Assembly: GCF_964355755.1 (NCBI RefSeq)
Contig: NC_092671.1
Location: 1,964,501-2,028,500 of the forward strand
DNA from: Antedon mediterranea
Taxonomy: Eukaryota; Echinodermata; Crinoidea; Comatulida; Antedonidae
DNA length: 64,000 nt
Direction of reading: 5' to 3'
Made by a program: the position numbers and the translations under genes. The notes under the pieces are model-generated. The model saw only the letters and a list, made by a program, of their open reading frames with translations. It was not told the origin of the DNA and did not search any database. Below, piece by piece: positions 1 through 64,000 of the stretch. Within the stretch, counting starts at the first letter, position 1; the number at the start of each line of letters is the position of its first letter.

Positions 1-239
1 TTAATACTTAAAACTAAATAAAAATACAAGAAACAATGAAATGAAACAATATTTTAAACTTATTTTTAGTTACAAATCTATGTACACACTAAATATATAC
101 AGAAATGTGGGAAATGTGATTGCTAGCAATGTATATACGGTAGTGTCTGTAGGCCTACAAAAACAATTTAAAAAATGCATTAATTATAATATATCATGTC
201 TTAAAAGGTGTCTTTATTCTGTATAACATATATTTATAT

Positions 240-1320
240 TTTTGTGTCAAAAGTGGTTACTGCAGAATCCATTATTCGACTCTGCGCATGTTTATTATAC
301 TATAGTAACCATTTATGTCAAAAAATAAAAGGGTCGAAAATCGGCCATTTTTCGAACATTTCCATGTACAGGGATTTTTTCAAAAAAATTTCCAATTTTC
401 CACTTGTTTATTTTTCGATAAAACTGGTTACTATGGCACAATTGACATGCGCAGAACCCATTATTAGCATCTGCGCATATTTATTATACTATACTGTAGT
501 AACCATTTATGTCAAAAGTGGTTAATATAGCACAATTGACATGCGCAGAACCCATTATTCGACTCTGCGCATGTTTATTATACTATAGTAACCATTTATG
601 TAAAAAAATAAAAGGGTCGAAAATCGGCCATTTTTTCAAAAATTTTTCATGTACTTGTACAGGGATTTTTTCAAAAAAAATGGCAAATTTTCGACCTTTT
701 TATTTTTCGATAAAACTGGTTACTATAGCACAATTGACATGCGCAGAACCCATTATTCGCATCTGCGCATGTTTATTATGCTATAGTAACCATTTATGTC
801 AGAAGTGGTTACTATAGCACAATAGACATGCGCAGAACCCATTATTCGACTCTGCACATGTTTATTATACTATAGTAACCATTTATGTCAAAAAATAAAA
901 GGGTCGAAAATCGGTCATTTTTCGAAAATTTCCAGGTACTATAGTACAGGGATTTTTTGGCAAAAAAATGGCCAAATTCGACCTTTTTATTTTTCGATAA
1001 AATTGGTTACTATAGCACAATTTAAATGCGCAGAACCCATTATTCGCATCTGCGCATGTTTATTATACTATAGTAACCATTTATGTCAAAAGTGGTTACT
1101 ATAGCACAATTGACATGCGCAGAACCCATTATTCGACTCTGCGCATGTTTATTATACTATAGTAACCATTTATGTAAAAAAAATAAAAGGGTCGAAAAAA
1201 ATGCCATAGGACCACTTTGTTTAAAAAATAAAAATAACAAAATGTTGTCATTTTCCAGAAAATTCCTGTGCTATAGTACATGGATTTTTTTTTACAAAAT
1301 CCCCTAAAATATGACCTTTT
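240..1320. repeat. Tandem array of hairpin-forming repeats (about 4 units of ~285 bp)
   Basis: Units start near 244, 511, 798 and 1085. Each unit holds two imperfect foldbacks. One arm begins GGTTACTATAG and runs into ACATGCGCAG; the matching arm is CTGCGCATGT followed by CTATAGTAACC. The two foldbacks are separated by a spacer of about 200 bp containing AAAAGGGTCGAAAATCGGCC, and units are joined by a short spacer. The last unit (after 1190) is degenerate. Open frames across this block are by-products of the repeat. No transposase is seen; a palindromic satellite or amplified foldback/MITE is the likely nature. Confidence 0.85.
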
Positions 1321-2075
1321 TTAAATTCACCAGTTTTTATTTAATATAGTATTTATTATTATATATTATATAAACTTTATTTATTCACAGTAAAACTCAT
1401 TCAATCAACATTGTTTTTACACAAGTTCGTGATATTTCGTAATAAATGCCTATTAGAGTAGAAATAGGTTCGTAATTAACAACAATCTACGACTTCGATT
1501 TCGCAACAATCTACGACTTATATGACGTCATATGGTATGGAGTTAGACCTACCATTTTCATTTGTAAGTTGACAAAATATAAGTCCAGGTGACAACATGT
1601 GGTTTAAAAAAATCGAAATGGACGATGACTTGTATCAATGACGTAATGCTTAACCTACATAGGAGGCTAAGTCACAGGTCGTCGTCAATCGAAAGCTCAT
1701 TATGGCTTATGTCTCTTATTAATTTAAAAATAATATTTGACCTTTCTTTTCATATTCAGTAAACAGATCGAATTGACTCGTGCTCTAAGACTCCCTTTCG
1801 AATCATTTCCCTTTATTAATCCTTGCTATCATGTCCCACGTGGTTTATTTAAGCACATCAAACATGGTACTGGTAGCCAGTAGTGCGGAACTAGTAATCA
1901 AACTTCCTTGCTTCCACTATATCTCTCTCTCTAGCCTGTGATGCGCTTACTTCCTGATACGCGTACTTCCTGATACGCGTAGTCCGGCTTCCGTGTCTTG
2001 CACAGGATACATCACCACCTCCGTCCGGCGGGTAGCATTCATCATAGACAATTCGTCATCATTTTATATTCTATG
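1321..2075. other. Intergenic, 3' of the SNARE-like gene
   Basis: AT-rich sequence without a recognisable gene. It contains a short direct duplication (cttcctgatacgcgta, near 1950-1980). A minus-strand AATAAA (plus-strand tttatt near 1845) could serve as poly(A) signal for the gene ending at 2076. Confidence 0.4.
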
Positions 2076-2234
2076 TCACGTTTTCTTTTCCTTTTTTCTT
2101 TTCTTTGCAAGGTATTTCTGTTCCTCGAGTTCTGCTACTCTTCGCGCGTTTTCTGCAAAACTTAGCGCTTTTACATTTAGTTCGTCCGTTGTGTCTTGTA
2201 ATTTGCCTAGTTTTTCACCTCTTTCATGTACTTT
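2076..2234 (-). CDS. SNARE-like gene, exon 4 (zero layer to stop)
   Basis: Acceptor TTTTACTTTTAG; 53 codons including TGA at 2076-2078. Carries the zero-layer Arg and layers +1 to +8 (LSFAENA aligns with the Phe/Ala layers of VAMPs). Ends in a poly-basic tail. Confidence 0.8.
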   Translation of the reverse strand, partial: KVHERGEKLGKLQDTTDELNVKALSFAENARRVAELEEQKYLAKKRKKEKKT

Positions 2235-3707
2235 CTAAAAGTAAAATATTGAAACATAATAATTTATAATAAGAGACTGTATTTATTATAAGCTATGTAT
2301 ATAATCATGGTTTTCCTATCTATATTTCTTGTTTGTTTTATACATCGTAAAATGATATAGCATTGTTATATACCAGCATTTATGCTTACACACAAATGTA
2401 AATGTCTTTAACTAAACAATGCGTTGGTATACACTGTTATAGTGTAGACAAACAGTAGGCCGCGCCTGCATAATAGTAGATGGCTACTGTAACAGTAAGC
2501 CTACTAGTACTACCGTGTATTTAATATTCATTTACCTCTAATGCCTCCAACACTACCTTACTCGTGACTTTAGCCTCTAAATCCTTAACTCTGTTCTCAG
2601 CTGAAAACAAAATATAAACAATATATTTTAATAGTTAATATAAGTTAATTTCTATTTCTAAGCGCCTTGTGACCATCTGCTGATTGTTGTGTCATCTGAC
2701 AACATTCACGTTACTATTTTATAGTTTCGTGACAGAGTTATAAGCGTTCGCGCCAATGGGACACGTTGCGTAACGGATGATTAACGGTTGATCAATCGAT
2801 CAATCGATTTATCAATATCTACCTACCTCTCTTTTGTTTCTCATTTTCACGTAACGTTGTGATATCTTGATAGGTCAACTTACTATGTTTCGACTGTTTT
2901 TCTAGATATAATAATAAATTGAAATATAATATTAATATCACAGAATAATAATATTATAGCAATGGGACTGGTTAAAATAATACTTTCAAAAGCAATAGTT
3001 TATAATATGATGTAAATTTCAAGTACTTTAGTGTTAAATAATATTTCATATATCATGATATATATCACAATTCTATAGTTAGCAGGCCTGCCTACGTGCA
3101 TTGTAAGGTTCACTAATTTCCTTCCTAGTTATATAAGTCAATTTCCCAGGTGGTATTGTACCTCTGAGAGAATTGGTACGAACTAATTATTTTCCGACAT
3201 GGTTATAAAACATCTAGTAATGCAACTCACAGATATTCTTTATTGACCGACTCACTAAAATAATGAATAGGCCTATATAATACGATTATGGGGAGGGGTC
3301 GAAAGAATGAGCAGAAAGAATTGGTTTAATATCTTAGTTGATAATAAAAGTGCGAAAAAAAACTTACCGGCTTTGTCGTCTTTCTGCCCCTTTTTATCAG
3401 TTTTAAAATTCTTCTTCAAAAGTTTTTTGAATTTATTCTTACTTTTCTTTCTCTTTGGTTCCGTTTTTTCCTCATTCTCGACTGTTTCGGTATTATCCGA
3501 CTGTGCTGGCGAAGCTGCTTCGACGGCAACGATCGGCGATGATCTACGTTGTTCAACGCACGTCGTTTCAGCTGTAGCTCCGTACGTCATCGGTCGTTCT
3601 TTTCCGATCATAAGCGGGTTTTCATACGTTTCGTCTTCTTTTGTAACACTTTTGCTAGGTTTTTCTATAGTATCCGATTCCGAATCGTTACTACAACAGC
3701 AACCCAT
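2076..3707 (-). CDS. R-SNARE-like coiled-coil protein with N-terminal acylation signal (4 exons, 212 aa)
   Basis: Exons in reading order are 3707-3368, 2901-2827, 2600-2536 and 2234-2076, all with GT-AG introns and matching phases. The protein begins MGCCCS: Gly2 and Ser6 fit N-myristoylation, and Cys3-5 could be palmitoylated. Residues 1-113 are acidic and Ser/Thr-rich, then strongly basic (RKKSKNKFKKLLKKNFK, about 87-103). Residues ~120-200 form a coiled coil. From Arg165 onward it fits the VAMP/synaptobrevin layer pattern: Arg at the zero layer in KVHERGEKL, then Leu +4, Leu +7, Leu +14, Ala +18, Phe +21, Ala +25, Val +28. The C-terminus is Lys-rich and has no transmembrane segment, unlike VAMPs, and no CAAX box, unlike Ykt6. 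By inference it is a lipid-anchored or regulatory (tomosyn/amisyn-type) R-SNARE acting at membranes. The N-terminal half of the SNARE motif matches less well, so partner binding is unproven. Confidence 0.75.
2536..2600 (-). CDS. SNARE-like gene, exon 3
   Basis: Acceptor TTTTCAG, donor GTAAAT; 65 bp, ends in phase 0. Encodes heptad-like AENRVKDLEAKVTSKVV, the N-terminal half of the SNARE-like helix. Confidence 0.7.
2827..2901 (-). CDS. SNARE-like gene, exon 2
   Basis: Acceptor TATATCTAG, donor GTAGGT; 75 bp entering and leaving in phase 1. Encodes the start of the charged helix (…LTYQDITTLRENEKQK…). Confidence 0.7.
3368..3707 (-). CDS. SNARE-like gene, exon 1
   Basis: Start ATG at 3705-3707, giving MGCCCS. 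Ends ...AAAGCCG followed by donor GTAAGT, phase 1. Encodes the acylation signal, the acidic stretch and the basic patch. Confidence 0.8.
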
Positions 3708-5564
3708 AGTGACTGTTCTATTTTATACGTTGTGCTGGTATACAAGTCCTCTGACAGTATAAAACCCTATACGATTAGCTCATACGTTGTAATCATATCC
3801 GGCCCATAGCTTACAAATTATCACGAATTATGGAATATTAATCGGTGAATGGCAATGGTATATTTCCGTTTATTAATCAGTATATATCCCTCCTGTTATA
3901 ACATAATACTCATTTCATAACAATCGCATACCTAACGTAACTCACGTGTTGGTTTTAGGCAGCAGACGTAACAACACAGATTTGTCACAGTTTGTCACAG
4001 TAGGCCTCCTATGTACATTGCTGACTGCACAAAACAACAACAATATTGCCCACAGCAAAATAATATTTTGACACTTAGCACTGATTGTACAACTTGCGTT
4101 CCAATATGACACAAGTTCCTCCCGTGACTTGTATGTTGTAGTACCGTATGGGATATGGCAATAATTCGCTATAACCACTGATAAAACTCTACAAAATACT
4201 CAATTGGTTTCCTTTCGGAGTTGGAACTAGATTGTAGTTGTTAGTTATTGTATTTTGAGCAGCAACCTTTGATTCATTGTTTGCATAAAGCATACGTATT
4301 ATGATTGTATTGTATTCTACGTCTCTCTAAACAGTTCCAGATAGAAGATTATTGACGTCACGTACTATCAGACAGTTTTTGTTTGTTTTTATTTGTTTGT
4401 TTGTTGTTGGCGAACAGGTTTGAAATTTGGTAAAGAGGTTTTTAGGTCTGAGGTCAATGAGCGATTCACGGTTCTCACTAGAGACATAACGCAACGTAGA
4501 CGCGTTGACAATTCACAAGCGATGAAATAATCAAACACGTTATAACTTGTTTTAAGGTTGGTTCGCATCTAGTCCTAGGCCGGCACAACGCTACTTGGAC
4601 GCAGCAATGATGTAGGCACAACCAATGTGAGTTTGGCTTCAACCGGACGCAAGTTTTAAACTTAATTCCTACTAGGACGCAACGCAAGGACGTCAGCCGT
4701 AACGCAAGCAAATTGATCAATCTAAAGCGAAGATTATTCGAACTGTCGCTTGTGATTGGTCAATTCGCCATTGTGGCTAACGGAACAAATAAGATCCAGT
4801 GTCGTGATTGGTTACACTTGTATTGCGTCTACGTTGCGTGTGACAGGAAGGGTGAATCATCGACCAATAACGACGACGGTCGTCAGAACTAATGAGGTTG
4901 TTACAAATTTTCCATTTTCACATTTCCATAAATCTAATTAATTATCAACATTAGTATAAATAACCTACTTCAATTTTAATTAATTATTATTAAATTATTA
5001 TTTTATAAAAATATAGATTTAGCTATTACTTTATTTTATTTCAAATTTATCTAAATTGGAACATTTGTGTTTTTTTAAACAGGATAATTAGAACAATAGT
5101 AAATCATGTCTGTCGCCCTCTATTTTACAAAAGTTTGCTTTCATATTTTTGATTTTTTATTTACTATTGTATGAAATAAAAATGACTATTTAATTGATGT
5201 TTAAATTTTATTCAAATTACCATATACACATACTGTATCTAATATACTGGCGTCATACCAATATGAACAGTTTCTTTCTACTATAGTTCTCATCATCCTA
5301 TTATACAATATATCTATAAATATACGTCAGGCATAGAGGAACTTTAAACCACTCAATACTGGAAATTAACTCACATACTTGCTTATAACCACTGAAATAT
5401 GAGGAAATCCTGAGTAAAAGTTAGGAACTTTATTATTTGTTCATCTAAATTTATTTACACATTTTTCCTGAAACTTGATTACACTAAATTTTATTTCATT
5501 TTTAATCCTAGAACTACTATCCGGACAACTCAGGACAATTGCTCAACTATCCCTAAACATGGGG
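3708..5564. other. Intergenic/upstream of the SNARE-like gene
   Basis: No convincing coding exon. 4455-4830 holds diverged sequence of the 'CACTAG…ACGCAACGCAAGGACG' small repeat family that recurs at 20.98-21.48 kb and 25.59-26.03 kb. The remainder is AT-rich unique-looking DNA. Confidence 0.4.
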
Positions 5565-5731
5565 TTAAGCTCGGTCTACACTATCAAATTTTATGTGACA
5601 AAAAAATGTGATGTGCCTATATATGGACATAATGATGTCATATCACTACCAAATTTGGACATATCACTACCATATTTGGGCACATCACATTTTTTTTGTA
5701 AAACTAGTTTGATAGTGTAGACAGAGCTTTA
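5565..5731. mobile_element. TTAA-flanked MITE, family A
   Basis: Terminal inverted repeats are related to GCTCTGTCTACACTATCAAA, flanked by TTAA (5565-5568) and TTTA (5728-5731). The interior repeats 'gtgatgtgcc/ggcacatcac' and 'gacatatcactaccatatttggg'. There is no coding capacity. Other copies lie at 7483, 11244, 36560, 43521, 48386, 48491 and 55111. Confidence 0.8.
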
Positions 5732-6287
5732 GTTATCCTAAATAGGTAATTGTCCAGAAGGTAGTTGTCTGGATACGTCATTGTTATATAACATTTAAAA
5801 CATCAGCATATTTCAGTTTTTATTCACTCAATTGTTTTTTTTTTCCGAATACATTGTGCAATTATTTGTTAAAATTTCATGATGCGGTACTAGATTATGC
5901 TCACCTATCGAGTCAAAAAGTAATTCTGCGCATACTCAGTATTCTTGCATACAGCACACTCTATTGTAATCTTCACTACAATAGAGATAGCAGTAGATAA
6001 TAGTATTAAAATAAATTTCTTTGGTCATAATTACGCTACATAGGGAAAGGGGAGAAATATTCCCAAAGACATTACATAACTACACAGATGTTTGGATTTC
6101 CCAAGAACATTAATAGGGAAGAGAAAATTGTTAAACATACTGTATGTTCAAGACTGTGTGCAAATCAGCAGAGTGTAAAATCCAGATTTAGTGATAAAAT
6201 ATCTTTACAACTAATTGTTGATACATATAAAACAAAACAAAATCCGATTCTAGACAATACAATATAAATATATATAATTTACAATTT

Positions 6288-6293
6288 TTTATT
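6288..6293 (-). terminator. Poly(A) signal candidate for the thyroid hormone receptor gene
   Basis: AATAAA on the minus strand (plus-strand tttatt) about 63 bp past the stop; a second one lies at 6314-6319. Placement is plausible; cleavage is not shown. Confidence 0.45.
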
Positions 6294-6355
6294 AATATAT
6301 TTTATATTACACTTTTATTATACCCTGTATTAAATATGCTATTAAAATAGATGGT

Positions 6356-6466
6356 TCAAATGTCAAATACCTCCAACAGCATTGGTGGGATACCTTGAGG
6401 GCAGTCTAATGTGAGAGACATGACGGTATCTGCATGCCGTGTACTAATAGTTCGCAAGTCTGTTAT
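6356..6466 (-). CDS. THR: THR exon 8 (helices 11-12, AF-2, stop)
   Basis: Acceptor CAATTCTCAG; 36 codons plus TGA at 6356-6358. Retains His467, equivalent to TRβ His435, and the coactivator-binding AF-2 helix PPMLLEVF. Confidence 0.95.
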   Translation of the reverse strand: MTDLRTISTRHADTVMSLTLDCPQGIPPMLLEVFDI

Positions 6467-9400
6467 CTGAGAATTGAAAAGAAAGAACATAGTTGAGAGG
6501 TATAACTTATAATAAGAATAAAGTACAATTGCAAAATTACTTTTTAATGTATTTGAGCGTTGTTTTATGGTAACTAGGACAAGACATATTCAGGAACTCT
6601 AAATAAACTAGACGAGCCCTCATCCCCTCTAAAATAATAACTAAAACAGGTATAAATAAATATCTGCAGGAGATCAATAGTTAGTTTTCATTGAATTGAA
6701 CAAGGTTTGGTTTCAGAGACTCATGATTTCTCACCTTCATAAGAATTTTAGCCCAGTAAACTGGAGTTTTTGGTCGAGATTGACTGACGTAATGCTGGAA
6801 TGCTGTCAAAAGCTCATCTTGCAAAACTTCAACAGATTTTGGATTTTTAAGCCCAGGTCGATCTGAAAACAGAATTTAATTTATTATAAAAAAGATGGTT
6901 TTCATGAGTGGTGCAACGGATATGGCTCACAGGCTAAAGGGCCTTTCACACCTGCTCCGATCTGGCAAATTGAATGCCAATTTTTTATTTTCACGGCGCT
7001 CCATGCGGCTATTATATTCGAATCAATTTGCCGGCGCCAGACCGGAACCGTGCCGGAACAGGTGTGAAAGACCCTTAAGCCTAGAGTCGCAGAGATTAAG
7101 GGGCCACAGAGCATAAGCAGCCCCAATGCAACTACCCAGCATTGGAGGGCTCTACACTATAAAACTAGTTTGACAAAATTAGTGTCATTTGCCCAAATAT
7201 GGTGGTGATTTTTAAGCCCAGGTTGATCTAAAAACAGAATTTAATTTTCATGAGTGGTGCAACGGCTATGGTTCAAAGGCTAAAGGGCCTTTCACACCTG
7301 TTCCGATCTGGCAAATCAAATGCCAATTTTTTATTTTCATGACGCTCCATGCGGCTATTATATTCGAACCAGACTGGAAACCGTGCCGGAACAGGTGTGA
7401 AAGATCATTAAAGCCTGGAGTCGCAGAGGTTAACGGACCACAGAGCATAAGCAGCCCCAATGCAACTACCCAGCATTGGAGGACTCTGTCTACACTATAA
7501 AACTAGTTTGACAAAAATAGTGTCATTTGCCCAAATATTGTGGTGATATGACATCATCATGTCCATATATAGGCACATCACATTTTTTTGTCACATACAG
7601 TTTGATAGTGTAGACAGAGCTTTAGGAGTGCTAAACTGGTAGCCTTGTTCCCACCATTTTGTTTAATTACTTTATATAGATTAATTTGTTTAATGATTAT
7701 TTAATGACGTTTCTCCTCACCTCCAGTTACAAGTAGAACCGCCGAGAGAAGCGCGATTTCTGCATCCGTAAGCTTGAGTCTGGACAAACCAACCGCAAAG
7801 TCAAAGATTGGTTCAAGTAGTTCCGCCAGTATGCTCCCTGTAAGCTGCGACCTATCAACTGACAGTCCATTGGACATCTCCAGTGTGTTGGTTGTAGGGT
7901 TGTACTTCTGTGCAATTCTCATACACATTATCTCCATGCAACAGGACTTGAGTAACAGGACTTGGTCTGAATACTCAAGCTAAGGAAAAATAACGAATAT
8001 TTATTGAAATCTATCGAAAGTCTAAACAAAAAAATGTGTGTCTGGTTACCAGTAGGCCTTACGATCTGATGGTAGATCTTTTATGTCTAATGAGTGTCTT
8101 AAAAAAACAAGACAAACTTTAATTACTTCATCTTTCTTATTTACCCAAGGCAAGCAGGTCAGACCTTCTGTAAGCTCACTATGAGTGTGTATACAAAACT
8201 TCCAGGAACAAATCTGCAGATTACGTGTACTAAAACAGTATATACTCTAAAATAAATAAAATTACCATTGCAAAACCCGGAATCTTTTTGGCAAATTCCA
8301 CAATGTTAACAATTGAAGGAGTCATAATTTCAGCTATGTTGATCAGATCGTGATTGTTCTGTTTTGTTGTATCTGGTAGACTGCTCAATTCTGGCGTGTT
8401 CATCAGGTCGTGTGTTCTCTGTTTTGTTGTGTCTGGTAGCCTGCTAAATTCTAGTGTGTTCATTAGATCATGTGTTCTCTGTTTCTCTGTAGGCCTGGTA
8501 TCTGGTAAGTTACTCAATTCTGTATTGAACATAGATAAGCCGTTATTCGGCAAGTCATCCTAAATAAGAAAAAAGAAAGATAGTTAGTTTTATAATCACT
8601 TCCAATTAACCCAGACCATCAGACCACATCATGATCTGTGATGAATAAAATGTGCTTTTCATTTTAGGTAGGTTTAGGAACATGGAAGAGTGGTGAAAAA
8701 TAATCTCTTAGTTTCAAGTGTCTTGCAATGGTGGACATTTTATGTTGACATACTGTATCTAACCTAGCAATTTCACACACCTACATAAAACCTTACATTT
8801 TGTTAACAAATTAATTACAATGATTCATAACACACAACAATCTATGACCTTATGTGTCGCTATATTGAAATAACTTATTTAAGGTTATCTGTTATTGCCG
8901 GCTTAAATGGATTATCTGTTTTAATCCATTCTCTGCATACTTTATATACAAACAAGTTCTTAATTGTGACAACTAAATGTTGCATAATTACGTAACTTAG
9001 CATGTAAATAAATACCAGCCACACAATCAATCCTTAAAAAGGCTTTAAATTCAGCATAAATATACTGGTGGTTTGATACATATAAAGGCACACAATGTCA
9101 AACTGACCATGGTCAAATTGTAATAGATTTTCTTGTGGTCAAAACAGCGCAAGGTCTTAGCCTCATGCGAGAATTCGTTGAGACTGGCATTTGCTACAAG
9201 TTTGGATGCGTATTTAATTTTTTTTTCAATTCATATTTACACCAATATTCAGGCATTAAAATAAGTTAAAAAATCCAAGGCCTATATGGTTTGACGGGCC
9301 GCTTAGGATCCCTCAACCAGGGGACTCCAGCATTACGTAACTAATTGTTTCAGGTATTTTTTTAATTGGTATATTTAAACATGATTGCTTTTAATAAGTA

Positions 9401-12400
9401 AAGTCGTGGTCATCAAATATCTACTATTTGTTGAAGCAAAGTACTTTTATAGTTTTAATATTTGTACCTTTGATATGTTGAAATGCTTAAACCTGCTGGC
9501 AAGTTGACAAGTCTCTCTATGTGACTGACTAATAGCATTTATTAAATCTATTTCTTGTGATGTCAGTCGGTTGGGCGATACTACCGGTTCTCGTAGGATA
9601 TCCTCTTTGTGCCGTCGTTCACGGTTATTTTGTATAAGTCTTCGTTTTGCCTTTCGTTGGTGTTCATTTAAGACTACTGTTGAGACAGAAAAATTATTAT
9701 AAATTCATTACTCATATATTTTTATTAAAACATATAGTTATTCTTATTAATTGTGCCAACATTTTTTTATCTCTCTCAATGCATGTATATAAAAAATAAC
9801 ATATTAATAAAAATAACTAATCTTTGGTTCATTTTAATTTATTTGAGTAATTGAATAAATCTTGGGCTGAAATCTAACCTTAGCCATCAGTGCAAGCTCG
9901 GTTTTTAAAGTTCTGAATGACTAATGATCTGGAGGTTGTGGGTTCGAGCCCCACTCAACAATTACACGTCACGTTATCAAATGTAGATGTACAATTTACG
10001 TCAGCGTAGGACAATACATGTGACCAATTAATATATTTTATTTATAACTTACAATCAGGTGCCATTCCAGTTCGTAAACATTTCTTATATCGACATTGTT
10101 GGCATTGGTTTCTTGTTGATTTGTCAATGACACAGTTCTCGCCCCTCTTGCAATAATACGTCAGATTTTTCTGGATAGTTCTCCTAAAGAAACCCTAAAG
10201 AAAATGAAAAGAACTGACTTTATCTGATCTACTATATAAACTATCTAAATTACAATACTTATGAGTGATATGATTTACAGGACTGATTAAATTATTTGAT
10301 TTTAATGAAGACAAAGATTATAAAATGAAAATTTTAATAATAATGACAATGATGATAAAATGAATTCATTTTAATGATAATGACAACGATGATAAAATGA
10401 TTTAATTTTCATAAAGAAAAAGATGATAAAATAATTTATTTTAATAATAATAATAAAAAAAGATAAAATGATAATAACAATGATGATAAAATTATTTCAT
10501 TTTAATAATTAATTAAAATGATGATAATGATTTCATTTTAATAATTAATTAAAATGATGATAATGATTTCATTTTAATGACAACGGTGATAAATAATTTC
10601 ATTTTAATGATAAAGACAATGATGTACTGTATGATTTCAGGGGCGGATCAAGAATTTTGAATTAGGGCCACACCCACACTATATTATTTACTGTAGTGTG
10701 GCGAAGGGAATTTAGGTAAATGACACCCATAGATGGTCGGAAATGTTACTCTCACATAGAATTCATGATAGTGGCATCTCCTACTAGTCAGGTCAGGCCT
10801 GGAAATGACACTCCCATGTACAGTATCACTCAACAATAATAATATTTTTCTTTCTTTTCAAAAAGATATTGGTTAGCAATGAATAAGATGATAAATAATA
10901 ATTATTAATGATGTTAGTGATGATGCCGATAATGGCATTTATAGAAACCAATATGCATACTTAATAGTTTCCTGCGGCTAAGCCTAATAATGTTAATTGC
11001 TATTATTGATGTCTACATACCTTACATCCTTCACATGTCATACAGCGGTAGTGATAACCAGTGGCGGCATCTCCACACACAATGCAAGGTTCAGGTCCAT
11101 TTGAAAGGTCCATGTAACTTGGAACATATGGTGTCCCTGAAGAAAAACAAAACAACATTTCTATATAGATCAAAGGCCATACCATGGAATTGCAATTAGA
11201 GAGTCAGATATTATTAAAAGAGCACATCCAGAAGAACACATTATTAACGCTGTGGCTAAAAAATGTGATGTGCCCATATATGGACATGATGATGTCATAT
11301 CACTACCATATTTGGATACATCATACTTCTTTTGTCAAACTAGTTTGATAGTGTAGACAGAGCTTAATAGTCAATTAAAAATTTATAATTTCATTTTAGC
11401 TGCAACCCTAGAAATGTCTAAGTCTTGGTTCTCATTAGGACTCAACACAAGGACCTAAGCGCAATTTGCGTTATTTTAAAATCAATGTGTAAAACACTCC
11501 AGTCTAAACTTATCAGCAGTCAAATTATTTCAATAAAAAGGGTATATAGCATTCTATTTAAATGTACAGTATGTGCTGTGTTTTTCTTCAGTCACAAACA
11601 GGTTCCAATCATGAAGGACTAGAAGGAGCTTAGTACACACGGTAAAGCTTAGTGATGCAAACATGATGTTTTTAGTATGTGCAGTATTTCTTTTGTATGC
11701 TTGACTACAAGAAGACAAACACCTCACTCAAGATATCTCTGTGAATTGCGTCTTAATTACGATACATTTTTAAAAATAGACAAACACCGACTCAAGATCA
11801 GAACGTAATCAATGTGAAAACAGATTGGCAGTATGAATGGAACCACCATGGTTACATGTAATACAATAAACATTACATTTGCAGGGAAAGTAAAGATGTG
11901 GAAATCTGTGACAATGATAAAAAGCCACCACTGAGATTAGAACCCAGAATCTTCTGCTTGATATGCTTACATCCTACTATTAGACCACCGTTCAAATGAT
12001 AAAATAAAGATAATAAATATATACGGTATGTCAAAATCTTAGTTGGCCTACAACTTGGCTGATAACAATCAGCTAATTATTGACTAACCTTCAAATTTAC
12101 TAAAAATGGTTGTTATCATTTGAAATGCAAAGATAAAAATAAATATGATTACCTTGTTTGTCAATACATAACAAAATTATATAATTATTAAAATAGCAAT
12201 GATTTATTAACGACAGTTTAATTAATGTTTTCGATAATAATAAAGTAAATAAAGTTGAGGAAAGGTTATCATAAAATGTCGAATTGATTATTAATTTACT
12301 TTTAACAGTGCCAGGTGTGTGCTAAAATAGATATTATAAAATTGTTTTATTTAAAATGTTTATGAAGATTTGTACAAAAGAACAGGATAAATTGAATGGA

Positions 12401-15400
12401 GTAAGAACATAAAGAAAAGAAGGCTGACATGGTATGGTCACCTGCTCTGTTCAAAAAATGAAAACACACCAGCTAAGATCGCACTCGGAGATGACCAAAT
12501 GGAAGACCAAAAACAACATGGATGGCAAACATAAAAAAGGAAACAGAACTGTTCACATGCGGACCTATACACATGCTTGCTCAAGGCATACTGAGTGGCA
12601 AACACAAGTGAAACGTGCAATGTCTCACAGTCACAACGATTAGCGTTTAAGATGATAAAAATGTTACAAGAGCTGGACATTACAAACTTAATAATAATAG
12701 TAATCAACTATTATTATGCTGTTATTAATATTATTTTGATAATGTAATAAATAATAAAGTAAGTGTAGAGGAAAGGTTTTCATAAAATGTTGAATTATTA
12801 GTAATTTAAATTAATAAAAGTGATTTAGATAAAAGGTTAAAAGAGGACATTACAAGGAAACATAATAGCAATAATCTATTATTATATGGGGTTTTCAATC
12901 AATCCTGTCAATATTGAATAAATTTATGTTTATTAAACCTTGGAAACATCTTCTTTTATTATTATCTATCTATTATTTCAATTTCATGACCTTATCAAAT
13001 CCATAATCAGCAAAAAATTGACTAATTCTTTAGTAGGTTGTAGGGACAGCTAGTTTTAAAAAGGGACAAAGCAAGCTTTCAACTCAGTAAATATTTGTAT
13101 GTCACAACATTTATTTGATAATTTTTTTAATTTTTGAATTCTTATCCTCAAAGCTTTTCATTACCATTAAAATTAATTGATTCATCCAGTTTATCTCTGG
13201 CTGGTTAAAAATGTATTCTATGTCTGTAAATTTATTTTAAAAAATGAATAAAAAGACTTAAATAATTTAGATGACTTATTGGTATACAACAGTCCTTAAG
13301 ACTAAGTTCATTGTAGATTGTACTTAAATAACCTCCATGGTCAATGCAATAATTGCATAAGTCCTCAAATACACTAATGGCCAAAGTAATCTGATGTCCA
13401 AGGCTGACCAAAGCAGCTTGTCTTTCACCCTACTGTAATGCAAGCAAATTAAGCCTTATTCAAGGATGACCTAGAATGACCTTGTTCAAATTGACAGGAT
13501 GTTATGTAATATTACATAATCAAAGTTCTGAGTAAATAAAATATCTATTATAATAGAACCTTGAATATAAATGCATATCATTATAATATAATGTGTAAAT
13601 AGCCAACTAACTTTTAACAAAACACTGAAATATTTGGAAACCTGTGAAAATGAGAAAAACAAGCCGCTCCAGTCTAGATTCAAACTAGGAACCTTCTGGC
13701 CAACATGCAGATGCCCTACCATTATACCACTGGGGATTTCATGATATGGTTCAAACTTGATTGAATTGTGACTCTTTAACACTATTGATGTGGTCATAAC
13801 AAATATATGTATTTAAACTTCCAATGAAAAGATTATATCAATTATTAACATTTTGATATGGAAATAGCTTTAAAAAAACAATCAGTTACTTTGAGGCAAA
13901 ATATAAAAGATAACACCGATTTCAACAAAATGATGCTGAGTCTTATAATTCATTAAAAACAAAAGATAAAAATATATTCATCCTTATGACTAGTTTTAAA
14001 TATTAATGCAAAATATGCTTTGATAGGCCTATTTTGACATTCACCCAGGCTACAGCAAGCTTTGCTGGACCTATTTTGACATTCACCCAGGCTACTTAAA
14101 TATTCATCAAGCTAGCAAGGTCTTATGCCTGCACAAAAACACTACAATACCCTTGACATAATAAGTTCTCTGTAACCATGAAAAGCTTCTAAGGAGAAGG
14201 CCACAGATAATGAGATGACTACTGGCATGACTTTTCTAGGTAAATAAAAAGATGACAAATGATGTAGAAATTCACAAAACGAAAGAGTGGGTGTGAGAGT
14301 TTGATGGTAGAGGGTCAAGAGTGGGCATGACAGGGATGGTATTAATTGGTTAAGAGTGGGCGTGACAGGGTATGGTATTGATTTGTTAAGAGTGGGCATG
14401 ACAAAAACAGCAAGATATAAAATCACTGTAGACTGTAGTGTTACAGGATTTTGAAAAGGGAAGGGGAGCCCCCAAAAATGTAAAATGAAGTTCTAAACTT
14501 AGCCTTGTCTTATAAAAAATTAAGGGGAGGCACAGGCCAAATGGCTGGATCTGCCTAGGTTTGACAAGATAGGGTTCAAACTCAAAGAGTTCTGCACAGC
14601 TATCTGTACATACACTTACCAGAGCCTATGCCAAGTTTAAAGACCCCTTCCCTGCAATTTTGGACGTTTTTTGGAAAATAATACATATATATCACTTTAA
14701 AAACATTAAACCATGTCATTCCTTGTTTTAAATGTACGTTTTATGGTAAATTATGATAAAAAGTGAGAAAAAATGCACTACCTAAGTAGCTCGCGGCGAT
14801 CGACCTCTCGTGGACGGTCTTAGGCCTAGCCTGGCTAGGCTTAGTTTTGTAGGCCTAGCTGGTAAACATCGGTAACGTGCGAACATCGTACGCTAGCTAT
14901 ATACCTAGCCTGACGTTGTATAGTTGCTGCATTAATTGTCTTTCTATTTTTGCCAGACTCCGTTGATACAAATTGGGGAAAACCCGGTATTTTCGCTGAA
15001 AAGTTAGGAGTCTTCCATTTGTTTTGACCTCACGATCGATCGAAAAGTGGGCGAATTACAGGTGAAAAACAAAAATATCAATCCGCGCGCAATGCATTTT
15101 GGGATTTATAGCGGGCCGCTATAATTATTAAAATCGACTTATTTTTCACATTTTTAACCGTTTAAAGACGAAAAAAGTTATCGCAATAGGACCATATAGT
15201 ATTATTTTTACATTAAATATAGTTTGTGATCTTAAATTAGATCTAAAAAACGTAGGGAATGGGGCTTTAACTAAGTAGAAAAATCAATGAGACATTTTTT
15301 TTTTGTCTATATACTATTTATGATAAGAGAAACAAATGTTCAGCAAGGAGTTGGAGGAGAAACAAAACCAGTTATTACTCTAAAAGTCATGTAATAAAAA

Positions 15401-15813
15401 AACAAAGATATGTAAAATGTATTGCATTATCTACGAAAACTACAGTATACAGTTATACAAGTTAATTTTAAAGAAAGATTACAAAAGATTGTCACAAATT
15501 ATATGAAGGAGTCCTTCATTTTACTTACTCTAAAAAAATCATAATATTAATATTTTTTCTGGTAAATAATAGCTAAACTTTACTTACACATACCAGTTGA
15601 ATTTGTTGAATTTCTTCGTTTTTTACCCAATACTTTTGGACAAAAATTAATGTGATGTTCCGGAGTTTGAGGGACATCTAGCGAGCTAGATCGTTGACGT
15701 TGAAGTGTTGGCAGAAAAAAACCAACATGGCGCGGGGGATTCTGCCACGGATTCAACTTATACGCAGCGTGCGGAACCATCGGCACATTCATGTTCTCGT
15801 CGTAAAATTGCAT
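6356..15813 (-). CDS. THR: Thyroid hormone receptor homologue (nuclear receptor NR1A type), complete, 8 coding exons, 492 aa
   Basis: Ligand-regulated transcription factor that acts in the nucleus, typically as a heterodimer with RXR. Exons in reading order: 15813-15594, 11136-11021, 10194-10053, 9676-9468, 8559-8266, 7979-7721, 6862-6735, 6466-6356. All are GT-AG and the phases sum to 493 codons. Residues 1-88 are a divergent A/B domain. Residues 91-~157 are two C4 zinc fingers with the TR-type P-box CEGCKG, split by an intron between fingers as in TRs. The T-box follows ([16 protein letters not shown]). The LBD runs from ~200 and includes [14 protein letters not shown] and DRPGL. The AF-2 helix is PPMLLEVF (483-490). 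The start is supported by an in-frame stop just upstream. Oddities: Asn314, Lys352 and Ser363 replace pocket residues Arg282, Arg320 and Asn331 of human TRβ, and a repeat-built loop separates H1 from H3. Ligand identity is open. Confidence 0.95.
6735..6862 (-). CDS. THR: THR exon 7
   Basis: Acceptor GTTTTCAG, donor GTGAGA; 128 bp. Codes [19 protein letters not shown] through YWAKILMK. Its 5' end is also duplicated upstream at 7205-7240. Confidence 0.9.
6841..7510. repeat. Tandem segmental duplication in THR intron 6 (two ~350 bp copies)
   Basis: 6841-7170 and 7205-7510 match in order: the 5' end and acceptor of exon 7, then 'gagtggtgcaacgg', an inverted-repeat element with ends AGGGCCTTTCACACCTG…CAGGTGTGAAAGACCCTT, then 'agcataagcagccccaatgc', then part of a family-A MITE. 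The copies differ by small deletions. Confidence 0.85.
6937..7076. mobile_element. Short inverted-repeat element (MITE-like), copy 1
   Basis: Imperfect terminal inverted repeats AGGGCCTTTCACACCTG / CAGGTGTGAAAGACCCTT enclose about 140 bp. A related copy at 7281-7410 came with the segmental duplication. Confidence 0.65.
7483..7624. mobile_element. TTAA-type MITE, family A (copy in THR intron 6)
   Basis: Starts CTCTGTCTACACTATAAAAC and ends GATAGTGTAGACAGAGC followed by TTTA. Non-coding. Confidence 0.75.
7721..7979 (-). CDS. THR: THR exon 6 (LBD helices 4-9)
   Basis: Acceptor TTCCTTAG, donor GTGAGG, leaves in phase 1. Codes [18 protein letters not shown]…, the beta-hairpin with pocket residues, and [19 protein letters not shown]. 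Confidence 0.95.
8266..8559 (-). CDS. THR: THR exon 5 (repeat-expanded omega loop and helix 3)
   Basis: Acceptor TTATTTAG, donor GTAATT; 98 codons, phase 0 at both ends. The first ~65 codons are three degenerate copies of a ~22-residue unit ([19 protein letters not shown]). The exon ends with helix 3 ([19 protein letters not shown]). Confidence 0.9.
9468..9676 (-). CDS. THR: THR exon 4 (T-box, hinge, LBD helix 1)
   Basis: Acceptor CTCAACAG, donor GTACAA. Codes [18 protein letters not shown], a basic hinge, then helix-1 sequence [16 protein letters not shown]. Confidence 0.9.
9890..9965 (+). repeat. tRNA-derived SINE head
   Basis: Contains a B-box-like GGTTCGAGCCC preceded by 'gatctggaggttgtg' and an A-box-like 'tagccatcagtgcaagc'. 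The arms do not fold as a clean tRNA, so a SINE relic is preferred over a tRNA gene. Confidence 0.45.
10053..10194 (-). CDS. THR: THR exon 3 (second zinc finger)
   Basis: Acceptor TTTCTTTAG, donor GTAAGT, leaves in phase 1. Codes [18 protein letters not shown] through [14 protein letters not shown], the second finger and start of the C-terminal extension. Confidence 0.95.
10300..10620. repeat. Low-complexity GATGATAAAATGATTT-type repeat
   Basis: Degenerate simple repeat of 'gatgataaaatgatttcatt' and 'ttaataattaattaaaatga' within a THR intron. Confidence 0.7.
11021..11136 (-). CDS. THR: THR exon 2 (first zinc finger)
   Basis: Acceptor TTTTTCTTCAG, donor GTATGT, ends in phase 0. Codes [15 protein letters not shown]…CEGCK: four zinc Cys (91, 94, 108, 111) and the P-box. 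Confidence 0.95.
11244..11367. mobile_element. TTAA-type MITE, family A (THR intron 1)
   Basis: TTAA at 11244-11247 and 11364-11367; the right end is GATAGTGTAGACAGAGC. The left end is diverged (CGCTGTGGCTAAAAAATG). It has the same interior as the 5565 copy. Confidence 0.75.
11885..12003 (-). repeat. tRNA-derived SINE fragment
   Basis: On the minus strand, TGGTCTAATAGTAGG resembles an A box and GGGTTCTAATCTC a B box. The trailing sequence 'ccagcca/ctgtgacaatgataaaaag' is shared with the copy at 13625-13745. Confidence 0.5.
12370..12690 (+). pseudogene. Degenerate LINE 3' coding fragment
   Basis: Out-of-frame pieces read like the C-terminus of a non-LTR ORF2 (Trp-Tyr-Gly-His-Leu followed by ProAlaLysIleAla). 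Frameshifted; identification is tentative. Confidence 0.3.
13625..13745 (-). repeat. tRNA-derived SINE
   Basis: Minus strand has GTGGTATAATGGTAGGGCA (A box, Gly-like) and TAGTTTGAATCTAG (B box), in the same family as 11885-12003. Confidence 0.55.
14637..15270. mobile_element. 634-bp TTAA-flanked non-autonomous element, family B, copy 1
   Basis: Begins TTAAAGACCCCTTCCCTGC and ends GTAGGGAATGGGGCTTTAA, so the ends are inverted repeats with a TTAA on each side. The interior includes GATCGATCG, a GGCCTAGC-rich imperfect palindrome and no ORF. Nearly identical copies lie at 32472-33105 (inverted) and 41201-41834. Sits in THR intron 1. Confidence 0.9.
15594..15813 (-). CDS. THR: THR exon 1 (A/B domain)
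   Basis: ATG at 15811-15813, donor GTATGT, phase 1. Codes residues 1-73, rich in Pro, Asn and basic residues, with no recognised motif. Joins exon 2 as ACT-G|GG-ACA. Confidence 0.85.
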
Positions 15814-16282
15814 TGTTATTGTCGTTTATCTTGTTAAATTATAAAAAAATCTTACACTGCTAATAGAACACACCTTGTTGTCACACTTTGCAGAAGTGTT
15901 TTGACAAAGCTGGTAACATTGCCTTATGTAATCATGCAATCAGCTCCCAGGGTATGGAATGTGAAGGGCATGAGTCTCAACAAACACAACTACTGACCAT
16001 GATGTTAACTGACCAATAGTGTTTGACCAGTTGTAAATGACCTTCTGGACATTAGCCTATGCAGTGGCTAAACTCTATTGTCTAGATGATGACTTATTTT
16101 TAATATTTAAATTAATTTATATTATAAACAGGAAAGAGATGTACACATCATAACACCACACACATTATTCAAATACTAATTATTTATATGAATCAAAATT
16201 ACTCGAATTGTGCAAACAAATTAAAACAGCAGCGCACTGTATTTTCAGTATTTGATAAAACCAAAGCTTGATAAACCTGTCA

Positions 16283-16431
16283 AATTTTTTTTTTTTGGTA
16301 ATACCTACATTTTATTTTAATTTATAATATTAATTGCATTATTTATTGATGCATGACTCATGCATCAATAAATAATGCAATTAATATTATAAATTAAAAT
16401 AAAATGTAGGTATTACCAAAAAAAAAAAATT
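16283..16431. repeat. 149-bp perfect palindrome with one-base centre
   Basis: Arms 16283-16356 and 16358-16431 are exact reverse complements around C16357. The outer arm portion is T12/A12, then GGTAATACCTACATTTT. It would form a 74-bp stem with almost no loop. It lies in the intergenic stretch upstream of THR. Confidence 0.95.
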
Positions 16432-16917
16432 AATCTGCAAGATGAGACAATGAAATTGCACAAGTTGTTCAAATTACGAATAACAACAAACGCACTGTGT
16501 ATAGTAGGTTTATGGTATGTCATCAATCAGTATTATTACTATTATTTATTTAGTGAAATAAATTACATGTAGGCGTAATTAATACGTAGGTAGGCATATA
16601 AATGAAATTAAGTGACAAGAGGCCTAGACTAGCTAGGAGAGCGAGGTCTAGTCACTCGCTCCTACTCACTAGAGGCTAGGCAGGCCAACTGGCCTTAGGC
16701 CCTAGATAGCAGGCCTAACTAAATAAAGTTTCCAGTGTCAACACCCCCACCCAGAAACTCAAATACACCTATTCTTACCATAACTAGGTCTAGGCCTATA
16801 TTTGGAGATTGTCTTCATTCTGGATATCTTTTGTTGCGGAAAAATTCAATAAACTTGATGTGAATTGTTCAAGGGCAGCTTAGTACCTCACAATTGAAAA
16901 CTTTCGCCAATCTAAAG

Positions 16918-17840
16918 GGCTGTCACGATAAATATGGTCCGGGGCCAAAATCGGTCCGGCCGGACCAGTTTTGGCTCTAAAATTGTGGCCAAAAGCAGTC
17001 CGCCACTGCCAAAATCGGTCCGGGCTATTCTTCTGTCGATTTTAAATGAATTACTAGGCCTATGATGCTGTTTTAAGTTGTTTATGGCTAGAAAAATATC
17101 CCATGATATATATTAGTAAGTTATCTTGTCGGATAAATACTATAAATAAATGTATTTTATCTAAAAACATGACTTAGGTGTTCACTCATATTTCGGCCTG
17201 CCACACACTCACACGAACGGGTATGAGACGCTGATATTGCCAGCTAGATTTTATTTATGATTGAGACCTTTTTCCTTCCTCAGCCTAATTAATATTGGAT
17301 AATTGTTTTATAATAATTCTATTGAATTGATATATTGATTGATTAACCATAAATAATTAATAAATTAAATTGTTTTTAACATCATGGAGAAACGAAGATG
17401 TTAAAAAAGAACAAAATGGATTAAAAACAGGCAGAGATACATATTGTATACAAAAAGCCTAACAATTAGTACTAATTATTGATGAGTTACTACTAATAAT
17501 GATAATAAAAAAAACAGGCTTAATTTATAATATTAAAATAACAAATAAAACCCCGTAGTTTTCAATATTAATGACTAATCATGGCCTTTTTTTTAATGAT
17601 ATATACATTATGACTCATTTTGCGCACCATATATTTGTAAGACCGGACCATATTTGGCGGCCAAAAACAGTCCTACTGCCCGGACCGATTTTATCCAGGC
17701 CGGACCAGTTTTGGCGGCCAAAATTGGTCCGGCCGGACAGGTTTTGGCAGCCATAAATGGTCCCCCGGACTGATTTTGGCAGCCAAAACTGGTCCGCCGG
17801 ACCGATTTTGGCCCGGACTGATTTTGGAGTGACAGGCCTA
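16918..17840. mobile_element. Foldback-type element with GGTCCGG subrepeats
   Basis: Ends are GGGCTGTCAC (left) and GTGACAGGCC (right). Inside each end are inverted clusters of a ~27-bp unit (GGTCCGG…CCAAAA): 16935-17030 on the left, 17640-17825 on the right, on opposite strands. The AT-rich middle has no transposase. Open frames at 17608-17881 are repeat artefacts. Confidence 0.65.
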
Positions 17841-17983
17841 TTATTGTACCACCATTCCAGAGACATGTCCTCAATCATCAAGTTAGATGGTAAAAACCAT
17901 TTTCATAAAAAGGGAGAACAAATATTTTATTTTATGACTTATTACAGCTAAAAACTATTAAAAAACAATATTTATTAAAAACA

Positions 17984-18207
17984 ATTATTTTTACAATTAT
18001 CGTTTTACTTTTTACATGTATTTAATGAAATATCGATTTGATTGAACTAAATTTTTGGGTTTTTTTGTAAAATGGTTAAAATAAGCACACCTTAAATTAT
18101 TTTTACAATTATCGTTTTACTTTTTACATGTATTTAATGAAATATCGATTTGATTGAACTAAATTTTTGGGTTTTTTTGTAAAATGGTTAAAATAAGCAC
18201 ACCTTGT
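17984..18207. repeat. 112-bp tandem duplication
   Basis: Two almost identical copies (17984-18095, 18096-18207) starting ATTATTTTTACAATTATCG and ending AAGCACACCTT. Confidence 0.9.
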
Positions 18208-20656
18208 TAAAAATGAATTCACCCGGCCAATGACCAGAAGTTGAGGTCAATTATGTGGTTACGTAATATGCTGTAACGCAATCAGGATCGTATTCATGTT
18301 TTCCTGAGGCGAGTGTTAATTAATGTATTGTCATAATGGAAGTATTAACTCTTCATTTCTTAGAAATTGAGGTCAAGCACCTCAACATCCTGCTATGTTT
18401 GACCATGATGGAGTCTCCATGGTATTTGACTAATTATTTAATCAATAACATTTATTACTTTTTTACCAGAGGGCCACTAATAATATAATAATGTTTGATC
18501 TAGGTCTATTCGATAATATTAATACTTTTTTTTTTATTTCGAAAAAATGAGCCAACAATTATGATTCAATATTTCGAACTTTATTTGTTCAATTTTCAAG
18601 AATAAATAATATTTATTTAGGATGGAACAAAACAAAAAAAACCCTAACAAACAAACCTTCTATTGCATATATTGCCATGTTAATCTCAAAGTACGGCTGT
18701 ACATAAATGTACCGTATTATTAATTTAGTTTGATCTTGAGAATAATGGTCCGGCAATAAACGTTATTTAAATTTGTTTATTAATAAACTAATAATATTAC
18801 GTCAGTAAAGAAGACATTACAAATTGTATATAGTTTTTTGCCAAGTAAGTATGGTTAGTGCTTATCTCCATGGTTAGTGTTTGTGTGAACTGGGGTCAGT
18901 TGGTTAGTTAACTACGGGGGCTAATTACATTCACATCACATATATGATGATCAAATATGAATGTACATAATTGATTTCTCCACTTACAAGAGAATTGTAC
19001 AGAACTATAATAAATGATTCAATGATTACGTCAAAACAATTTAAAAAACATAAAGTCGTCTTCGCGTTTACCGGCGCGAAGTGAGTGCTTTGCAATAATA
19101 TTAACCAAGACCACGCTTTAATTTTTCCTCTCTGCTGCCCCCAACGACATACAATTGAGCAAAGTTTAATAGCCGTAATAACCAGCCGTGTGACAAAATC
19201 TTAATTGTTACAGTGCTGGCTTAAAAATGACGTGGGTGGTATTGTTAATCATATCATTATTTATCTATAGAAAAGTACTAATTATAATTATAGAGGGCAG
19301 TATTATATTTTACAATAGATATTTTTTTCAACACTGATAGATAAGTGAGAGCCCCACCCCACTAGATCTAGACTTATGATTTTTAATTAACCAGACACGG
19401 TTGGAGGTGAAAGCCATTAACCGAATTGAAATAGAGAAATAAAAGCTACTGAACTTAACGTTTAAACGATTGTTTATATAGGCCTGTACAAATAAATGAA
19501 TATCTTGTACTTTGCTCTATGTTTACTACTGAATATTATTTGTACAGATAAACCGGGCAGGTTTCCAAAGACGGTAAATGACCACCATTTCTTTCCCAAT
19601 TGAGCACCATGAGAGAAGCACTAAAGCATTATGAATACAATATACAACCAAATTGATTAGCTAAGCAGGTTGTTAGGACCACATAATACTCAAAACGGGA
19701 GTATTGTAAACTAAGAAAGAGCATAATCCATGCCTGGGACAAGCGTAGTATAATTTGGGGATTAACGATCCTTATTTAATATTTTGTAATAATTTGCTTG
19801 AAAGGAATTTAAAAATCTAACAATCTAAAACAACGCGATAGATGTGCGTAATAAGGTGGGGCCTATAGCAAGTTATCATAAAACAACACTCAACAAGAGG
19901 ACGTTGTTTTACCATGCAGAGAAGTTCCTAGTTTCAATTAATACTTAAAATAATTATATTATATTTTGAAAATGTATGATTTGTTAGATTGTTAGATATT
20001 TAAATTGTAGGCCTAATAATTCATTTTAAGCAAATTATAAAAAATTTTAAAATAAAAGAAAGGATCGTACCAAAATGTTTGTGTGTGACGTCAACCATCA
20101 ATTTTCGGTAATTTAAATAAACACTAAAGACACAATTAATATATTTTAATTTTATTAAACAAAGAGATAAATACAATCTAGACAAATACAATATATTACT
20201 AATTTTATGCGTGACGTAATGTATGTTAAGTTGTCGCCGTAAATAAGTGAGCTACCTATCTTGTTTTGAGGTAGGCCTAATTGGTTAGTTCATCAATGAA
20301 GCTTGAGAGAAACAAAATCATTATTTTGACGTATATCATAATTTTGTTTCAACAAAAATGGTTTGGCTTTAATTGATTTCTCAGCAGTATAGGTAGTTCA
20401 GTAACCTGTAGCTACCACCTGCAACTAGATAATAATTATTAGCCCATAAACAAGGAGAGGAATGGGAAATGATTCGAATATGAGGTGAAGACGGGATCAG
20501 GCTGTTATTCTTGGGCTTAAATCAGCGTTTCAAAAGCTAGGCCGTCTAACTTCGACGACATAAAACAACAGTGCCTCTTAACTTCTGGGCTGCTGTGTAT
20601 GTAAACAATGCTTAAGCCCATCCAACACTATAGTAGGCTGAGTGATAAGCGTTCAT
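18208..20656. other. Intergenic, no gene recognised
   Basis: AT-rich sequence between the THR promoter side and the 3' end of the GPCR gene. I see no exon-like similarity and no intact mobile element. Confidence 0.4.
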
Positions 20657-20662
20657 TTTATT
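20657..20662 (-). terminator. Poly(A) signal candidate of the GPCR gene
   Basis: AATAAA on the minus strand only about 10 bp after the TGA stop (20672-20674). Confidence 0.45.
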
Positions 20663-20671
20663 GTGACGCAT

Positions 20672-20866
20672 TCATACAGTTAATTCATCCATGGGGTGCA
20701 CTTTTTGGAAACACGGCAATCTGGGTTTGATCCGATTTCGTACTGACTTCTGATAAAAGATGTAAACAAGTGGGTTGATCGTAGGAGTAGAACGAAGAAT
20801 CGTGGATGCGATGTAGTTAGCAGTTTCCGATGGCCAGACTGACGCTCGGTTACAGATAATACGCAC
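20672..20866 (-). CDS. GPCR exon 2 (TM7 and C-tail)
   Basis: Codes VRIICNRASVW…TINPLVYIFYQKSV and a short basic tail, with TGA at 20672-20674. Contains NPxxY. Confidence 0.85.
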   Translation of the reverse strand: MRIICNRASVWPSETANYIASTILRSTPTINPLVYIFYQKSVRNRIKPRLPCFQKVHPMDELTV

Positions 20867-23582
20867 CTGCGGAAAATATAACAATCACACACTATTGAAC
20901 CATCAAAATCAACAAAAGTAATATAAATAAGACATTACAAATGTATCAGTTACAGTACGGTGAAATAACGACAACGTTATGTAATAAGCTTGGTACTAGG
21001 ACGTTACGTACACAACGTAGCGAGACGTACGCAAAACGCAGCGACGTACGCAAAACGCAATTACTTTTTTTCGATCACAGTGATGAGTAAAATCAGTTAA
21101 GCTTGGTTCCCACTAGAACGTAACGCAAGGACGTAAACGCAACGCAAGCGTTTTAACCAATGACCAGCGAAGTTATAGACAGTTAGCAACCACAAGCGAA
21201 TAAGCCATCGCTTGTGATTGGTCAATTCACTTGCGTTGCGTTGCGTCCTTGTGTTGCGTCGCTAGTGGGAACCACGCTTAAAGCTTGGTTCCCACTAGCG
21301 ACGCAATCTACGCAACGTAAGCAAATGCCCTTCTAATAATTGTGTTTGGCCCCGTCTGCGTGAAATCAAACCTACGATGTTTGCAGCACTATTGCGTCGT
21401 CGGTTCCCACTTGTGATTACGCAATGCAACACTTTGCGTCAATACGTTGCTGCGTTGCCTTCTAGTGGGAACCACTAATTATGGATACCAAGCATTACGT
21501 TACGTTTACGTCGCTCCTAGGTCGTTTTCTAATAGGCGCCAGTGAATTGACCAATCACAAGCACTATTCTGATGATGTATTGCTGGTCGAATTATAGGTT
21601 GGAGGCAAAACAAACCTTAACCTTTTAAAATTTAATAACGTTTTTATTATAACGACATGGCACGAATTAATATAAGAATTTTTATATAAAAGTAGCTTAT
21701 ATGTAAATCAATATTTTTTATATCTTTTTCTTTGCTCGTACCATTTTTAGATTTTTACCGGTCTTTGTAATACAATATTTTCAGACTTGTTTCAGAACCG
21801 TTTCTTTTGACTTTTGTGAAATGATCATTTTTGTTCGATGTGATAACTTTCATCAAAATGGGCTATTAAAAGTCTGATTTTATAATCTTTAGTTTTCACA
21901 CATCTTTAAACCGATTTTTAAAATTCTTTGATATTCCATGTTTAATGTCTAAATCGTAGAGGTCTTCATCTCCATGATTATAATTATGGAGACTAGGAAC
22001 ATGTTATTGTTACCATGATTACAGTCTTAGCGGAATGTTACGATTTCACCGAGAATCATGCAGGAAATTAGGGATGTCATCCTATTCAATTCTGTTATTG
22101 ACACGACGGAATGATATAGATTTCCTCAATAATAACACGTATGAGAATCTTTGCTATATGACTATTTTAATGCAAACATTTTGCGGATTTGAAATGTGCT
22201 TTTAATAGGACTTTACCGCCAAAGGGAATAATAATAATACACGTTTGTATGAACTGGAAACGTATTTTTTTCTTCCCAGAATGGGGCATTTGGGCATAAA
22301 TAACAAAGAGATAGATCTAACAAGTGTTTCAAAATAATGTCGAGTGTTCAGAATACGAAAAAACGGCAAGGATTCGCCATCATGTGTTTTAAAAAGCAGG
22401 ACTTGTTACCGTTAAATTAGTCTGTATTCATTGTCTTTTTTATGTTGGCGTTTCCATATTTATCTTTTTGCTAATATTAATTAATACCTAAAACAATGAA
22501 GGCGTGTCAAGCACAAAATAGTAAAGGGAATGTGTGTGTAAACAATGAAGGCGTGTCAAGCACAACATAGTAAAGGGAATGTGTGTGTAAAGATGACCGC
22601 AAAGCATCATACCGCAATTATGATTCGATAAATATTACTAATTAGCTAGTAAATATTTATAAGACAGAATTTTATTTATCTTTTTGAGAGTTGGGAAGGA
22701 AGGGGTAAAAGGGGGGCGGGGAGGGCGGGGGGTTGGTTACAAAATCGTCATGACAACATCATTGTTGATAAAGATGCCATAAATATGACCAATATCTATA
22801 AGTACCTGATATGGTATACTTGTGACGGCAAGAACAATAGTAATGACAACCAACAAGTAACTAAAACTGGCATGAATGCCTTTCACCATGTCCTTCTGTT
22901 TCAGGTAGCCCTGTAAGTTCCTTGGACACGATGACACCAAACGTTCACGAAGAATCCTTAAACAACGAATAACAGTTATGTTACAAACAGTTAATATAAT
23001 AAGCATAGTCGCTAGTTCACACAGCGTCCAACCGTCGTATAATATCCGTACATCTGAGGCACCGTTCGAAAAATTCGGCCGATAGATCGGTTTATTAACA
23101 CTGGTATAATGATCTATGTCCGACATTAGCCGGATGCTAGCAAACAATAGTGAATATATTGAGCATACTAGAAATAGTTTGATTAAGCAAGTGTTCGAGT
23201 TGTACTTCTCGTAGAAAAATGGTGTTTGTATAGCTAAAAAACGTTCGATTCCCGCCGCTACAACAAGAAGATGCGATAACCGCTCAAAAAATGTTTCCAC
23301 AAAAATAAAATATGTGTAACCTCCTAATTCGTTTGATGATGTTTTTGACGTGTGTAAAATAAACCATCCTATTCCAGCGAATATCACCCAGCAACCGTCA
23401 CAAATTGCTAAGGATAGGGCCATAACCATTGGCGTTTTCGAATTGACAGAGTGTCTAAAAAGGTGCCTAGCGAGAAGAATAATCCAAATAGTGTTACATA
23501 AAATACCAAAACTTAGCATTATAGGTGATATAACAGCGTCTATATCCAACAAAACATCGCTCTTTGAACCGTTTCCACTCAT
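20672..23582 (-). CDS. Class A (rhodopsin-like) GPCR, 2 exons, 323 aa, ligand unknown
   Basis: Exons are 23582-22806 (259 codons, donor GTACTT) and 20866-20672 (acceptor TTTTCCGCAG, 65 codons), joined in phase 0. Seven membrane segments can be laid out: TM1 with Asn in FGILCNTIWIILL; TM2 with Asp in ALSLAICD; TM3 ending in ERF, the E/DRY motif; TM5 around LATMLIILTVCNITVI; TM6 with Pro in AVTSIPY; TM7 with the complete NPLVY motif. N-terminal NGS is a glycosylation site. The usual TM4 Trp and TM3-start Cys are not obvious. The exon 1-2 join falls at the TM6/extracellular loop 3 boundary. 'ERFLAIQTPFFY' is faintly like prostanoid receptors, but the NPxxY is not, so I leave the ligand class open. 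Confidence 0.85.
20980..21478. mobile_element. Cluster of small TTAA-flanked elements, family C
   Basis: 21097-21281 is a full copy: TTAA, AGCTTGGTTCCCACTAG…CTAGTGGGAACCACGCTTAA. A second copy (21278-21477) shares the junction TTAA, and a degenerate one precedes (20985-21090). The interior is rich in ACGCAACGCAAGGACG and contains TGTGATTGGTCAATTC. Non-coding. Confidence 0.75.
21479..22500. other. GPCR intron sequence
   Basis: AT-rich, no coding signal or recognisable mobile element. Confidence 0.4.
22494..22594. repeat. ~53-bp direct duplication
   Basis: 'acaatgaaggcgtgtcaagc' followed by 'agtaaagggaatgtgtgtgt' occurs twice in tandem inside the GPCR intron. Confidence 0.9.
22806..23582 (-). 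CDS. GPCR exon 1 (TM1-TM6)
   Basis: ATG at 23580-23582. Reading through the donor gives a 281-codon open frame, but the family pattern requires splicing after IPYQ. Confidence 0.85.
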
Positions 23583-24399
23583 GGCTGTTTCGCGATATCG
23601 TCATACACTACTTTCACTACAGTCTACAGTGCATTCAATAGCTTACGCTACTCTAGTAAGGAATGTTGCATTGTTGCAAGAGGATAATCGTACACGGCTT
23701 AATTGAGACGAAATTATGGCCCACCACCCGGACCTTGAAAGTCTTCTTGAGTATCTGGCTGCTCCTCGTCGTCGGCAAGCCAACTAACTACTCCATGTCA
23801 GACTGCGCATGTTTGTTTTTCTATGAATCTCTCATTAGTAACAATTTAATTTCTACGTAGCACGCCATAGTTTCTCGTTGATATCATAATTGCATGTATT
23901 CTTCGTACCAATTAGACGCAAAATGCATTATAGATACAACTTCACAAACCTCTCAAGACTTCAATGATATTTACGACAAAATAAATTATTTCCACTGCGC
24001 GATAAACTCGATTTGTATTTCCATGTGAAACATAACAAACAAACAAACAAACAAACAAACAAGACACTGTTCACACAGTATTATTAATCACTTGTTTTAT
24101 TATAATATTTATTATTCATTCAATATTCACCACGAAGAAAATAGCAGCAGAAGACAGCGTATAAAGAAATTCAAATATGATATAAATTCATAAATTTAAT
24201 TATTATTAACACTAAATCTGAAATGTAGACATTTCTGTGTATTTCTTTATGCTAAAACGGATACAAAATACACTGTGTTATAATTTCTTTAGAAAATTAT
24301 TTGTCCTTAGTCAAGAAAATATCAATAATTAGTTACCGTTATTTACAAGCCTAGATACTATATCAAGCTCACGTATTGACATTCGGTTACCAAAATACG

Positions 24400-24940
24400 C
24401 CAGTGACATTTAAAAGAACTACAATTTTACGCGCACTTTAAAAGTCTGATACAATATTATACGCCTGTGAGCTATAGAAGTTGCGCGCGTTCAAAAGCTG
24501 ATGAATGTCAGTAACATAACAGAAAACATAAATTCTGAAGCGCGCGTTTAAATGGCGATGAATCGTCAGTGACATTGCGGAAATCAATTTGACGCGCGCG
24601 TTCAAATGATGTTGAGTCGTCAGTGACATCGCGGATATAAATTTGACGCGCGCGCTTAAATGGTGATAAATCGTCAGTGACATTGCGGAGATCAATTTGA
24701 CGCGCGCGTTCATTTGCTGTTGAGTCGTCAGTGACATCGCGGATATCAATTTGACGCGAGCGTTCAAATGCTGTTGAATCGTCAGTGAAATCACGGAAAA
24801 CCTCAATTTTGAAGCGTACGTTTAAATTATGTAATGATGAATCGTCAGTGACATCACTAAAGTCAATTCGAAACGCGCGTTCAAATACTGGCGAGTCGTC
24901 AGTGACATTACGGAAAAACGCACGCGTCAAACAGGATCTC
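24400..24940 (-). repeat. 54-bp minisatellite with an open frame, CpG-rich
   Basis: At least seven units with CGTCAGTGACAT(T/C)GCGG at 24564, 24618, 24672, 24726, 24780, 24843 and 24897. Spacing is 54, 54, 54, 54, 63, 54 bp. Every step is a multiple of three, so two minus-strand frames stay open. One gives an 18-residue unit like DVTDDSTAFERSRQIDIR (24508-25011), the other MSLTTQQHLNARVKLISA (24438-24806). GCGCGCG runs stand out from the AT-rich surroundings. It lies about 1 kb upstream of the GPCR start. I see no splice context or homology, so I call it a minisatellite rather than a gene. Confidence 0.75.
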
Positions 24941-25591
24941 TTTGTGACAATTTTTTCGTAGCTAAATATTAAAATATTCGCCGAATTCGCGTAAAAATAC
25001 GTAAAAAACAATCTATGGTGAACTTGAGAAAGTATCTTGAAGAAGGGATATTGACATTTTTGTTGTAATTATGTCTTTTACATGTTTATTTAATTCATGT
25101 AACTTGTAACTTATATCCACATGGATTTGCAGCCGCTTCTTTTGTAAATTGCAATTATTTTGTCAATAAATGTCAAAAACACTTTATCATGTACATTATG
25201 ACGTCATACGCCATGAACAAAAGTGTTTGGTTTGTTATTAATTTAACAAAGAAACTAGTTTCTGTCTATTTTAGTGATATGAAAATATTTCCTAGAATAC
25301 TAAATAAAAATTCATGACATTAAATAAGTGTATATATCATATAAATAAATAAAATGCCTATAATTAAATAAATAAATGTTATATTACATTCGATAGGCCT
25401 ATTCAATATAAATTCGATATGAAAAGAAATTAAAATTCCGACTTAATTTCAAAATGCAGCAACATCATTTTTGTTCAAAAACACATAAATATAGGCAGTT
25501 TTACAAAAAGTCTTACATCAATATCGAAGTACATTATAACTGAAGCAGAGCTTAGCCAGTATGCTATTTGTGAGATTCTGTGTTTCGTATT

Positions 25592-26035
25592 AAGCTTGGT
25601 TTCCACTAGGAAGCAACGCAATCGAAAATTAATTTACCAATCACAGCACGATGGATCATCCTAGTGTGAACGATGCTTTATGAGACTATTTGCACGTTTC
25701 GAAATACACTGGAGGACTAACCCTGTTTTCCATTGAATTTATTCACGAAAATTGAAAGAAAGGTTTTTTATCCAATTTTTGTTATGCCAAAAGTGTACAA
25801 CCAATCAGAGCTTAGGGTTGGAATTTATCAAAATTAAGGCAGGGTGTTGTTCGTCTTAGATTTAAGACAAAATTAAGCAAATATTTTTGCTTAGTATTAT
25901 TAATAAATCCGACTTAAGCAAAATCAGGGATTTAAGGCAAAGTTAAGACGATTTTTTTGCTAAGCAAGTTTGCTAAATCCGGCCCAGGAATGTTGGAATC
26001 GTGCGAATTAATCCGCCTAGTGGAAACCCGGCTTC
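25592..26035. mobile_element. Family C-like inverted-repeat element
   Basis: Ends AAGCTTGGTTTCCACTAGG and CCTAGTGGAAACCCGGCTTC form terminal inverted repeats around ~440 bp of non-coding DNA with internal 'cttaagcaaa' repeats. Confidence 0.6.
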
Positions 26036-26900
26036 AGGATTGTTTAATATTAGCCCAGTCAATCTACGACGCAATTTAACCCCTATTAAGGGGACATCGG
26101 GGGACTAACAAGTCTAACTAAGAAAGTGTTACTTTAAAATGGGTGTCGAAAAAGTGTTGCCCATAATGCTAAAACACACACCACGTATATAGTTCTGAAA
26201 AGAACAGTTTTCATAACTATATAGATGGTGCATCGCAAACTTTATATCAACATATTGATTTCGCCATGCAAACCTTCAAACAATAATACAAGAGAATACA
26301 AAGTTTGTCCTTAGATATGGATTAATACAAGTAATATTGTTTGTCCATAACGAAATTGTATAATAGTACATACTTGTGTACATCAAGGTAAATACAAATG
26401 TCGGTTTAAATATGTAGAGACGTTTAAATATTATTTAATTAATAGTAAAATAATCAATTAACAAGGTCTGAATAAAAATCACATCATTATAAACACATCC
26501 AGTGTGCAGTTATACTCTTTTCAATCTTTTTTTAAATATTTTTTTTTAGTTCTTAGTCCTTTGGTGATTTATATAATGCAATATAATGTAATTAATTAAT
26601 TTTGTATTTATATGAATAATAGTAATTAAGTATTATTCATAAAGTTGAATATGAAACATAGATCTTCATTTTCAGATGTTTGGCTTCTTTTCTGGCTTCC
26701 ACTTAAACAATAAGCTAACCTTGCTTCTTCCGCAGTTAGATAATATATTTGTAGATATCATGATTCACTAATGTACAATACACACAGGAGTGTGAATTGG
26801 CCCAAACATACAGTATTCTATAACAGTACTTTACACTGTAAATAACATGACAAAATAAGATAAAATACAATGACTACTAAATAAATTGTACGTATAAGCC
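26036..26900. other. 3' flank / probable 3' UTR of the ANKIB1-like gene
   Basis: AT-rich sequence downstream of the stop codon; no other gene seen. No clear poly(A) signal could be chosen. Confidence 0.4.
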
Positions 26901-28129
26901 TCATATATACATTTGCCATCCTGTAGTGCTGTCCTCATGTAATGGCCACTCACTTTCATGGTTCCTGCTGCCAGCAGAATAAACTCTTGCCCTCGAGGTC
27001 ATCTGGATGTCAACGTCTGACACATCCTCCCCTGTATTTGAAGGCAATTCCTTTGCTGTGTCCAAGATACTTTGATACCTACGACTTTCGTTTGCCTGAG
27101 CAATACGTTGTTCTTTAATCTGCTCATCCGACATCTTTTGCCAGACATCCTCATTCTTTTTCGGATGTTTTTGTTCAGTATCTGGATAAAGAGAGGAAGT
27201 TATTTTTCTGCAAACTTTAGGAGATCGTTTTGGCGAGCTAGGCCACGAAGCAGAACTCTCTGTATCATCTCGTAGCTTCCAAGGTGAATTATCATCTTTT
27301 ACTTTACTATAGGACGGATTAAACACATCAGTTTCACTGCTGGTTGACTTCTTCTTCCACAATCTTGCTTGCGGTTTTGTCGCTATGACATCATCATTGC
27401 ACTTGAAACTAAGTTTCTCTTCGTAAAGTTTTCTACATCCATCTTCAGACTCTCCTTCGGACTTGCTTCCAGTTTTCGGAATTTTTGAAGGTTTTCTTTC
27501 TTTTTTCCGTGCACCGAGTTCTTTTTTCTGTCCATTTTGATGTTCTGCCACAAGTTCCGTAACCTGTCCTTGAACCTTTTTCATTTCTTCTCGTATTCGT
27601 TCAAACTCAGATTCCAATTCGTGGCAGAGATCTAAATTGACCTTTGACATTTTCTCAGACCTGTTGTCACCTGAAGCACTCGTGGAATGTGGAGTGCGTA
27701 CTTGTGCGTGCATCGATCTAGGCCTGTAGGAATGTGAAGCGTTCTCTTTACTTTTCTTGGTTGATTTTAAAGACTTTGTTTGGTGATCTCCTTTAGACGT
27801 TCTGCTACTCTCTGAACTTTTAACATGTCCACGACTTCGTTCCTTATTTCTTTTAGAATCCAGAGAAGAATAAGACGGATCTGAATTACTCCTTCTTTTT
27901 TCATGTTGACCTGTTATTTCTCTTTTTTTACAATCTCTTTTGGCTAGAGTTGATTCTAATTTACTGCTCTCCTTAAACAGTTTATCAAAGTCTATGTCCA
28001 TTGACATATCGGTATCTGCAACATTTGACATCTTCTTACTCTTAGATGATAAAGGATTATTAGACGCCAATTTGTCAAATTTAGTCTGAGCAAGCTCGAA
28101 GTCTAATTGAAATACCTCATTTGTAGCAT
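26901..28129 (-). CDS. ANKIB1: ANKIB1 last exon: long basic Ser-rich tail
   Basis: Acceptor after T9 (TTTTTTTTTAG), 409 codons with TGA at 26901-26903. Low-complexity Lys/Ser/Arg-rich. One predicted coiled coil is about [20 protein letters not shown]. It is not recognisably similar to the vertebrate ANKIB1 tail. The join to the RBR part rests on phase and strand only. Confidence 0.8.
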
Positions 28130-31100
28130 CTAAAAAAAAATGAAGATATCATCACAAAGAAAACTTTACGGTGAAATTTTAGTTACATTGAAAATAAATT
28201 GATATGGATTGTGTCAGAATTACTCTACTTACTGCAGTAACTAAATATTTCTGCCGAAATAACATTTGATATTATTTCGTTTCAATGTAGAACCTAATAA
28301 GGCAGTTATTGCAACAAACGTTGTTTATATTTACCTTAAAAATTACTGCAGTAGAATGATTTCGAAAATAATTGTTTCATAATATCCAAATCAAATACGT
28401 AATAATTGTAGTTCTAATTCTTAAGAATTTTAGTTATAATTCTTGTTTTTTTTTAGATAAATAAATTAAATGAATTTTATTTATATTTCTATATAATTAT
28501 GTATAAATATTGGATTTCAAATAACACCATATTTTTTTATTTTATTTTATTCATTTCGGCAATAAACATAAAATAATAATTACAAAAAACATAAATATAT
28601 ATATATATATATGAAAAACAAGACACGAGGCCGAGGAAAGACAAAAGCATTAAACAAACGCTGTCACCGGTAAGGTGTGTCTCTCCAACACATAAATAAC
28701 AAATAACAAGAATATATACAAATATAGTAGACATATCATTTCATTTAAAAATTTAAAAAGTTTCTCTCCGAGATTTAAAATATAGCTTTAGAGATAATTT
28801 AAAATTAATAAAAGAACCATTAACAAAAATATCACGAATCTGATTGGGTATGGAATTCCAAGTTCTAGTGAATCTGGTCGGGATGCAAAATTTTGACATA
28901 TCATTACTGGAGCGAAGATGCTTGAAAGTGAGAGTATCATGACGATTATTAACTATGAGTAAATTATAAATAATAGATCTTTGATGATAAAGTAAAACAT
29001 TGCAAACAAATAGAACAGTATAACAATCTCTAATAGCGATTGTAGATGGGATATCAAGAGTGTCTAGTCTCCCCTCATATGACTGTTCCTGACGACGTTG
29101 ATGTAAGATCAACCGGGTGGCCCATCTCTGGATTTGCTCAATCATTTGAATTTGACATATGCGATAAGGGTACCACACCTCGCAACAGTACTTTATATGA
29201 GGGAGGACTAGACACTGGTATAATTTTAAAAGAACGGGTGTAGAACAACCACCAGCAATTGCTCTAACAAGACCCAGTGTTCTATTACACTTATTTACAA
29301 CCTCATGGACTTGTTTAGACCATGACAAATCATCGGATATGTACACACCAAGAATTTTCAGATGTTTAACATGTGCAATAACCTGATCGTTAAGTACATA
29401 GTCATTAGAAGATGGAGCTCTCCTTCTATCGATAGACAAGATGTTACATTTAGTAGGGTTTAAAATAAGTTTGTTTAAAATTGACCATTCAGAGATTTTG
29501 TACACATATATGTAAAAAAATGTAAATCAAATATGAAAATAACATAATGAACATTCTTCATAATGTATTTAAATGAATTTATAAATTAAAAATCAAAGAT
29601 TTCACTTTCAAATTACCTAAATTTATATATATTGTGTAAATATTTGACTTGATATAGAAGCACCTGTTTCATTTCACAGACAAAAAATCAATAAAAGGAA
29701 ATAGCAGACCTCCCAGAGATATTCAAACGAAACAGACAGAATCTTAATGGATGGACTGTTTATTTTAAATAATTAAAAATGAATTAGTCACAACATAATG
29801 GGTAATTTAATGTGTCTATATTTATGTAGATAATGAACAGTTAGCTAGTTACTTATTGATGCTTAAGATGGGGACAATGACAAGGTGTGTTTGGTGTTCT
29901 ATATTTAGAATTCTTTGTGTCTATATTTAGATAATGAGCAAAGTTTAATTAGTTACTTCTTGAAGCTTAAGTTGGGCACAATGAAAATGTGTGTTTGGTA
30001 TTCTATATTTAGAATTCTATGACACACCTTCAGAATGGGTAAGGCTAATTCTATTCATGAATCACTTGCATAATAATTCTATTTAGAACACTTCCTTAAA
30101 ATATACCAAAGTTTTTTGTGCTGGGAGATTCTGTGAAACACATTTAAATCTTTGAAGTATTTTTAGATTTTATTTGTTGGTTGCTAAGTAAGGTTTTACT
30201 ACAGATGTATAGTGACTGGCGCCTTGCTGCCAGTAAGGCCTGGTAGGTCTAATGAAGCATGTAACATACAATACAATAATCAATAATTATACAATTTACC
30301 TTTTGAATCTGGTTCTGCTAAATGTTCGTTTGTTTGTTTTGTCTTTTTTTCATATGCGTCATGGCTGGACACAATATCTACAATACAAAACATGTAATTA
30401 GCAGTTGCATTTTTCTAGGAAACATACCAGCGCAGAATGATTCTCAAATGTAGTTTAAATCATTATCAGTACCATTCTGATACTCAATGATTCATACTGG
30501 GTATGAATGCGTGCAGTAGTAAACATTGTTTAAAAAAACGTTTAAAAGCTTGTTTTCTCTGATAACATATATACACAAAATAATAAAGACAGTCACTAAC
30601 AGTATATATAATATTACAAACATTTTTTGAAGGATTGTTTCATTATTAAAAAATTTAACTAATGGTTGAATACATTGATTACAAATGGTATGATGGTAAA
30701 ACCTTAGTGTCCTCGCTATTACTATAATATATTCAACATATTAACAGTGGCAGATAAAGGGGAATGGCGGAAAAATGGTCAAATTGCAGTTATAGGATTC
30801 ATCTCATCACACATCCCCTGCCTCACTTGGATCTGCCATTGGGTGTGTATTGAACTATGACCTCCCACAAGTCTTCCCCTTTCCCACTTGGATCTGCGAA
30901 TGGATGTGTATCAAACTACAATCTCTCTTACCTTCGTCAACTAGTTCTTTCATTTCAGGAGGTACTGCCTGATCTGATTGAAAACTGAAAGATATTAAAT
31001 ATGAAACAATTATTTATCAGAAAGAACTTGCAAACATCCTAGATTTGCTAAAAGTTACACAAAAAAAAAAGGAAAAAAAAAGGAACTTTAGTTTGTAGGC

Positions 31101-34100
31101 AGAGTGGAAAAGTAAACAAACAATAGTTTTCGTTTCTATTTTATTGGTTGCTCTGTCTTTGTTGTATTGTATTAATGCTGTGGGGCGCGGTAGCATAGGA
31201 CTTCTGACCGCGACCTACGCTCGTCGCATTGCTTTGAGCATTAAGCGCTATACAAGATTAACATTATTATTTTATTACTAATATTAGAAACTATAAGACA
31301 TTTGAATTTATCAGTTAATGCGTGAAGTTTTAATTAAGCAAAGTGACAATAATTTCCAACACCACACTAACAACAGATACTTTGATTTGATATCTCATTG
31401 CATTGATCTTACTTACATGGTGATAGACTATGAATATAAAGAAAGTGAATTTCATATACAATTTTAATCTAAAATCATAGATTTATTAATTTTAAAAAAC
31501 AAAAACAATTTTACAAAATTACATTTTAAAAATCTTATATTTACACATTTTATTTAGCTTTATTATTTATTTTGCATTACTTATTATTATATATTTATTT
31601 TTAAAAGATTTATTTGAATATCTATCTTTGTTTTGGATTTCCCCCTCCCCCTCCCCCTTCTCTTTATGGCATTTTATTCACCTACTTATTTCATTTTTCA
31701 ACAGTCTTCATTCTTTGTCAAGCTTATTTTATTTTCAAATTTGTAATTTCTTTTTTCTTGTTATTCCTTTTTTGGACGTAAATAAATATGAATTTAAATT
31801 AATTAATAGGAAACTAGAAATTATTAATTAAATTTAGATATTAGAACCATTATTTTATGACTATTGTAACTCTTCTACACAAATCTCATATAAGCTTTAG
31901 CACATCCAGCTTTATTAAGATAGAATATCAATAGCTTTTACTATATTAATGATTAAGTGCCAATTCCTTATACTGTACTACATCTAGTTCAAACTCATTT
32001 AACCTTTTTGTAATAACCTGCTCTGGATGAGATGATTCTTTGTCAAATCTAAGCCAGGTTGAAATACAAAATACATTCTATTTGTTGTCTTGTTCAAGAT
32101 AAGTAAACAAATTGTTTTGTTAATGACTGATTATTGAAAATGTTTTTTTTAAATGCTAGAGATAAATTGTAGCATATCAATCATTAGCAATTCAAGTAAT
32201 AGAAGTTATTTAATGAATTTGCCAACAGCTAGGCCGCATTAATCTCTGAGAAATGTTATACATACACCATTACTTACAATATAAATTTAAAAACTTGCAG
32301 AAGACAAAGTTCATGTGTAAAAAAAATAGGATCCAGTCAGTCGTCAGGGGACAAATTTAAAAAAAAAAACCTTGTGGAAGCCAAGGTTCATGTGTAATAA
32401 AAAATTAGGATCCAGTTCCCAGTCAGAGGAAAAAAATGTCAAAAATAGATGTTCGCAAGTGCTCAAAGCAGTTAAAGCCCCATTCCCTACGTTTTTTAGA
32501 TCTAATTTAAGATCACAAACTATATTTAATGTAAAAATAATACTATATGGTCCTATTGCGATAACTTTTTTCGTCTTTAAACGGTTAAAAATGTGAAAAA
32601 TAAGTCGATTCTAATAATTATAGCGGCCTGCTATAAATCCCAAAATGCATTGCGCGCGGATTGATATTTTTGTTTTTCACCTGTAATTCGCCCACTTTTC
32701 GATCGATCGTGAGGCCAAAACAAATGGAAGACTCCTAACTTTTCAGCGAAAATACCGGGTTTTCCCCAATTTGTATCAACGGAGTCTGGCAAAAATAGAA
32801 AGACAATTAATGCAGCAACTATACAACGTCAGGCTAGGTATATAGCTCGCATACGATGTTCGTACGTTACCGATGTTTACCAGCTAGGCCTACAAAACTA
32901 AGCCTAGCTAGGCTAGGCCTAAGACCGTCCACGAGAGGTCGATCGCCGCGAGCTACTTAGGTAGTGCATTGTTTCTCACTTTTTATCATAATTTACCATA
33001 AAATGTACATTTAAGACAAGGAATGACATGGTTTAATGTTTTTAAAGTGATATATATGTATTATTTTCCAAAAAACGTCCAAAATTGCAGGGAAAGGGTC
33101 TTTAAGACAGCTGTAATCCTGCTCCATAATATTGGCAAGGGTTCGATTCTCGAGACCAAAACAGTAGACTCAGTGCACACAAAATATTTGTTTTACTTTA
33201 AAGTACCTAGTACATCTTTCAAGACAAGTAGGCAGTTACCCTGGTGTGTTGGCTCACTCAGCTCTTGGACAGATAAAAGAGTGCCTGAATTAGCAGTACT
33301 GACATGATGTGACCCTTAGATGAGAAATGTAGTTAGATAGTGTAACATCTAAGTCCACAACGCCATGAGCAATGATCGGTATGGTATGGCGCTATACAAA
33401 CGGACATTATCGTGTGTTAGGGTCCCCGGAGTAGAGTTGTTTAACAAAAGAGAAGAAAATTGATCATGTAATTATAATTAGATTAGATCAGAATTGATTA
33501 ATATTTACCTTGAAGTGATGCCCTCCGTTTGCTGCATCAACAGCTGCTGGGAAAGCTCAAAAGCTCGCAACAAACCTTCACTTATTCCTGATGAATCTAT
33601 AAATAGTAACATTAGCCATGTCATTAGAATATATAAATAGTAACATGAACATTAGGCGTGTCAATAGAATCTATAAATAGTAACATTAGTCATGTCATTA
33701 GAATCTATAAATAGTATCATGAACATTAGCTATGTCAATAGAATCTATAAATAGTAACATGAACATTAGAATCTATAAATAGTAACATGAACATTAGCCT
33801 TGTCAATAGAATCTATAAATAGTAACATGAACATTAGAATCTTATGAACATTAGCCATGTCAATAGAATCTATAAATAGTAACATTAGCCATGTCAATAG
33901 AATCTATAAATAGTAACATGAACATTAGCCATGTCATTAGAATCTATAAATAGTAACATGAACATTAGCCATGTCAATAGAATCTATAAATAGTAAACAT
34001 GAACATTAGCCATGTCAATAGAATCTATAAATAGTAACATGAACATTAGCCATGTCAATAGAATCTATAAATAGTAACATGAACATTAGCCATGTCAATA

Positions 34101-37100
34101 GAATCTATAAATAGTAACATGAACATTAGCCATGTCAATAGAATCTATAAATAGTAACATGAACGTTAGAATCTATAAATAGTAACATGAACATTAGCCT
34201 TGTCAATAGAATCTATAAATAGTAACATGAACATTAGAATCTATAAATAGTAACATGAACATTAGCCATGTCAATAGAATCTATAAATAGTAACATGAAC
34301 ATTAGCCGTGTCAATAGAATCTATAAATAGTAACATGAACGTTAGAATCTATAAATAGTAACATGAACATTAGCCTTGTCAATAGAATCTATAAATAGTA
34401 ACATGAACATTAGCCTTGTCAATAGAATCTATAAATAGTAACATGAACGTTAGAATCTATAAATAGTAACATGAACATTAGCCTTGTCAATAGAATCTAT
34501 AAATAGTAACATGAACATTAGCCGTGTCAATAGAATCTATAAATAGTAACATGAACATTAGCCATGTCAATAGAATCTATAATAGTAACATGAACATTAG
34601 AATCTATAAATAGTAACATGAACATTAGCCTTGTCAATAGAATCTATAAATAGTAACATGAACATTAGCCATGTCAATAGAATCTATAATAGTAACATGA
34701 ACATTAGAATCTATAAATAGTAACATGAACATTAGCCTTGTCAATAGAATCTATAAATAGTAACATGAACATTAGCCATGTCAATAGAATCTATAATAGT
34801 AACATGAACATTAGAATCTATAAATAGTAACATGAACATTAGCCATGTCAATAGAATCTATAATAGTAACATGAACATTAGAATCTATAAATAGAAACAT
34901 GAACATTAGCCATGTCAATAGAATCTATAATAGTAACATGAACGTTAGAATCTATAAATAGTAACATGAACATTAGCCTTGTCAATAGAATCTATAAATA
35001 GTAACATGAACATTAGCCGTGTCAATAGAATCTATAAATAGTAACATGAACATTAGCCATGTCAATAGAATCTATAAATAGTAACATGAACATTAGAATC
35101 TATAAATAGTAACATGAACATTAGCCTTGTCAATAGAATCTATAAATAGTAACATGAACATTAGCCTTGTCAATAGAATCTATAAATAGTAACATGAACA
35201 TTAGCCATGTCAATAGAATCTATAAATAGTAACATGAACATTAGAATCTATAAATAGTAACATGAACATTAGCCATGTCAATAGAATCTATAAATAGTAA
35301 CATGAACATTAGCCTTGTCAATAGAATCTATAAATAGTAACATGAACATTAGCCATGTCAATAGAATCTATAAATAGTAACATGAACATTAGAATCTATA
35401 AATAGTAACATGAACATTAGCCTTGTCAATAGAATCTATAAATAGTAAACATGAACATTAGCCATGTCAATAGAATCTATAAATAGTAACATGAACGTTA
35501 GAATCTATAAATAGTAACATGAACATTAGCCTTGTCAATAGAATCTATAAATAGTAACATGAACATTAGCCATGTCAATAGAATCTATAAATAGTAACAT
35601 GAACATTAGCCGTGTCAATAGAATCTATAAATAGTAACATGAACATTAGCCTTGTCAATAGAATCTATAATAGTAACATGAACATTAGCCATGTCAATAG
35701 AATCTATAAATAGTAACATGAACATTAGCCATGTCAATAGAATCTATAATAGTAACATGAACGTTAGAATCTATAAATAGTAACATGAACATTAGCCTTG
35801 TCAATAGAATCTATAAATAGTAACATGAACATTAGCCATGTCAATAGAATCTATAAATAGTAACATGAACATTAGCCATGTCAATAGAATCTATAAATAG
35901 TAACATGAACATTAGCCATGTCAATAGAATCTATAAATAGTAACATGAACATTAGCCATGTCAATAGAATCTATAAATAGTAACATGAACATTAGCCATG
36001 TCAATAGAATCTATAAATAGTAACATGAACATTAGCCTTGTCAATAGAATCTATAAATAGTAACATGAACATTAGCCTTGTCAATAGAATCTATAAATAG
36101 TAACATGAACATTAGCCTTGTCAATAGAATCTATAAATAGTAACATGAACATTAGCCTTGTCAATAGAATCTATAAATAGTAAACATGAACATTAGAATC
36201 TATAAATAGTAACATGAACATTAGCCTTGTCAATAGAATCTATAAATAGTAACATGAACATTAGCCGTGTCAATAGAATCTATAAATAGTAACATGAACA
36301 TTAGCCATGTCAATAGAATCTATAAATAGTAACATGAACATTAGCCATGTCAATAGAATCTATAAATAGTAACATGAACATTAGAATGTATTTAGGCCTT
36401 TTATTACTTTCATTAGTTACAAATCAACCAATAATGTGTGATAAATTGAATTGAAACATTGAAAAATAGATTTTTGTTGAATATACCATTTTGATGTTAC
36501 ATAATACTGTACAGTAGTTATAGGATAATAATCATAATAGGATCATAATTTAATGAACAAAAGCACATCTCATTTTTTTGTCACATAAAAGTTGATAGTG
36601 TAGACAGAGCTTTATGCCTACCTTCTCCTAGTCGCCTGCGAAAGAGCATAGATTCATCTTCATCATCAGTGTCATCAAGCCACGATGTCCGTTCTGGGGG
36701 TGCAAATTCTTTCAGAGACGCTTCTATCGCTTGTCGCAGTAAAATATCATCCTATCAAGATTACAGAATTAGAAAATTAAATTTATTATCAATTATTAAT
36801 TATGTTCATAGTTCGTTTTATTTGTCCTTACGGAAATTCATGTGACATACAATTGCTCAAAGTTAAAAGGTTAAAACAACAAAATTCAACGACTTAACAA
36901 CGGTTATTAAAATGTCTAACTGAGTACGGAATAAAAGAATTGAGGAAGTGTTTTGTTCTACAACGTGTAGCCCTAAACGCCTTCCAGATCTCAACCATTA
37001 AAAATCACTATCATCTGTTATTCTGCACGCCTTATTTACTAAACATTGAACATTCTTTAGGTCTGATTTTATAAAACTACTGAACCATATTAGACAACCA

Positions 37101-40100
37101 TAAATTAAGACACTTTCCATTACCGACTTATAAAATAGACCTAATATTGTGTTGTCAACATTTAAACCAAGTTTAATTTTCTTAAAAAGTACAATCTAGA
37201 TTTACCCTTACAATGTTCACCCCAATTAAGCTTGTTGTCGATTACCATTCCAAGATATTCATATTTGGACACAATATCAACTGCATTGATTTTAACCTAA
37301 ACATAATCCGGTTGATTAGAACTATTTTAGAAGTAAAAAATCATTTCTTTAGTTTTACATTCGTTAATAACTAAACGATTATCTACACATCCATGTAATA
37401 AATGAATTCACTGAGTTTTTTATACAATGTCTCATCATTCTTATCAATTAAACCTAATAAGACTGTATCGTCGGCGTACCTAAAAAAATAATTGTTTTGA
37501 TGAGTAGATTTACAATCATTCGTATACAAAACATATAATAGCGGCGAGAGAACACAACCTTGTGGGGATCCGATATTAGTTATCTGTTTATCCGAAAGAG
37601 TCCCCGATACTGACACACTTTGTACTCTATTACTTAAAAAGCTACTAATCCATGTTATAAGATAAGGCTCAGTGTTCTCCCCAGGCCTTTGAAGCGTCAC
37701 GGTACCGTGACGCTTGGGTTCTCTACCGTGACGCTTTACGGTCGGCCGTGACGCTTAAAACCTTATCCGTGACGCTTAAAAATATCAACCACAACAATCT
37801 AAAAATAGATTAACAGGCAGGTACGGTACTTTCTCTAGAGCTGAGGCGCGGCATGCATAAAGAGCCTAATGCATACGAGACACGTGACATGACCACTAGA
37901 CGAAAAACAAAAGACTGCGTAACAAAGTGTTAAACAACTGAGACTCGCTTTCACCGGCCGCCGCCGAGAGATGTAAACACGTGTTTTGTTACTGCCATGT
38001 CTCTCTTTCGATCTCTAGTATTTGGCTGTTGTCTAAAATGTAGTAACTTGTATATTGTAAATAAAGTAAATGATTGATTGTATTGTTTTTCTTCTAAAAA
38101 TGTTATGTGTATTAAAAATAAATATCGATGATATTATTATTTTCAATATCACACTGAATTAATCGACTCTATCGGTGGGATTTACTCTTTCGTCGGTAAC
38201 ATACGCACGTCATCAAATGATTTCTAGGCGCAATTCAATGCTAGCTGCTTTGATCGTATAATACATTCAAGAAGGCTACGATCGTTTTCCTATTTGCTAG
38301 TGCGCTAAAGTCTTATTTCACTTGCTTAAGGTACATTTAATGTACCTTAAGTTAAGTGTATTTGTACATCGGTGCTAGAATGTTTTAGGCCCTACTTCGT
38401 GAGAAAGTCGAGTGACAAGGGATGTCACATGGTATTGTGATATCAGTACTGCGATACTGTATGTCACATGGTGCTTTCACCGGCGGCCGCCGCCGAGAGA
38501 TGTAAGCACGTGTTTTGTTACTGCCATGTCTCTCTTTCGAATTGTTTTCCTATTTCCTAGTGCGCTATGAAGTCTTATTTCCGGGCAACTAGAGGTGTCT
38601 TACTAATGAGTAGGCCTAGTTTTATTTCATCGGGACTTGCCCCTGATGTTTGTATTTGAACGCAAAAAATGTTTTTTATCGCATATGTTTACCCGCCGGC
38701 GGAAAAAAAAAGTAGGCTACGATCGTTTTAATGTTTGCTAACGCGCTATGAGGTGTCGTTTCCGGCTAACTACAGTTGACTACTGATGAGAAGGCATATT
38801 TTTTTTTTCATATATCGCGTACAGTATGTTTACCTGCGGAAAAGTAGGCTCAATCGGGCTGTTTGCTAGCGCGCTATGAAGTGTCCTTTCCGGCCAACTA
38901 CAGAGTTGTCCTACTGATGAGTAGCATTTTTTTATTTCATCGGGGAATTCCCCTTGACGTTCGTAATGAACGCAAAAAATGTTTCTTATCGCGTATGTTT
39001 ACCGGCGGAAAAAGCAGGCTACGATCGTGCGGTTTGCTAGCGCGCTATGAAGTGTCTTTCCGGCCAACTACAGAGTTGTCCTACTCATGAGTAGGCCTAG
39101 TTTTATTTCATCGGGGAATTCCCCTTGACGTTCGTATTGAATGCAAAAACATTTTTTTATCGCGTATGTTTACTGGCGGAAAAAGTATGCTACGATGGTT
39201 TTACTGTTTGCTAGTGCGCTATAAAGTTTCGTTTCCGGCCAACTAGAGTTGTCCTACTGATGAGTAGGCTAATAGATTAGGCCTATTTTTTTCATTGGGG
39301 CTTCCCCCTGACGTTCGTAATTAACGCAAAAAAATGTTTCTTCGCGTATGTTTACCGGCGGAAAAAGTTGGCTACGATCGTTTTGTTGTTTGCTAGCGCG
39401 CTATAAGTGTTATTTCCGGCCAAACCAGAGGCGTCATTCAACATAAATGTTATGTGCGAGAGTACCATTTCCGGCCATCTAGGGTGTAAATTACCAAAAA
39501 TCGCTTCGCCACAGCCCCAACCATGGTGGGGCTGTGACTCAAGTACTTAGTGTCCCAATTCCCCCCCCCCCCCCACCCCCAGGGGGGGGGGGGGGGGGGC
39601 CAAGCGTGACGCTTGATGTGAATCCTGGGGAGAACACTGAGGCTTTACGTTCATATCACTAAGTTTTCTAATTAGAATGCTAGGTTGCAATGTATTAAAT
39701 GCAGAGGAAAAATCTACAAAAGTTGCTCTAACATAACAATTCAAATTATTAACATGACTCTGTATAAAATGGAAAAGTGTAAGAACAGCATCATCCACAC
39801 AAATTGCAAAGAGAAGCGGAGATAAAGGGGCAATAGTAATAATAATGTTTACTAATAATCTTTTCAAAGCACTTCATAACAATAGGGGTAAGTGCTACCG
39901 GACAAAAGTCATTCAATTGATTGATTGATTTTATTCGATATTCATACATAAAAGTTAAAATATACAATGTAAAAAGAATACCTGGATACCCCATTAAGTC
40001 GACAAAAAAATAAACTTATTTCCAATGGGGTCCAATCTGTAATGACTGAAAAGTGAGTGGTTGGGCCTAGTACAATTATCATTAAGTATGACTCAGTAAA

Positions 40101-43100
40101 AATGAAAAAAAAACAAAAAATACATACAAGACAAGATAACATCAAAAAAACAATTAAAAATAACTTAATTAAACTGAAATTCCAAGCTGTTCATTATTAA
40201 AATATTCTTTAAGTTTTATTTTGAAGGTTGCATTATTTTGTATTGATTTGAGTGAATTGGGGAGCCTGTTCCAGTCACGGATACCTAAGAAATAAAAAGT
40301 CGTATCATTAATGCCAGTAGCCTTAGGAGTGACAAAATTAAATGTTGTACCCCTGGTGAAATGGTTATGATGATCAGAAATTAACAAAAAGTTATCCTTA
40401 AGGAAAGAAGGCGTATTAAAGTTATAACAAATTTTGTGAACATAATTTAATCTTAAAAACTTATTTCTGAGGCTGACATTAAGAAACCCAAGACCGGAAA
40501 GCTCTTTGGCACCTATGTGAGACCTCGGACCAACATTTAAAATGAAACGTGCCATCTTGTTTTGGGCAGTTTGTAATTTATGTTTAAGATTCTTATTGAC
40601 ACCACCGCCGTACCATGCCGAGGCAGAATAGTCAAATGTACATTGTATTAAAGCAGTGCTTAATAGTTTACGACATTTTTTATTCAAGCATGAACTTTCC
40701 CTATGTAAAAACTTCAACCTTGACTTAACTTTACTGATAACACTAGTTGCAATAATATCACATGATACATATTGGTCTAAATCAATACCCAAATATTTAA
40801 CTTGCTTAGTACTTTTGATTCTACGGCCCATTAATTCTACAGAAAACTCTTTAACTTTGTTAAGCTTCGCTCTGCTACCAAAGATAATACTTTCGGTTTT
40901 GCCAACATGTAAAGATAATTTGTTTTTAGTTAACCAGTCCTGGCACTTAGCTAGAACAGTACTTAATTTATGAGCGATTTTGGTGGCTCTTGGGCTCTTT
41001 TAGGGACAAGGATAATTGTTCACGATTTCCAGCAGATAGGCACATGATGTAGATCCAGGGATTCTTGAAACAATAGGTTAAAGGGGACCGCTAATTGTTT
41101 AGCACACATACCAAGTACCCGGGCGCTAGCGTTATCAGGTCCGCCTGCTTTTCTTTTGTTCACTTTCCAAAATTGTTGGTAAACAGCCTGTATATCTATA
41201 TTAAAGACCCCTTCCCTGCAATTTTGGACGTTTTTTGGAAAATAATACATATATATCACTTTAAAAACATTAAACCATGTCATTCCTTGTCTTAAATGTA
41301 CGTTTTATGGTAAATTATGATAAAAAGTGAGAAACAATGCACTACCTAAGTAGCTCGCGGCGATCGACCTCTCGTGGACGGTCTTAGGCCTAGCCTAGCT
41401 AGGCTTAGTTTTGTAGGCCTAGCTGGTAAACATCGGTAACGTACGAACATCGTACGCTACTTATATACCTAGCCTGACGTTGTATAGTTGCTGCATTAAT
41501 TGTCTTTCTATTTTTGCCAGACTCCGTTGATACAAATTGGGGAAAACCCGGTATTTTCGCTGAAAAGTTAGGAGTCTTCCATTTGTTTTGGCCTCACGAT
41601 CGATCGAAAAGTGGGCGAATTACAGGTGAAAAACAAAAATATCCATCCGCGCGCAATGCATTTTGGGATTTATAGCGGGCCGCTATAATTATTAGAATCG
41701 ACTTATTTTTCACATTTTTAACCGTTTAAAGACGAAAAAAGTTATCGCAATAGGACCATATAGTATTATTTTTACATTAAATATAGTTTGTGATCTTAAA
41801 TTAGATCTAAAAAACGTAGGGAATGGGGCTTTAAACAATGCGGTCTTCTATATTACAATCAATTAACTCATTAAAGGACTGATTATCATTCCCAAATCGT
41901 GAATAAAACTTATTTAAATCATTGGCAAATTCATTAGGATGTTCACAAAAACCGAAATTATTATTACTAGAGGGTGAGCTCGCTTCGCTCGCTCCCCCTC
42001 TAGGAAGTGTAGACGATGGTTCTCGGAATGATAATGTTCTCCTTATACATTTTCTGTCGGTTACCATTATTGAAAATGCTTGACATTCGTAAAACTAAAC
42101 TACTTTGTTTCACAGTGTTTTAGATGATTAATAACATTTTAAAGTATAGTTTTTATTGTTTGGTAGGGCCCTTTGGGGAGGCGGAGGTCATTTGAGGGAG
42201 GTGCTTATTCGAGGGATATATGTTCAATTTTTTAGTTCTAATAATATGGTAACATTTATAATCAAATGAAATCCTCTCATAGATATGAAAAGTGTGTTTT
42301 AGATGATTAATAACATTTTAAAGTATAGTTTTTATTGTTTGGTAGGGCCCTTTGGGGAGGCGGAGGTCATTTGAGGGAGGTGCTTATTCTAGGGATATAT
42401 GTTAAATTTTTTAGTTCTAATAATATGGTAACATTTATAATCAAATGAAATCCTCTCATAGATATGAAAAGTGGTAAAAAAGAATAACAAATGCTTGGTA
42501 AATTGCAGATAACAGTGCGGTGAATTCTACTACAAATAGTATAATTGTGTTATTATAAATATGTGGATGGACGTTTATTAGATAGTTGGGTTGTGGGGGG
42601 GGGGGGGGGGGGTTATTATTCAAAGTGATGTTTTATTGGCGTTTATTCAAATGAATACCATCCTAATAATTATTAATACATTATTTAATTTAATCATCTT
42701 TTGAAACTAACTGCCGTGACAGAGTGGGCCCAAGAAAGAAGACATTACGGCTTGCAACATGGGCAGACATCTCGGTCCTAACGGGACACAGGAAGATAGC
42801 CTACAGTTATTCCTGCAAGCTTACTCAATAAAACTCAGCTATCGGGATTTCACTCGAAAAATGTCTTATCAAATCTCCCTATGTAATTTTATAATACTAT
42901 TCCCCACAATATATTCTGATTCTTTATGGCGTATATTTAATTTGATCTTTATTAATTTGCAGTATAATTCCTATTATTTAACTACTGTACCTTCACACAC
43001 GTGTGGTATGTTTTAAAATAAACAAAAAACTGAAATGGCTATGATTAATGGCCAATTTTTTTTTCGTCTTCCAAAGGGACACTGTATATTGATTGATGCA

Positions 43101-46100
43101 AAGTGCCTGTTTCCAGTCACCTTTAGGGTCAAATCTATTATTTTAACTGCTCCCTTGTGTATAAAAGAGAGAAAATATTTGAAACTAAGGTGAACTTATC
43201 TTAAACCCGGAAATTACTTTGACCGGGAAGAATTGAAATTGAGAGGAAAATCCAATGTTGAAATCATAAATGTTGTTAAAAAACTCTTTATAATATCTTC
43301 CTAAGATATAAATATGGAACAATAGCGTCGGCGTGCACACTAATGTTATCAAATCTACGTTTCGCGGTACATCTCGGATAGATAAGGTAGGTATCCAAGG
43401 CGGAGATTTGTAGAGAAGTTTTTGCATTGTGCTCGCCTATGTCAGAATTAACCATAATTTATATATAGATTACTAGTTTTTCTTAAATGCTATTGGATAA
43501 ATTCTTTGTTTAGTTCAAAACCTCTGTCTACACTATCAAACTTTATGTGACAAAAACTTGTGATGTGCCCATATATGGATGTGATGATGTCATATCACTA
43601 CCATATTTTGGCATATCACTACCATATTTGGGCATATCACACTTCTTTTGTCCAACTAATTTGATAGTATAGACAGAGCTTTTAGTATCTGTTATTAAAT
43701 GAACTCCATTTTAAAATGTAGGTTATTTCAAATTAGTGTTTCTGTTTAATCTGTTTTTGTATTAAGCTTATGCCTACGCATTGTATATAATTTACGAATA
43801 CGACAAAATAATCATTATCAAAGCCTGTAGTAAAATTCAAGGTTGAATTGGCTGAAATATATTAATTGAAAACAAGGTAAACAATGAAGATGATGATTAC
43901 TTCATTAAGCTCGATTTCAATTAAGTCATAAAGGTGACAGCAACAGTAACTAATAATTATATGGAGTATCAGTAAATAAAGAGTAATATTATAGCGGTTA
44001 AGACAGTGAAACCATACTTTATAGCCATAATATTGGCAAGGGTTCGAGGCTCACTCGCGCCATGGTTCTGGTGGTAGAATAAGCATTCTCGGATAAGGAC
44101 TACAGTATTGTCCAGTGTACACAAAATGGTTGTTTGCACTTTAAAGAACCTAGAACATCTTTTGAGATGAGTAGGGAGTTGCCACGTGTACTAGCTCACA
44201 CATTTACTGTCGTGGACACATGATAGAACGCTAAAATTAGCAGCATTGACAGGGGAGAAGCGTGCAGCAGCTAAGTCAGTACGTTGAAAAACCACACAAG
44301 TATGTTTATTCCTACAGCCTTAATAGCTACCAAGAGGCGTTCAGTTTTCACCACACGCCTCCACCATATCTCGTTAAATCTATTAATATTTTATATTAAT
44401 AATTCTAGCTATGGCATAATTAACAAATGGCATGACTTAACTTTGTATAAAAATCTTTAAAACAACTTTGTGTTTATCAATTATTAATGGTCAGTAATAA
44501 AAATCCTGGTCATTTAGATAACACTGTTGATTCTACTTTTTATGAAACATTTTGAAATATTATACCTCAACCCAGACTGGAATAATGCTATCTTTTGAAA
44601 AGTAGTTTTTAAGTAAGCAGGTCATAGGTCATTACATTGTACTTATACTGTTATGACTCCAACCTTAATGGACCACCTGTCTATTCAAAGGTATGTACTA
44701 ATGTTATGTGGGCTGTAATTGATTTGTCATTAATGTATATTATTATTATTATTATTATTATTACGACACCAATTAATTTGTCATTAATGTATATTATTAT
44801 GGGGTCACTAATTGGTTTGTCATAAAGGTATATTATTATTATTGGGGGGACTAATTAATTTGACATTAATGTATATATTATGGGGTCACTAATTGGTTTG
44901 TCATTAAAGTATATCATTATTATTGGGGGGACTAATTAATTTGACAGTAATGTATATATTATGGGGTCACTAATTAGTTTGTCATTAAGGTATATTACTA
45001 TTATGATGAGGGCTCTAATGGATTTTGCCATAATGTTTTTTTCTTTCTTCTGCTTTTTTTTGGCAAATTCTTAAAGTTGTCATGACTAAACAAAATGGTA
45101 ACAATCAACACAAATAGAATATCATGTAGATTCACAGGAAAGTGTCCCCTAAATAGCGAGGTATATGTGATTAAAACACAACTTTTACAAAATGGCTTGC
45201 AGATAATATGACTATTAATCATGCTTGCCTTCCAAACCCAGGGTTCAGGGTTCAATCCTGACCTAGTGCCAGTGACAGGGTTGTAACTGACTCTTTCAAC
45301 TCCACTCCCTAAGCCAAAATATAAGCTCTATCATGTGTCCACAACAGTAAATGTGTGAGCTAGTACACCAGGGTAACTCCTACTAGGTTCTTTAAAGCGC
45401 ACACAAGCAGTTTGTGTACACTGGAAAATTTCTGACTTAGTTGATACGCACAATATATAATAAACTAGTGTAATTGGTGAGTTGCTCACATTTGGATGCG
45501 TATTAAAAAAAAGCTTACTGGATGGATATTATTACTGGCATTAAAAAAATATAATGTTAAAATTTAACTGGAGAGATCGACACATCTGACATTTGAATTG
45601 GAGACAAGATTATGTAACACAAACAACAATTAGTGTGTACATTAAAAGACCTAATTAGTCAGACAATGAAAATGAGAAATCCATTAGGCAAAAATAAATG
45701 GAGTTGTCTCCTATGGCTGTTAAAGTGACTACAAGTCTAATTGACTGTGGCAAAAACAACCTGTAACTTATAATGGCAGCTCTATCATCAGTAGAAGGTT
45801 ACAGTAATTAATTATTAGAGAATAAAGAGCTCAATTAGTTGATTGAGTTTGTGTTGACGTACTAACAATAGAAATGATGACATCATCATGAATTCAGTTA
45901 GCGACCAATGGTGACCATTCACAAATTGCTATTATGTTTCTATACACTCCAAAGTTATTTTATAATTACATCAAGTCAAGTCCAATTATTAAAACCTTTT
46001 TAGCTTCCTTAACACATTGACTGCCAAGGCATTTTCCGTAATTTCTGTCCCAGTGCCAAGTCCCGTTTGAGATGATTATATTGAGTGTGAGGGCGCCATA

Positions 46101-49100
46101 TTCAATGCATGAGGGAATAAACACAAACAAACATATGACATTTATTTTTAGATTATCGTTTACGTACATCATTCATAAACTGCCATGCGATAATTCCTGT
46201 TCCAATCACCACTGCCAGCGATTCTACATACAATACAAAAGTGCTACGATTTTGACGTAGTATTACGTCTTGGCAAGTAGCGACACGCAATTTTTGACGT
46301 ATAAATACGCCGTGGCAGTGAACGTGTTAAAAATGCAATGTAAATTATTACCAACCCGAATTCTTACTAATTTAGTAAAAAACAAAAATACAATACTGTA
46401 GTTATCACATTTATTTCTGTTTCCAATAATGTCATGATATTTCTCTTAGTTTGTGAATTTATATTATTATTTGGTATATATTGTAAATAAATTGTATAGC
46501 TCCTAACATGATTTATAACACTACCTTTGTTGAAAACTAATTTACAAAATAAGTGTTAAAACCATTTACTTTTGAACGATCATTCAATAGTGTGTACTAT
46601 TGCATGCCATGTGACACAATCGTTCTATCAAATGACAGGAATTTATTATATAGTATGTTCTATAGCATAGTTTATAACATGATGCAGCAGAAAAAGGTCC
46701 ATAAACAGAGAAGGACACATTTGATATAAAATTAATAATAATTATGCTTTAGGATTATCAGCACAAAATGAATCAAGATCTTGAGCTGGTAATAATATAA
46801 TATTAATAACAACCATTATTTCAATTATGATATTGTGCAAAATAGGAGACAGATATGAGATTAAAAGGAAGCCTGGTGTTATTACGTCTCGCAATTTGAC
46901 TTCATACAACTAGCCAATGAAAGGGCACTCGCTACAAATTCATTAGTAGTAATGCAAGTCTAATTATTTCCATCAGCAAATTAAAACAGTGCTAAGTACG
47001 AGGTCATTTTAAAAACATGGAAAGATAAGAAGTTTTAGGAGTGAAACTCGACTCAAACACTCTTTCAATTACATACTCGACTCAAAATCTCTCTCTCTTA
47101 GACTGATTCTGTCACAAGTACATCCTAGACATCTCAGAATCAAACTTTAGGGCGAATCCAGGATTTTTTAAACAGAGGATTGCAAAACTAACATGTAATA
47201 TTAATAGTAAAAAATAGTTCATAATTTCATTTTAACTTAACTAATGAAGTCTATTGAATCTATTACAGAATAATTACCTCTTCATCAGTATCGTCCGAGT
47301 CTCTTCTTACTGGTTGTGTTCTTGGTGACGAGTCTGGGGGTAAGAAGCCCTTGCTGACTGCTGACAAAAACTCTCCTCGTTTACGTTGAACGATGACAGT
47401 GGTCATGATGACCTTGGGTCGAGGCGTGCAGAGGAACAACCTGGCAACCATCTGTGATAGTGTTTCACACGCTTGCTCTAATTCATCCTGCAACAGCAAA
47501 ATCATTCAATATGATTTTCAGTCTATTATCTTATATGGATGCAAAATATGGGGGCATATAAAAGGAAAAGAAATTGAAAATATCCATCTTAAGCATTGTA
47601 AATATACATTAAATGTCCAGCAGTCGTGTCCCAACGAGGCAGCAAGAAGTGAATTGGGCCATATTCAATTAAAGTATTACAGACATATTAGAATGATAAG
47701 TTACTGGATTAAAATATTAATGATGGAAACCACAAGACTACCAAAAATATGCCTTCTTCAACAAAAGTCCTGGGCCGAGAAGGGAAGCGACTGTTGGGCA
47801 CTAAGTTTAAATATATTCTTAACTATTACGGATTTAATTATATTTTTTATTTAAATTATATAAATAATAATTTCTTACACAATTTCAGCCAGAGGGTATA
47901 CGATACAGTTTTACAGAACGAAAGAGAAATTCTCCAACAAAACCCACGTTTGCGATTTTATAATTATTTTAAAGCTGATTATGTTACAGAAAACTATTTA
48001 CATAATTTAAATTTTAAGTTCAGAACACTTTTATCATTTTCGATTTCGTTTATTTTGTAATACTGGGGAAATTGAAGACAAATTTTTATTTAGCTGTTCT
48101 TTATACAACAACCTGAGACAGAAATCAAAATAAATATACCTATTTGAATTATGTATTTAGAAATAAAAGAGAATTAAGACTGTTTGCTATATACATTGAC
48201 AAAAGTTTTAACTTAAGGAATGTCCAAATCAAGAGAAATAATTTTATTTTAATGTTTTAGAAAATGCTTTAGTTTAAGAAACGACCGCCTAAATATTGAT
48301 TCATGTTATTATGTAATATAGGTCAAAGGTCAAAATTACGAATAAAGAAAGAAAGAAAGAAAGAAAAGTCATACACCTAACAGACTAAAGCTCTGTCTAA
48401 AACAAAAAGTGTGATGTGCCCAAATATGGTAGTGAAATGACATCATCATGTCCATATTATGGGCACATAAAATTTTGTTGTCACATAAAGTTAAGCTCTG
48501 TCTACACTATCAAACTTTATGTGATGTGCCCATATTTGGACCTGATCACATATGGTATCACTACCATATTTGATCATATCCTACCATATTTGGGCACACC
48601 ACATTTTTGTTGTCACATAAAGTTTGATATTGTAGACAGACCTTAAGACACACATACACACCTAATTGAGTTGAAACATAAAACATTACCTGCATAAATT
48701 CAAATATTTGTTTACTTCCATCCTTGTCTTCCAAGTAGTAGCCATATGCATATGAGTATTTCAAGATGTGTCTTGCTTTCAACAATTCAATTATTGCATC
48801 CTTGATGAAATCAGTATCAGAAGCTAAAAAAAGACAAAAAGCTACATAATTGCATGTATTTATTTGGGGCACTCTCTTTCTGTGAGCAATTGCATTTTTT
48901 AGTTTATCCAGGTAAGTATGCATAATTGTAATAGAAAGGAATAGTGTTTTCTTTCTGGCTGTTTTACTTTATCAATTTGATTTAGCTTTTTGCTTATTTT
49001 ATTTGTATCTCCATTGAGATTCAGCCACTGATACCCACAGCATTGTCATTTTTTCAGTGCTTATTTTATTTTGTATCTCTATTGAGATCCAGCCACTGAT

Positions 49101-52100
49101 ACCCACAGCATTGTCATTTTTTCAGTGCTTATTTTATTTTGTATCTCCATTTAGATCCATCCACTGATACCCACAGCATTGTCATTTTTTCAGTGCTTAT
49201 TTTATGTTTTATCTCCATTGAGATCCAACCACTGTATCATTTTTCAGTAATTTGAATTTATTATAATGAAAGATCAAATACATCACCATTTCTGAATTTC
49301 TATTTTAGAAAATAAGCCAGCAATAACATTGAATACTATTTGTAAATTTAATAAATTATAGTTAATAAGATTTGTAATTGTAATCATAGGATGTTTTCCA
49401 TTTAGAAGTTGGATCGCTTGTTATAATTACATCAGTGTATTTCATACATTAATGTTCTTTACCTAATGAAATAGAAACACAGTCCTTTGCAAAGATAAGA
49501 TTGAATCCTGTGTTGGTAAAGTCTTACATGATTACATTATTCAATTTCGTGAATGAGATTAAGCAAACTGGATTAAGTGATTATAATATCAAAATTTGAT
49601 GGGATTAAATTTGTGAAATAGAAAATGATGAATGATTGAGATTTAGAACATTATAATGAAAATGGAATATGGTTCAATACAAAATAATACACTGATTTTC
49701 CATACTGTATCTTAATTATGAACATTCCATGATACAGTGTCACATGTTTGTCCCAAGTTACAACTGTTTCATAGAAAATAGGTTAAATTTAAGAAAATGT
49801 CACCTGTGATACTGTATTAAGAAATTTGCATATGAACATTGATATACTATGACATTTCCCTAGATACACTGGGAGAATCTTGAAATACAACTTATCAACT
49901 GTTTTGAATAATACAGTAGAACCTCTATTAAGGGGACACCTTTAGAACCTAACAACGTCCCCTTGTTATAAGGTTCCTATAATAGGGTTTAGCTGTAGTG
50001 TTAAAACATTATTTCCCCTTGTTATAAGTGTTCCTATAATAGGGTTTAGCTGTAGTGTTAAAACATATTTCCCCTTGTTATAAGTGTTCCTATAATAGGG
50101 TTTAGCTGTAGTGTTAAAACATATTTCCCCTTGTTATAAGTGTTCCTATAATAGGGTTTAGCTGTAGTGTTAAAACATATTTCCCCTTGTTATAAGTGTT
50201 CCTATAATAGGGTTTAGCTGTAGTGTTAAAACATATTTCCCCTTGTTATAAGTGTTCCTATAATAGGGTTTAGCTGTAGTGTTAAAACATATTTCCCCTT
50301 GTTATAAGTGTTCCTATAATAGGGTTTAGCTGTAGTGTTAAAACATATTTCCCCCTGTTATAAGTGTTCCTATAATAGGGTTTTGCTGTAGTGTTAAAAC
50401 ATATTTCCCCTTGTTATAAGTGTTCCTATAATAGGGTTTAGCTGTAGTGTTAAAACATATTTCCCCTTGTTATAAGTGTTCCTATAATAGGGTTTAGCTG
50501 TAGTGTTAAAACATATTTCCCCTTGTTATAAGTGTTCATATAATAGGGTTTAGCTGTAGTGTTAAAACATATTTCCCCTTGTTATAAGTGTTCCTATAAT
50601 AGGGTTTAGTTGTAGTGTTAAAACATATTTCCCCTTGTTATAAGTGTTCCAATAATAGGGTTTAGCTGTAGTGTTAAAACATATTTCCCCTTGTTATAAG
50701 TGTTCCAATAATAGGGTTTAGCTGTAGTGTTAAAACATATTTCCCCTTGTTATAAGTGTTCATATAATAGGGTTTAGCTGTAGTGTTAAAACATATTTCC
50801 CCTTGTTATAAGTGTTCATATAATAGGGTTTTGCTGTAGTGTTAAAACATATTTCCCCTTGTTATAAGTGTTCATATAATAGGGTTTAGCTGTAGTGTTA
50901 AAACATATTTCCCCTTGTTATAAGTGTTCATATAATAGGGTTTAGCTGTAGTGTTAAAACATATTTCCCCTTGTTATAAGTGTTCCTATAATAGGGTTTA
51001 GCTGTAGTGTTAAAACATATTTCCCCTTGTTATAAGTGTTCCTATAATAGGGTTTAGCTGTAGTGTTAAAACATATTTCCCCTTGTTATAAGTGTTCCTA
51101 TAATAGGGTTTAGCTGTAGTGTTAAAACATATTTCCCCTTGTTATAAGTGTTCCTATAATAGGGTTTACCTGTAGTGTTAAAACATATTTCCCCTTGTTA
51201 TAAGTGTTCCTATAATAGGGTTTAGCTGTAGTGTTAAAACATATTTCCCCTTGTTATAAGTGTTCCTATAATAGGGTTTAGCTGTAGTGTTAAAACATAT
51301 TTCCCCTTGTTATAAGTGTTCCTATAATAGGGTTTAGCTGTAGTGTTAAAACATATTTCCCCTTGTTATAAGTGTTCCTATAATAGGGTTTAGCTGTAGT
51401 GTTAAAACATATTTCCCCTTGTTATAAGTGTTCCTATAATAGGGTTTAGCTGTAGTGTTAAAACATATGTCCCCTTGTTATAAGTGCTCCTATAATAGGG
51501 TTTAGCTGTGGTGTACATATTTCCCCTTGTTCATTTCACAGGAAAGTGTCCCCTTAAAAGGAGGTGTCTAAAGGTATGGTTTCTGCTGTAGTTAATTAAT
51601 ATTCATTTAATTTGAATAAATTTGCATAAAATTAACAGACAATAATACATACCAGCAGTACAGGCCTTTGTTCCCTCTAGAGCTTTCATCTTCATTGTGA
51701 CTCTTTTTTTCAACGGTTCTTCCAGTTTCAGACTATTTTCGTGATTCTTATACCGCGTATAGTAATGCAAAAAACGGTTCAGGCATATCATCTCTTGATT
51801 CTTCTTCTCAGCCTGAATGATATTAAATAATTTTGTAACAAAATTTTATCAAAAAAATCAAAATGTTTATATTTGTTGTTACTATGTAGGCCTAAAATAC
51901 ATTTTGAAAATCATTCAGGTTGGGTTAGACAAGACAGGGATGTAGTAAGGTATATTTAATAAAAATGGACCTGAAATGGATTTTCGATTTTTTTCATTTT
52001 AGAATGATGTTTTGGGGGCTATTAGGTGTTGCTAGAATGTATATTGTTACAAAATATAAATTCGCCCTTTTGGGGAAAGCCCCATTTGAAAATCAACAAA

Positions 52101-55100
52101 ATTCGCGGGTGACGTCACTTTGCGAATATATTCCTATCCCTCCAATGGACAATTTGCAGTTTTTTGGCTATAACTCTTGAAATATATGGAGTATTTTCTA
52201 AAAAATGCTTGTGCATTTGCAGAAACGTATTTAGAATTTTTTTAGATAACATTATTACCGTATAAACGGTTATTCATCGAGTAAATGACAATTAAAAATC
52301 TTCAAATCAACGTTTTTTTTCTGGCAATACCGAAGTTAGCCTGGCAACGTTGTCCGGGATACAGCGACGTGTGCAATGATGCGTATCCATATTTTCCGTT
52401 CGTGTATTTTGTATATCGTTCGTAATTTATACTGCTGAAATGTGTTAGTTTCTTTATTTTTTAGTTTAGCAGAATTAAATTAGTAATATCAGATGATAAT
52501 TTATTTGTCACGAATCAGGCAGTTTGAAAACAAATTTTATTCATATTTTACTTTGGCTTGACAATGTGCAGCAAGTTGTTGATATTGCTTTGGTCCTTGG
52601 ATGCACACTAAACGGAGCCTCGCATGTGGGTGGGTGGTGGATCGCGCGCTGGGGGCCTAGGCCTAGTAATGATTTGGGAGGTAGGCCTTCTAAATTCGGG
52701 TTTTAGAACAAAGTACATTTTAGGGACCTATATTTCAACAACATTAGATATTGAATAAATTAGTATTAGTGTCAACGCTTCGCGTATCTTTCCAGGCCGT
52801 CGATCATTCACTGACTATCGGGCGGCATACACGCTCTCGATATCGTCGTGTGTATATGTGACATCGTGAATATAGAGGCTCCTGACGGCCGTTGAAATAG
52901 AATATTGCAATGGCGTGAGTAATTTTCGCTAATTTACCAAGGTATCTTAAAATTTCGTTTTTCTCAAAATACTATACATTTTGTTTTTATTTGTATGGGC
53001 TTGTGTTAATTTGATACATTTAAATAACATGTGTGAATTTCTTGAAAATCGAAAGTCCATTTCAGGTCCATTTTAATTGTTGACCAAGCACCTTTAAATT
53101 GGTAGCACTCACAATATGTGGTGCGCACAAGAAACAAAACAAAACAGAAAAGAACATATTGAGGAAAAAAAGATATGAGATATGAATAACTAAACTATAA
53201 CTACTTTCTGTTATCGTGTTATATATCTGTTTTGAAATGAAAATTTAAAAAAATAAATAAAAACTATTTACAAGGAACAATACATTACTATAAATCATTG
53301 GGAGTACTTTAAAAGATCCATCACTTTATTCACATGAATCATACATATAAAAACAATGATTTAAAAATTGTTTGAAAAAGAAAAGTAACATTTCAAAATT
53401 GAAAATAAAATATAAAAGTATGAAATGAAACATGTGAAGGGACGTAAGCGAATAGCTTTAAGTGTACAGCTCATGATAATAGTAAAACATGTGAAGGGAC
53501 GTAAGCGAATACCTTTAAGTGTACAGCTCATGGTAATAGTAAAACATGTGAAGGGACGTAAGTGAATAGCTTTAAGTGTACAGCTCATGGTAATAGTAAC
53601 ATGTGAAGGGGCGTAAGCAAATAGCTTTAAGTGTACAGCTCATGGTAATAGTAAAACATGTGAAGGGACGTAAGTGAATAGCTTTAAGTGTACAGCTCAT
53701 GGTAATAGTAAAACATGTGAAGGGACGTAAGTGAATAGCTTTAAGTGTACAGCTCATGGTAATAGTAAAACATGTGAAGGGACGTAAGTGAATAGCTTTA
53801 AGTGTACAGCTCATCGTAATAGTAAAACATGTGAAGGGACGTAAGTGAATAGCTTTAAGTGTACAGCTCATGGTAATAGTAAAACATGTGAAGGGACGTA
53901 AGCAAATAGCTTTAAGTGCACAGCTCATGGTAATAGTAAAACATGTGAAGGGACGTAAGTGAATAGCTTTAAGTGTACAGCTCATGGTAATAGTAAAACA
54001 TGTGAAGGGACGTAAGTGAATAGCTTTAAGTGTACAGCTCATGGTAATAGTAAAACATGTGAAGGGACGTAAGTGAATAGCTTTAAGTGTACAGCTCATG
54101 GTAATAGTAAAACATGTGAAGGGACGTAAGTGAATAGCTTTAAGTGTACAGCTCATGGTAATAGTAAGAAACAATTATACTGATTGTCAATAGATATATA
54201 AACGATAAAAAGTTATTGAAAAAGAAATAATAATTATCACAATCATAGCATACATCAAATACAACCAGTAGATGATTTAGTGATGGGGTTTGCCGTAGTG
54301 TTAAAACATATGATCTTTAAAGTAGTGGGTGTCCGAATGTCATTGTTGGGTGACAATAATTTGAGATGTAACTTACATCTTCTCGATCCGTCTCCATTTT
54401 GCCGTGTACCTTCTGGACAGCTTCAAAGCGATTGCAGCGAAAATAACCACCAGTCTCTGAACTGTGCTTATTCCAAGGCTCCAAACAAACCCAGCAAAAG
54501 TCATTCTTGCACTGTTAACAGAAAAAAAGAATCAAAGAGTGAAAAATAGTAGAATTGACAGATTTGATTTATTTTGATACCATACACAGAAAATAGATGA
54601 AAACAAAAAGCGCAATCAATTCGGAAAAACATGGAGAGATGTAATTGTAAATAACTTAACCAGTTGGGGAGGGGTAAGGTTATGCAGGCTAGTTATTGAA
54701 AGATATTTTGAGGATTATTTCAATATTATACTACTGCAGTTAATGTAGTAACTACATATTGCTACAGGAATAACATACACAATTTTAGTTTGTTTTTGAT
54801 GCTAAGTTTATGAATGCAGTCATTGCAAGAAACAGTGTGTATGATACCCAGAAAAAGTTTTGGTAAATACTTGCATAAACAGGTTAAAGACCAAACAAAA
54901 AATGTAGTTACTGCAGCAACAGCAGTAAAATAATGTTGTCATGGTGCCTTACCTTAGTACATTTCATGTGATTGCAGCCTTCGTTCTTTTGTATTGGTGA
55001 TGTGCATTTTGGACAAGGTTTTGAGTTGGTTACAAGCCAGAGTAGGTTGGCCACCGATTCGGATTCCTGCGCTGTTCCACTTACTAATTTTATAAAAAGA

Positions 55101-58100
55101 TTATTACAAATTAAACTCTGTCTACACTATCAAACCTTATGTGAAAAAAAAATGTGATGTGCCCATATATGGACATGATGATGTCATATCACCAAATTTG
55201 GGCACATCACACTTTTTTAAGTTAGACAGTGTAGACAGAGCTTAAGACTCCAAATGTGAGGGACAACATTACGATAATAATAAGTATTCTCATTGTACTG
55301 AGAATTCAGTACAATTGAATCAGAATATAGTAATATAAAACTCCAAATGTGAGGTATCTTCTGCAATCCTTCTATGATGATTTATTAAATATCAAAATGT
55401 TAAATGACTCGGTCTCAAGATCTAATCTTATGTTATAAACTTACATACTTTATTATCATTTAGGCTTCAAAATAAATTTCATCAATAAACTTTAATATTC
55501 ATTGTTTATATACTTCTACTTACATTCCTCTGGTTTGACTTCACTTGTCTTTTCTTTCCATTTCTGTAAATTACTACAGCTACAAGGCTCATGTGGTTCT
55601 CCACAACATTCCCTATTAAAAACAGAAAACTTAATAATTTAAGTATATAAAAAGCAAAGGCCTATTTCCTTCCATTGAGGAAATGACAGTCAAAGGGTTA
55701 CTGTACGTTCAAAATATAATAAGTGTTCGTGTAGGAGAAAAAAAATTGTTTAAAGGAGTATTTTGCATAAAAAAAAAATTCTCCCTAAAAAAAAAGAAAT
55801 ATTTTATTATATTAATAACAAGTGTAGTATTTTTAACTGTATCAATCAAACACCTTTATATTTAAAAGTTCTATTTCTAGATGTCCATTAATTTCATTCT
55901 TTTAAATTTTATTTATAAGAAAATTATTTTTTCTGCCTTCACTATCATATAAGTTATTAATTATTAACTTCTCAGATTGGATAAAAAAAAGAAGAAATAG
56001 AAAACAAATACAGTAAAGTCAATTGATACATTTTACATACTTAGGGTTAGGTACTTTACTTTAGGCCATATCAATAAAACGGTTTTATTTTTTCATTTTC
56101 CAAATGGCTTAGTTGAGGTTATCACAAAAAGCGATGGATTAGAGAAAGGTGAAGATGCCATGTTTGAATTTGCGTCATTCTTTACAATAATAGAATGTGT
56201 GGTGCGATCTTTGTGAACCATTTGTTTGTTTTAATATGTATAATTAATTAATCATTATTGTTGAACTATTTTTACACTGGAAATGACGTAAAACTAAATG
56301 TAAAGATTCATTTTATTTGTTTATTGTAATCTACAATAATGTTCAGACAGAAATATAAACTTTTAAATATATATTTATATACCGCACTGCACATAATATT
56401 GTTAAAATATTAGTAAAATTGTATTTTGTATGTGCAAGGCCCTAGGGAAGAACAACCATGTGTTGATCTCAGTTGTTTAATAAAGTTGAATTGAATTGAA
56501 TTGTGAGTTTTGTAATGTAATGTTTTATACTAGAATAAAAAAATGTCTTTATTTTGAAATAAAGCCACAGAAACTGTTCATATTTATGTAGTAATTTAAT
56601 CATACTGTTAAAGTATGTATTTTAATTTTATGGTAATTAATTTTAGAATGTATATTCTTTTTATGTGTATTGGAATTTAATTACATTTGAACTAAATAAA
56701 ACATAAAATATGCTATAACATTCAATGTACTGGATGAATACCCATTTTATAGATTCAATTTCCTGCCTGAAGAGTAACAAACGGTTAATTACCATTGCTT
56801 TTAGGATTTTTTATAAGACAATAAATCTTGTAATTTAAATAAATAATTATAATAACCAACCAACAGAAACTGTGTCCCTGACTACATGTGACCGCTCTTG
56901 ACATGGGAGGGGGTGATGGCGTCCTTCGTCGTCTGTTATTGGACGATGGTGGGTCTTGAGGAAGTTTTACTGCGCAACTGCATCCAGGCTTGGGGCACCA
57001 TTTTATAAATGGATTTGTGTCCACAAAAGCCTGCAAAATACAAGACAAGAATTTATGTATAGTGAAGTGTAAAAAGTTAGTTTTCTTGATCCAGACTTTA
57101 GTGAAGCTGTAGTATGGTAGTTAACAATACTAAACATGTATGAATGCTGGTTTTTTGTCTCACACAGATATGTGGCTATTTCTCATGCATCCATAACATA
57201 TTTAACTTGCCCTAGAAACAATAACATAGGCCTACGCCTTACTAATTAATTGGAGAATAAGTTAGCCCTGGCCTATGTTTATACGTATTATTCTGGTCAA
57301 TAGCACAGGAATGGCTATCAATTTGGTGTTACCATGGAGAAATAAGTTAACTTATTTCTCCATGGTGTTACATAAAATATCCCAATACATGGAGTCTGGT
57401 AAATCAAAGCTAATCCAGATTATGTTGATTAGAACATAGAGGGCAGCAGGCATAAAAGTATTGGGATCAAGTTAAATTAATTTAGCTCCAAAACTACTTA
57501 AAGTAATTTACTTTCACGTAAACCAGCACTGACGTAAACCCATAACACTGTGCTTTATTTGTAGCATAGGGATTTGGATTCGACAGTCGAAGAATTTGAC
57601 TGTCAATATTTAACCTTTACTATAGCAGCCGCAAAATAAATCATACCAGATATTTTTAGGTCGGGTCAAAGAAAAGGTTAGATTTTAAATGCGGGTTGAC
57701 AGTTTCTTATGTGTTTTAAGTAGCCTTGTTAATGTTCTCTGTCACCTAGATCAAGTAGGCACAAATCATGCTTAAATGTCAGTACAACGAAATACTTTGA
57801 ATAGTAAATTTGTACAATTACACTTCTGGGGCAAACAACCTAGTTCAAATACTATGCTAATTTGTCTCAATTCTTGTAAATGTCAAAATATTTCCAAAAA
57901 TGTCTAGGTTTTAACAAATACCAACAGTGTTAGTTGATCATAATTAATTATTAATAATAAAAACAATATCAAGTCAATGTGAGAATGAAATGGCTTATGG
58001 GGAAAAACCTCTAAAAAACAATATTTAAGAAAGACATTTTGAAAGCTCAGCTGCATAAAGTGACTAACCCATGAGCAAAAGTTCTGCACAGTAAAAGACT

Positions 58101-60072
58101 ATGATGATTTTATTTTTATTTTGTTTGTTTATTTATTATTTTTTTTATACTAGGTGACCTCTTCAGTCAAATATTGGTCTCCCAGAGGTCACAGTTACGA
58201 TCAGTGGCTGTGTGAACTAGTACCGTGGCAGGTTTAAAAGCATAAACACAGTAAAGTTTGCTATACACAATATGAAGTTGAGTAAGACTTGATTTTACTG
58301 TTGTTTACCTTACTTTCAGACATGCTGGTCATGTATGCATCACATGCTCATGGAAAACTTACCCTAATGTCAAACTGCAGGTATTTCCTTGCTATATCTC
58401 TTGGTACAACATCTTCTACCACCTCAACTGGAACAAGCTTTGGACAATTGTACGCTGGACACATTATGTTATGAATATCACCTTCTGTTATCTTACCAGT
58501 TAAATATCTTAAAGACAAAATAACACAAATTTATGTTTACTATATATTATACATTAAAATTCTTTTATTGCCCAATGGAAATAACAAAATAAGTATCTAA
58601 AATTAGAATGGTTCGGCAGAATAGTCTGTATGCAGATACACTGTCCTCATTCTACCATTACACAATTTAGAAGTAGAGTGGATGGTCTGTGTCCCCAAAA
58701 TATTCGAAATTCTTTAATGGTAGATCGGGCCTAGCGACACAAAAACCATTGCAAGTTTCCACACAAGGTATCGCTATGCAGCTTTAATATAAACATATTT
58801 ACAGATTTTTCAAAGAAGAACTGAAACTATAAAAATGATCCATATTAAATATTATTACTCTTTATTGATTTATTTTATAACTTGCTTGAGAAGGATATAT
58901 CTGGGTTTTGAATTTCAATTGTTTATTAAGAGCATTTTTAAAAGGGGTTTAAACAAGTGGAAAATGGTGATAGCAAAAGCTTATACATTTATCTCTCTCA
59001 ATACCAGACACCCTTACGCCACCATTGAGTAAAAAAACATATTTTAACAGGACACACATTTGAAAAATTAACACCTATGTGGTAATCAATAATCAATCAA
59101 TAATAATCAATAACCAATCAATAATCATCAATAACGAATCAACAATGACCAATAACCAATCAATAATAACCAATAAATAATAATCAATTAATAATGATCA
59201 ATAACCATACCTTATCCAGCAATCACGACAAAATGCATGCATACAAGGAATCTCAATCGTAGCTTGGTCATCTTCGATGGTATCTTCACAAATCTCACAC
59301 TGCAATTAATATTACAAATTACAAACATATTATTAATATTTATGCACCAAGGTTAACCAAGTAAGAAAGGCATTATATAAAGCTTAGGAACTGAAGATTA
59401 ATACTAGCATTATTTAAAAATCCTATCATTATCAGCAACATCATTATAGTTTTTCATTGATGTCATTATGGAGATATTAATGTTTTTTGTTATTAATATT
59501 AAATTGTATCATTATTAAATGTTATCAATATTATTAGTTACTGATTTTAACAAATTAAACTGCCACCACCGTCATTGTCACCATAACACAATAATCGATA
59601 CCAATAACAGGTATCCATTCATCTCATCCTATCCTATCCTATCCATCCATCCATCAATCCACACCTATTCATCAATTCCACCCATCCATCTCATCCATCC
59701 AATCCCTTAACATTCATTTATATAGTTTATACAGTTTTGCTCACCATTATAATATTATAATCATCATTATCATTATCACCATCATATAATCAGATTTGTT
59801 TTATCCTATGCCTTTGTTTTTCCTGACCTGTTTTATGTTTGTATTGTCAAATACAAAAATTAAATGTTACAAGCTTACCGTCAAGGAGTTGATAGGAAGA
59901 GGGTCAGTAGCGGACATTGATGTGAGTGGATGAGGGTCAGTAGCGGACATTGATGTCAGTCGATGTTCCCTCTTTAGACTGTCCAGATTGGCAGGGGGTT
60001 GTACACCATTCATTTCACAACAGGCCTTAGCATCTTTCATCCAGGACTCTAGTAAAGCTTCTCGTGACCATT
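26901..60072 (-). CDS. ANKIB1: ANKIB1-type RBR E3 ubiquitin ligase, 3'-terminal 15 coding exons (N-terminus outside window)
   Basis: RBR ligases take ubiquitin from E2 onto a RING2 cysteine and pass it to substrate. Exons in reading order: 60072-59879, 59299-59211, 58507-58363, 57030-56861, 55612-55524, 55083-54953, 54511-54377, 51812-51653, 48823-48690, 47487-47278, 36751-36622, 33596-33509, 30984-30932, 30377-30300, 28129-26901. All phases fit and total about 1010 residues. Domains in order: the pre-RING segment [23 protein letters not shown]1 [11 protein letters not shown]…[13 protein letters not shown] with KWCPKPGC and [15 protein letters not shown]2 with catalytic Cys in NEGCNHM and FCWVCLEPW; the Ariadne-like helical domain ([15 protein letters not shown]); a UIM ([15 protein letters not shown]); then a long basic Ser-rich tail. 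The ankyrin repeats expected at the N-terminus must lie beyond 64000, past the LTR element. Only one splice donor (after exon 57030-56861, GTTGGT) is weak. Confidence 0.95.
28545..29510 (-). mobile_element. 5'-truncated LINE (RT C-terminal part)
   Basis: The open frame 28753-29505 (250 codons) reads as the C-terminal half of a non-LTR reverse transcriptase: [44 protein letters not shown], and a WNSIPNQIR end. The catalytic YADD block is missing (5' truncation). Frame is intact, so the copy is young. Lies in an ANKIB1 intron on the same strand. Confidence 0.85.
29818..30020. repeat. ~105-bp tandem duplication
   Basis: Two diverged copies of 'tagataatga…tagttactt…aagcttaagatggggacaatga…gtgtgtttggt' in an ANKIB1 intron. 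Confidence 0.7.
30300..30377 (-). CDS. ANKIB1: ANKIB1 small exon
   Basis: Acceptor TTTGTATTGTAG, donor GTAAAT. Codes [20 protein letters not shown]. Phase agrees with both neighbours. Confidence 0.8.
30932..30984 (-). CDS. ANKIB1: ANKIB1 small exon
   Basis: Acceptor TATCTTTCAG, donor GTAAGA. Codes [19 protein letters not shown]. Phase agrees with both neighbours. Confidence 0.8.
30985..32471. other. ANKIB1 intron sequence
   Basis: AT-rich, no coding similarity. 31175-31270 ends AAGCGCTATACAAGATTAAC with a TTATTATT tail, like a SINE 3' end. Confidence 0.4.
32472..33105. mobile_element. 634-bp TTAA-flanked element, family B, copy 2 (inverted)
   Basis: Begins TTAAAGCCCCATTCCCTAC, ends GGGAAAGGGTCTTTAA. 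Same interior as the copy at 14637-15270 in reverse orientation, with scattered substitutions only. Confidence 0.9.
33106..33420 (+). repeat. SINE with tRNA-like head and shared body
   Basis: Head 'ataatattggcaagggttcgattc', body 'acacaaaa…tttaaagtacctagtacatc', tail 'ggcgctatacaaacggacatt'. The body also occurs at 44025-44275 and, inverted, at 45190-45445. Confidence 0.6.
33509..33596 (-). CDS. ANKIB1: ANKIB1 exon with amplified acceptor
   Basis: Acceptor TACTATTTATAG, donor GTAAAT. Codes [20 protein letters not shown], a second UIM-like helix. Its 3' splice site is the repeat unit of the adjacent array. Confidence 0.85.
33590..36390. repeat. Tandem array (~75 units of 40 and 28 bp) built from a 3' splice site
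   Basis: The long unit is GAATCTATAAATAGTAACAT then GAACATTAGCCATGTCAATA (40 bp). The short unit lacks a 12-bp block (28 bp). Variants are C(A/T/G)TGTC. On the gene's strand each unit reads CTAAT, then TTACTATTTATAG|ATTC, which is the acceptor and first exon bases of the ANKIB1 exon at 33596. The array sits directly upstream of that exon. Confidence 0.95.
36560..36614. mobile_element. Truncated family-A MITE end
   Basis: Right half only: 'acataaaagttgatagtgtagacagagc' then TTTA. Ends 6 bp from an ANKIB1 splice donor. Confidence 0.7.
36622..36751 (-). CDS. ANKIB1: ANKIB1 exon: ubiquitin-interacting motif
   Basis: Acceptor CTTGATAG, donor GTAGGC. Codes [16 protein letters not shown] (UIM: Ala and Ser at consensus spacing) and an acidic [10 protein letters not shown] stretch. 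A MITE remnant ends 6 bp beyond the donor. Confidence 0.9.
37670..39639. mobile_element. hAT-like non-autonomous DNA transposon (1970 bp)
   Basis: Perfect 16-bp inverted termini CAGTGTTCTCCCCAGG / CCTGGGGAGAACACTG. A 5-bp target duplication AGGCT at 37665-37669 and 39640-39644 is confirmed because removing the insert rejoins the LINE frame (NVKP-YLITW). The interior has ~160-bp tandem units ('gctacgatcg…gctagcgcgctatgaagtgt…ccggc'), subterminal GTGACGCTT motifs, and C14/G18 runs (39561-39599). No transposase. Confidence 0.85.
39905..40985 (-). mobile_element. CR1/L2-like LINE 3' fragment nested in the older LINE
   Basis: The open frame from about 40980 to 40169 covers the RT C-terminus: [41 protein letters not shown], and [11 protein letters not shown] before the stop. 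The 3' end is an (AATC)n microsatellite near 39915. 5'-truncated. Confidence 0.8.
41201..41834. mobile_element. 634-bp TTAA-flanked element, family B, copy 3
   Basis: TTAAAGACCCCTTCCCTGC…GTAGGGAATGGGGCTTTAA, same orientation as the 14637 copy. Inserted at TTAA within the LINE. Confidence 0.9.
42113..42474. repeat. 179-bp tandem duplication
   Basis: Two near-identical copies from 'tgttttagatgattaataac' to 'ctctcatagatatgaaaag', starting at 42116 and 42295. Confidence 0.9.
43521..43682. mobile_element. TTAA-type MITE, family A
   Basis: CTCTGTCTACACTATCAAAC at left and GATAGTATAGACAGAGC at right. Flanks are diverged, so the target duplication is unclear. Confidence 0.75.
44025..44275 (+). repeat. 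SINE with tRNA-like head
   Basis: 'ataatattggcaagggttcgaggc' head, then the shared body 'gtgtacacaaaatgg…ctttaaagaacctagaacatc' and 'gttgccacgtgtactagctcac'. Confidence 0.55.
44730..45010. repeat. Short tandem repeats of a TTTGTCATTAATGTATATTA unit
   Basis: About six degenerate units alternating 'ggggtcactaattggtttgt' and 'ggggggactaattaatttga'. Confidence 0.8.
45190..45445 (-). repeat. SINE, inverted copy
   Basis: B-box-like GGGTTCAATCC lies beside the plus-strand head. The minus strand carries the shared body (rev. of 'tttaaagcgcacacaagcag', 'gtgtgagctagtac'), suggesting two overlapping SINE pieces. Confidence 0.45.
45446..47277. other. ANKIB1 intron sequence
   Basis: AT-rich, no coding similarity or mobile element recognised. 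Confidence 0.4.
47278..47487 (-). CDS. ANKIB1: ANKIB1 exon: Ariadne-like domain 3
   Basis: Acceptor TGTTGCAG, donor GTAATT; 70 codons. Codes [18 protein letters not shown]… and [18 protein letters not shown]. Confidence 0.95.
47510..48375 (+). mobile_element. Degenerate LINE 3' fragment on the plus strand
   Basis: Conceptual translation ILYGCKIWG, then [20 protein letters not shown] and [12 protein letters not shown], is typical of the C-terminal region of a non-LTR ORF2. It continues in another frame (…[18 protein letters not shown]). Ends in a GAAA microsatellite (48346-48366). Frameshifted. Confidence 0.7.
48386..48646. mobile_element. Two adjacent family-A MITEs sharing a TTAA
   Basis: First copy ~48390-48490, then TTAA (48491-48494), GCTCTGTCTACACTATCAAA…, ending TTAA (48643-48646). 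The second copy is full length. Confidence 0.8.
48690..48823 (-). CDS. ANKIB1: ANKIB1 exon: Ariadne-like domain 2
   Basis: Acceptor TTTTTTTAG, donor GTAATG. Codes [20 protein letters not shown] and KQIFEFMQ. Confidence 0.95.
48990..49240. repeat. ~66-bp tandem repeat, 4 copies
   Basis: Unit contains 'ttattttgtatctccattga', 'ccactgatacccacagcatt' and 'gtcattttttcagtgc'. Confidence 0.9.
49912..51590. repeat. 56-bp minisatellite (~27 copies) between inverted element ends
   Basis: Unit: AGGGTTTAGCTGTAGTGTTA, then AAACATATTTCCCCTTGTTA, then TAAGTGTTCCTATAAT, nearly homogeneous from ~49970 to ~51520. Left flank 'gtagaacctctattaagggg' and right flank 'ccccttaaaaggaggtgtc' are inverted relatives, so the array seems to have grown inside a small inverted-repeat element. 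Confidence 0.9.
51653..51812 (-). CDS. ANKIB1: ANKIB1 exon: Ariadne-like domain 1
   Basis: Acceptor ATCATTCAG, donor GTATGT. Codes [20 protein letters not shown]. Confidence 0.95.
51958..53078. mobile_element. Inverted-repeat DNA element, ~1.1 kb, non-coding
   Basis: Left AAAATGGACCTGAAATGGA (51962-51980) pairs with right TCCATTTCAGGTCCATTTT (53056-53074), followed inward by related TTTCGATTTT. No transposase frame. Confidence 0.75.
53425..54172. repeat. 57-bp minisatellite, 13 copies
   Basis: Unit: ACATGTGAAGGGACGTAAGT, then GAATAGCTTTAAGTGTACAG, then CTCATGGTAATAGTAAA. 57 is 19 codons, so a minus-strand frame of 200 codons stays open ([19 protein letters not shown] repeated). It is intronic and has no start or splice context. 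Confidence 0.95.
54377..54511 (-). CDS. ANKIB1: ANKIB1 exon: RING2 end
   Basis: Acceptor TTAACAG, donor GTAAGT; 45 codons. Codes [18 protein letters not shown] and GGYFRCNRF. Confidence 0.95.
54953..55083 (-). CDS. ANKIB1: ANKIB1 exon: RING2 with catalytic Cys
   Basis: Acceptor AAAATTAG, donor GTAAGG. Codes [20 protein letters not shown]; the Cys of GCNHM is the predicted ubiquitin-thioester residue. A MITE lies 27 bp upstream. Confidence 0.95.
55111..55245. mobile_element. TTAA-type MITE, family A
   Basis: TTAA at both ends (55111-55114, 55242-55245), ACTCTGTCTACACTATCAAA at left and GTAGACAGAGC at right. Sits 27 bp upstream of the RING2 exon acceptor. Confidence 0.85.
55524..55612 (-). 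CDS. ANKIB1: ANKIB1 exon: IBR end
   Basis: Acceptor TTTTTAATAG, donor GTAAGT. Codes [20 protein letters not shown]. Confidence 0.95.
55613..56860. other. ANKIB1 intron sequence
   Basis: AT-rich with A-runs (55740-55800); no gene or element recognised. Confidence 0.4.
56861..57030 (-). CDS. ANKIB1: ANKIB1 exon: IBR
   Basis: Acceptor TATTTTGCAG; donor GTTGGT is weak but required by phase (TG|G-GAA restores Trp-Glu). Codes [14 protein letters not shown], an Arg/Pro-rich insert, and [10 protein letters not shown]. Confidence 0.9.
57331..57366. repeat. 36-bp perfect palindrome
   Basis: ACCATGGAGAAATAAGTT followed by its exact reverse complement, within an ANKIB1 intron. Confidence 0.9.
58363..58507 (-). 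CDS. ANKIB1: ANKIB1 exon: RING1 end to IBR
   Basis: Acceptor GTCTTTAAG, donor GTAAGT. Codes …[13 protein letters not shown] and RKYLQFDIR. Confidence 0.95.
59080..59210. repeat. AATAATCAATAACCAATC simple repeat
   Basis: Degenerate simple repeat immediately next to the RING1 exon donor. Confidence 0.8.
59211..59299 (-). CDS. ANKIB1: ANKIB1 exon: RING1
   Basis: Acceptor TTAATTGCAG, donor GTATGG. Codes [19 protein letters not shown] and MHAFCRDCW with RING1 zinc ligands. Confidence 0.95.
59879..60072 (-). CDS. ANKIB1: ANKIB1 exon: pre-RING linker
   Basis: Acceptor CCAATAG, donor GTAAGC. Codes [20 protein letters not shown] and a linker with a duplicated LTSMSATDP unit, 11 codons repeated. An LTR element ends only 26 bp upstream. 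Confidence 0.9.
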
Positions 60073-60098
60073 CTATTGGTTAAAAATAAAAATGTATT

Positions 60099-60532
60099 TG
60101 TTACGGGCTTCGCATGAGTCCGAGCGGTTTGCTTATATAGTCATATAGGAGAAACGTCCGAGCGGTTTAATATTTAAAGTTATCAGACAAAGATGAACAT
60201 CAAAAATGCAGTAAAGTTAAAGTAAAAGTATATTTCTTTAATGAACAGGCGCTCTTGCTGGCCTGTGTCTGTTCACCTTCATGCCAAAACTAAAACTAAA
60301 CTTAAAACATCTCATCTTAACTATTTAAAAAACCCACTCTGACTTCTGATTGGCCAACAATATTCCAAGTAGTTTGATAAGTTAGCCTTTTTCAAAAATT
60401 GAGACAAAATTACCGTTAACTTTGTCTGGGGCTTTTTTCTAGGCCACATGGTACCATATGATATGTGTAACTGTAAGAGGAGTAACTAAAGGTTACTGGA
60501 TAATAACCTCTTTAGCATGAGTTATTATCACA
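60099..60532 (-). repeat. 3' LTR (434 bp)
   Basis: On the minus strand begins TGTGATAATAACTC right after the polypurine tract and ends GAAGCCCGTAACA, giving canonical TG…CA ends. Putative 5-bp target copy GTATT at 60094-60098; the partner is not visible. Confidence 0.75.
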
Positions 60533-61210
60533 CCCCCCTACTGAATAAAAGAGTGTGTCACTCTTCTAAAAATAGTATGTCCTTAACTACAGTACTTAAT
60601 AGCTAAACCAATATAATATGAGAATATAAAACTGAAATGTTCAAAGTAGTTTCAAATGTTTAGCTTGCAGTATTAAAATTAAAAATGCATTGTTTATAAT
60701 TTCTACTGCTACATCATCAAAATGTAAAGTTCATTGTTCAAGTTATTGTTCATCAATGGTATGGTGTCCACTGTGTTAAATTTAACTTCAAAATCATAAA
60801 GTGTTCTGCAGTTCTGCAAAAATCACGCTGTCAAAAGTAAAATATCAATCAAATTAATTACATAAAAGTTTTTCTTCAATGCTCCTCATTTCACTGTTGC
60901 ACTGCTGTCAATCATAAATGTAAGAGTTCATAAACAGGTCACAGTGTTCAAAGTTTGTATAAAAGAAGATGATGGGGTTAATGGTCACATTCATAACATT
61001 TTATGGCAACAGTTCGAGATGCACTTTATGCTTAATTCTACATCTTAAATAATATAATATCATAATAAATCAGCTGTACTACAATACAGTAAAGTGTCTA
61101 ATACCAAGTGTAAGTTGGTAGTACATATAACCTTCAATATTGTGAAGTGCTCTGGCCAATTGTTAGTTGGTGATGCTAAATATAATCTTTACTGACAATA
61201 CAGATATTAT

Positions 61211-61211
<1 letters not shown>

Positions 61212-61248
<37 letters not shown>
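61212..61248. repeat. Poly-T run (poly-A on minus strand)
   Basis: An uninterrupted T stretch of about 37 bases in the region between pol and the 3' LTR. Confidence 0.9.
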
Positions 61249-61253
<5 letters not shown>

Positions 61254-61459
61254 ATTTTACACAATTTTTATAATGGTCACAATATATATAGATTCTTTGT
61301 GAGAATCATTTCGTTTGTATCTTAATACTTAATTTTACTATATAAAGTGGGATTATTTGTGATAATCCTTATAACATACACATTTTGGTCTGATGAAGCT
61401 TGTGTACTCACTTAACTATAAATTAAAATAATGCGATGTACCGTATGTTCCCTGAATTA

Positions 61460-64000
61460 CTAACATCGACGTGACAAACTGTCAGCATTGGTGTTTGTTA
61501 TACCTTTGCGGTATTGTATATCAAAAGTAAATTGTTGTAGAGTCATTGACCATCTCATTAGTCTATTATTTGAATGGCGGGTATTGTCAAGCCATTTCAA
61601 CGCCTTGTGGTCAGTTATAACTGTAAATTTGTGCCCTTGTAAGTAATATCGTAACTTGTTAATTGACCATACTATAGCTAAACATTCTTGTTCAGCAACT
61701 GAATAATTTAACTCATTGGGCAACATCCTTCTACTAAGGTAAACAATAGGATGTTCATTACAATCAGTATCTAACTGGCTTAAAACAGCTCCAATTCCTG
61801 TTTTCGATGCATCAGTTTGTAGTAAAAATGGTTTATCAAAGTTTGGTGCTCTTAAAATGGGGTGAGCAATAAGCTGAGATTTTAAATCTGTGAATGCTTT
61901 ATCACACTCAGGCGTCCAATTTACTCTCTTAGGTTCGGCTTTTTTAGTCAAGTTTATCAAGGGTCTTGCTATGTCATCATAGTGTAGAATAAACTTCCTA
62001 TAATACCCTGTCAATCCCAAAAATGACCTGACATTCTTCTTAGTTTGAGGGGTAGGGAATTTCTCTACCAACTCTATCTTATCTAACATAGGCTTTATTT
62101 GGCCATCCCCTATGGTATGTCTAAGGTAGTTTACAGTGCTGTTAGCAAATTTCGATTTAGATGGCTTAATAGTAAGACCAGCTTCTGAAATTTTACTTAA
62201 TACAATATCTAAATGATTTAAATGATCTTGCCACGTATTAGAGAAAATCGCAATATCGTCAATATATTGTCTGCAAAATGCGGAACATCCCATCAACACA
62301 GTATCAACTAGCTTTTGAAATGTCGCACTAGAATTCATCATACCGAACGGCATGACCCTATATGCAAACTGCCCAAAAGGTGTCACAAATGCTGATTTTG
62401 CTTTAGCTTGCGGATCTAGAGGTACCTGATAAAATCCCTTAGTCAAATCTAGGGTTGAGATATATTTAGCTTTAGCTACTTCATCAAGTATCTGATCTAT
62501 CCTAGGAATAGGATAAGGATCAAATTCAGTTATCTTGTTCAATGCACGGTAATCAGTGCACACGCGAATATCACCGTTAGGTTTTGGTACAACGACAATA
62601 GGAGATGCATATGCACTAGTTGACCTCTCAATGACCCCTAGACTCAACATACTGTCCACCTCTTCTTTGACTTTTGTCATCATTGAATGTGGTGTCCTGT
62701 AAGCACGTTGTCTGATTGGTGTTTCATGAGTAGTTTTTACTGTATGTGTAAGTACATTAGTTTTTCCAGGCACATCAGAAAATGCCTTAGTATGTTTCTT
62801 AAGTGTATTGGTTAGTTCCCGTTTTTGTTTTGTAGAAATGGAGTCTGCAATTTTTACATCTTTCCATGTTTGTGTTTGTTTATAGGATGGACCTATACTG
62901 TCATCAAGAAATTGTGTTTCGAGATCATAATCAACAGGCTGAACAAGTGATTCATTGCCTATTTCTTGAATTACCCCAGTTACACAGTAACATTGAGATA
63001 TTTGCCGAGCGTCTTCTTGTGTGTACCATTTTTTGATTAAGTTAGCATGTATAATTCTATGAGATTTTCGTTTATCAGGCATATGTATTTCATAATCCAC
63101 CTCACCAACCTTTTTAGTGATTTTATATGGACCTTGCCATTTCGAATCCAACTTTCCCGCGCCTTCTGGGAGGAAAATTAAGACCTCTTCACCGACTTTA
63201 TAGTGTATATCTTTTGCAGTTCTGTCGTAATAAGATTTCATTTTCTGTTGCTTTTTCTGTTTAGTGTGATTTGCACTAGCCATCCATTTAGTTAAGTTGT
63301 GAGCTATCCCTAACAAGTGTGAAGGTATGTCTGTTTGAGTGTTCTCGCCAAGGAATCCTTGCTTAATTAAGCTTAAGGGACCCCTTATTTGTCTACCATA
63401 TAGTAAGTGAAATGGTGAATATCCTGTGAATTCACACGGTACTTCTCTATAAGAGAATAACAGCAATGGAATATACCTATCCCAGTTTTCTCGTTGGACA
63501 TGAGACAGCGAATTTATCATAAGTTTTAGTGTACCTATAAAACGCTCCGTAAGTCCGTTAGTCTGTTGGTGATAAGGCGTAGTAGGAATTTTCTCAATTC
63601 CCAATTTTTTGCATAGTTCTACGATAATTTGAGACATGAAGTTGGTACCTTGGTCATGAATAATTTGACTAGGTAAACCCACTCTCGAAAATACAGTGAT
63701 TAAACTCTGTGCTACAGTTACCGCGGTTTGATCGGGTATTGCAATGGCTTCTGGATATCTAGTTGCATAGTCGCACAATACTAAAAGATATCTATTTCCA
63801 TCCTCTGTAACACAAAATGGACCTGCAATATCTATTCCAATTCTTTTAAACGGAATATCAATGATTGGTAATGGTCGCAATAGTTGTTTTTGTTTCTTTG
63901 TTTTTGTCAAATACTGACATTGAGGACATGTTTTACAATGTTCTCTAACTTGATGGTTTATTCCAGGCCAATAAAAATGTTGGGTTATCCTATCCTGTGT
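61460..64000 (-). CDS. pol: Gypsy pol polyprotein: integrase - reverse transcriptase - RNase H (open at window edge)
   Basis: A single uninterrupted frame of at least 840 codons; the stop is just after LSRRC near 61460. It has no visible start and continues past 64000. Order: integrase zinc-binding (HFYWPG…HCKTCPQC); DDE core with D in IDIAGPF, D in HDQGTNF and E in LTERFIG; the GPY-type C-terminus (KWQGPYKI); RT with LDLTKGFYQVPL and catalytic YIDD; RNase H with LQTDASKTGIGAVL, EQECLAI and ITDHKALKWL. All catalytic residues are present, so the element may be recently active. In ordinary Ty3/Gypsy elements integrase follows RNase H. Confidence 0.95.
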   Translation of the reverse strand, partial: TQDRITQHFYWPGINHQVREHCKTCPQCQYLTKTKKQKQLLRPLPIIDIPFKRIGIDIAGPFCVTEDGNRYLLVLCDYATRYPEAIAIPDQTAVTVAQSLITVFSRVGLPSQIIHDQGTNFMSQIIVELCKKLGIEKIPTTPYHQQTNGLTERFIGTLKLMINSLSHVQRENWDRYIPLLLFSYREVPCEFTGYSPFHLLYGRQIRGPLSLIKQGFLGENTQTDIPSHLLGIAHNLTKWMASANHTKQKKQQKMKSYYDRTAKDIHYKVGEEVLIFLPEGAGKLDSKWQGPYKITKKVGEVDYEIHMPDKRKSHRIIHANLIKKWYTQEDARQISQCYCVTGVIQEIGNESLVQPVDYDLETQFLDDSIGPSYKQTQTWKDVKIADSISTKQKRELTNTLKKHTKAFSDVPGKTNVLTHTVKTTHETPIRQRAYRTPHSMMTKVKEEVDSMLSLGVIERSTSAYASPIVVVPKPNGDIRVCTDYRALNKITEFDPYPIPRIDQILDEVAKAKYISTLDLTKGFYQVPLDPQAKAKSAFVTPFGQFAYRVMPFGMMNSSATFQKLVDTVLMGCSAFCRQYIDDIAIFSNTWQDHLNHLDIVLSKISEAGLTIKPSKSKFANSTVNYLRHTIGDGQIKPMLDKIELVEKFPTPQTKKNVRSFLGLTGYYRKFILHYDDIARPLINLTKKAEPKRVNWTPECDKAFTDLKSQLIAHPILRAPNFDKPFLLQTDASKTGIGAVLSQLDTDCNEHPIVYLSRRMLPNELNYSVAEQECLAIVWSINKLRYYLQGHKFTVITDHKALKWLDNTRHSNNRLMRWSMTLQQFTFDIQYRKGITNTNADSLSRRC

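Follow-up and report, generated by a model that had tools for sequence, protein, structure and literature searches.

We identified a tandem array of 76 units that occupies 92% (2,791 of 3,025 nt) of one intron on the minus strand of a 64,000-nt stretch of the Antedon mediterranea genome, referred to here as the window, and that runs directly into the exon following this intron. We consider it probable that the array is a minisatellite of the type described as a 'mirage' in amphioxus, in which the intron's own 3′ end was duplicated in tandem; its last copy would work as the acceptor, while the remaining copies would be cryptic and lead to unproductive RNA at most.

Host gene and anatomy of the array

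Judged by its predicted domains, the host gene is an Ariadne-type RBR E3 ligase, and the original prediction of an E3 ligase was borne out by Pfam matches and by a solved relative. RING (PF13923, 34.6 bits), IBR (PF01485, 35.6 bits) and Ariadne (PF19422, 32.2 bits) domains were all matched above cut-off, in three separate frames. The Ariadne-domain exons are located on the minus strand, as are the RING and IBR-type exons, which include a RING exon at 59211–59299 and an exon of the RBR module at 54377–54511 (both minus strand). For the latter, the IBR_1 match remains below cut-off and the best solved relative is ARIH1. An ankyrin match (PF00023, E 0.0023, 18.6 bits, below the cut-off of 21.1) was obtained in one of three frames scanned, about 9 kb beyond the end of the window. 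From the domain order, the gene may be ANKIB1, which has ankyrin repeats upstream, then the RING, IBR and Ariadne domains, and a UIM behind the last of these.

The intron that holds the array separates two minus-strand exons. The upstream exon (36751–36622) ends in the donor AAG/GTAGGC and encodes a UIM-like helix of 16 residues, for which the Pfam match is weak (PF02809, E 0.14, 12.5 bits, cut-off 21). The UIM-like exon had been expected to follow the array; this match places it before the array instead. The downstream exon (33596–33509, 88 nt) is entered in phase 1, is left in phase 2, encodes (D) followed by 28 residues and gave no match in Pfam. Together with the next exons at 30984–30932 and 30377–30300 and the last coding exon found, which extends to the stop codon (28129–26901), these exons join in phase to one open frame of 525 codons. 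Phase 0 at 36751 is read from this open frame alone, as no exon was identified between 47278 and 36751. The introns of the same gene contain other long minisatellites (56 bp × 28 and 57 bp × 13), which reach no identified exon. The window has a GC content of 32–35% in eight 8-kb blocks and also includes a thyroid-receptor-like DNA-binding exon; for a ferritin exon, 212 solved sequences were matched, with no discrimination between phyla. Family searches for COX1, GFP and GH6 gave no match, those for GFP and GH6 being run with no positive control.

We cut the array (36387–33597, minus strand) into units at ATTC followed by TA or, at the exon, by ATCAGG, so that the ATTC after each unit is given by construction. 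The resulting head-to-tail units are mainly of a 40-nt and a 28-nt type (51 of 40, 11 of 28, 6 of 27, 3 of 34, 2 of 29, 2 of 41 and 1 of 39 nt). Compared by eye, these two types are set apart by a 12-nt segment with short repeats on either side. The units represent 18 distinct sequences in irregular order. Tandem Repeats Finder delimits the array to 33608–36384, with a period of 40 and 73.2 copies. Each unit contains CTAAY and a T-rich stretch, and 75 of the 76 units carry a final AG before ATTC, exactly as at the junction 33597/33596. The sole exception is the penultimate unit (33631–33670), where the acceptor AG is replaced by AT. CTAAY is found 10–45 nt before the unit end in all 76 units; beyond the array, the same spacing occurs at 76 of the 1514 AGs in the gene region, a total that includes real acceptors, and at 2 of the 12 other acceptors of the gene. 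The terminal unit of 34 nt (33597–33630) comprises a putative working branch site and the acceptor TTTATAG. The array was originally described as about 75 copies of the next exon's acceptor, each with a branch-like CTAAT and a pyrimidine stretch, and both parts of this description agree with the units that we delimited.

Donor signals are absent from the array: T follows every one of its 147 GTs, G precedes none of them, none is donor-like, and AG/GT does not occur. Since units without donor-like sites cannot easily become separate exons, we rejected the units as separate exons or as recursive-splice points.

The unit pattern is confined to this locus. A 29-nt pattern of the unit with up to 3 mismatches yielded at least 62 matches in the 354-Mb genome, with 62 of 62 inside the array, and the reversed-control pattern yielded none genome-wide. 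Among the best 40 of 124 candidates of a genome similarity search, the matches listed outside the array are restricted to the intron that follows the exon (query 250–361) and do not include the unit. The array is therefore no dispersed repeat that happened to insert at this locus, and a transposon inserted at the exon was rejected on the same grounds. We also considered a link to a tunicate spliced leader, based on a resemblance to ATTCTATT; the 7 scattered matches at up to 2 mismatches, none of them exact, compare with 9 for the reversed control and were taken as chance.

Reading frame and strength of the acceptors

The reading frame supports the exon. In silico splicing of the upstream exon to the 74 upstream AG acceptors, one at a time, led to an early in-frame stop in every instance, and skipping of exon 33596–33509 likewise gave an early stop. 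At junction 33596, the 525-codon frame stays open. Because all of the upstream copies break the frame, they are not interchangeable spares; the notions that the array presents 'equivalent' acceptors and could 'buffer' splicing, both part of the original prediction, are not supported.

To place the copies on a rough scale, we scored acceptors with a weight matrix of the 12 other acceptors of the gene, which we chose by eye on the basis of their reading frames; the exon ending at 54953 was left out, as its acceptor could not be settled. The typical array copy scores 3.6 and the terminal copy 0.9, compared to a mean of −6.7 for 1503 other AGs, of which 4.9% equal or exceed the terminal copy and 1.1% the median of the array. 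In leave-one-out scoring, the 12 other acceptors lie between −8.1 and 7.4. These values support the conclusion that most array copies are as acceptor-like as the real acceptors of the gene. The terminal site is weaker than a typical upstream copy, so a rule that selects the strongest site would choose wrongly, which counts against the last copy as the working acceptor. The order of synthesis also counts against it: the first copy, which would end an intron of 262 nt, is transcribed ~2.8 kb before the last, and first-come splicing would meet the first copy.

The units next to the exon differ from the remainder of the array. Ten units are one-off variants; seven of them fall within the last 10 of the 76 units (33597–33943, minus strand), a number reached in 0 of 100,000 shuffles, and one falls within the first 10. 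As the singletons cluster at this end, we infer that the exon-side units are old or shielded from homogenization, and edge units set apart in this way were found on the exon side only. Singletons on the exon side would equally arise if purifying selection acted against rearrangements reaching the working acceptor, an effect not separable from edge exclusion. Weak copies (score <2 or AG lost) also gather near the exon, with 5 of 10 in the last 8 of 75 copies (P = 0.0007), a pattern that is suggestive only, as it overlaps the singleton signal and relies on cut-offs chosen post hoc.

Comparison with known splice-site arrays

NAGNAG and other short tandem acceptors, usually two sites a few nucleotides apart, compete for one exon. 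The array resembles NAGNAG sites in offering several acceptors to one exon and departs from them in spacing and number. The human gene IFI6 (6-16) reportedly contains a minisatellite with multiple donor sites, and shares with the array that one minisatellite supplies many splice sites of one kind. As far as the available descriptions go, the arrays of IFI6 and of human ABCA7 consist of donor (5′) sites, unlike the acceptor array found here, in which 0 of 147 GTs are donor-like. In ABCA7, a 25-bp VNTR of ~12–427 copies in intron 18 opens with the GT of the donor of exon 18 (PMC5954066). This report describes three new splicing events: (i) retention of a single unit, which disrupts the frame and is independent of array length, (ii) use of a cryptic acceptor in exon 18 and (iii) skipping of exon 19, which rises with array length, the length effects being measured in people (PMC5954066). 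According to this account, the ABCA7 VNTR is like the present array in that it starts exactly at a splice site, opens with the signal of that site and breaks the frame when one unit is retained.

By analogy, the array would best be classed as a mirage, one of unusual size and on the acceptor side. Mirages resemble minisatellites and repeat intron/exon borders, including those with the acceptor; many of the copies contain splice signals. They occur in the amphioxus globin genes BflGb6 and BflGb9 and in Adh3, and further in TnC and PGBD5; the Adh3 units measure 10–72 bp (PMC3087553, PMC3902484). In BflGb6, the 3′ end of intron B12.2 and the 5′ part of exon 2 are copied in tandem as 6 or 3 units of 150–160 bp, with a copy number that differs between two haplotypes (PMC3087553). 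Cluster edges are excluded from homogenization there, and the authors take RT-PCR and Adh3 data to suggest undisturbed splicing (PMC3087553). Compared with these mirages, the array likewise spans an intron/exon border, with the intron end and a minimal exon part of 4 bases; its copies carry splice signals (AG in 75 and CTAAY in 76 of 76 units, with a typical score like that of real sites); and edge units escape homogenization, here on the exon side only. In contrast to BflGb6, whose units are fewer, longer and include more of the exon, we find 76 units of 27–41 nt with 4 exon bases. The mirage hosts described in these sources are cephalochordates.

A minisatellite has also been tied to alternative splicing in C. 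elegans, with no repeated splice site described in the available part of the paper (PMC4039745). Among the matches listed in a search of mainly non-subscription full texts, we found no acceptor-side array this large. Smaller such cases in lancelets and donor-side mirror cases in humans are already known.

Origin and fate of the array

In the explanation that we favor, the array probably began when copying slipped between two ATTC words; one would have lain ~28–34 nt before the intron end, and the other consists of the first 4 bases of the exon. A slip between these words would leave each unit with the acceptor AG at its end. The duplication is supported by the borders of the array: one lies 4 nt into the exon, at the exon's own ATTC at 33596, and the same ATTC is present at the other border, at 36387. 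As tandem growth adds units within the borders, the border at exon position +4 would mark the end of the founding duplication. Two points count against this origin. The chance that some array ends within 4 nt of an acceptor is roughly 15%, an arithmetic value that takes the 64 kb to hold 13 acceptors and assumes 40 separate arrays, drawn from 55 overlapping Tandem Repeats Finder rows. In addition, the shared exon part of only 4 nt is shorter than that of BflGb6.

Amplification would have extended the intron from an ancestral size of perhaps ~260 nt to its present 3,025 nt. In the pre-mRNA, the productive acceptor would then be the last copy, which adjoins the exon. This copy is probably favored by exon definition, as it lies nearest to the downstream 5′ splice site, and perhaps also by an AG that is less paired with neighboring copies. 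The upstream copies would represent cryptic acceptors, and their use, or exon skipping, would introduce a premature stop and expose the transcript to nonsense-mediated decay. The net effect would be near neutral, perhaps with a small length-dependent loss of productive mRNA.

Several alternatives can be weighed against a last copy that arose by duplication and serves as the acceptor. The true acceptor could instead be CAG/GAATAAG, 9 nt downstream and outside the array (AG at 33589–33588, exon start 33587, minus strand). All 75 array AGs, the last included, would then be decoys, and an AG foreign to the array would define the exon. This site keeps the frame by length as well (9 nt, 3 codons), presents CAG and not TAG, has a predicted AG accessibility of 0.54 and, with a score of −1.5, falls inside the leave-one-out range of real sites. 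However, it scores below 33596 and is preceded by a pyrimidine-poor stretch, and past the putative branch sites (−16 and −28) TATAG is the first AG; we regard its use as the true acceptor as unlikely, though not implausible. The array might also have come first, as an unrelated intronic minisatellite whose edge was fused to the exon by a deletion, after which one AG became the acceptor. The other long minisatellites of the gene (56 bp × 28, 57 bp × 13) show that its introns do hold such arrays, none reaching an identified exon, but this route requires one further event, a deletion striking the exon edge in phase, and the ATTC overlap at both borders fits direct duplication better, which makes it improbable. 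It is very improbable that the copy number is an assembly artefact. Near-identical tandem units are prone to collapse or expansion, and one assembly was analyzed; yet simple misassembly would hardly invent 18 unit sequences in irregular order, and the pieces of the assembly are chromosome-sized (18 contigs in 354 Mb, with 40.9 Mb for that of the array).

A functional reading makes the array a dial whose setting depends on its length. Splicing to upstream acceptors at a fixed rate would yield stop-containing RNA and so adjust the amount of E3 ligase from one allele or tissue to another. This reading is consistent with the finding that all 74 upstream AG copies break the frame while most score like real acceptors, and with the report on ABCA7, in which array expansion accompanies more exon skipping and lower expression (PMC5954066). 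The same report states, however, that use of the extra donor copy is itself unchanged with array length (PMC5954066), and amphioxus mirages are reported not to disturb splicing (PMC3087553, PMC3902484). We consider such a dial rather improbable.

For the favored last copy, predicted RNA structure provides a possible advantage. Compared with 200 of its own shuffles, a 161-nt stretch of the array has the more favorable predicted fold (z = −3.5). Local folding predicts, at six window settings, that none of the 74 upstream AGs is as open as the terminal one. The margin depends on the setting: with the smallest, the terminal AG has an openness of 0.70 and the upstream median is 0.42; at 150/100 these values are 0.37 and 0.017; and at 200/150 the terminal AG reaches 0.17 and the best upstream copy 0.13. 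ATAG may pair with CTAT of the neighboring 40-nt unit, and the exon offers no such CTAT. We simulated 300 arrays of shuffled unit interiors, of which 17% reach the real ratio, 23% have equally hidden internal AGs and 13% show both; their terminal copy is usually more open, with a median ratio of 8.4, compared to 20.3 for the homogeneous real unit. RNA masking as a selected trait was rejected, as shuffled arrays often match and the effect is not special to the unit. Since the shuffled-unit arrays show it too, the openness of the last copy may be general to tandem splice-site arrays and not an adaptation here. In 10 of the 12 other real acceptors, the AG is less open than that of 33596 (lowest value 0.00). 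Accessibility thus fails to distinguish the real sites of this gene, which weakens openness as the deciding factor.

A more speculative model, to which we attach little probability, combines these elements. The acceptor array would silence itself: pairing between neighbors would hide the internal AGs, the edge copy would be exposed because it has no downstream neighbor, a guard zone of decayed copies would lie beside it, and array length would dial the amount of productive E3-ligase mRNA. Self-silencing, if general, would explain undisturbed splicing at mirage arrays.

The array is a real and striking feature, of a kind known before. Its unusual aspects are its size, decoys that are all unproductive, decayed units on the exon side, and a predicted pairing that hides internal AGs more than the last one and is maybe generic. 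Its value is that of a natural experiment on 3′ splice-site choice: one acceptor, 33596, is set against 74 upstream near-identical, frame-breaking acceptors, a natural test of scanning, exon definition, transcription order and RNA structure. It further suggests how repeated copying of an intron's end can make that intron about ten times longer.

Repeats in introns and exons of the E3 ligase gene

Two other introns of the minus-strand Ariadne-type RBR E3 ligase gene hold long minisatellites, one of 56 bp × 28 (49958-51531) and one of 57 bp × 13 (53428-54167), and neither extends to any identified exon of this gene. A TAATCAATAA-type repeat at 59083-59202 starts about 9 nt past the final base (59211) of the RING exon, whose splice site does not lie within the repeat. 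At 48991-49234, a 68-bp unit is repeated 3.6 times; the repeat ends in TTTTTTCAG on the plus strand, a sequence that is acceptor-like, although the gene itself runs on the other strand. Within the coding sequence, exon 60072-59879 contains a 33-bp direct repeat (59895-59965), which leads to a repeated peptide (22 residues given).

Sequences resembling mobile elements

Inspection by eye revealed a Ty3/gypsy-like pol frame at 61463-64000, in an upstream intron of the E3 ligase gene, and a further long frame in L004, a stretch of DNA outside the window, may represent the gag of the same element. LINE-like reverse transcriptase fragments were recognized, by eye from frame lists, in introns at 40172-40999, 37386-37754 and 28756-29526. 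Near-identical 21-bp repeats occur at two places, 5639-5688 (CATATCACTACCAAATTTGGA) and 43591-43640 (CATATCACTACCATATTTGGG), and are perhaps a portion of a dispersed mobile element.

A nuclear-receptor exon

The exon at 10045-10194 codes for a nuclear-receptor DNA-binding domain, and comparison among solved structures identified the thyroid hormone receptor as its closest relative.
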